A stretch of DNA of 38,027 nt. Origin: Crocinitomicaceae bacterium. Lineage in GTDB: Bacteria > Bacteroidota > Bacteroidia > Flavobacteriales_D > Crocinitomicaceae. Below, piece after piece: positions 1 through 38,027 of this stretch (positions are counted from its first letter, which is position 1; each line of letters opens with the position of its first letter). Made by a program: the position numbers and the translations under genes. The stretch lies in contig JAKVAS010000019.1 of the NCBI GenBank assembly GCA_022448165.1, positions 1 through 38,027 on the forward strand. The letters are read 5' to 3'. The notes beneath the pieces were generated by a model. The model was not told where the DNA came from and searched no databases. It saw only the letters and a program-made list of their open reading frames with translations.

Positions 1-555
1 TTAATAATCAATGTAGTATCAGATATGTTGTTGATTGTTGTAACGTTGTTTGAGGCAATGTTTGATAAATCTACCGCTGTGCTTCCACCAGCATCTGTTA
101 TGTATAGAGTGTCACCACTAACATTCGCCCCTGTTAAAAGCTCATTTGTAGGATCGATATCATTGTCTGTTGGCACCCAAGAGTTTCCATCGTAGTAATA
201 AATACACGGATTACCATTTCCATCACAATCGGTTACGTATGCGAACTCATTGTTTGATGGGTTAATAATCAATGTAGTATCAGATATGTTGTTGATTGTT
301 GTAACGTTGTTTGAGGCAATGTTTGATAAATCTACCGCCGTACTTCCACCAGCATCTGTTATGTATAGAGTGTCACCACTAATATTTGCCCCTGTTAAAA
401 GCTCATTTGTAGGATCGATGTCATTGTCTGTTGGCACCCAAGAGTTTCCATTGTAGTAATAAATACACGGATTACCATTTCCATCACAATCGGTCACGTA
501 TGCGAAATCATTGTTTGATGGATTAATAATCAATGTAGTATCAGATATGTTGTTG
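1..555 (-). repeat. Tandem 261-bp coding repeats (87 aa)
   Basis: The phrase ttaataatcaatgtagtatc occurs at 1, 262 and 523, an exact period of 261 bp. Comparing 1-261 with 262-522 by eye gives about 9 differences, so roughly 97 percent identity, and the frame is kept. The array begins, in gene direction, near 555 and continues past the window edge. At least two full units and the start of a third are present. Confidence 0.93.
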
Positions 556-956
556 ATATTATGCACAGTTCCTTGAACCAAACTACTAAGGTCAGCAATG
601 AGGGTTCCTCCTTCATCCGTTAGTTCAAGATTAGTTCCATTCAAGATTAAGGAGATATTATTTCCTCCAGTAGATCCTCCAGCTACAATATTCGCTAAAT
701 CACTTAGATATATATATCTGACAGTTCCATCTGTTGGGTTTGTGATTAATACTGCTGTATCTTGAACTTGAAACGGGAGTAGACTTTCTATTCTTAAGGG
801 CTCAAGACTGTTTTGCGGAACCACATGAAGCATGGTTGTTGGATTAACGGTGCCTATTCCAACTTGTTGACTATAAATGTTTTGATTGGAAACAACAAAA
901 GTTATAAAAAACCACAGTAAAATACCTGATTTTGCTCTAAAAGAATGCGTTTTCAT
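1..956 (-). CDS. Secreted repeat protein, 3' end outside window (partial)
   Basis: The gene starts at the ATG at 954-956 and runs off the left edge; 318 complete codons are visible with no stop. The N-terminus is a signal peptide ending near YSQ, followed by QVGIGTVNPTTMLHV. That GIGT.NP.. opening is common in large exported Bacteroidota proteins related to tail-fibre or adhesin-like stalks. After a unique part of about 130 residues, the protein becomes tandem 87-residue repeats, each containing INNISDTTLIINPSNN, a cysteine pair in TDCDGNGNPC, and DPTNELLTGAN. I do not recognise a catalytic domain in the visible part. A surface fibre or adhesin role is an inference from the architecture. The C-terminus, where a T9SS or gliding-type sorting domain would sit, is not in the window. 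Confidence 0.85.
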   Translation of the reverse strand, partial: MKTHSFRAKSGILLWFFITFVVSNQNIYSQQVGIGTVNPTTMLHVVPQNSLEPLRIESLLPFQVQDTAVLITNPTDGTVRYIYLSDLANIVAGGSTGGNNISLILNGTNLELTDEGGTLIADLSSLVQGTVHNINNISDTTLIINPSNNDFAYVTDCDGNGNPCIYYYNGNSWVPTDNDIDPTNELLTGANISGDTLYITDAGGSTAVDLSNIASNNVTTINNISDTTLIINPSNNEFAYVTDCDGNGNPCIYYYDGNSWVPTDNDIDPTNELLTGANVSGDTLYITDAGGSTAVDLSNIASNNVTTINNISDTTLII

Positions 957-1258
957 AGAAAGCTATTTTAATTAAATCAATTAAAATTTAGCTCATAAAA
1001 AGTAGACGTTGCCGGCAAATATACATAATTAATTGGCAAAACAAGTATTATTTTCAGATCTAAACCGATTTATTAGGCTTGAGAATCATTATGTTATAGA
1101 CATTTAAGAACGTTTTTCAGTTAGAATTTAAAGCCTCAAAAAGGAAAAAAATGAATATGTCAGTCATCTATAACACTTGACTTTTTGCTACACAACATAT
1201 TCCTTGATTTATAGAGCTTTAGATGGGCATCCAATGGTCTTAAATGAAGCTTGTCAAA
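957..1258. other. Intergenic stretch, 302 bp
   Basis: This AT-rich spacer lies between two minus-strand genes. Apart from the candidate promoter at 1016-1044, I see no open frame and no convincing terminator hairpin after the 1259-3046 gene. Confidence 0.6.
1016..1044 (-). promoter_or_regulatory. Candidate Bacteroidota-type promoter for the repeat-protein gene
   Basis: On the minus strand the -7 box TATATTTG (TAnnTTTG) lies at 1016-1023. A TTG that could be the -33 element lies at 1042-1044, 18 nt upstream. The start codon at 956 would follow a leader of about 50 nt. The match is by consensus only. Confidence 0.4.
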
Positions 1259-3046
1259 TCATTTCTTGCGTCGAGGTCTTTTTCCTTCCATAATTCTCAT
1301 CATAGTGAAATCACCCTTTCCTAGTTTTGTGTTTCCTGAAAGAACTGAATAATAGATTGTTGGGAAACAGACTACATTCGCAGCAGTCCATAGAGGATTT
1401 TGACAAACCGTCATTTTATGGAAATAAAACTTATCATCGATTACGACTGCGGAGTTAGGATCCAGATAACGTTTATCCTTTTTATCCGTTTTTGGTTCAT
1501 TTACTGGTGTCGTATAGGTTTTTGCTCTTCCAGATTTCGGATCAAAAGTAGCGTATTCAAGTTCCTCCGTTAGATGTTTATACTTTTTCTTTTGTTTTGG
1601 AGGCTTTAATTCAGCATCATCATTGCCATAAATAACAATGAATTTATTGTACTTATAAACTACTCTAACATCCATTAAATCAACGCCCTCATATTTGGCC
1701 TTTCTTTCTAGGCTTCGTGCCCACATAATTTCACCATCATTAGAAAACCGAATGGCATCTATATCTCTCTTTTTAAAAAATGAATTCGTAGCGTATACAT
1801 TTTCTCCCTTCATATTACTTCTACTAGATTTTATATCTTGATTATATTCAAGGGTAGAAAAGAGTACAATACTGCTATCTGGCATTACTTCGATGTGTTC
1901 GATGTCAAATCGGGTTTGAAGAATTTCCTCTTGGGAAGGTGATTCTTTCATTCTCTTCTTCATCCTTTTTTTGGGGAATAACCGATTCACTGTGGAACGA
2001 TCAAAATAGACGAATTTCACGTCTGTTTTTGACAATGTTAGATTATCTATATCAGCATAGAAAAGACCTTGTTTGTCAATTCCGGTAGTATCTTTACTTA
2101 AATCACCAAAGAAACCAATTACCCTGGTTCTATCTCCTACATTTTCATAGCTATAGTCTGTTATTGTTTTGTTTTCACCTTGCATTTTTACAACACAGTG
2201 TTCGGCTGTTTTAATGTTGGCAACAGTAAGGGAAAGGAACGATTTTGAATGCTTTAAGGGTAATTCATCAAGCTCCTTGTTCGTATACTTAACTGATGAT
2301 CGAATGCAGAGGTGTCCATTCCGCAGTAGATCATATGTTGATGTAATTTGTTTAGGGTTATTTATTAATTTTTGAGGAAGAGAAATTGTTTTTAAAATTG
2401 AAGGAGATAGCTCATAATTTAAGGTTATATATTGAAACTTAATCTCACCATTCTTGAAGTATTCTGTTCCGATCACAAAATGTTCTGATTCTTCTTCCGA
2501 GATAACGACACACATCGAAGGATCAAAAATAGATTCTTGTGATTCGACTTCTTGTGTTGTTTCAAAAACCTTTTTTAGGGAGAGCCCTTTCTTCAAATTA
2601 GATTTAAAAGTTTGAGCGTATATTTCTTCTTTCCTTGTAGAGTCTGTGTTGATTAGTTTCCTCCAAAAAACAATTACCTGTTCTTCTGAAACAATAGATG
2701 TTAGATAATCCAGTGAATTGAGGGTTTTCTCGGCACTCTTATTTTCAGGAAATCCTTTTAATGGAATCATGGTATCATGAGCGACTGTGTTTTTATTTAG
2801 CGCGACCAACATGAGCTTCGCATTGTCGTATGGTTTCGACTTAGAGATATTACGTTGTAATAAATAGATCGAGGTATGACTTGTTCCAATATATTCTGAG
2901 AAGAAACCAGTTTTTTTATTCGTGAAGCGATATTTGTCGGACCATTCAAACTCCATGTATTGAGTCGATCCTAACTTATTGATACCAACAAAGGCAATGA
3001 GCAAGAGAATGCGTACATGTTTTAGATGTTTCAACTTATTGATCAT
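1259..3046 (-). CDS. Exported protein of unknown function, second gene of the OmpA operon
   Basis: This 595-residue protein starts at an ATG at 3046. It has a basic N-terminus and a hydrophobic stretch (VRILLLIAFVGINKLG), so it is probably exported through Sec. The rest alternates beta-strand-like segments and loops, for example YEGVDLMDVRVVYKYNKFIV followed by IYGNDDAELK. This suggests a beta-propeller-like fold, but I see no diagnostic repeat signature. The C-terminus is strongly basic (EGKRPRRKK) and is not a T9SS sorting domain. The gene begins 10 nt after the stop of the OmpA-family gene at 3057-5447, so the two are almost certainly co-transcribed and may act together at the outer membrane. 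The molecular function is unknown. Confidence 0.85.
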   Translation of the reverse strand: MINKLKHLKHVRILLLIAFVGINKLGSTQYMEFEWSDKYRFTNKKTGFFSEYIGTSHTSIYLLQRNISKSKPYDNAKLMLVALNKNTVAHDTMIPLKGFPENKSAEKTLNSLDYLTSIVSEEQVIVFWRKLINTDSTRKEEIYAQTFKSNLKKGLSLKKVFETTQEVESQESIFDPSMCVVISEEESEHFVIGTEYFKNGEIKFQYITLNYELSPSILKTISLPQKLINNPKQITSTYDLLRNGHLCIRSSVKYTNKELDELPLKHSKSFLSLTVANIKTAEHCVVKMQGENKTITDYSYENVGDRTRVIGFFGDLSKDTTGIDKQGLFYADIDNLTLSKTDVKFVYFDRSTVNRLFPKKRMKKRMKESPSQEEILQTRFDIEHIEVMPDSSIVLFSTLEYNQDIKSSRSNMKGENVYATNSFFKKRDIDAIRFSNDGEIMWARSLERKAKYEGVDLMDVRVVYKYNKFIVIYGNDDAELKPPKQKKKYKHLTEELEYATFDPKSGRAKTYTTPVNEPKTDKKDKRYLDPNSAVVIDDKFYFHKMTVCQNPLWTAANVVCFPTIYYSVLSGNTKLGKGDFTMMRIMEGKRPRRKK

Positions 3047-3056
3047 TTTTCCTAGA

Positions 3057-5447
3057 TTAACGTTGTTGACTTCTTGGTAATTTGATAAGTTTCACATCCA
3101 CTCGTCTATCTTCCTGTTTCAATTCATCTGTGTAATCTCCGCTATGAATAGATTTTGCTTCTCCATAATAGTAAACAGTAATACGATTATTGAATTTGTA
3201 GTACTCAATTAACTTGCGCTGAATTGTCTCAGCTCTTCGGCGAGATAGTTCCAAATTGTAATCAAGTGAACCATCACGATCCGTATTTCCAACAAGGACA
3301 ACTTCAAATTTTTCGTTTTTAGGTAAGAATTTGAATGTTTTATCCAGTTTTGTTCGTTCTTTATCTGTTAGTGAAGCTTCGTCAACATCGAAATAGATTG
3401 CTAAATTTTTGATGATGTTTTTATTTTGTAGAACAGAGTCGAGTTCATCTTGAGAAGTGATGAGTTGATCACGAATATCAACCTCAGGGTTGTCCTCTAC
3501 TTGTTGTCCCGTATTGTTTGCGTCCACTTTTTCTTTTTCTTCTTGAAGATTAATTGAATTGATGTTACTTGAATCGATTGGGCAGCCAGAGTTATATACT
3601 GATCCAGGAACCGTAGGACATTTATCCATTTCATTTAAGATCCCGTCACCATCCTCATCCGTACAACAACGCTGATCATCAAGTGGACAACCATTGTTCA
3701 GTTCAATTCCTGGAACATCAGGACATCTGTCTGTTGCGTCAATTACTCCATCTTTATCTCTATCTGGGCAACCGTAGTGAATTCTTAAACCTTTTTCGTT
3801 TGGACACATGTCATTAAAATCGATTACACCATCTCCATCCGTATCTGGGCAACCTCTTGTTTTTCTTGGACCTGGATCATAAATACAAATGTCTTCTTTA
3901 TCGATTATACCATCTCCATCTGTATCTGGACAACCGTTGAATTCTGGTAGTCCTGGATCGAATGGACAGTGGTCTTTTTCATCGGAGATTTTGTCTCCAT
4001 CAGAATCCTTTGGAACTTTATATAAAACGTTGTAAGCTATTCCACCGAAGAAGTTTCGACTACGAGATGTTTTTTGCCCATAAAAAAGCGCAAGATTGTT
4101 TGATCCTGCAAAAATGGTAAACCCTTTAAAATTAAATCGACCTGCACATCCAACACTTACAGTCCCATTCCCTAAATGAGAAACCGGAAGCATAATTGAC
4201 CAGTTACTCTTTTCGACTCTTGGTGTTATGGTTTGAATAAAAAAGCCTTTTACTTGAGTAATATCTCGTTTAAAATGAAGGGGAATAGACATGTTATAAC
4301 TAACATATAGGAAAGGTCTGAAAATGTTGACGTCTAAATTTGCATGAAACGCAGCGGGCAAGTTCATTCGAAATTTTGTTGGCTCTTTTGCTGGTGTTTT
4401 TGTGCTTTGAGATGCCAGACTATCGTTTGCATAGTCGTAAGGAGATTGTATAAAGGATAGTATATTGAGTGAAGTTAAATTAACAAGTTTGTTTGCATTT
4501 GCTGTTATGGCTGGATTCGTGAAATTGTAAGAGGAGGTTGAATCGCTCAGGAACCTCAAGAAACCTAGGTCCGAAATAGAAGCAGAAGCTTTCCATTTGT
4601 ATTTATTCATATCATATCGAACATTTCGTTTTGCACCATCCATTTCATAGAATTGATCTTCAAAATCTGGGCGGAATTCATAGGTTACTCCCAAGTCAAA
4701 GGCAAGCCCACGGTGTTTGTAAAAGAGCTGATTGTTGTTTTCACTGGTTCCATAGTCAGCATCAATGTTGGTAAAATCAACTTGTTGAGAGTTAGTGTCT
4801 ATAAAGTCATATTGACCATTGTTCATACGGATGTATGATGCGTCAATTCCGTTTAAAATCTTTAATGAGATGCCTGCTTTTAAAAAAGTAGTGTTTCGAT
4901 CAAATATTGTTCTTGCATAGGTGAAGTTATGCTCTGTAAAGTCTACGGAGTTCAATCCAAGTCCAGTCATGTCCTGAGCTGTTCCAAATATATTTTCCTC
5001 GTATTTCTTTGAAGCATTGTGCGCCCAATTGATAGGAAGCCCTTCTAGATTTTTTAAGGTACGTATTCGAAAAGAATAAGCTCCCGCATTTTTGTGATCG
5101 AACTCGTACTTGAGATTTAATATGTCGACGTTGACAGAGCTTCTAACGTATCCAGATTTTCTCGGCTCGATGTATTTAATATCACTACCATAAACGAAAA
5201 AATTGTTCGAGCTAAAGTTGCTTATTTTAGCACGGTTCGCATGAATACTGACAGAAAACTTGCTTTTTGAATCAACAATTGAAGAGGGGTTGTAAGAAGC
5301 CAAAAATGAACTTATAGTGTTATCATTAACGATACCTGTATACTGAGTTTGGGCGGTTACTTTCGAAGGATTAAGTAATATTAATGAGAACAGCATCGCA
5401 AAGAACGAGGGAATCATTTTAGGTAAATTCAGGTCTATTTTAAACAT
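3057..5447 (-). CDS. OmpA-family outer-membrane protein with N-terminal beta-barrel-like domain and TSP3 repeats
   Basis: This 796-residue protein has three parts. After a signal peptide (hydrophobic FAMLFSLILL, cleavage near VTAQ), residues about 35-475 resemble the DUF5723-type Bacteroidota barrel-like domain, with many short amphipathic strands. Residues about 480-623 hold five thrombospondin type-3 calcium-binding repeats, such as DTDGDGIIDKEDIC and DTDGDGVIDFNDMCP. Residues about 675-790 form an OmpA C-terminal domain with FDVDEASL, GNTDRDGSLDYNLELSRRRA and EDRRVDVKL, which normally binds peptidoglycan. The likely role is anchoring an outer-membrane barrel to the cell wall. I chose the ATG at 5447 because the longer frame to 5462 begins with TTG; the ATG at 5417 is also possible and still leaves a signal peptide. 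The gene leads an operon with 1259-3046. Confidence 0.9.
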   Translation of the reverse strand: MFKIDLNLPKMIPSFFAMLFSLILLNPSKVTAQTQYTGIVNDNTISSFLASYNPSSIVDSKSKFSVSIHANRAKISNFSSNNFFVYGSDIKYIEPRKSGYVRSSVNVDILNLKYEFDHKNAGAYSFRIRTLKNLEGLPINWAHNASKKYEENIFGTAQDMTGLGLNSVDFTEHNFTYARTIFDRNTTFLKAGISLKILNGIDASYIRMNNGQYDFIDTNSQQVDFTNIDADYGTSENNNQLFYKHRGLAFDLGVTYEFRPDFEDQFYEMDGAKRNVRYDMNKYKWKASASISDLGFLRFLSDSTSSYNFTNPAITANANKLVNLTSLNILSFIQSPYDYANDSLASQSTKTPAKEPTKFRMNLPAAFHANLDVNIFRPFLYVSYNMSIPLHFKRDITQVKGFFIQTITPRVEKSNWSIMLPVSHLGNGTVSVGCAGRFNFKGFTIFAGSNNLALFYGQKTSRSRNFFGGIAYNVLYKVPKDSDGDKISDEKDHCPFDPGLPEFNGCPDTDGDGIIDKEDICIYDPGPRKTRGCPDTDGDGVIDFNDMCPNEKGLRIHYGCPDRDKDGVIDATDRCPDVPGIELNNGCPLDDQRCCTDEDGDGILNEMDKCPTVPGSVYNSGCPIDSSNINSINLQEEKEKVDANNTGQQVEDNPEVDIRDQLITSQDELDSVLQNKNIIKNLAIYFDVDEASLTDKERTKLDKTFKFLPKNEKFEVVLVGNTDRDGSLDYNLELSRRRAETIQRKLIEYYKFNNRITVYYYGEAKSIHSGDYTDELKQEDRRVDVKLIKLPRSQQR

Positions 5448-5532
5448 AAGTAGATTATTCAATTAGGTGAATTTCGATATCCAATTTTTATTTTTTCAAT
5501 TAAATGGATAATCTCAATTAAAAGGTAATACG

Positions 5533-5563
5533 CAAACTTAAAGAAAACAAATTTAATCGTCAA
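5533..5563 (-). promoter_or_regulatory. Candidate promoter for the OmpA operon
   Basis: On the minus strand TAAGTTTG (TAnnTTTG) lies at 5533-5540, and TTG lies at 5561-5563 with a 20-nt spacer. This is the spacing expected for the Bacteroidota housekeeping sigma factor. It would give a leader of roughly 75-80 nt before the ATG at 5447. Confidence 0.5.
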
Positions 5564-5631
5564 TGTGCTGCTTAGAATTATAGTAAATGGAATTTATCAA
5601 AATCCAAGATTAAATTGGCTTTTACTAAAAC

Positions 5632-6474
5632 TTAATAAACACCCTCATATAATTCTAACCGACCATAATTTTCGCTAACATGCCCATCTAACCGATCACT
5701 TATTGAGCTTCCAGTTATTAAACCTGTTCCGACATCAGAAACAAAATAGATTCCGGCAAATATAGCTCCTACTCCGGTTGTAGATGCGCCGATAAAAAAA
5801 ATATTTACAGCGTGAGATGGCTTGATTTCTCCTGAGAGACCGATATCAGCAACAAGCAGAACCTTTCCAGCATATTTCATAGTTCCAGCTGCTATAGCTT
5901 TTCCTTTAGAGGCTGTTTGAAATGCTGCTCTGTGGCCTTTAACAATATTGTTTTTCCAATGGGATGCCCCATTTTTCATTTTCTTCCAAGGATGCGTAAC
6001 GGTTCCGTTTTTTTGAAGATGCCACAATTCATTGGAGGTAATTAATTTTGTTCGCCTAATGTTTTCCAAATCGACTATGCCTGAGGCATAGCTTAGTCCC
6101 TTATGAATACTTTGATATGGGAAACCTTGATTTTTCTTCGCTTCGCTTAACGTTTGATTATGAGGGCCTACTGATCTTAATTGGTGTGGCCTGTGTACGT
6201 ATACTTTATCAATACGGGATTCAAACAAATTTTGATCAACGTTTCTGCAAGTCAGCGATCTATATGGGGGAAGTATTGGTTCGGGTGGGAGCTTTTCTGC
6301 TACCATATATACCATAGTAGGCATTACAATTTCTATTTTCTGACCAATGTGTAACATTCTTGGGTCGAGACCAGGGTTTAATTCTTGCAAGGTTCCATAA
6401 GGAATACTCCATTCATTTTCTAGGTCCCAAAAGGTATCTCCTTGCTTAATCGTATAGAGATTTTCTTCGTTCAT
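5632..6474 (-). CDS. LysM-domain protein with glycine-rich hydrophobic C-terminal region
   Basis: Residues 7-50 are a clear LysM domain: YTIKQGDTFWDLENEW opens it and LHIGQKIEIV closes it, a module that binds N-acetylglucosamine polymers. There is no signal peptide in front of it. Residues about 90-190 are basic and low in recognisable motifs. Residues about 195-262 are hydrophobic and rich in Gly/Ala (GKVLLVADIGLSG, then ASTTGVGAIFAGIYFVSDVG), followed by SISDRLDGH. This tail resembles membrane-hairpin segments found near the C-termini of Bacteroidota RHS-type or polymorphic-toxin proteins. LysM followed by a variable tail and lacking Sec export could be an effector or adaptor of a contractile or other export machine. 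That is inference; the visible facts are the LysM domain and the hydrophobic tail. Confidence 0.85.
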   Translation of the reverse strand: MNEENLYTIKQGDTFWDLENEWSIPYGTLQELNPGLDPRMLHIGQKIEIVMPTMVYMVAEKLPPEPILPPYRSLTCRNVDQNLFESRIDKVYVHRPHQLRSVGPHNQTLSEAKKNQGFPYQSIHKGLSYASGIVDLENIRRTKLITSNELWHLQKNGTVTHPWKKMKNGASHWKNNIVKGHRAAFQTASKGKAIAAGTMKYAGKVLLVADIGLSGEIKPSHAVNIFFIGASTTGVGAIFAGIYFVSDVGTGLITGSSISDRLDGHVSENYGRLELYEGVY

Positions 6475-6719
6475 AGTGGTTGTTGTGTATTAATTCTCTT
6501 AAAATACAATTTTATTTTACTCGGATTGGAATTATGATAAAATTCTCAATAATAAAGAGGGGAGAAAGGGAGGGTTACAATTCTGAATGATTTTATTACT
6601 TGTTATACTTTCTTTGGGTTAGCTTTCATACTTCAAGAAAATTCGAAACCATCAAATAAGGCATATAATTACCTAAATTCTCGTTGTTTTTACTCTAGGA
6701 TTTAGGAGTCAATAGATTT

Positions 6720-8198
6720 TTATGCACCTTTTATCACTAATTTTATTTCGGAGCGATCCGAGCTTGTTATTCGGATGAAGTAGACTCCATCAGGAAATGG
6801 GGTGAGATCAATTGTCTTGTCTTTTATGTGTCCAATTAATGCTTCACCTGTTGAATTAATAACTGTAATATCCGCTGATGAATTTATGCCAGATAAATAT
6901 ATCAGTCCTGTTGTAGGACTAGGGTAAATTAAAATATTTGATATTGCTTCATTTGAAAGAACCGATGCTTCGTTAGATAAGTGAAATTCAAAGAAATCAA
7001 TTATGCGATTATTATAGTGGCTATGAAATTTATGATCGGCATTCATGATTTTAATTTGATTCTCACAATCAGTTATTGATCCTGATGATAGGCCTAAACC
7101 GCTAAATAAATTGTTGGGTAATTGTGAATTATCCTGAATAAGTAATTTGTTATCTGAATCTAGTAATGAAGGAGTATTTAACATTCTTTGATAAATCGAG
7201 TCTGAGTTTTCAGGTGATACTAATAGATCAGTGGTTCGAATAAACCTATCCGGATAAACGGGTGTTTTTTTATGCCAATGAAGTTCTGAAGAAATTCCCC
7301 TAGAAATTAACGCATTATGATTGTTGATTACCATAGTCGGATTGGCTGATTCATGCTGATCGTTTTCAGATTGAACAAAAATTACTGGCGTTGCATCCGG
7401 CCGATTCGCATAAATGTCATAAAAACCGTTTCCTGTCATATGACCCGAGGCATTGAATTGGAGCGCTGCAGCGCAAAGATCAGAGAAGTTTGCACCATTC
7501 GAAACGCCTAAAGAGAAAGTTGGAAAGTCAACAGGCAAGTTAAGACGGTTAAATATAGTGTCCTTTAATGCTTCGATTAATTTTATATCAATGTTGTTCG
7601 CGGCGTTATCACTTAAAGGATTATTTATTTCCCATCGTAATTTTGCATTACCATCCTGATCTCCGTGGGTTTTTTCATTAGCTTCAGTTGCAATCATTAT
7701 ATAATTTCGATTTGCCCCTGCTTTAAAGAATGATTTTTTTTCGAAATCATTCTCAAAACCAGCTCCAGAGCCACCCGTACCATGAAAGCAGAAAATTACA
7801 CCAATTGGGTTTTGCGGGATCCGATAATATATTTCTTTTGTAGTGGGAACTTGAATTCCATTATTCATCCCGGGTAAGGAGATTGTTTCGTTTCCCGTAA
7901 TAACGTTTGACGAAAGATCAACAAATTGGGAACTTGCGTTAATTGTCCCAACGTTTGAATTTTGAGGTACTATTATTCTGGTTAACCACTCATTTGATTC
8001 CAGCATATAATTAGTGGCGGAACCTTGCCAAGAAGTAAAAGAATAGTTTTGAAAATTTGGATTAGCCCATATATAAATAGTATCTCCTTCATTATATGTA
8101 CCTGTTCCAAATCCATTTGATACATTGAGGTTAAACGATTGGCTCCAAACCGTAACGAAAAAGCTTATACAAAATAGTAGTGATAATAGTTTTCCCAT
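6720..8198 (-). CDS. Secreted alpha/beta-hydrolase (esterase/PHB-depolymerase-like) with T9SS sorting domain
   Basis: The 492-residue protein has a signal peptide (residues 1-19, ending VWSQ) and a small beta domain at about 21-95 of the type that reads YNEGDTIYIWANP. The hydrolase core spans about 115-405. In the core, HGTGGSG at 139-145 fits an oxyanion-hole loop, GVSNG at 231-235 gives the nucleophile Ser233, SEND at 277-280 offers the acid Asp280, and ADHKFH supplies His388 (or His391). Residues about 420-492 form a type-A T9SS C-terminal domain (NILIYPSPTTG at its start, FPDGVYFIRI near its end), so the product should cross the outer membrane through T9SS. The substrate is not evident; an ester or a polyester is plausible. 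It stands alone, with a short hairpin just upstream of its ATG. Confidence 0.9.
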   Translation of the reverse strand: MGKLLSLLFCISFFVTVWSQSFNLNVSNGFGTGTYNEGDTIYIWANPNFQNYSFTSWQGSATNYMLESNEWLTRIIVPQNSNVGTINASSQFVDLSSNVITGNETISLPGMNNGIQVPTTKEIYYRIPQNPIGVIFCFHGTGGSGAGFENDFEKKSFFKAGANRNYIMIATEANEKTHGDQDGNAKLRWEINNPLSDNAANNIDIKLIEALKDTIFNRLNLPVDFPTFSLGVSNGANFSDLCAAALQFNASGHMTGNGFYDIYANRPDATPVIFVQSENDQHESANPTMVINNHNALISRGISSELHWHKKTPVYPDRFIRTTDLLVSPENSDSIYQRMLNTPSLLDSDNKLLIQDNSQLPNNLFSGLGLSSGSITDCENQIKIMNADHKFHSHYNNRIIDFFEFHLSNEASVLSNEAISNILIYPSPTTGLIYLSGINSSADITVINSTGEALIGHIKDKTIDLTPFPDGVYFIRITSSDRSEIKLVIKGA

Positions 8199-8205
8199 AT
8201 TTTAT

Positions 8206-8226
8206 TGTCTTACAATAGTTAAGACA
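8206..8226 (-). promoter_or_regulatory. Inverted repeat just upstream of the hydrolase start codon
   Basis: A perfect 7-bp inverted repeat, TGTCTTA at 8206-8212 and TAAGACA at 8220-8226 with a 7-nt loop, ends 7 nt before the ATG at 8198. In mRNA it would cover the ribosome-binding region; in DNA it could be an operator dyad. Confidence 0.4.
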
Positions 8227-8496
8227 GCTCTAAGTCCAGAAGGTTTAAATTCGGCATGCTGTTTTTTTAAATGAAAAACAGTAACGGTTTATTAAGTTTT
8301 GCGGTTTTTAAATCATGTTATGTTCTTCTTTTAATTTTCCATTAGTATGATATAAATACCGTAATGCCCCATATTCAAAAGTGTTAAAGGCTATAATCAC
8401 AGTTGTTTTTTGACCTAAATGGTATTTGGATTTCTCGTGCAATAATTTTGAGTTTGGAACAGTAGAAAGATATAGAATTTAGTTCTCAGGAGGTTG

Positions 8497-9477
8497 CTAT
8501 CGTTTTAGAGACCTAAGGATTTCTCCATTTAGATTCAAAACATCTATTTGTTCCTTGTTTCTTGCTACTATTAATGTTGAGTTCGATATATAATCATAAA
8601 TGGATCCTTCATAGATAAATGGTGTGATAATTTCGCCGTTTGAATTGATTATTGCCGCTGTTTTATCTTTCCAGATTACTCCCCAATGTTTGTTTTGAAT
8701 TAACTTTTCATATGGGCCATCAATAAATTCCAAATTTGAATCATATCTGCTCCATAAACTATCTGATTTCAACCAAACACTTTTTTCATTTAAAACAATA
8801 TCATCGAAATAGATTGTATCTATTGATTCGAACCTGGAATTCTTTATTTGGATTTGTCGATCTGGCGAATTAAAGAAATAGTAATTGTTAATCTTCCAAG
8901 GTAAGATTGCAACATTATATGTTCTCCATAGAGTATCGCCCTTCGAGTTGTATACGTAGGTTTCCAGATTGTTATTTCCACCTCTACACCCAATAATCGC
9001 ATTATCCAACCCTTCTTTAATCCTTTCATATTCAAATGGTATAATTGTATCTCCTGAAATGGAAATACACCCCCAATTTTTCGATCCTGAATATGTATAA
9101 TTATTATCCGCGGTTCGGACTTGCAGTGTATCAATGAAGTAACTTTGATCAGAAAGTATGTTTGGATGGAATCTATTATCCATTTTATAGTGGTGTATAA
9201 TTTCACCGGAAGTGTTATAAATGATTAGGCTGTCATTTTTTATTCCATAAAAAGATGAGTTAAAGAAATATGGGGATAAGTCATATCCAAGATAATTATC
9301 CAATGCTGGATAAATAATCTCTTGAAATGAAGTATCAATTAACCCATATTTTCCATCTTTTTGAACGAGCGCATAGTTATTTTGGAAGGAATAAATGTTG
9401 TCGTATTTTAATTGTGTGGTTGCACATCCACATAAAAACAACACTGTTGTGAACATTATACTATAGAGACCTTTCAT
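8497..9477 (-). CDS. WG-repeat-like lipoprotein
   Basis: The 326-residue product begins with a lipoprotein signal peptide whose lipobox is L-C-G-C with Cys18. The mature part shows several WG-type beta-repeat phrases: YALVQKDGKYGLIDTSFQE, NWGCISISGDTIIPFEYE, and HWGVIWKDKTAAIINSNGE followed by IITPF. WG repeats are found in many Bacteroidota envelope proteins of unclear role. The residues after the cysteine (ATTQLKYD) are not strongly acidic, so surface export is uncertain. It lies 61 nt downstream of another lipoprotein gene on the same strand and probably belongs to the same operon as 9539-10759 and 10787-11590. Confidence 0.85.
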   Translation of the reverse strand: MKGLYSIMFTTVLFLCGCATTQLKYDNIYSFQNNYALVQKDGKYGLIDTSFQEIIYPALDNYLGYDLSPYFFNSSFYGIKNDSLIIYNTSGEIIHHYKMDNRFHPNILSDQSYFIDTLQVRTADNNYTYSGSKNWGCISISGDTIIPFEYERIKEGLDNAIIGCRGGNNNLETYVYNSKGDTLWRTYNVAILPWKINNYYFFNSPDRQIQIKNSRFESIDTIYFDDIVLNEKSVWLKSDSLWSRYDSNLEFIDGPYEKLIQNKHWGVIWKDKTAAIINSNGEIITPFIYEGSIYDYISNSTLIVARNKEQIDVLNLNGEILRSLKR

Positions 9478-9538
9478 TATTACGGTTAGTTTATTTTGTC
9501 ACATTTTTGGATAAATTGACCTAATTAATAGTAGAGAT

Positions 9539-10759
9539 TTATTGGAATGGCTCTAATCGAAGGAATCCGAATTCTCCATTATCTACGGCAATTATAACAC
9601 CTCCATCAGACGTAAGATCTATATCTTCTCCCGCCCAATCTTTTCCTTTATCTCCTCCATATGTGCATTGCCATTCAACCTTACCTATTGAGTCGTATTT
9701 AATAGTATATACATGCCAAGTGTTAGAATTGTCGCCATTATTTCCGCACCTTCTTCGATAGCGCCCATATTCATCTCCTGTTCCTGCAACAACAATGCAG
9801 CCTCCGTCATTTGTTGATTGTATCCCCCAGGCTTCATCATGAATAAACTTAGGTTTAAACCCCCTGGGATTACCAGTTGTTGCACTCCATATTTGAGATC
9901 CATTCGTGTTAATTTTTAACGTGTGCGTATCCCAGTTTTCAGTACCTGATAATGTATGACCGGTTAAGAAAATAGATCCATCAGCAGAGATGTCCATACC
10001 AAAACAGTGGTCTGCGTTTGCACCACCAAACTTCTTAGACCAAATTACATTTCCCACATTATTTATTTTAATTAAACCGTAATCATTAGCGCCATCAGTT
10101 AAGCCTGAAATAAAGGATTCATTGTTGTAGGATTTAATTCTATACGGATGTGATAGCGCTAAATCCGCTCCACTAATTTTTTCTCCTTGAGTATTTAGAA
10201 ACGTGATGTAGCCTTTTCCTTGAGTGTAGAATGTATTTCCGTCGTCTTCAGCATTCTTATAACCAATAGCAGTAATTCCACTTGAAGTAATTACTGCATG
10301 TTCAAAGGCATCGCTTCCTCCATTGTTAATTGAACGATTAAAAATTACTGATCCATCTGTTTTGTTTAACTTAATTAATGCGCTGTTTTTATTTAGAGCC
10401 CCACAAATGAGATATCCATCATTAACTTCTAATGCAGAATTACCCAAGTTATGATTGCCTTCAGATATTTCTTTGCTCCATAGAAGGGAACCTGAGCTAT
10501 TTGTTTTCTGAATTAAAATTTTGGAAGATTTAGATATTGAACCTGTTTCGCCAACTTGAAGGAAACCTCCATCTGAGCAGGTTAAAATAAAATGTCCATG
10601 TGATTCTTCTTCGGACCCTTTATGTGAAGTGAACCATTTTTTTTCTGGAGTATTTTGGTATACTGAAATGTTGCAGTCGTCATTGACTTTACGACAGCTG
10701 GAAACCAGTATAATGCTTAATGTTAGTCTTACGATGTGTTTTAAACGTTGTTTGGTCAT
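9539..10759 (-). CDS. Beta-propeller-like lipoprotein
   Basis: This 406-residue lipoprotein has a lipobox LVSSC with Cys22, then seven or so similar blade-like segments. They alternate phrases such as DGGFLQVGET, NDGYLICGAL, DGSIFLTGHT, DGGCIVVAGT and DGGVIIAVDN with GxxxWSKxFGG-like strands. This is the pattern of propeller proteins that Bacteroidota often export. The last strand, FGFLRLEPFQ, ends the protein with no sorting domain, so lipidation rather than T9SS anchors it. Its start is 27 nt downstream of the stop of 10787-11590, and 8497-9477 follows it by 61 nt. Function unknown; a binding or scaffold role is typical of such folds. Confidence 0.85.
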   Translation of the reverse strand: MTKQRLKHIVRLTLSIILVSSCRKVNDDCNISVYQNTPEKKWFTSHKGSEEESHGHFILTCSDGGFLQVGETGSISKSSKILIQKTNSSGSLLWSKEISEGNHNLGNSALEVNDGYLICGALNKNSALIKLNKTDGSVIFNRSINNGGSDAFEHAVITSSGITAIGYKNAEDDGNTFYTQGKGYITFLNTQGEKISGADLALSHPYRIKSYNNESFISGLTDGANDYGLIKINNVGNVIWSKKFGGANADHCFGMDISADGSIFLTGHTLSGTENWDTHTLKINTNGSQIWSATTGNPRGFKPKFIHDEAWGIQSTNDGGCIVVAGTGDEYGRYRRRCGNNGDNSNTWHVYTIKYDSIGKVEWQCTYGGDKGKDWAGEDIDLTSDGGVIIAVDNGEFGFLRLEPFQ

Positions 10760-10786
10760 GGTTAAATAACGGACCTTGGTTGAGGA

Positions 10787-11590
10787 TTATTTTACTATAA
10801 TATAGAGTAACAGATGATCTTTTTTACCTTTTAGTTGGTCTGGCCTTCTTGTACATGAATAATCTAAACTGGAATCAGCTTCTAAAATATAGCGTCCTTT
10901 CTGCTGCGGAGCATCAAAGGTAAAAGTTATATTTTTAGAAAAATCTGTATTGGTAAATCCACTATATATACATTGAATAAATTCATCTTTGATTCCAATA
11001 TAGTATTGCTGAATGCATGCAGGACAATGAGCACTCTTATATTCAGAGGACCATGTTGCAGTTAAGGTTACCTTTTCACCTGGTTCCACAGTAATTCTTG
11101 TAACCTCTTCATTGTTTACATAAATAGGTGAAAATTTTAATTCTCTATCTCCGTGATTTAGCACTTGATTGAATGAAACCTGTTTTTGTTTAGTTGGTTT
11201 GTTCTCATTTGGTTTCAATGCCTCTTCGAATGAATAGAACTCGTTAGAAGGTCCCCATATACCTAGAATGGCATTATTAGAATCAATTACTGCTTTAGCT
11301 GTTTTGTATGTTTTAAAATACGGACAGTTCTCAGAAACCTTAAAAATTAAAGGGGATGTTGTTGGGTATAAGCTCCAAGATCTATTCGCATTATTTTCCC
11401 ATACATAGGTTCCATTGTCATCTTTTTTTATAGTTACATAGTGCCAATTATTTTTTCCGCCAGCATCGTATTTATGGCATTCATAATTACCTTCAATATT
11501 TATGTCTTTATTGAAGGAGTTCAAACGTTGGCCAATGCAGAGTTTAGAGGTAGCAATGATGATGATGAGTATATATATGTGCTTTTGCAT
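10787..11590 (-). CDS. Small exported protein of unknown function
   Basis: I set the start at the ATG at 11590 because MQKHIYILIIIIATSKLCIG is a normal signal peptide; the frame is open up to 11779, but that extension would bury the signal peptide 63 residues in. The 267-residue product has an N-terminal part that ends near SFEEALKP and reads NYECHKYDAGGKNNWHYVTI, possibly a small lipocalin-like or FABP-like ligand domain. A C-terminal beta-sandwich-like part contains VEPGEKVTLTATW and a CPAC motif, with other cysteines at IQCIYSGF and YSCTRRP that may form disulfides. I do not recognise the family. It is the first gene of a probable three-gene operon with the two lipoproteins downstream. Confidence 0.75.
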   Translation of the reverse strand: MQKHIYILIIIIATSKLCIGQRLNSFNKDINIEGNYECHKYDAGGKNNWHYVTIKKDDNGTYVWENNANRSWSLYPTTSPLIFKVSENCPYFKTYKTAKAVIDSNNAILGIWGPSNEFYSFEEALKPNENKPTKQKQVSFNQVLNHGDRELKFSPIYVNNEEVTRITVEPGEKVTLTATWSSEYKSAHCPACIQQYYIGIKDEFIQCIYSGFTNTDFSKNITFTFDAPQQKGRYILEADSSLDYSCTRRPDQLKGKKDHLLLYIIVK

Positions 11591-12060
11591 AATTATAGGT
11601 TTTGTATTTATTGAAGTAGATTTAAATTTTGCCTCTCTTTTGAAAGTATAACCAATTTTAGTTGTTTTTGTTTCATTTGTTTCACGATTTACTTTTCTCA
11701 GCAAGTTATTGTTACCAACTTGAGAAGCATAGCATTTATTCATGATGATTTTAAACAGGCTTTGGTGTCTATGTATCACTTTGCAAAAACCAATATTTTA
11801 AAATCATAAAAATAGGGGGAGTTATATTTTACCTTCCTGTATTCGTGATGAATGCCACCGATTTCTTCTTCAGATAATTTCCAATTTCTAGTTAATTCAA
11901 CCGAATACTCGATTTTGAATGATTGAGATATACAAATCAAGCAAAATCACTTCATTTTTGAGAGTGCCTGCTTAACTGCTGTCCTATTTTCTAATGTAGA
12001 AAACCGTATTTGGAAGAGATAAGTAGGAGGCATAAAATACATGTAAAATAAAACACACAA
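11591..12060. other. Divergent intergenic region, 470 bp
   Basis: This region separates the divergent genes starting at 11590 (minus) and 12061 (plus) and should hold both promoters. I find no exact TAnnTTTG box on either strand. A strong AGGAGG lies at 12025-12030, but 30 nt from the lipoprotein ATG; 10 nt after it sits a start-stop pair ATGTAA at 12041-12046. Confidence 0.5.
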
Positions 12061-12627
12061 ATGAAAAAGATCAAGATTATAGCAACCATTTTTATGAGTG
12101 CAGTTTTGCTTTCTTGTGGAAGCTCCTCGATTAGTAAAGAAGCAAATGCAGATGGTTTTGCTTCAATAGAAACTGATGTGAAGAACCAATTTGGCAGTGA
12201 GGCTTATTACACGGATTTTGTTGTCACGTATGATAAATCTATTGGAAACATAATTTCAACAACAGTAACGGACGATCCTGAATCACTAAAAATGGGAGAA
12301 TGGAATCAAGTACAAGGGGCTTGGAATCAAACTTCAGATGTTACTATTGAATTACCAGAAGGAACTAAGGCTACCGATTTTATGTTTCAATTGGATGATG
12401 AAATAAATCTCAAAACACTTGGTGGATTGATAGAGAAATCCATGAAGAAATTGAAGTTAGATAAGAAGATAGAAAACCCAAAATTAGAAATGGCCTTCAT
12501 AAAATTCCCAGACGATGGAGACATTTCAGAAACAGAATATTGCGTAAAATTAGAACCTGAAAATGGTGGTACTAGCTTCAACTTTAGCTATAAATTGAAT
12601 AGTGAGTTGATCGAAATGGATTATTAA
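12061..12627 (+). CDS. Small lipoprotein upstream of the RHS locus
   Basis: The 188-residue product starts MKKIKI and has the lipobox VLLSC (Cys19), then GSSSISKEANADG. The mature part is acidic with a central WNQVQGAWNQTSDVTIELPE stretch and a C-terminal FNFSYKLNSELIEMDY, compatible with a small beta-rich domain. I do not recognise the family. It is the first plus-strand gene of the locus that continues into the frameshifted secreted protein (78 nt later) and the two giant proteins, so it may be co-transcribed with them. Whether it belongs functionally to the RHS system is not shown. Confidence 0.85.
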   Translation: MKKIKIIATIFMSAVLLSCGSSSISKEANADGFASIETDVKNQFGSEAYYTDFVVTYDKSIGNIISTTVTDDPESLKMGEWNQVQGAWNQTSDVTIELPEGTKATDFMFQLDDEINLKTLGGLIEKSMKKLKLDKKIENPKLEMAFIKFPDDGDISETEYCVKLEPENGGTSFNFSYKLNSELIEMDY

Positions 12628-12705
12628 TCCTAGCATATATGAATTCAGAACCACTTTACAAGTCAAGTCTTTCTTTAAATGCTGTAGTTAGCCTAAAATC
12701 ACTTT

Positions 12706-13214
12706 ATGTATAGAATAATCGTAACGCTTATAGCACTCATGCTTGGCATGGCGGGACATGCTCAAAAAACTCCTGTAGAAATTCAGAAACGGAAAAAACG
12801 GAAAAAACGGAAATTTCATCCAAAACTATAGAAAAAGGAAAAAAACCGCCGGGAGGTATACAAAGACAGAGGTTATCTCAGGTTAGCCATGCTGAACTTA
12901 AAAAAGAGCTGGATGCAGGACGCACATTAGCGGTAGAAAGCCGATTGAAATTCACTTTTGATGGAAAGTATGATATCAACTCAAATGTGTACCTGATCTA
13001 TAACATATATGATAAGAACAAATCAATTGTCGGGAGTTCAAATAGTGCAGGATTAACTGTGGGAGGTGCTCAAGCCTTGAGCTACACCTATGATGATAAT
13101 CGATATCTAATGGACCTTAGTGGATTGAATCTTTCGCAAAATGAATTTTATACACTGGAAGTAATAGATACAAAAGGAACCAAAAAGTACTTGAAATTTA
13201 TCTTTAAATATTAG
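12706..13214 (+). pseudogene. Small secreted protein, apparently frameshifted
   Basis: From the ATG at 12706 the frame encodes a good signal peptide (YRIIVTLIALMLGMAGHAQ) and then runs into KRKKRKKRK and a stop at 12829-12831. A second frame is open from 12714 to the stop at 13212-13214 and encodes TEKTEKTEISSKTIEKGKK, then HAELKKELDAG and a beta-rich domain with DGKYDINSNVYLIYNIYDKN. The frames meet inside three copies of a 9-bp unit with A6 runs at 12786-12812. Adding one base there would join them into one 169-residue secreted protein. The alternative that only the TTG-started piece 12945-13214 (89 aa) is made would lose the signal peptide. The cause could be a real mutation, phase-variable slippage or a sequencing error. 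The stop is 5 nt before the next gene. Confidence 0.65.
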
Positions 13215-13219
13215 TAGGA

Positions 13220-16200
13220 ATGCAATACAAAACAATCCAACGAAAAGAGAGAATTAACAAATGGTTAAGTGTAATGTTGATTTATGCATTATTCTTCCAA
13301 GAGTTAATACCATTTGTTCACTCCATGAACGAAATTGAGTTTGGTGAAACACTGAAAGTAAATGAATCAGCTGTCAATGCATCATTGTTTGAAAATAAGA
13401 TTTTAAACTCTAAAAATCTTAAAGAGAAAAATCGAGGGATTGAAAATTTTGATGAATTAGAAGAGCAGGAGATATCCCTGGCGGTTTCTGGTGGTCCTGG
13501 ACAAACAGAATCTTCTGGGTTTTCGTTAGGAACTACGGATGGACTTGTAGATAAGTTTACGGGAGACTTCACCTATTCTATTCCTTTGATGAGTGTAGAA
13601 GGATATCCAATTGTGATTAACTACAATTCTAATGTTGGGATGAATACAGAAGCTTCTTGGGTTGGGCTTGGATGGGATTTGAACGTGGGTTCTATCTCTA
13701 GAGAAATGCGCGGTTTGCCTGATGAGTTCAACGGTGATCAGAAGATTGTAAGAAAGATTAACCAGCTGGAAAGCACAAATGATGGGGGTAAGTTTGGAGG
13801 CTATGTTGCTTGGAGTAAACCATCTGCTCTTTTTGACTACAACAATTTCCCTACTGTTCAACTAACTGCTCTTTTTGGGGGATATCAAAATACTTATACG
13901 GGATTTGGTAAAACTTTCGATTTTGGGTTGCAATCTAGTATCTCAATTGGCGAGGATATTCAATTTGCGCCATCCTTTGGAACAGGATTTAGCATTGATT
14001 CTAAGAATGGATTAGGTAAGAACTCTAATTATGGACTGAGCCTTTCCGGGAAAAAGAAAACAGAATCTGGGGCTAGTATGGGCATGGGGGGATCTTTAAC
14101 CTATGGTAAGAACTACAATTCACGAGCTGGGATTATTAATAAATCACTTGGATTTGGAGCTAATGGAAATTATTCGGGGTTACGCGGGAATAGCCTAAAA
14201 CCGAGTTATGGAACAAGCACAGCATTGATGTACGGATCGGTGACAAGTGTTCCCTCTAATCGATATAATGGTACAGGTAGTAGTTTTCGATTTCAACTAG
14301 ACTTATCGAATGAGAAGAAAATGAAAAATGTATTGTTTACCGCTGGTATTATTACTCAAATTTATACTTCTACCAATAGTGTTGATTTTGGAGATGCTGC
14401 ACATTCTCAATCGCAAGAAATAGATCAACCTGCTTACGGATACTTACATTCTTCCAAACGAAAAAATGCAAAGAGTGACGAATTGGCTCTGATGGATTTT
14501 AATCGAACAAATGATTTCGAATATTCCGAAGAGATGAAGAATTTAGCTTTCTCATTTCAGACCTATGATATTTTTCGTGCAAGTGCCTTAGGAATGTCGG
14601 GAACGTTTCGTGCAAGACGAAATGATGTTGGAACATATTATGATCCAAATGTTAAAAATGAGACGAATGGAAACAGCGTAGATGTTTCTGCGGGAAATAT
14701 TGTACTTAGTGAGTTGGAGCCTTTTACTAATAAAGTGGGGCTTGCTTATGGACATCAGGATGGGGATGCTGAATCTGGGAATTGGTACCTGTCTGGAGAT
14801 GGAAACATACTCAATTTTGAAACTGAGGATTCGGGGAATAGTTTTGACGAGAGCACTTATTTTAAGGCTTTGGGAGAATCTACAGTGGAGGACTTATCTG
14901 CGCTTGAGGCGTTAGGAGGAGAGCAAGTGTCGCATTTTCCAACAGTTGAAACGATTAGTAATAATATTGGACAGTCTAGTGTCTTAAAGAATGAGGATGG
15001 GACATCTACATTACCGCTAGATGGAAATAACATTAATAACTCAAATGAAAGACCAATTGTTGCGACCTGTTTCCTGCCAAATACGGCGGAACAGGCTGCT
15101 TCTAGCTCTTCGGTGTATCAAAGCCATGAAGAAAATGATTTCTTATCAGGAAATACAACATCTATAAATCGTATTGACGAGAATAACGATCGAGATCGAA
15201 ACCATATTTCTTCGATTGAAATTGTTTCAGCGGATGGACTCCAATATACTTATGGAATTCCAGCATATACTTTGGAGTCAAGCCAAGTGTCTTTTGCAGT
15301 AGGAAGTGGAGCGGGGTTGCCAGAAGGCCGACCAGTGGATCCGGAGACAAATTTAGTACGCTATAATTTATCTGATAATGGTATCTCAAATCAATTAGGA
15401 AGAGGTCATAATTATGACAAAACAACAACACCCGCGTATGCGCATTCATTTTTGCTTACGGAGATGCGCAGTTCCGATTATGTAGATTTAGGTGAACCTG
15501 GATTATCTGTAAATGACATTGGTTCGTACTACAAAATCAATCATACGCAATACTATTGGAAGACAAGTCAAGGCGGTTCCGATCCAAGGCCATCAAATCC
15601 ATATCGTTGGAGATTTCCAATCAGTGATGATCAAGGGACTCAAGCTTTTCATAATGAAGGTTTCGAAGGTTCAAACCTTGATGATATGGCCAACTACACA
15701 TATGGAGAAAAAGAAATTTGGTATACGCACAGTGTAGAAAGTAAAAACTTTGTTGCCGAATTTGTATTGGAAGATAGAGATGATGCATGCGGAGTACTGG
15801 ATGAAAATGGAAAGTTAGACGCAGATGCTAAATTGAAAAGGTTAGCTAAGATTGTTCTATATAACAGATCGGAAAGAAGAAATAAAGGAGGAAATGCAAT
15901 TCCTTTGCAGACGGTAGAGTTCATTTATGATTACTCTTTATGCAAGAATGCTCCAGGTAATATTCATACCTATTCCGCGAATTCAGATCATGATAATTCA
16001 GGTAAACTAACCTTAAAGGGGATTCGAGTGTATTCTGGGAACTCTGTAGAAGGAGGACTTTCAAAATATGCTTTTAATTATGCTACTGGAGATCAAAACC
16101 CTGAGTTTAATTACGCTGATGTTGACGGTTGGGGGAATTTTAAAGAAAACGATCCAAGTCGTCCAAATCATATTCTTCCTTATGCTTCGCAAAACGATCT

Positions 16201-19200
16201 TGAAGCGAATGCAAATATTAACGCTTGGAAACTAATGTCGATTGAGAATCCAATGGGAGGAAAGATCGAAGTGACGTATGAAGCAGACCGTTATGTGCGA
16301 GTTCAGAATAAGCGTCCAATGAAGCATTTGGATATCTATGGGATGACAAACCTAATTGAGTTCTTACATATTGATACGCAATCGGAATGGGATATGAATC
16401 AACAACCTGTTTCTTCTGAGTTTAGAAAAGACTTTGGAGGTTCGGGGTTATTAGATTTTTTCTCTACAAACGGATATTCCAATAATGATTTCCAATTGTT
16501 TGCGAATGCGGCCATTTTAAACTCGGGGTTTGCACAATACCCTGAAGAGTTTGGGAGATTTGACGGTAATTTTGTACCAAATAATGTGATTGTTTTCAAA
16601 CTGGAGGAGGCCTTGAGTAATACGGATTACTCAACAAAAGAAGAGGCTTCTCAATTTGTACGGGATGCTTATTTCAAAAATGGAAATGGACCAACAACTT
16701 ATTTAGATGAGCTTTTATTCAAAATGCATGTGAATGTTAAAACAGAGGATAATGAAACAATCCGTGAATTTATTCCTGCATTTGCCAAAATATCAAAGGA
16801 TTATAATCACGCGTTTTCAGGGAAGTTACCGTTTGATGATGGTTTCTCAGCAATTGGGGTAATGCCTCCTGAAGTTGCTGGAGGAGACTATGAATATGGT
16901 TACGTAGTGGTAGATCCCGTAAATTCTGGCGCAAGAGAGTTAAAGAATTCGAAAGGAAATGATAAAAATGGGGTTTTGTTGCATCCACTCCAACGAAGTG
17001 CATTGGATTTTGTAAGGCAGAATCTTCCAGATCAAGTATATGGAAGTTGCGATGGATGTGATACTGATTTATCTATCGATGCCGCGGCGTTTTTTGGTGG
17101 AGATATATACGAATACATGATCAATGCAGGATATGTTGCCAGTTTTGAGCAGGATTACTCCACGATGAGATTGTATGCACACAACAATCAGAAATATGGA
17201 GGGGATGCACGTGTTCAAAAGATTACCTATAAGGATAATTGGAGTACAATTTCTAATGAATATGATAGTGAATACAGCTGGTTTTATGAATACAAATCGG
17301 CAGAAGATGCATCTGGAGTGGCATCGTATGAACCAGGAGCGATTATCGATGAAAGTCCTTTTTATCGTTGGGATACCTATGTGAATGCAAGTCAGAAATT
17401 TCCAGATGAAACAAAATTTACTCCAACTCCAATTACAGGAGCTTTATTCCCGATCCCAACGGTTGGATACGCAAGTGTAAATGTAAGGTTTAGTGGTGGT
17501 TTAGATTACGGATATTCGAAGGCCGAGTTTTATACGGCAAATGATTTCCCGACAGTTGAGAAGGTGACAACAATAGATATAAATCATGTCAAGAGAAGGA
17601 ATATCCTATCTGGAAATTCTGTTGATTTGTTTGGTTTATCTCAAGGGTTCATCATTGAAACGAATGATTTTCATGGAAAACCCAAAGAGTTCCTAGTGTA
17701 TGATAAGTATGAGAATGTACAGTCTCGATCTACCTACATCTATAATGATTTAAACGAAAAAGTGGCAGTCATTGATCGCGAAGGAATTGTAGAAAGCGAG
17801 AATATTGCCATGGAATATGATATTCACGCCGATGCTAGATTCTCTACGAATGAATCACGTTCGTTAAGCTTTGGATTAGAATTGAAATTCAATCCTACTT
17901 TTGCACCCTTTATGTTGCTTCCAACATTTTCAAGGCAAAAACGTGAGCAAGGGTTTTTCTCTAATACACTTGTGAAGCACATCAATCGTTCGGCGGTTGT
18001 TAATAGAATTGAGACAGAGTACCTAAACTCGATAAATACTGCGGAAAACATGCTTTACGATAAGTATACAGGAAGTGTATTGTTATCGAACTTAACGGAT
18101 GAATATGGAGATAAGCTTTTCTCCATGAGTTATCCTTCTCATTGGTACCATAAAGAGTTAAGAGATCTCTACGTAGCAGAGGATCGTGTTTTTAATGGAA
18201 TGTCAATTGTTGGCGCTTCTCTAGATTTATCTTCCGTTTCTGAGGATGTGTTTACTCCAGGAGATCGAATTTTTGTTTCAACAACACAAGGCGGAGCATC
18301 GGCAGAAGCATGGATTTTGTCAATAACTGGAAATCAAGCAGCATTGATTCATGAAAGCGGACAAGTGTACTCAGGACTTTCAGGGAATGTGGATGTTCGA
18401 ATTGTGAGTTCCGGAAGAAAGAATCGTTTGATGGAAAACATACAAACAATTACAACGAAACGCCCAATTGACGTCCCTGTTTCTGGAGCATTCTCTTTTC
18501 CAGAAAATGAAATTATTTCATCTTCAGTAATCTCATATAGAAACAAAAACAATATTCGCTGCCGAGAAGATTTTGAAGCACCAAAGCAGAACAATGAAGT
18601 AGTACTAAATGGTCCTTTTAATCCATACTTGTACGGTGTAAAGGGGGATTTAGTACTAGATGGTCAGTTTGCATGGCAATCGGAACGAAAGAATGCGTTG
18701 CATGAGCATAAGACACGATTTGATGGGGCATACACAGACTTTATTCCATTTTACAAATTGAGTAATGGTATTTGGTATAAGATTGATGAATTAAATCATC
18801 CGAATCATATTGCCGCAGATGAGTATCAACTTTGGAGAAAACTCGGAGAAGTAACGCGATATGATGAATATGGAAAAGCACTTGAAAGTCAAGATCAAAT
18901 TAACGTACATTCATCCGTGTTGTATGGGTTTAACAAAGAGTTGAATTTACTTCCAGTGGCTCAGGCCGTAAATGCACGTCAACAAGAGATTGCATTTGAT
19001 GGGTTTGAAGATTACTCGTATTACGAGAATGTAACATTAAATAATGAAGAGAGACATTTTGATTTTCTAGAATCAATAGGAACAAATGGTGTTAAAATAA
19101 ATGACAGAGTTCGTCATAGTGGGCTCTCCTCATTGGAAATAGATGCTGGAGCGAATGCGGTTGTAACCAAGAATATTGGAACGGATTGCTCATCGCCTGT

Positions 19201-19738
19201 TGAATCAACAAAAGAGCAATTTATTGCAGAAGAATGTCTATGTGTCATTCCATTTGAACCTACTGCAGGAGAATATATCATTGGAGCTTGGGTGAAAGTT
19301 GGAGAGAATCGAAATACGACTCAATATGCTGGAGTGGCTATTGAAGTTACGATCTCAGGGCAGCCACCAGTTTTTGTTTATCCAAAGGGTGCAATCTTAG
19401 ATGGTTGGCAACGTATGGAGGGTGAATTTACGATTCCTTCCAGTGTTTCGGGATCAACGATAATGGTTCGTTTGTTAAACAATACAAAGTCAGACCAAGT
19501 ATATTTTGATGACCTGCGAATACATCCATTCCTTGCAGGAATGACAACTACTGTATACGACCCAAAGACTTTGCTTCCGATGGCAACGCACGATGGATAC
19601 AATTTTACGACCTATTTCAATTATGATGAAAACTTGAATCAAGTTCGTGTTCGTGTAGAAACGGTTGAAGGTATTCAAACAATCTCTGAAACAGAATTCG
19701 GAGGACAGAAATCATTTAATATTAATTCGAAGCAATAA
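13220..19738 (+). CDS. Giant SpvB-like/RHS-partner protein (first half of the RHS pair)
   Basis: This 2172-residue protein starts at an ATG preceded by TAGGA. Its N-terminus (INKWLSVMLIYALFFQELIP) looks like a signal peptide. Residues about 105-170 read DGLVDKFTGDFTYSIPL through GLGWDLNVGSISREMRGLPD, the signature of SpvB-like N-terminal domains in Tc-toxin TcB proteins and in Bacteroidota RHS partners. A long glycine/serine-rich, beta-rich stretch follows (about 195-390), then many shell-like repeats. Near the C-terminus, about 1950-2115, is a jelly-roll carbohydrate-binding-like domain (GEYIIGAWVKVGE and SDQVYFDDLRIHPF). The last part, YDPKTLLPMATHDG onward, has YD-repeat character. There is no RHS core and no toxin tip here; those are in the next gene, 4 nt downstream. 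By analogy with TcB it could form half of a cocoon shell around the toxin. That is inference. Confidence 0.88.
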   Translation: MQYKTIQRKERINKWLSVMLIYALFFQELIPFVHSMNEIEFGETLKVNESAVNASLFENKILNSKNLKEKNRGIENFDELEEQEISLAVSGGPGQTESSGFSLGTTDGLVDKFTGDFTYSIPLMSVEGYPIVINYNSNVGMNTEASWVGLGWDLNVGSISREMRGLPDEFNGDQKIVRKINQLESTNDGGKFGGYVAWSKPSALFDYNNFPTVQLTALFGGYQNTYTGFGKTFDFGLQSSISIGEDIQFAPSFGTGFSIDSKNGLGKNSNYGLSLSGKKKTESGASMGMGGSLTYGKNYNSRAGIINKSLGFGANGNYSGLRGNSLKPSYGTSTALMYGSVTSVPSNRYNGTGSSFRFQLDLSNEKKMKNVLFTAGIITQIYTSTNSVDFGDAAHSQSQEIDQPAYGYLHSSKRKNAKSDELALMDFNRTNDFEYSEEMKNLAFSFQTYDIFRASALGMSGTFRARRNDVGTYYDPNVKNETNGNSVDVSAGNIVLSELEPFTNKVGLAYGHQDGDAESGNWYLSGDGNILNFETEDSGNSFDESTYFKALGESTVEDLSALEALGGEQVSHFPTVETISNNIGQSSVLKNEDGTSTLPLDGNNINNSNERPIVATCFLPNTAEQAASSSSVYQSHEENDFLSGNTTSINRIDENNDRDRNHISSIEIVSADGLQYTYGIPAYTLESSQVSFAVGSGAGLPEGRPVDPETNLVRYNLSDNGISNQLGRGHNYDKTTTPAYAHSFLLTEMRSSDYVDLGEPGLSVNDIGSYYKINHTQYYWKTSQGGSDPRPSNPYRWRFPISDDQGTQAFHNEGFEGSNLDDMANYTYGEKEIWYTHSVESKNFVAEFVLEDRDDACGVLDENGKLDADAKLKRLAKIVLYNRSERRNKGGNAIPLQTVEFIYDYSLCKNAPGNIHTYSANSDHDNSGKLTLKGIRVYSGNSVEGGLSKYAFNYATGDQNPEFNYADVDGWGNFKENDPSRPNHILPYASQNDLEANANINAWKLMSIENPMGGKIEVTYEADRYVRVQNKRPMKHLDIYGMTNLIEFLHIDTQSEWDMNQQPVSSEFRKDFGGSGLLDFFSTNGYSNNDFQLFANAAILNSGFAQYPEEFGRFDGNFVPNNVIVFKLEEALSNTDYSTKEEASQFVRDAYFKNGNGPTTYLDELLFKMHVNVKTEDNETIREFIPAFAKISKDYNHAFSGKLPFDDGFSAIGVMPPEVAGGDYEYGYVVVDPVNSGARELKNSKGNDKNGVLLHPLQRSALDFVRQNLPDQVYGSCDGCDTDLSIDAAAFFGGDIYEYMINAGYVASFEQDYSTMRLYAHNNQKYGGDARVQKITYKDNWSTISNEYDSEYSWFYEYKSAEDASGVASYEPGAIIDESPFYRWDTYVNASQKFPDETKFTPTPITGALFPIPTVGYASVNVRFSGGLDYGYSKAEFYTANDFPTVEKVTTIDINHVKRRNILSGNSVDLFGLSQGFIIETNDFHGKPKEFLVYDKYENVQSRSTYIYNDLNEKVAVIDREGIVESENIAMEYDIHADARFSTNESRSLSFGLELKFNPTFAPFMLLPTFSRQKREQGFFSNTLVKHINRSAVVNRIETEYLNSINTAENMLYDKYTGSVLLSNLTDEYGDKLFSMSYPSHWYHKELRDLYVAEDRVFNGMSIVGASLDLSSVSEDVFTPGDRIFVSTTQGGASAEAWILSITGNQAALIHESGQVYSGLSGNVDVRIVSSGRKNRLMENIQTITTKRPIDVPVSGAFSFPENEIISSSVISYRNKNNIRCREDFEAPKQNNEVVLNGPFNPYLYGVKGDLVLDGQFAWQSERKNALHEHKTRFDGAYTDFIPFYKLSNGIWYKIDELNHPNHIAADEYQLWRKLGEVTRYDEYGKALESQDQINVHSSVLYGFNKELNLLPVAQAVNARQQEIAFDGFEDYSYYENVTLNNEERHFDFLESIGTNGVKINDRVRHSGLSSLEIDAGANAVVTKNIGTDCSSPVESTKEQFIAEECLCVIPFEPTAGEYIIGAWVKVGENRNTTQYAGVAIEVTISGQPPVFVYPKGAILDGWQRMEGEFTIPSSVSGSTIMVRLLNNTKSDQVYFDDLRIHPFLAGMTTTVYDPKTLLPMATHDGYNFTTYFNYDENLNQVRVRVETVEGIQTISETEFGGQKSFNINSKQ

Positions 19739-19742
19739 GACG

Positions 19743-22700
19743 ATGAAGAGTTTAATAATTGTATTAATAGGAGTTTTCTTCGGTACGCAACTATTTGCTG
19801 GGCAAGAAGAATATAGTTCTCGAATTGAGGGGACTGACATTTTTATTGGAGCGACTAATGAGGTATATGATGTGATGTATTATGACATGAGCATCAGTCC
19901 GATATGGTCTAATCATTATACCAACCATCGGGTAAACAATTTTGTAAGGTTGGGTTTGAACCCTGAAGTGATTCAGTCAGGTGTTTTTTCGGCAGAATTG
20001 GAATTGCGCGTGAGTTACGAAGAATGGACCCCATTCGGTTTCGTAACTAGCGTAGAAGATCGAACATTAAGTGTGAATTACAACGATGATGGAACACTTC
20101 AGATTGATGATTTATCCACGTTTTCATTTGAAGGAGGACATCACGTAAATGTTGAGGTTTTAAACATTTCACCAGGAGTTGATGTCAGTAATTTGTTCCT
20201 GGAAACGAGTATTGAGATAGAGCGTTATTATTCGTTTGATGGAGGATCTGTAACGGGGGCTTCCTATACGTTTGCGGGAACCAATAACAGTTACATTCAA
20301 TTTGATTGGGATGTAAAAATAGGCGCCGAATATTATGAATTGGAATTTGTTCACATTCATGATTACACTTTTGATCCTGCTGTTTTTCAACCAATGACCG
20401 CGTTGAGTTATGATTTTTATCTGAATTCGACAAGAGTTGCAATAAAAGATAATTCGTACAAAATCCCAGCGATATTTGATCATGGCTATGTATTATTTCG
20501 TGTGCGTCCAATTGGAGTTCAAGGAAGTAATTTTGATAAACGTTATGACGGCGCATGGAATGCAACAGAAAATGGTATTGTTGCCTATTTCCGAATTGAT
20601 CAAAGGATTCCGGTTGGTATTGAATACGATGTGAATATGAATTGGGCGCATCAAATTGGTTACGCAGAAGATGGTAAACGATTTGAAGGAATTAGTTTCA
20701 TGGATGGTTTGGGCAGAGGCCGCCAATCTGTATCGCACAATACAGCGACGGAACAAGCCATTGTGTCCAATGTTTACTATGATGAATTGGGACGTCCGGC
20801 AATCAGTGATTTACCAACTCCTGTGAATGGAAACGAATTAAAACATTACTATAAGTTTAATCGCCCAGAGAGTGATTTAAATGAGTCGTATCAAGCGATG
20901 TATTTTGATGATGGAAATGTTGTGAATGATCCCAACTGTGAAGTGACAAGTGCAGGTTTTTCTCAAAACTATGGAGCAGGAAAGTATTACTCTCCAAATA
21001 ACAGTGATTTAGATGGAGAGAATGCGAACATTCCCGATGCTGAGAAATTCCCGTTTAGTCGAGTGACCTATTTGGATGATTATACGAACCGTGTTAAACG
21101 TATCGGTGCTTTTGGAAATGATTTGAAGATTGGTTCAGGGAAAGAAACAAAGATGATTTATGTTTCTCCGAATCAAACAGAATTGAATAAACTCTTTGGT
21201 TCAGAGGTAGGTCATTACTCGCATTATCAGAAAATGATTACAATTGACGCGAATGGACAAGCGTATGCCCAATATACGGATATGGCGGGTCGTGTGGTAG
21301 CGAGTTTTATGATCGGACCTTCGCCTTCGAATATTGAAGCAATTCAAGATAATATTATAGCACCTTCGACGGTAGATCTATTGCTTAACGGTAATTTTCA
21401 AACAACGAATGCTGCACCTCCATCAACTACGTTGACACACTACGAGTACTTTGCAGAGGATGATACGTACACATTTAATTATGGATTTACTCCAGCTCAG
21501 TACGAATTGACATGTTTGCCTGCAAATATTTGTTTTGATTGTGTCTATGACCTTTCAATTAGCATTACAGATGATTGCGGCGTTGAAGTTTTTGAGAGCA
21601 CTGTTTCTGTAAACGGAACAACATTCGATGAACTATGCAATGGTGCTTCTACACACGCGATGAATGAGCAAATTAGTCTTTTAGCAGGACGCTATGCAAT
21701 TGAGAAAACACTTACAATTAATCAAGCAGCAATCGACGAGTATTGGTGTACGTTTATAGATAATTCAACGTGTTTAACTCCGTTGAGTGAGCATTTTAAT
21801 GCTTTGTACACAAATGAAGATTTTGATAATTGTAATGAAGATGAGTTGCAAGAGAGTTTGAATGCGTGTGAAGCAGTTAGAGAAATCATGCTCGAAGATG
21901 TTTCTCCAGGGGGGCAATACGCCCTATACACGGATTTAGGAAGTGATTATACTCCAGCGGATGTTGCGTCACAAGCCGTGTTGAATAATTGGAATACTGG
22001 CCAGTTTTATGATGAACAAGGAGTGTTGTTCACTCCGGCTAACTTGAAAGATTTTGTGGACAATTTCCTTCCCGAATGGGCAGATCAACTTCTGTTATTT
22101 CACCCTGAATATTGCTATTTAGAGTTTTGTGAGTTAAATCAAGCTTCGGACACCTATAATGAAGGAATGTTGTCAACCGATGAATTTGATGTTGCATTGA
22201 CAACCGGTTATTTTGAACCCGTTTCTGCTCCAGCTCCAAGCAACGTTTTTGATGGAGGGCCAGATCCAGCTGTTTTAGATCCATTTTTTAATGGCGGACA
22301 AGGGACGGCTTATCTTTCTGGTGCAGGAAATATGAGTGATTTGATGAGTAGTTACTCAACTTATACACTTACGAATGGAGTTAATATTCCAATTACCATG
22401 TGGGAATACGCAGTTCTAATGGCATATGGGACTCCAGATTTTAATGACATTACGGCATTACGTGATTTTCTGGATCATTGGGATACAGAACAATGTAACA
22501 ATGATGATTTAGTTTGGATTATCTTCAGAGCGGCATACCTTGAAGCGAAGTCATCCTATTTTTATCAAGCGCAACAAGATCATGTAGCGGCAAATGCTTG
22601 TTCAAACGAATGCATTGGTTCTTCTGATCCGGGGTGCTCTGATTATGCACAAAAAGTTCCACGTTTTGGAAATGCTGCATTGCAAATTGGAACAAGTAAC

Positions 22701-25700
22701 ATTTCAATAGCAGATTTGTTACAAACCAATAGTGGTAGTCAGGCACAAGCGTTGATAAATGCGCAGATGGCAGCGGGTTGTCAGCAATATGCAGAACAAG
22801 CTGCATCCGATTGGATGAATTTATTATCTGGATGTGATTTTGTTGCAAATGGAGTAAACATCGTAGATCTTGAAGCGGATATGGTAGCATTGATAAGCTC
22901 TGCTTGTGATGAAAACAATCCGCAGGGAGCAAGTACAACACCGAATCCAATTCAAACTTCAAATGGAGTAACGGTAAGTTCTTTGGAAGAATTGTTGGCC
23001 GCTTACGGTTTAACAGAATCGAATTTATGTACCGATTTATTGATTTCCACACCTGGAGTGTATCAAACGGCTGAACAAGCAATTGCTCAGTTGGAAAAAC
23101 CATTGGATGTATGTGGTTGTGATCAAGTATTGGAAGCTGAATTAATCGCAAATGACCTTTCCATTTCCCCAGAAGAAGCACTCGCTCAGTTAACAGGTAT
23201 CGATTTAGCGGATGTAGATTATATTATTTGTGCTTGTTCAGAAAGGGAACCATCTTGGACGCCAAATTATGCGTGGCCATCTGGATCAAATGCAGCCTTG
23301 GAAGCAACAGGAATCACAATCCCAACACAATTGTCGTGTGACGAGTGTGAAGTGGACTGTGCAATGATCAATGCGGACATCTCCACATTAGAGGCGCGAT
23401 TTAACATCAATGATTTTAGCAGTGCGGCTAATTATGAAACAATTCTAACGAATTACCTTAATGTGCAATATGATTATACGCTTCCATTTGAATCCTATGA
23501 AACATTCATTGGGCAGTGTGGTGCAAGTCCATCTAATCCATATTGTGAAGTAAATCCTTTCTTATACAATTGGGTGGAGGCAATGAATCTGATTGCGATG
23601 CGCGGACAATTACTGAATGACAATACATCTCAAGTTGTTTTGTCTGATGAAAACATCGTATTTGCCAATACAGGTTTCAAAGAATCTAATTATTGGTCTT
23701 CACAAGCAGGAAATGTGCTAAGTATGCACTACGGACAAACAGGTGGTAATTGCACAATTGAATTAACGACAGATCTTGATTTTTCATCCATCGTTGGATT
23801 TGGAAATGTGGTTCCGTTAACGACAAACTGTTCGGGAAATAATGAGTTTGAGGTAGAAGTCAAATACATCGATTGTGGTGAGATAAAGACAAGTTATGAG
23901 AAGGGGCTTTCAAACTGTTTTGAAGTCACTACATGCGTTTGTGATCCAACTGGTTTGGTATTATGTGATGAACTTCCTGAATTGTATAAGGACCCATGTT
24001 ACGAACCACGTTTAAGTCAGATGTATCAAGATGCCATAGCGGCATATGAAGCGGAAGTGTTAGAGGCATATGCAGATTTTACAAAGGCGTACAATGAGCA
24101 ATGTTCTGAAGCATTTTCAACGGAAAACTTCAATTATACAGGAAATGTGCGTGAGTATCAATATACCTTATTCTATTATGATCAAGCGGGTAACCTAACG
24201 CAAACGGTGGCTCCTGAAGGAAAAACGAATTTGTTACCAGGTGAACTTGCTACGGTGAATGCTGCGAGAGATGCCATTCAAGATGATCAATCAACAGGAC
24301 TTTCTGTAACACCAGATCATGGTTTTAAAACAACCTATGAGTATAACTCATACAATCAATTGGTGTCTACTACCAATCCTGATCAGGAAGGCAACACGAA
24401 GTTTTGGTACGATCGATATGGTCGTATTGTCGCTTCTCAAAATCCTGTTCAGGCAAATGAGTCGAAGTATAGTTTTTCTTTCTATGATAAACAAGGACGC
24501 CCTTTCTTAGTTGGACAAGTAGAGCAAACAAATGCACTTACAGAAGCGATTGCCAAAATGGATGATCAAGGTGTCTCATTTCAAGCTTGGACGAATGCAG
24601 GTGTTCTAACGGAAGTGACATTTACGCAATACGACCGTCCAATCGGTCCTGCGATTCCAGCTATGTTTGCCAATGGAGAACAAGAAAACCTTCGTTTGCG
24701 TGTAGCAAGTGTTATCTACTATGCGGAAGTGAATGGGACCTTGTTCGGAGACTATGAATCGGCTACGCACTACTCATATGACATCCATGGAAATGTAAAA
24801 GAGCAAATTCAAGATGTACCAGCGTTGCGGCCTGTGGAGCAAGATTTAAAATCAACGCAGTACGAGTATGAGTTGATTTCTGGAAATGTGGAAAAAGTGA
24901 GCTACCAAGAGGGTGAACGCGACTATATTGCCCATGAGTATTGTTACGATGAACTGAATCGATTGACAGAGGTTTCTACTTCAACGGATGATGTACACCA
25001 CTCACGTGAGGCGAGTTATCTCTACTACGATTATGGCCCGTTGGCGAGAACCGAATTAGGACAGTATAATGTGCAAGGTTCTGATTTTGCTTATACAATT
25101 AATGGTTGGTTAAAAGGATTGAATGCATCTACACTCAGTCCAGAACATGACATGGGACATGATGGCCAAGGAGGTTATTTGGCGAATGTAAATAGTGTGC
25201 ATTCATTGTTCGCAGCGGATGTCAACGCTTACACCATGGGATACTTTGATGGTGATTACTCTCCTATTGGAGCGTCCACAATGGAATTGAGTCTGCAATC
25301 TACGGACGCCTTTGCACAAGGAACGAAAGACTTGTTCAATGGAAATATTAGCCATGTGGTCAACAGTGTTTATGGCGTAACCACTATTGGAAATGCGTAT
25401 ACCTATGATCAATTACAACGACTAAAATCTGGAACAGCTTATTACAATATCAACACGGATAATTCGTGGTCGGGAATGATTGCTACGGATGATTACCACA
25501 ATACTTATAGCTATGATAAAAACGGTAATCTGAAAACGTTAAAGCGAAACGGAACGGTAGCATCAGGTTTATTTATGGATAAGTTTACCTATCACTATGC
25601 AGACGTGGCAGGAGTGGCATCTAACCGATTGGATTATGTCAATGATTACGGGTACGATTACCAAAACACGCCAGGTGTAAATGATAATGGAGACATCAAG

Positions 25701-27887
25701 TCGGGAATTCTCCCAGGAAATGTTATAGTTCCTGGAGTTGGAATGACTGCTGGAAATTACCAATACGATGAAATTGGTCAATTGTTATCGGATGAAGATG
25801 AAGGAATCCAAGAAATGGAATGGCGTAGTGGCGATAAAAAACTGAAGCGTATTGTTCGTACAACACAAGATCTGAATTCATCGGAAATTGAATTTGTCTA
25901 CAATCCATTTGGAATTCGCGTGTTGAAAATTGAGAAACCACGTTCAAGTGGAGGGCTCGAATCAGAAGATCAGTGGAAGTACAGTTATTATGCTTACGAT
26001 GCAAACGGACAGTGCATGGCTGTGTATGACGTAACGATGAGTGAGGAGAATAATCAGGCTTTCTTAAGTGAACAACATCTGTATGGAGCATCTCGATTAG
26101 GAATGCTAAAACAAGAGAAGTTGCTGTACGACAATGATAATTTTATTGTCGAATCAAAAGATGTACGTGAGAACACCCTTGGCTTGAAGCGCTACGAATG
26201 CACCAACCATTTGGGGAACGTGCAAGCAGTTATCAACGACCGAAAAGTTGCAGTACCCATCGGTTCGGCGAGTATTTACGAGGCGGTTGTATTAATGACC
26301 AGTGATTACTACCCATTTGGAATGAAAATGCCAAACGCATGTGTAGGAGGATCACAAATGGTAGAAACAGAACACGTATTCGCTTCAGGAGACTTTGAAA
26401 CGGACGGGGATATGGAAGATTGGTTAGATTGTAATGGAGCATCCAATACCGTTTCGAATGGAAGCCTAATACTTCAAGCAAGTGTCAATGCAGGTTCAGG
26501 AAACTGGGCAGCGTGTGCGCGTCAATTTATTACAGGAACGTATATTCAACCCGGAGATGTGGTCCATGTAGAAGTAGATGTTGAATCCATTGACTTCCCT
26601 GTCGCTGGATTATACTTCGGACAAGGAACAGGGGTAAATGGGCTGTATTTTAATCAATTACAAGTTGGTTCAAATAGCTTCACGTTCACAGCGCAGCACT
26701 TACTCAGTAATGTTGCCATCATAGTGAATAGCGCACAGGGTTCTGGTAACCATCAAGTGGTGGTAAATAGCATCAAAGTATGGAAAGAAGAATCGGTTAC
26801 GGTTGCCTGTCAAGGATACATCAATAATGATTACCGCTACGCGTATAATGGTATGGAGGTAGATAATGAGGTGAGTGGTAATGGAAATCATTATGATTAC
26901 GGTGCTCGGATGTATAATCCGAGATTAGGAAGATTCTTGAGTCTTGACCCTAAAATGGATCAATATCCTTTTATGTCGCCATATTGTTATGCCGCAAATA
27001 ATCCAATTTTATATATTGATGAAAATGGAGAAGGACCAATTATCGGATGGAAAGTGAAAAGCAAAAAAAATGCTGATGGTAGTTTAACGATCACTGTTTC
27101 CATTGATGTCATGAGAGACCTTATCGTTGTTAATGAATCTTCCACTAATTTGACTAGACAACAAGGAGCGAAAATAGCTCAAAGCATAAAAAACAGTTAT
27201 CGATATAATTTCGCCTATGAATTCAGTGACGATAATACTGATGATGCAGGTATAATGGCTGAGTTACGCTCATTGTATGATCATTTAGACCCAAATCAGA
27301 AAATTCATGTTAATGTTGAAATGAACCTACATTCAAATTATGCCGCTTATGTTGAAAGTTTATCAGAGGTTAAATATGAGCAAGTTTCACTGATTGTTAT
27401 GGTTGATAAGATTCCAGGAGTTGCGCATTTAGATAATCCCATTGGTTTGTCTGGACTTAATACTGATGCCGTTAAAGTAATAGCTGATTATATCTCTCCA
27501 ACTGGATTTGAGGACAACACACCAAATCAAGAAATTAATCTTAAAAAGTCGAATACATCTACTCATGAAATAATCCATATGGATGGAGCATCTGATTTAT
27601 ATACAACTAAAAATGGTAAAGTTTTAAATAAAGGATCTGGACTAATGGGCGCTACAGAGGCTCAGTTCAGTTTGACGTCCCAAACTAAAAGAGAGATTGC
27701 AGAATTTTGGCTGCGAAATGCAATCTATGGAGGGGGAATAGGAGCAGGTGTTAAGGGATACCAAAACAGTATGAATGCGCCAAATATAAAAACAAGAAAG
27801 TTTAACGGAACTTCTGGTGAATTTCGATATGATCCGGATCCGGACTCAACGCCCGTAGAAGATTTTGAAGAAATGCCACTACACTAA
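19743..27887 (+). CDS. RHS-repeat polymorphic toxin with HExxH metallopeptidase-like C-terminal tip
   Basis: The ATG at 19743 gives a clean signal peptide (KSLIIVLIGVFFGTQLFAG); the frame is open further upstream only from a TTG. In the 2714-residue product, about 315-360 is a DUF6443-like segment (MDGLGRGRQS, YYDELGRPAISDLP), and about 550-1450 is a long cysteine-rich region. About 1470-2195 holds RHS/YD repeats (YDRYGRIVASQN, YSYDKNGNLKTL) and ends YYPFGMKMP. A carbohydrate-binding-like domain is inserted at about 2213-2356. The RHS core spans about 2365-2430 (YDYGARMYNPRLGRFLSLDP, then NNPILYIDENGEG). The tip, 2432-2714, carries HEIIHMDGASD at 2608-2618, matching HExxHxxGxxD with Asp as possible third zinc ligand, and SGLMG around Met2635 as a possible Met-turn. 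A zinc endopeptidase toxin is the best reading. The gene directly follows its SpvB-like partner. Confidence 0.9.
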   Translation: MKSLIIVLIGVFFGTQLFAGQEEYSSRIEGTDIFIGATNEVYDVMYYDMSISPIWSNHYTNHRVNNFVRLGLNPEVIQSGVFSAELELRVSYEEWTPFGFVTSVEDRTLSVNYNDDGTLQIDDLSTFSFEGGHHVNVEVLNISPGVDVSNLFLETSIEIERYYSFDGGSVTGASYTFAGTNNSYIQFDWDVKIGAEYYELEFVHIHDYTFDPAVFQPMTALSYDFYLNSTRVAIKDNSYKIPAIFDHGYVLFRVRPIGVQGSNFDKRYDGAWNATENGIVAYFRIDQRIPVGIEYDVNMNWAHQIGYAEDGKRFEGISFMDGLGRGRQSVSHNTATEQAIVSNVYYDELGRPAISDLPTPVNGNELKHYYKFNRPESDLNESYQAMYFDDGNVVNDPNCEVTSAGFSQNYGAGKYYSPNNSDLDGENANIPDAEKFPFSRVTYLDDYTNRVKRIGAFGNDLKIGSGKETKMIYVSPNQTELNKLFGSEVGHYSHYQKMITIDANGQAYAQYTDMAGRVVASFMIGPSPSNIEAIQDNIIAPSTVDLLLNGNFQTTNAAPPSTTLTHYEYFAEDDTYTFNYGFTPAQYELTCLPANICFDCVYDLSISITDDCGVEVFESTVSVNGTTFDELCNGASTHAMNEQISLLAGRYAIEKTLTINQAAIDEYWCTFIDNSTCLTPLSEHFNALYTNEDFDNCNEDELQESLNACEAVREIMLEDVSPGGQYALYTDLGSDYTPADVASQAVLNNWNTGQFYDEQGVLFTPANLKDFVDNFLPEWADQLLLFHPEYCYLEFCELNQASDTYNEGMLSTDEFDVALTTGYFEPVSAPAPSNVFDGGPDPAVLDPFFNGGQGTAYLSGAGNMSDLMSSYSTYTLTNGVNIPITMWEYAVLMAYGTPDFNDITALRDFLDHWDTEQCNNDDLVWIIFRAAYLEAKSSYFYQAQQDHVAANACSNECIGSSDPGCSDYAQKVPRFGNAALQIGTSNISIADLLQTNSGSQAQALINAQMAAGCQQYAEQAASDWMNLLSGCDFVANGVNIVDLEADMVALISSACDENNPQGASTTPNPIQTSNGVTVSSLEELLAAYGLTESNLCTDLLISTPGVYQTAEQAIAQLEKPLDVCGCDQVLEAELIANDLSISPEEALAQLTGIDLADVDYIICACSEREPSWTPNYAWPSGSNAALEATGITIPTQLSCDECEVDCAMINADISTLEARFNINDFSSAANYETILTNYLNVQYDYTLPFESYETFIGQCGASPSNPYCEVNPFLYNWVEAMNLIAMRGQLLNDNTSQVVLSDENIVFANTGFKESNYWSSQAGNVLSMHYGQTGGNCTIELTTDLDFSSIVGFGNVVPLTTNCSGNNEFEVEVKYIDCGEIKTSYEKGLSNCFEVTTCVCDPTGLVLCDELPELYKDPCYEPRLSQMYQDAIAAYEAEVLEAYADFTKAYNEQCSEAFSTENFNYTGNVREYQYTLFYYDQAGNLTQTVAPEGKTNLLPGELATVNAARDAIQDDQSTGLSVTPDHGFKTTYEYNSYNQLVSTTNPDQEGNTKFWYDRYGRIVASQNPVQANESKYSFSFYDKQGRPFLVGQVEQTNALTEAIAKMDDQGVSFQAWTNAGVLTEVTFTQYDRPIGPAIPAMFANGEQENLRLRVASVIYYAEVNGTLFGDYESATHYSYDIHGNVKEQIQDVPALRPVEQDLKSTQYEYELISGNVEKVSYQEGERDYIAHEYCYDELNRLTEVSTSTDDVHHSREASYLYYDYGPLARTELGQYNVQGSDFAYTINGWLKGLNASTLSPEHDMGHDGQGGYLANVNSVHSLFAADVNAYTMGYFDGDYSPIGASTMELSLQSTDAFAQGTKDLFNGNISHVVNSVYGVTTIGNAYTYDQLQRLKSGTAYYNINTDNSWSGMIATDDYHNTYSYDKNGNLKTLKRNGTVASGLFMDKFTYHYADVAGVASNRLDYVNDYGYDYQNTPGVNDNGDIKSGILPGNVIVPGVGMTAGNYQYDEIGQLLSDEDEGIQEMEWRSGDKKLKRIVRTTQDLNSSEIEFVYNPFGIRVLKIEKPRSSGGLESEDQWKYSYYAYDANGQCMAVYDVTMSEENNQAFLSEQHLYGASRLGMLKQEKLLYDNDNFIVESKDVRENTLGLKRYECTNHLGNVQAVINDRKVAVPIGSASIYEAVVLMTSDYYPFGMKMPNACVGGSQMVETEHVFASGDFETDGDMEDWLDCNGASNTVSNGSLILQASVNAGSGNWAACARQFITGTYIQPGDVVHVEVDVESIDFPVAGLYFGQGTGVNGLYFNQLQVGSNSFTFTAQHLLSNVAIIVNSAQGSGNHQVVVNSIKVWKEESVTVACQGYINNDYRYAYNGMEVDNEVSGNGNHYDYGARMYNPRLGRFLSLDPKMDQYPFMSPYCYAANNPILYIDENGEGPIIGWKVKSKKNADGSLTITVSIDVMRDLIVVNESSTNLTRQQGAKIAQSIKNSYRYNFAYEFSDDNTDDAGIMAELRSLYDHLDPNQKIHVNVEMNLHSNYAAYVESLSEVKYEQVSLIVMVDKIPGVAHLDNPIGLSGLNTDAVKVIADYISPTGFEDNTPNQEINLKKSNTSTHEIIHMDGASDLYTTKNGKVLNKGSGLMGATEAQFSLTSQTKREIAEFWLRNAIYGGGIGAGVKGYQNSMNAPNIKTRKFNGTSGEFRYDPDPDSTPVEDFEEMPLH

Positions 27888-27897
27888 AAAAAATGTC

Positions 27898-28194
27898 ATG
27901 AAAAAATATTTGTTCTATTGTTTAATTGGTTTTCTTTCAGTGGGATGCAATGAAGAAAAGCAAAATTCCAGTAAAAATGAGAAGAAGGTTACTAAAGAAG
28001 AAAAGAAAGAAATCAAACCTGTTTTTTCAGATGGGAAGATTAACGGGTTTGAAATAGGCGAATATTCCTTTGAATTACCTCAAACATCAAAGGTTTATTC
28101 TTCATCTGGAACAGATTTCTCCAACTTTTACGTAGAAGATGCTGTACATGGAAATTTTGGTCTTTATTTTGGTTTTTTTCCATCTTATCCTTAA
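27898..28194 (+). CDS. Candidate immunity lipoprotein, possibly truncated by a REP element
   Basis: The 98-residue product starts 10 nt after the RHS toxin stop; I use the ATG at 27898, which gives a lipobox FLSVGC with Cys17. The next residues, NEEKQ, are acidic, a feature associated with surface-displayed Bacteroidota lipoproteins. A lysine-rich linker follows (NEKKVTKEEKKEIKP), then a short domain GKINGFEIGEYSFELPQTSK and a final FGLYFGFFPSYP. The position directly behind a toxin tip is where immunity genes sit, so an immunity role in the envelope is plausible but unproven. Its TAA stop at 28192-28194 is part of a repeated sequence (TAACCAGCTCCGCAG, again at 28548), which suggests that a REP insertion cut off a longer gene. 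Confidence 0.75.
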   Translation: MKKYLFYCLIGFLSVGCNEEKQNSSKNEKKVTKEEKKEIKPVFSDGKINGFEIGEYSFELPQTSKVYSSSGTDFSNFYVEDAVHGNFGLYFGFFPSYP

Positions 28195-28255
28195 CCAGCT
28201 CCGCAGTAGTTGTACTGCTGTGGAACCAACACGCGGCTGGATTTGTAATCCTGCC
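28192..28255 (+). repeat. REP-like element 1 plus adjoining second hairpin
   Basis: TAACCAGCTCCGCAGTAG begins at 28192. The hairpin stem is CCGCAGTAG (28201-28209) with CTGCTGTGG (28215-28223), allowing G-T pairs. A second hairpin follows at 28235-28255, with arms GGC-GGATT and AATCC-GCC around TGT. Its core TGGATTTGTAA reappears inverted next to element 5. The pair looks like a composite REP unit. Confidence 0.75.
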
Positions 28256-28349
28256 ATAAATAATAGGAACTAATTATTTAAATAAATTTTAATTACATCT
28301 TTTTTGCGAAAGTTAAAGCTGGATATAGAGTCCAGCTTTAACTATTCTG

Positions 28350-28379
28350 AACCAGTTTCGCAGTAGTTGCACTGCTGCG
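28350..28379 (+). repeat. REP-like element 2
   Basis: GAACCAGTTTCGCAGTAG begins at 28350. The stem is CGCAGTAG (28359-28366) with CTGCTGCG (28372-28379), loop TTGCA. It is a diverged direct copy of element 1. Confidence 0.75.
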
Positions 28380-28485
28380 TATATTTTTATAGTAGTTAGT
28401 CCTTTGCTTACAGTTACATTGCGCTATAATTCATGTGAACTGAAGTAGATTATTTGAACGCAATAAAGAGCTTTTGATTTTCGAA

Positions 28486-28516
28486 GGGAGTAGCGAAGTA
28501 GTGCAACTACTTCGTA
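28486..28516. repeat. REP-like element 3, perfect palindrome
   Basis: A perfect 8-bp stem, CGAAGTAG at 28494-28501 and CTACTTCG at 28507-28514, encloses the loop TGCAA. It is preceded by GGGAGTAG, which resembles the GGAG or GTAG tetranucleotide found beside REP hairpins. Confidence 0.65.
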
Positions 28517-28547
28517 ACGCTTAAAGGCTATAAAATAGAAAACACCA

Positions 28548-28582
28548 TAACCAGCTCCGCAGTAGTTGTACTGCTGCGGAAT
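28548..28582 (+). repeat. REP-like element 4
   Basis: TAACCAGCTCCGCAGTAG begins at 28548, identical to the start of element 1. The stem is CCGCAGTAG (28557-28565) with CTGCTGCGG (28571-28579). It ends 7 nt before the 3' end of the transposase gene. Confidence 0.78.
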
Positions 28583-28589
28583 CGTCATT

Positions 28590-29162
28590 TCAAACACTCT
28601 TTAACATCGAAGAAATACAATGTACTTCAGGAAGTAAAGCGTCTAATTCATGATAATTTGTCGCAGAAGAATAAAGCCAATCTTCTGCTTTTGAAACGTA
28701 TTGTTCCTTGACAGGGTTGTTGTGAATGTAATTAATCTTGCTCCAGGTAAAGTCTTCATTGATTAATTCAATAGCGTGATTACTTGTTTTCCAAAATTTA
28801 TAGGTTTTACTCCTAGCATTTGCTTTTCCTGCCATCTCAAATATATCAAGCATCCATTCTCTCCTACTTTCTGGCTCATTTTTTATTTGAGCGATCAATT
28901 GTTTGGTGGTATGGCGTTTAAAATCTCGAATAGTATCTCTTAATTCATGCGGATGATTTGTATTTACAATTAGGTGTAAGTGGTTTGTCATAAGACAATA
29001 ACTATAAACATTCAACCCTTTGTTTTGTATGCAATATCTCAATGACTGAATGATTAGATCTTTGTGATTTTTACGCGTGAATACATCAATCCAGCCTACG
29101 ACTGTTAAGGTCAGAAAGTAGGTTGATTTCTTTTTAATAGTATGCTTAATTCCTTGCCTCAC
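28590..29162 (-). CDS. REP-associated tyrosine transposase (RAYT, Y1_Tnp family)
   Basis: This 190-residue protein belongs to the IS200-like single-strand transposase family. It has the HUH metal-binding motif HLHLIV (His61 and His63 in MTNHLHLIVN). A helix KINYIHNNPVKEQYV near residues 142-156 carries the candidate nucleophile, Tyr145. This NYIHNNPV phrase is typical of RAYTs, which act on REP palindromes rather than on their own insertion-sequence ends. Length is normal for the family. The start codon is GTG at 29160-29162; an in-frame stop lies four codons upstream (TAA) and no earlier ATG exists. The gene is bracketed by related palindromes, direct on the 3' side and inverted on the 5' side. 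It appears intact. Confidence 0.92.
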   Translation of the reverse strand: MRQGIKHTIKKKSTYFLTLTVVGWIDVFTRKNHKDLIIQSLRYCIQNKGLNVYSYCLMTNHLHLIVNTNHPHELRDTIRDFKRHTTKQLIAQIKNEPESRREWMLDIFEMAGKANARSKTYKFWKTSNHAIELINEDFTWSKINYIHNNPVKEQYVSKAEDWLYSSATNYHELDALLPEVHCISSMLKSV

Positions 29163-29186
29163 TTCTATTTAAGTTAACAAATATTA

Positions 29187-29214
29187 CGCAGCAGTGCAAC
29201 TGCTACTGAGCTGC
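29187..29214 (-). repeat. REP-like element 5, inverted copy
   Basis: CGCAGCAGTGCAACTGCTAC at 29187-29206 is the reverse complement of the type found in element 2 (GTAGTTGCACTGCTGCG, with small changes). It lies 25 nt upstream of the transposase GTG. Just beyond it, TTACAAATCCA at 29215-29225 is the inverse of the TGGATTTGTAA beside element 1. Confidence 0.7.
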
Positions 29215-29275
29215 TTACAAATCCAACAACTAATTGTATGTAATGACAAATAAAAACACATTGAGATTTCAGGAC

Positions 29276-29307
29276 TTGTACATCGTAGAGCCGAACGTGT
29301 AAATTTG
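29276..29307 (+). promoter_or_regulatory. Candidate promoter without an adjacent gene
   Basis: TTG at 29276-29278 is followed after 21 nt by TAAATTTG (TAnnTTTG) at 29300-29307. The next plus-strand gene is about 480 nt away, so this would give a long leader or an unannotated RNA. Consensus match only. Confidence 0.25.
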
Positions 29308-29786
29308 AAAACAATCATATAGCCTTAGCTGTATTAGCTTTTCTTACTATCCATTATTTTGTTGTAAGCGCGAGACGCTCTCGCTCTAACTTTTCAATAT
29401 AGAGCTCCCTGCCTTAATAAAGACTTGGTCTTAATTAGAAAGGGTGTATTCCATTGCGTAATTTGATTTGGATGAAGTTGGTATTACGTCTTAGTTCTTG
29501 CATCGTTGAACGAGCTTTTCATGCCTCTAAAACTACCTTTGCAACTTGAGGTTAATCTTCTTCTCTTATTCATAACAGTGTTGTTTTCTAACTCATTACA
29601 CTGTCCGATTTTTTTGGGGATTGTAAAATTCATGAATATTCCTCAAGAATATATGCCTGTTTCAGACATTTATTAGTCTAATAAAATAATTGGGACGTCA
29701 TATTTGTGTTTTAGGACTTTAGTGTTCTTTAGACTCGTTTAATTTACGGTACAATTCAAATCTAAACTAACCACAACAGCATCTTA

Positions 29787-30107
29787 ATGAATAATTTATT
29801 TTTTATTATATGCCTTAGCTTAATAAGCTATCCCATTTTTGCAGCTAATCGTAGTACGGTTCCATCGGCAGGAGCTGTTTCAACACCTAATGGAAGTTTT
29901 GAATATCCTGTAATTACGTCTAGTAATGGATTTGTTTATCATCCCGCGAATAGCATGGATGACGACGTTCTAATTGAGTTATTCGATAGTGTAGGAAGAT
30001 TTATCCAGAAACGAGTAAAAAATGGAGCCATTGATGTTCATGAGCTTTCTCCTGGATTTTACTTCATAAGACACAGAGAAGAAACCTATCAATTTGTAAA
30101 AAAATAA
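29787..30107 (+). CDS. Mini secreted protein: signal peptide plus T9SS-like C-terminal domain
   Basis: The 106-residue product has a signal peptide (NNLFFIICLSLISYPIFA), about 30 residues of linker (STVPSAGAVSTPNGSFEYPV), and then a tail that looks like a type-A T9SS sorting domain. In the tail, VLIELFDSVGRFIQKRV, a short IDVHELSPGFYFIRH and a terminal YQFVKK match the usual order (iel.n..G..v, dls.lp.GvYfi, kf.k). There is no room for a catalytic domain. It could be a remnant of a larger secreted protein, a small cell-surface peptide, or a decoy for the sorting machinery. It lies 155 nt upstream of the protease gene on the same strand. Confidence 0.75.
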   Translation: MNNLFFIICLSLISYPIFAANRSTVPSAGAVSTPNGSFEYPVITSSNGFVYHPANSMDDDVLIELFDSVGRFIQKRVKNGAIDVHELSPGFYFIRHREETYQFVKK

Positions 30108-30138
30108 TAGAAAGACCGAAAAATATAACTTTTTGAAC

Positions 30139-30216
30139 TGATACGGGGAGGGAAGAATTCTAGAGATCACCTTTTATGGACACACTTCCTCCCCTGTGTC
30201 GGTTTTCCTAACCGAC
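30139..30216 (+). promoter_or_regulatory. Two overlapping hairpins in the protease leader
   Basis: Arms TGATACGGGGAGGGAAG (30139-30155) and CTTCCTCCCCTGTGTC (30185-30200) can form a long imperfect hairpin. GTCGGTT (30198-30204) and AACCGAC (30210-30216) form a perfect 7-bp hairpin with loop TTCCT. The two share 30198-30200, so they may compete. No U-run follows directly. It could be an attenuator, an RNA-processing site or a leader that folds before translation starts at 30263. Confidence 0.45.
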
Positions 30217-30262
30217 TAGGGACACTCTAACCTTAACATTTTTAATCACTTAATTTAAACTT

Positions 30263-32623
30263 ATGAGGTTTTTTTCGAAAACAAAAATGTACTTAGTATT
30301 TCTGGGACTAGTACAATCCATTTTATGCAGTACTGCATTATTTGCTCAGGACAATTACTATTGGACGGATGGAGAGAAATATCATCTCTCGGAAGATCGT
30401 AGTTCAATTATTCTACACTTCAAAGAGGGCTATCCTGTTGAGAAATATCTGAAAGAAGATGCTCCTACCAAAGATTTGGCAATGCATGCCTACTACAAAA
30501 GAGCCGTACTTCAGTTTGCTGACGAATATGATGGAGAGGCTATTGATTTGGCGAAAAAAATGGTAACCGATCCATCTGCGATACGCAGTGCTAGCTTTGC
30601 CTACCAATATGAAGACGGTTTTAAGGTTTGGTTAACTCACCGAGTCGTTTTGGAGTTAAAATCAGGAACAAGTATTCGGGCAATAGAGCAATTGATGGAA
30701 AGATCGGAAGCAAGCTTAGTGAAGCAAGAATATGGGCGCACACTTATCGAGGCAAAGGATATTGATCGTGTATTCTCACTAGCCAATCAGCTCAAAGAGG
30801 CTGGGTTAGTCGAATGGTCACATCCAGACTTCTATGCAAAAGTTTCTATGGATAATCACGCCAACTATAATTTCTACCCAGCACCTCCTGATCCAAAGTT
30901 TACACAACAATATCAATTGCACCAAAATAACGATATCGACTGTGATGCACCAGAGGCCTGGCAATGGACAACAGGTGAATCTAATATAACAGTTGCAGTA
31001 ATAGATGAAGGTATACTGAATGCTGGTCACACAGATCTCCCGAATTTCTTGCCTAATAAAAATAAAGAGGTACCGTTGCCTTTTGGGGCTTTAAGTGGTC
31101 ACGCATATGCTTGTGCCGGGATTATCAATGCTGCTCATAACAACAAAGGAGTATCAGGAATAGCTCCCGGGGTAAAGCTGTTTGGCGTATGGATGGGGGC
31201 ATCCTATTCAGAAACAGCAGACGCTATTAGTTATGCCAAACAAAAAGGTGCCGATGTAATTAATAATTCTTGGTCATACAGTAGTTGTACCGTGAATATT
31301 GCTGCTGTAAATAATGCGATAAATGACGCTGCCAATAATGGTCGCAATGGGAAGGGATGCGTTCTTGTATTTTCTTCTGGCAATAATGGATCCAGTTGTG
31401 TCAACTACCCTGCCAATCACCCTAAGGCCATCGCTGTTGGAGCCGTAGGGCGATATGGTAGCATTGCGAGCTACAGTAATAGAGGTCCCAAACTAGATTT
31501 AGTAGCCCCCTCAGCGATTGATGCTATTGGTGATGTATGGACGCTAGATCTTCCTGGAACAAGCTATACAGGTAATAATAAAGGATACACTCCTGGAAAA
31601 TATTATGGGAAATTTACAGGGACATCAGCTGCCGCCCCTGTTGTTTCTGGTGTAGCAGCTTTGATGCTTTCTCTTAGACCCGATTTCACTTCTCAGCAAG
31701 TGTATAGTGTTATGACGTACTCTGCTACAGATATGGGAACAAATGGTCGCGATAATACCTTTGGCTGGGGAAGAGTGGATGCAGATGATTCCTTTATAAA
31801 TTCTGCGGTAAGTAAATGTCTCGGAATTAATACCAACGCCTCTAATATTAATAGCTATGGTAATCAAGATCAAGGAGGTTATGTCAAGTTAAACTATGGG
31901 GGAATACATCTTCACGGCAACGCCTGGAAATCCATTGCATTAGATTATGTTGTAACGGAACATACCCGTGTTTCGTTTTGGTTTTATAGTTGGCCTGGCT
32001 CTGAGGGCGATCTACACGGTATTGGCTTTGATGATGATAATTCACCTAATTACTATAAAATGTTTAAAGTCTATGGGACTCAACAAAAAGGAAATCGTAC
32101 TTATGATAATTACGGTGGTTCCGGATGGAAATATTATGAGATTCCCGTTGGTCAATTTTACACCGGTTGGATGAATCGTTTTTTACTTATGAATAAGGAT
32201 AATAACCCTAACAATGTCTATGCACAAAGTGTTTTTCACGATATAAAAGTGTATGAAGATGACAACAAGTGGAATTGCGAATCTTACTCTAAAAATGGGA
32301 CTCCTATACCACCTTCTTATATCCCTACATTAAGTACCAAAGAGGAGTCTAATATTGCGGATTTGACAGTAGATTCTGAAATCAGTATATCCCCTAATCC
32401 TGCTAGTACGCTTATCAAAGTTCAATTGAATATAAAGAATACGAATGCTGTGTGTAGCCGTATTACGAATAATTTAGGACAAATTGTAAAAGAACAAGCG
32501 ATTACGAATACTAACAGAATTCAGCAAATCAATATATCAACACTACCTGTTGGTATGTACTACCTTACCGTAGAACTTTCTGATGGAACAAAAACTACAC
32601 AAAAGTTTTTGAAAAATAAATAA
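30263..32623 (+). CDS. Secreted subtilisin-like serine protease (S8) with T9SS sorting domain
   Basis: The 786-residue precursor has a signal peptide (ending ALFAQ at 29), a propeptide-like region to about 210, and an S8 catalytic domain at about 215-515. The triad is Asp248 in VAVIDEG, His280 in SGHAYACAGI, and Ser455 in GTSAAAPVVSG, with Asn374 in SSGNNG as the oxyanion residue. The second motif reads GHAYACAG rather than the usual HGTxVAG, but keeps the histidine. Residues about 525-680 form a beta-sandwich, binding-like domain. About 710-786 is a type-A T9SS C-terminal domain (ISISPNPASTLIKVQLN, LPVGMYYLTVE, KFLKNK). The enzyme should be secreted and degrade proteins outside the cell. A strong terminator follows 110 nt after the stop. 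Confidence 0.93.
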   Translation: MRFFSKTKMYLVFLGLVQSILCSTALFAQDNYYWTDGEKYHLSEDRSSIILHFKEGYPVEKYLKEDAPTKDLAMHAYYKRAVLQFADEYDGEAIDLAKKMVTDPSAIRSASFAYQYEDGFKVWLTHRVVLELKSGTSIRAIEQLMERSEASLVKQEYGRTLIEAKDIDRVFSLANQLKEAGLVEWSHPDFYAKVSMDNHANYNFYPAPPDPKFTQQYQLHQNNDIDCDAPEAWQWTTGESNITVAVIDEGILNAGHTDLPNFLPNKNKEVPLPFGALSGHAYACAGIINAAHNNKGVSGIAPGVKLFGVWMGASYSETADAISYAKQKGADVINNSWSYSSCTVNIAAVNNAINDAANNGRNGKGCVLVFSSGNNGSSCVNYPANHPKAIAVGAVGRYGSIASYSNRGPKLDLVAPSAIDAIGDVWTLDLPGTSYTGNNKGYTPGKYYGKFTGTSAAAPVVSGVAALMLSLRPDFTSQQVYSVMTYSATDMGTNGRDNTFGWGRVDADDSFINSAVSKCLGINTNASNINSYGNQDQGGYVKLNYGGIHLHGNAWKSIALDYVVTEHTRVSFWFYSWPGSEGDLHGIGFDDDNSPNYYKMFKVYGTQQKGNRTYDNYGGSGWKYYEIPVGQFYTGWMNRFLLMNKDNNPNNVYAQSVFHDIKVYEDDNKWNCESYSKNGTPIPPSYIPTLSTKEESNIADLTVDSEISISPNPASTLIKVQLNIKNTNAVCSRITNNLGQIVKEQAITNTNRIQQINISTLPVGMYYLTVELSDGTKTTQKFLKNK

Positions 32624-32733
32624 CAACACATTTCAACTTTAAGTTACTTAGTTCATAGTACTAAAGGTTGTCAAGTCATGCATGATTGTCAAGAATTGAT
32701 CTGATAATATGGATCTATCAGACGTGGCAATTG

Positions 32734-32769
32734 GAGAAGTCGTATCAATATGATACGACTTCTCTTATT
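32734..32769 (+). terminator. Rho-independent terminator after the protease gene
   Basis: A perfect 14-bp stem, GAGAAGTCGTATCA (32734-32747) and TGATACGACTTCTC (32751-32764) with a 3-nt ATA loop, is followed by TTATT. It lies 110 nt past the protease stop. Confidence 0.8.
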
Positions 32770-32974
32770 GGGGTAATTGTATATGCACAAAAAATAACAC
32801 TGCAGGGTTTGGTATACGCCAAGTGAAGAGAAATATCCAAACTCTCATTAAATCAACCGAATTCTAAGTTTTGGGCAAAAAGTTGTTGGCGTGTGCTGAG
32901 TTAACGTAGCTTCGTGTCGAAGGCTCTAGATAATTAAGACCGACCTTTTGAAAATAGCCTACTACCAAAAAGAA

Positions 32975-33017
32975 ATGCAATTCAGATTGAAGTAAGTCTG
33001 AATTGCATCCTTTTTAT
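32975..33017 (+). terminator. Strong hairpin terminator with no obvious gene in front
   Basis: A perfect 12-bp stem, ATGCAATTCAGA (32975-32986) and TCTGAATTGCAT (32997-33008), is followed by CCTTTTTATT. An A-rich run (CCAAAAAGAA) precedes it, so it may act on both strands. It may back up the terminator at 32734, end an unannotated small RNA, or insulate the kinase gene. Confidence 0.7.
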
Positions 33018-33101
33018 TAATGAGGTCCTACTCGAATAGAAATAATTAAGCTGTAATTTTACAAATACTTCAATATGTATTTGAAAGGCGATTTAAATTA
33101 T

Positions 33102-35945
33102 ATGAGAACCTACCTTCTATTTATTGCATGTTTTCTATTTAGCTCTATTTGCTGGTCTCAGCTCTTGGAAGGGTCAGATTCCTATATTCAAGAAAAAATT
33201 GATGTTTCTAGTGGAATGCCGAGTAATGAGGTTTATCATGTGGTTCAAGATCAAAATAACTATTTGTGGTTCGCAACGGATAATGGCATCGTAAAATACG
33301 ACGGAACAAAGTTAAAAGTATACACCGCGAATGATGGTTTGCCTGAGAATGTCGTGTTTCGGTTTTATCCCCAAAAAGATGGTAGAATATACGGAGAAAC
33401 GATTGGGAATAAATATTTCTATATCGAAAACGATTCGATCGTTCCTTTCAAATACAGCAATATCATTCAGGCTAAATTTTCAAGGTATAGAATGTACTCT
33501 TTTTATATTGATTCATCCGAAAATTATCATTTCGGTGGGAAAGCTGTAGAACTTGTTTTGTCCAATCAAGGTGAAATTTTGTACGAGTGCACTCCGGTGT
33601 TCGATTCGGAAGTTGTTTATATTTTGAATTTAAAAGAGCAGGATGATTACGTATTTACGAGTGTTTCTTATGAATCCCAGGGAGGCGACAGGATTGTTCA
33701 TCGAGATAGAAATGAGGTGTATGAGAATGTTGTAAGAGGCAAACTATATAACCTGTATGGCGAAAGAAGCGCAACCAAGGTAAATAATAAAGTAGTTGCG
33801 GTCACGTATGGAGATAGGGCTATAGTTCTTAAGGAGGGTAGAATAATTCAAGAGTTATGTAAAGGTCAAGAGGTTTTGGATATTCAAAAAGTAGGGAGAA
33901 GAATATGGGTTTCTACAGCAAGAGAGGGGGCAGTTTCATATGATATTTTGGGAGACTCTTTAACGAATAAAAAAAAGTATTTAAATGGATTATCCATAAC
34001 GTCAGTACTAGAGGATCATGAAGGAGGCCTTTGGTTTACAACGAGAGAGGAGGGTGTAGTTCATATGCATCAATTTGAAGTGTCCCGTTACTATAGGTCA
34101 AATATAGCGTCAAATATCAGTGCTTTTTATAAGAATGATAAGTATTGCTTAATTGGTTATGAGAATGGACAAATGGTAGATGCGCATGCGGGCAAAGTGG
34201 TTCTTAAAATCACGAAATACTTTCGAGATATACTTCCTTGGTCGGAGGGGGTAATATTTCCTTTGATAGGGACAGAAAGACAAATACTATATTCTTTACG
34301 AGATCAAAAGGAGATACCGTTTTTAGATAAAAATGATTCTTTGCATTCGTTTCCGGTTAGTGGGCAATATTATTTACTCGGAGATAGAAATATAGTACAC
34401 TACTCGTATTGTGTCGGTTCAGTAAATAAGGAAACGAACGAGTTTACAAAGTTGTTTTCAGATCATGAGATAAAAGAAAGTATTCAGAAAATAGTTGTTG
34501 TTGGAAATCTCATTTGGGCAGTGACAAAAAAATCGCTGCTTCAATTGAACATTAGAAGCAGGAGTATAGAGCTTAAATTGCCAATTTCTGCCACTCCAGT
34601 AATGATTAAAAGATATGGTAAAACATGCATGATTGCCTGTCGCAATGGAGATGTTTACGTGTTAGAAGGGGATAAGCTTGTCAAGCAGGAGTTTTTAGAA
34701 ATAAACAAGGATTCGAGGCTGTATGATATAGAATTATATGGGGATCAGTTAATTGTTGCAGGCAACACAGGAATAAAGAAATATAAACTTCATGCCAGGC
34801 TTAATAAATGGATCAGAACTTCATTTTTTGGTTTAAACGGAGTAGTTAAAATATATAATTATGGTGATGAGCTTTTTTACATGACCAAGAAAGAGGTTTA
34901 TCTCGATCGAAACGTAAATGCGAAACCAATTATTCCCATTGTACGATTAAAAAGAGTGAAAGTTAACGATGCAATAGTTCCATTGGATGAAAAGGCATGT
35001 TTTTCTTATGACAGAAATAATGTATCGTTTGATTTAAATTCCATTTCGTTTGGAGCTGATTTTTTACAATATCGATTTAAGCTTAAAGGGAGAGATGAGA
35101 AGTATCGATTTACTTCAGATCATAAATTGACCTATTCTGCGCTGCTTCCTGGAGAGTATGAGCTGTTAGTGAGTTCGACAACAAACGGATTGGATTATTC
35201 TGCCGTGAAGCATTTTACCTTTGTCATTGAACCTCCATTTTGGAAAACGACCTGGTTCATGGTTTTGGTTGTTTTATCGCTAATTATTTCTGTGATCTTG
35301 CTATATCGTAATCAGATGAAAAAATATAAGGCTAAACATTTGATGAGAGAAACAATTAATGAATTGAAATCAAAGGCACTAGCGGCTCAGCTAAATCCCC
35401 ATTTGATTTTTAATGTGATGAATTCTATTCAGGCGACAATCGCCGAACAGGAAACAGAAAAGGCCAATATTTATCTTTCTCGTTTTGCTCAGTTTATGCG
35501 AATGACTTTGAATGTGTCGAAGCAAATAAGCATTTCATTTAGAAAGGAAATGAACCTCACAGAACAATATATTGAACTAGAAATGTTGAGATTTCCATCG
35601 GGATTAGAAATAAATATTGACCTTGATGAGAAGTGCTTTAATTGGGAAGTTCCTCCATTGATACTTCAACCTTATATCGAAAATGCAATTAAGCATGGTA
35701 TAATGCCTGTTGAAATGGACGATGGACAAATTGAGATTTCAGCACAAGAAGAAAGTGGTTGTTTTACCATTCAAATTATTGATAATGGAATAGGTTTGGA
35801 TGAAAATGAATCCTTTAAAGAAGGAGATGGTATGAGAATTTCAAGAGAACGTATTCAGCTATTGAATGCAAATAATACCGTTGAAGTTTTGAAAAGAGAA
35901 AAAGGAACAATGATACAAATTCAATTATTTACACCAGATGTTTAA
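33102..35945 (+). CDS. LytS-type sensor histidine kinase with beta-propeller sensor
   Basis: I use the ATG at 33102, which gives a signal peptide (RTYLLFIACFLFSSICWSQ); an upstream ATG at 33075 would add nine residues in front. The 947-residue product has an N-terminal two-component propeller sensor (Reg_prop-like blades such as DQNNYLWFATDNGIVKYDG and DHEGGLWFTTREEGVVHM). Next are a Y_Y_Y-like domain (about 640-712), one membrane helix (about 715-737) and a His_kinase domain. The phospho-acceptor is His767 in QLNPHLIFN. The ATP-binding N box is PYIENAIKHG with Asn861, and DNGIGLDE at 894 is the G1 box. It overlaps the response regulator gene by 8 nt, so the two are translationally coupled partners. 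The signal is unknown. Confidence 0.93.
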   Translation: MRTYLLFIACFLFSSICWSQLLEGSDSYIQEKIDVSSGMPSNEVYHVVQDQNNYLWFATDNGIVKYDGTKLKVYTANDGLPENVVFRFYPQKDGRIYGETIGNKYFYIENDSIVPFKYSNIIQAKFSRYRMYSFYIDSSENYHFGGKAVELVLSNQGEILYECTPVFDSEVVYILNLKEQDDYVFTSVSYESQGGDRIVHRDRNEVYENVVRGKLYNLYGERSATKVNNKVVAVTYGDRAIVLKEGRIIQELCKGQEVLDIQKVGRRIWVSTAREGAVSYDILGDSLTNKKKYLNGLSITSVLEDHEGGLWFTTREEGVVHMHQFEVSRYYRSNIASNISAFYKNDKYCLIGYENGQMVDAHAGKVVLKITKYFRDILPWSEGVIFPLIGTERQILYSLRDQKEIPFLDKNDSLHSFPVSGQYYLLGDRNIVHYSYCVGSVNKETNEFTKLFSDHEIKESIQKIVVVGNLIWAVTKKSLLQLNIRSRSIELKLPISATPVMIKRYGKTCMIACRNGDVYVLEGDKLVKQEFLEINKDSRLYDIELYGDQLIVAGNTGIKKYKLHARLNKWIRTSFFGLNGVVKIYNYGDELFYMTKKEVYLDRNVNAKPIIPIVRLKRVKVNDAIVPLDEKACFSYDRNNVSFDLNSISFGADFLQYRFKLKGRDEKYRFTSDHKLTYSALLPGEYELLVSSTTNGLDYSAVKHFTFVIEPPFWKTTWFMVLVVLSLIISVILLYRNQMKKYKAKHLMRETINELKSKALAAQLNPHLIFNVMNSIQATIAEQETEKANIYLSRFAQFMRMTLNVSKQISISFRKEMNLTEQYIELEMLRFPSGLEINIDLDEKCFNWEVPPLILQPYIENAIKHGIMPVEMDDGQIEISAQEESGCFTIQIIDNGIGLDENESFKEGDGMRISRERIQLLNANNTVEVLKREKGTMIQIQLFTPDV

Positions 35946-36651
35946 AGCGATTGTAATTGAAGACGAATATCCTGCAAGAGTGATTTTAAAGAATTATTTG
36001 AAGCGTTATTTCCCAGAATCAATAGAGGTGGTGAAAGAGTTTGAAACGATTGATCAACCGATACCTTTTTTGAAAAAGAATAGTGTGGATATTATCTTCT
36101 TGGATGTACACTTGAGAGATGGTAAAGGAACTGACTTATTGAATAAATTGGACTCGAGTAAGTATAAAATAGTGTTCACAACAGCGTTTAATGAATATTC
36201 CTTAGATGCTTTTGAACATAAGTCTTTCGGTTATCTCTTGAAGCCACTAAATCCGCTCGATTTTAAGGAGATTGTGGAACGAGTGATAAAAGTGCTTAGT
36301 TCGACTATCCGAGTGGAGCTTGAGTCAAAAAAAATCAAAATTCAGACCTCAACAGGAAGTGTTTGGGTAAGCACAAGTCAAATAGTCCGTTGTCAATCAA
36401 TTAACAATTATACGGAGGTCTATGTAGAGTGCTCAAATGAACGATTTGTGTTAACTAAAACACTAAAGAAAGTCGAGATGGAAGTAATTGCCGACAATAA
36501 CTTTTTTAGGTGTCATCAATCACATTTGATTAACCTGAATTATCTATCAATCCCTGAAATAAGAAATAACATATTGAAACTTGATAACGGGGATGAAATA
36601 CCCGTATCTAGATCAAAAAGGGTGCTTTTCGAGCAAAGGATGAGTCAGTAG
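35938..36651 (+). CDS. LytTR-family response regulator
   Basis: The 237-residue protein has a receiver domain (1-120) with the acidic pocket Glu8-Asp9, phospho-acceptor Asp56 in FLDVHL, Thr81/Thr82 and Lys102 in LLKPL. A LytTR DNA-binding domain follows (about 135-235; SINNYTEVYVEC, FFRCHQSHLINLNYL, DEIPVSRSKR). Such regulators bind direct repeats upstream of target promoters. The ATG lies inside the end of the kinase gene (overlap 35938-35945). The targets are unknown; the secreted protease upstream is a possible neighbour target, but this is only proximity. Confidence 0.95.
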   Translation: MFKAIVIEDEYPARVILKNYLKRYFPESIEVVKEFETIDQPIPFLKKNSVDIIFLDVHLRDGKGTDLLNKLDSSKYKIVFTTAFNEYSLDAFEHKSFGYLLKPLNPLDFKEIVERVIKVLSSTIRVELESKKIKIQTSTGSVWVSTSQIVRCQSINNYTEVYVECSNERFVLTKTLKKVEMEVIADNNFFRCHQSHLINLNYLSIPEIRNNILKLDNGDEIPVSRSKRVLFEQRMSQ

Positions 36652-36738
36652 ATATAATGATCAGTAAGAAACGGCTTCTTTTTTTAGAAGAGTTTGTTTT
36701 GAAACGTAGCTTTTATAGGCATTCCTAAAGAGATTAAA

Positions 36739-36774
36739 TAAAAAAAGGCTTTCAGTAATTTTACTGAAAGCCTT
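36739..36774. terminator. Bidirectional terminator between the regulator gene and tRNA-Asn
   Basis: A perfect 13-bp stem, AAGGCTTTCAGTA (36745-36757) and TACTGAAAGCCTT (36762-36774) with loop ATTT, has a run of A on its left (36739-36746), which is a U-run for the minus-strand tRNA. On the plus strand it is followed by the T-rich ATCTTGTTT. It can end both convergent transcripts. Confidence 0.8.
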
Positions 36775-36785
36775 ATCTTGTTTAG

Positions 36786-36859
36786 CGCTCCTTCCAGGGC
36801 TCGAACCTGGGACCCTCTGATTAACAGTCAGATGCTCTAACCAACTGAGCTAAAGAAGC
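36786..36859 (-). tRNA. tRNA-Asn (anticodon GTT)
   Basis: On the minus strand the 5' arm GCTTCTT pairs with AAGGAGC (one G-T pair). The D-arm TAGCTCAGTTGGTTAGAGC, an anticodon loop CTGTTAA with anticodon GTT, and a T-loop GGTTCGAGCCC are all present. The discriminator base is G at 36786, as expected for tRNA-Asn, and CCA is not encoded. The 3' end faces the terminator at 36739-36774. Confidence 0.96.
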
Positions 36860-36934
36860 ATTTCCGCTTTGGGATGGCAAATATATGTAAAAGAAATTTA
36901 TCTACCAGCGAAAAAACACAAAAAAATTAAGAAA

Positions 36935-37852
36935 TTATTTCTTTATTATAATCGCATCTTTGAAACCCCTTGATTGTACGCTAGATAGCGATTTCTTTGC
37001 TTCAGACTTCGATGCGTAAGTTCCGACTGTATAGATGTATTTGTATGCACTTTTGGTATTCAACTTCTTTCTAGTTACATCCATCTTTAATTTTTTAAAG
37101 CTAGAATCTTTCGTGTCAACGGGTGTTTTTGATGACATAATTTGAATTGCATAATTGCCAGAGGAAGCTGTCGAACTTCCTGATTTTGGTTTTATAAAGT
37201 TGATTGATGGGTGCTCTTTCTGAATAAAAGAACGAAATGCTCTGAAAATCGCAGAAGCAATAATCTCTTGACCATAGGTTGAGTTTAAATACGAAGCTTC
37301 TCGTTTGTTTGTTAAGAATCCACATTCAACTAAAACACTGGTCATTTTAGTATACTTGAGCACCTGAAGTGAATGTTTAAGATCATTCTTGTCCTTTACC
37401 CCGCGAGAATGACGTCCAGCTCGCTTTGCAAATTGACGTTCAATTAATCGGGCAAAGGAAACTGCTTTTGTTGCTTTCATGGAATGAACGTGTGATTCAG
37501 TCCCGCGGATTGAAGAGCGATCATTTCCATTGCAATGAATACTAATGAAATAATTAGCATTAATGGAATTTGCTTTGTCTACACGTTGATTGAGCGAAAC
37601 ATTTTGATCTCCTGTGCGAGTATAAACAACCTTTACATTTTGTAGATACTTATTGATATACCCTCCCAATAAGGTTGTAATTTTTAAGTTGAGTGCTTTT
37701 TCATCCAAATGACCTCTGAAAGTCGACTCATGCCCGGGATCATTGCCACCGTGACCCGCATCAAGAACTAGAACTACCTGCCCATTTCCCGCGAGAGCTA
37801 TTTGTGTTGAACTTCCGTAAGCAAGAAGAAAAATAATAAAAAACCACTTCAT
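36935..37852 (-). CDS. N-acetylmuramoyl-L-alanine amidase (Amidase_3) with SPOR-like domain
   Basis: I place the start at the ATG at 37852 because MKWFFIIFLLAYGSSTQIAL is a signal peptide; the frame is open to 37960, but that would bury it. The 305-residue enzyme hydrolyses the bond between MurNAc and L-Ala in peptidoglycan. The Amidase_3 zinc ligands are visible: His34 in LDAGHGGNDPG, Glu51 in LDEKALNL and His106 in SIHCNG, with catalytic Glu176 in VECGFLTN. A serine-rich linker leads to a SPOR-like C-terminal domain (about 232-305; NYAIQIMSS, then SAYKYIYTVGTYASKSEAKK), which would direct it to denuded glycan at division sites. It is a single gene, upstream of tRNA-Asn on the same strand. 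Confidence 0.94.
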   Translation of the reverse strand: MKWFFIIFLLAYGSSTQIALAGNGQVVLVLDAGHGGNDPGHESTFRGHLDEKALNLKITTLLGGYINKYLQNVKVVYTRTGDQNVSLNQRVDKANSINANYFISIHCNGNDRSSIRGTESHVHSMKATKAVSFARLIERQFAKRAGRHSRGVKDKNDLKHSLQVLKYTKMTSVLVECGFLTNKREASYLNSTYGQEIIASAIFRAFRSFIQKEHPSINFIKPKSGSSTASSGNYAIQIMSSKTPVDTKDSSFKKLKMDVTRKKLNTKSAYKYIYTVGTYASKSEAKKSLSSVQSRGFKDAIIIKK

Positions 37853-38027
37853 GATGTAAAAATACGCTAGATTGTTTTTCGTAGTTTTGTCAAACAAAAA
37901 GCTTTCCAAAAGAACATTGTTGAAATCTAATAGCACATCCAAGTTAACGGTTGCCCTCATTGAAATTGGTGGGTCACATGATGAATGTCTTTATAGTCAA
38001 ATAGCTGGATTAAAAGCAGTAGGGTGT

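Follow-up and report, generated by a model that had tools for sequence, protein, structure and literature searches.

A putative metzincin-type peptidase tip on a probable RHS polymorphic toxin of a Crocinitomicaceae bacterium and its relatives

The window, i.e. the whole stretch of DNA analyzed here, comprises 38,027 nucleotides of contig JAKVAS010000019.1 (assembly GCA_022448165.1) of a Crocinitomicaceae bacterium. It carries on its forward strand a large RHS gene, which together with its direct neighbors displays the following features:

13220..19738, + strand: upstream partner protein of 2172 aa (open reading frame and translation)
19743..27887, + strand: RHS protein of 2714 aa, counted from the signal-peptide ATG (PF20041, PF05593 and TIGR03696 above cut-off)
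26826..27029, + strand: RHS repeat-associated core TIGR03696, above cut-off, directly before the tip
27036..27887, + strand: C-terminal tip of 283 aa, with a metzincin-like peptidase domain at about residues 1-232 followed by a tail of low conservation, as judged from relatives, alignments and profile comparisons
27564..27596, + strand: HEIIHMDGASD, with putative zinc ligands H2608, H2612 and D2618 and putative catalytic E2609, conserved in relatives
27600..27602, + strand: Tyr two residues after the Asp ligand, present in five of six tips
27636..27650, + strand: SGLMG, candidate Met-turn, its Met-Gly aligned in four of six tips
27898..28194, + strand: lipoprotein-like open reading frame of 98 aa that starts 10 nt behind the RHS stop and is a candidate for immunity, with weak local similarity to the gene following the tip of relative L010

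The open reading frame at 19665-27887 (+) is intact and runs without internal stop, and its ATG at 19743 opens a signal-peptide-like stretch, giving an RHS protein of 2714 aa that is probably exported. Only 4 nt lie between this ATG and the end of the preceding open reading frame, so that the 2172-aa protein and the RHS protein probably form one unit; by its adjacency the former is probably the first half of a two-protein RHS shell. For the 2172-aa protein neither a Pfam match above cut-off nor an NCBIfam or PDB sequence match was found. The RHS gene of a distant relative treated below (L045) is likewise preceded and overlapped by one for a protein of unknown function. With the core TIGR03696 reaching to nt 27029 and a variable C-terminal tip behind it, the protein shows the layout of an RHS polymorphic toxin. 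A second exported protease, a subtilase with a secretion tail, is coded in the neighborhood at 30263-32623.

The initial annotation had placed the motifs HEIIHMDGASD and SGLMG in the last 283 residues, and both were recovered there, correctly positioned and in an intact reading frame. HEIIHMDGASD spans residues 2608-2618 (tip residues 177-187) and contains the sole HExxH of the 2714-aa protein, while SGLMG occupies tip residues 201-205 and places a Met 17 residues beyond the Asp. The metzincin zinc motif is worded HExxHxxG/NxxH/D in PMC12237041, and HEIIHMDGASD conforms to this motif of MEROPS subclan MA(M); the Tyr two residues after the Asp holds the position of the tyrosine switch of some metzincins, as described in the same paper (PMC12237041). 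In residue shuffles of the tip HExxHxxGxxD arose 13 times in 200,000 and HExxH 158 times in 20,000. Conservation across tips is a stronger argument against chance than shuffling: HExxHxxG is found in all six related tips, the window's included, followed by Asp as third ligand in five of them and by His in one (L045). As candidate Met-turn, a conserved Met-Gly stands 12-19 residues after the Asp in four tips; in the same region SGMG occurs in L016 and NIM in L045.

Direct database searches did not assign the tip to a known family. It matched neither a Pfam model above cut-off nor an NCBIfam model, a PDB sequence or any metallopeptidase Pfam model; a sub-threshold match to RNA_pol_Rpb1_7 (E 0.0041) was set aside as chance, and with the trimmed tip the Pfam-A search stayed empty up to E 10. 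The tips of the two close relatives gave one chance-level Pfam match each (Tfb5, 0.056; OCIA, 0.089). When a profile of six tips was compared with the PDB, zinc proteases of metzincin type made up most of the 60 best rows, although no chain was significant; the two best, 1c7k and 4hx3, which we take to be snapalysin (small Streptomyces-type zinc proteases), matched at non-significant E values of 0.037 and 0.039 over the motif region only (about 35 residues). Two fold models of the tip had a pLDDT below 50 across almost the entire active site, and these low-confidence models gave no significant fold match.

Relatives were sought with the tip as query in 395 genomes from the whole phylum and in 399 from the order, with a three-tip profile in 240 genomes of the window's family (own genome included each time), and by a conserved-pattern search in 84,980 species genomes, where 76 stretches matched and two encoded relatives. 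Two close relatives were found, both in the window's family and both RHS tips with the same junction sequence, GEGPI, next to the core: L010 (Fluviicola chungangensis; also G534 and L005) with 35% and L011 (a metagenome-assembled genome titled Chryseobacterium gleum; also G041 and L003) with 32% identity to the window tip. Residues invariant in the three close tips include HExxHxDGAxDxY, the Met-Gly put forward as Met-turn and a TKxE downstream of it, and the conserved part is followed by a variable tail of about 50 residues. In L011 the tip is borne by a 377-aa RHS-core fragment, one of four in an array; these fragments bear different tips and each have a follower gene. Together with the M91 domain and its follower beside the L077 tip (see below), this arrangement is that of exchangeable toxin-immunity cassettes. 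No relatives were found in viral contigs (searched with the tip and the three-tip profile), in plasmids (searched with the tip and with L011) or in phages. Two weak genome matches to the tip (L004, L006) are other proteins without the motif and look unrelated, and a similar motif occurs in the fourth match of the family profile search, L009, which is a free protein; together with nine alike, all free proteins with HExxHxFG[AS]xDLY, L009 aligned with the close tips in hhalign over 35 columns confined to the motif, a likeness of motif only.

Three more distant RHS tips were added stepwise. L016, in another family of the class, was reached by the profile at E 6e-5 in a search at E up to 1, in which 37 of 395 genomes matched and 14 loci plus L009 were scanned; it is the only new RHS tip among the part of the profile matches examined. 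With L016 as query a single match among 72,556 records was obtained, L045, an RHS tip on a Bacteroides finegoldii plasmid (34% identity over 39% of the query, E 3e-4). Its motif reads HExxHxxGxxH, with His in place of Asp as third ligand, it passes Pfam Peptidase_M10 (PF00413, matrixin) with 26.6 bits at a cut-off of 24.0, and it matched matrixin chains in the PDB at E 6e-5. A Leptospira plasmid matched L045 at E 6e-3; in viral contigs no relative was found with L045 as query. A profile of L016 and L045, run on 70 genomes from the family of L016, led in turn to L077 (E 2.8e-4), which shares 24% identity with the window tip over 229 residues, Met-turn included, and scored 19.9 of 22 bits against Peptidase_M6 (PF05547; E 4.9e-4), i.e. 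below cut-off. No further RHS tip with HExxH was found in 30 loci scanned from a search at E up to 0.5 (36 of 395 genomes matched). Five free proteins that we presume to be M6-like matched the close tips at the motif region only (hhalign 85.3%, 50 columns), and seven others (L078-L084), presumably archaemetzincin-like, are free proteins with HExGHxxGLxHC.

In hhalign comparisons the three close tips aligned with L077 at 90.9% over 160 columns and through the Met-turn, with L016 and L045 combined at 92.0% (136 columns), with L016 alone at 86.2% (89 columns), and with L045 alone at only 9.6%, on 37 N-terminal columns. The value of 93.5% (127 columns) for the close tips plus L016 against L045 is not independent, because L016 itself is a relative of L045; the link of the window tip to L045 thus runs through L016. 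As free peptidases score 85.3 and 88.5% with matches limited to the motif region, everything from HExxH onward was removed for a further comparison. The remaining scores of L077, L016 and L045 were each reached by none of 200 shuffles, and that of the L016 and L045 profile by one of 300 column shuffles (299 lay below it). Therefore the relation reaches beyond the motif, with motif-removed probabilities that are low (4.6 to 23.1%), so that each N-terminal match alone is weak.

The five relatives are 19-34% identical to the window tip, and all keep the Glu, the His pair and the Gly, with a third ligand that is either Asp or His. Measured against the initial annotation, which had counted homologues lacking the motif against its reading, HExxHxxG was present in five of five, the Asp alone giving way to His in L045. 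Homology to a recognized metzincin family was found only along the path from the window tip over L077 and L016 to L045 with PF00413. The proposal of a zincin with Asp as third ligand gained from conservation and from intermediate sequences, whereas a direct family match is lacking. Judged from sequence comparison, we consider it quite likely that the tip represents a metzincin-type zinc peptidase.

Among known peptidases, snapalysin (MEROPS M7) has the HExxHxxGxxDxY of the window tip, in which the third ligand is Asp, and likewise a Met a little further on, and ranked first in the PDB profile comparison; in contrast to the tip it is a free secreted protease and not an RHS tip, and the match was limited to about 35 residues at E 0.037. 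With this as best value and no Pfam match, the tip may work like snapalysin and is not filed as a member of M7. The choice of snapalysin as nearest model in the initial annotation agrees with the two top ranks, but these were not significant and the M6 peptidase immune inhibitor A fits about as well. Immune inhibitor A/thuringilysin (M6, PF05547) resembles the tips in HExxHxxGxPDxY and a Met, and in the match of L077 below the gathering score; the window tip had no match to PF05547. Matrixins (M10, PF00413) are linked by L045 through L016, yet have His as third ligand, as does L045, and differ in this from the Asp of the window tip, which had no match to PF00413.

The extract considered of the 2012 catalogue PMC3482391 lists Tox-MPTase1-5, HopH1 and lethal-factor-like domains, gives RHS repeats for Tox-MPTase1-5 and HopH1, assigns Tox-MPTase1, 2 and 3 to Bacteroidetes and regards Tox-MPTase1-5 as distantly related to Wss1. 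Tox-MPTase1-5 and HopH1/M91 are HExxH metallopeptidase domains of RHS toxins, as the window tip probably is too, but none is described in this extract with HExxHxxGxxD plus a Met-turn (PMC3482391). The suggestion that a metallopeptidase tip on a Bacteroidota RHS particle may be undescribed was consequently too broad: the kind is not new, several such tips having been listed for Bacteroidetes in 2012 (PMC3482391), and only the family of the window tip seems absent from the extract. A limited literature search yielded no mention of a metzincin-type RHS tip and no experimental study of the two-protein RHS system of Bacteroidota.

Base composition contributed little. The tip has a GC content of 36.2%, the RHS body of 40.1% and the whole window of 36.8%; the lowest value among 215 equally long, overlapping body windows was 37.7%. 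The direction of the reported AT-richness was thus right and its extent overstated, and the difference is too small to serve as proof of an exchangeable module. That module instead finds its backing in the relatives, with the L011 tip on an RHS-core fragment in a cassette array.

A short same-strand gene stands at the end of each of the six tips. It starts 10 nt after the tip stop in the window and 5 nt after it in L045. In the other four it overlaps the stop: by 4 nt in both L011 and L077, by 38 nt in L010 and, for L016, by 77 nt if it begins at the listed TTG or by 29 nt if an inner ATG is used. A lipoprotein-like start was recognized by eye in five of the six followers, and not clearly in that of L045. 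The lipoproteins of L010 and L011 have a CxxCH in common. Their relatedness (25% identity over 156 aa with E 2e-4, pairwise), together with the presence of a mostly lipoprotein-like short gene behind all six tips, suggests a kept toxin-immunity pair. The 98-aa open reading frame of the window, whose stop codon lies inside a REP-like repeat, is without CxxCH and showed a short, weak similarity to the L010 lipoprotein in a single pairwise comparison (E 0.009 and 0.019); among 33 further genomes from the same genus, four gave matches to it, all of them weak (best E 0.0017). Immunity by a lipoprotein suggests a toxin that works outside the cytoplasm. Directly upstream of the L077 tip, though, an M91 (PF14891) domain has a lipoprotein-like follower too, so that such followers may be a feature of the delivery system and not of the enzyme.

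Taken as a whole and against the alternatives weighed below, a metzincin-type toxin tip appears rather probable. The tip would be a zinc peptidase that holds its metal by two His and one Asp, uses the Glu as general base and has its Met-turn at SGLMG, and it would form the exchangeable toxin part of an exported polymorphic toxin of the RHS type. The RHS shell would enclose it and release it on contact with another cell, whereupon it could cleave proteins in the envelope, periplasm or surface of the target, and the downstream lipoprotein may protect the producer. Provided that the tip does belong to the metzincin type of zinc peptidases, its action as an antibacterial toxin outside the cytoplasm is likely.

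An active zinc peptidase might also process or release the RHS protein or digest extracellular protein instead of poisoning a rival. Releasing peptidases, metallopeptidases included, do belong to polymorphic toxins (PMC3482391, extract), and both the variable tail of some 50 residues after the conserved part and the nearby subtilase would agree with such a role. It is nevertheless unlikely, as the peptidase occupies the C-terminal end, which is the toxin position, as the L011 tip is one cassette among other tips on a short RHS-core fragment, and as a short gene follows every tip, as expected for immunity. The same followers, mostly lipoprotein-like, directly adjoining and in two cases related, speak against a peptidase aimed at eukaryotic cells (grazers or hosts), for which the downstream gene would not be immunity; we rate this as somewhat less likely still, even with the M91 domain coded directly upstream of the L077 tip and with metallopeptidase tips of the same class, some of which, according to the extract of PMC3482391, resemble the anti-eukaryote effectors HopH1/NleD. 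A decayed or non-peptidase zincin-like fold, in which the motif would be kept for metal binding or structure only, has a precedent in the solved Acel_2062, for which the same HExxHxxGxxD, water in the putative zinc site and absence of a Met-turn are reported (PMC3890501). Retention of the Glu, both His, the Gly, the Asp or His ligand and a Met-turn-like Met at identities as low as 19-34% makes it the least credible of the three, and distinctly improbable for the tips studied here.

A wider reading, which we put forward only tentatively and consider possible rather than probable, is that these tips form an uncatalogued Bacteroidota RHS tip family of envelope-acting metzincins, in which the third ligand switched between His and Asp and which is paired with immunity lipoproteins, two of them with a CxxCH that may directly block the active-site metal. 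This would put a protease type of the matrixin, snapalysin and M6 kind among bacterial RHS toxin tips and would give a small natural set of tips that differ in their third zinc ligand, which is His in one and Asp in the rest. Their partner lipoproteins would be candidates for natural metzincin inhibitors, and peptidase tip and inhibitor together would open the two-protein RHS system of Bacteroidota to testing.

At the loci of the two close relatives of the RHS tip, L010 (Fluviicola chungangensis) and L011 (a MAG titled Chryseobacterium gleum), these features were recorded:

L010 10800-11345, lipoprotein after the tip
L011 10825-11328, lipoprotein after the tip
L011 4975-11328, RHS-core array, four short fragments

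Both lipoproteins share CxxCH in a cytochrome-c-like context, and in a Pfam scan that of L010 matched Cytochrom_C550 below the cut-off (E 0.018). In the L011 array each of the four RHS-core fragments bears a different tip and is succeeded by a follower gene; all four have VGIRTCSDYSPFGV near their start.

Beyond the RHS gene, the following features were recorded in the window:

28189-28225, 28346-28382 and 28545-28581, REP-like hairpin repeats
28590-29162, minus strand, Y1-type transposase ORF (PF01797)
29183-29217, inverted copy of the REP-like hairpin repeat
30263-32623, subtilase with secretion tail
33075-36651, sensor histidine kinase, then LytTR response regulator
36935-37960, minus strand, N-acetylmuramoyl-L-alanine amidase

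The transposase ORF is bracketed by the repeats, and together they constitute a RAYT-like element (28189-29217), within which lie the only two exact occurrences of the 18-base repeat core in the genome examined. The immunity candidate, the lipoprotein-like ORF following the RHS gene, has its stop codon within the first repeat, so its natural end may be altered.

Outside RHS proteins, L009 and nine further loci encode a conserved protein family of about 300 aa with the motif HExxHxFG[AS]xDLY, a Met further on and a TxxxIGW stretch. A Pfam scan of L009, the one member scanned, returned no match above the cut-off. These proteins are possibly an unnamed family of free zinc peptidases of Bacteroidota.
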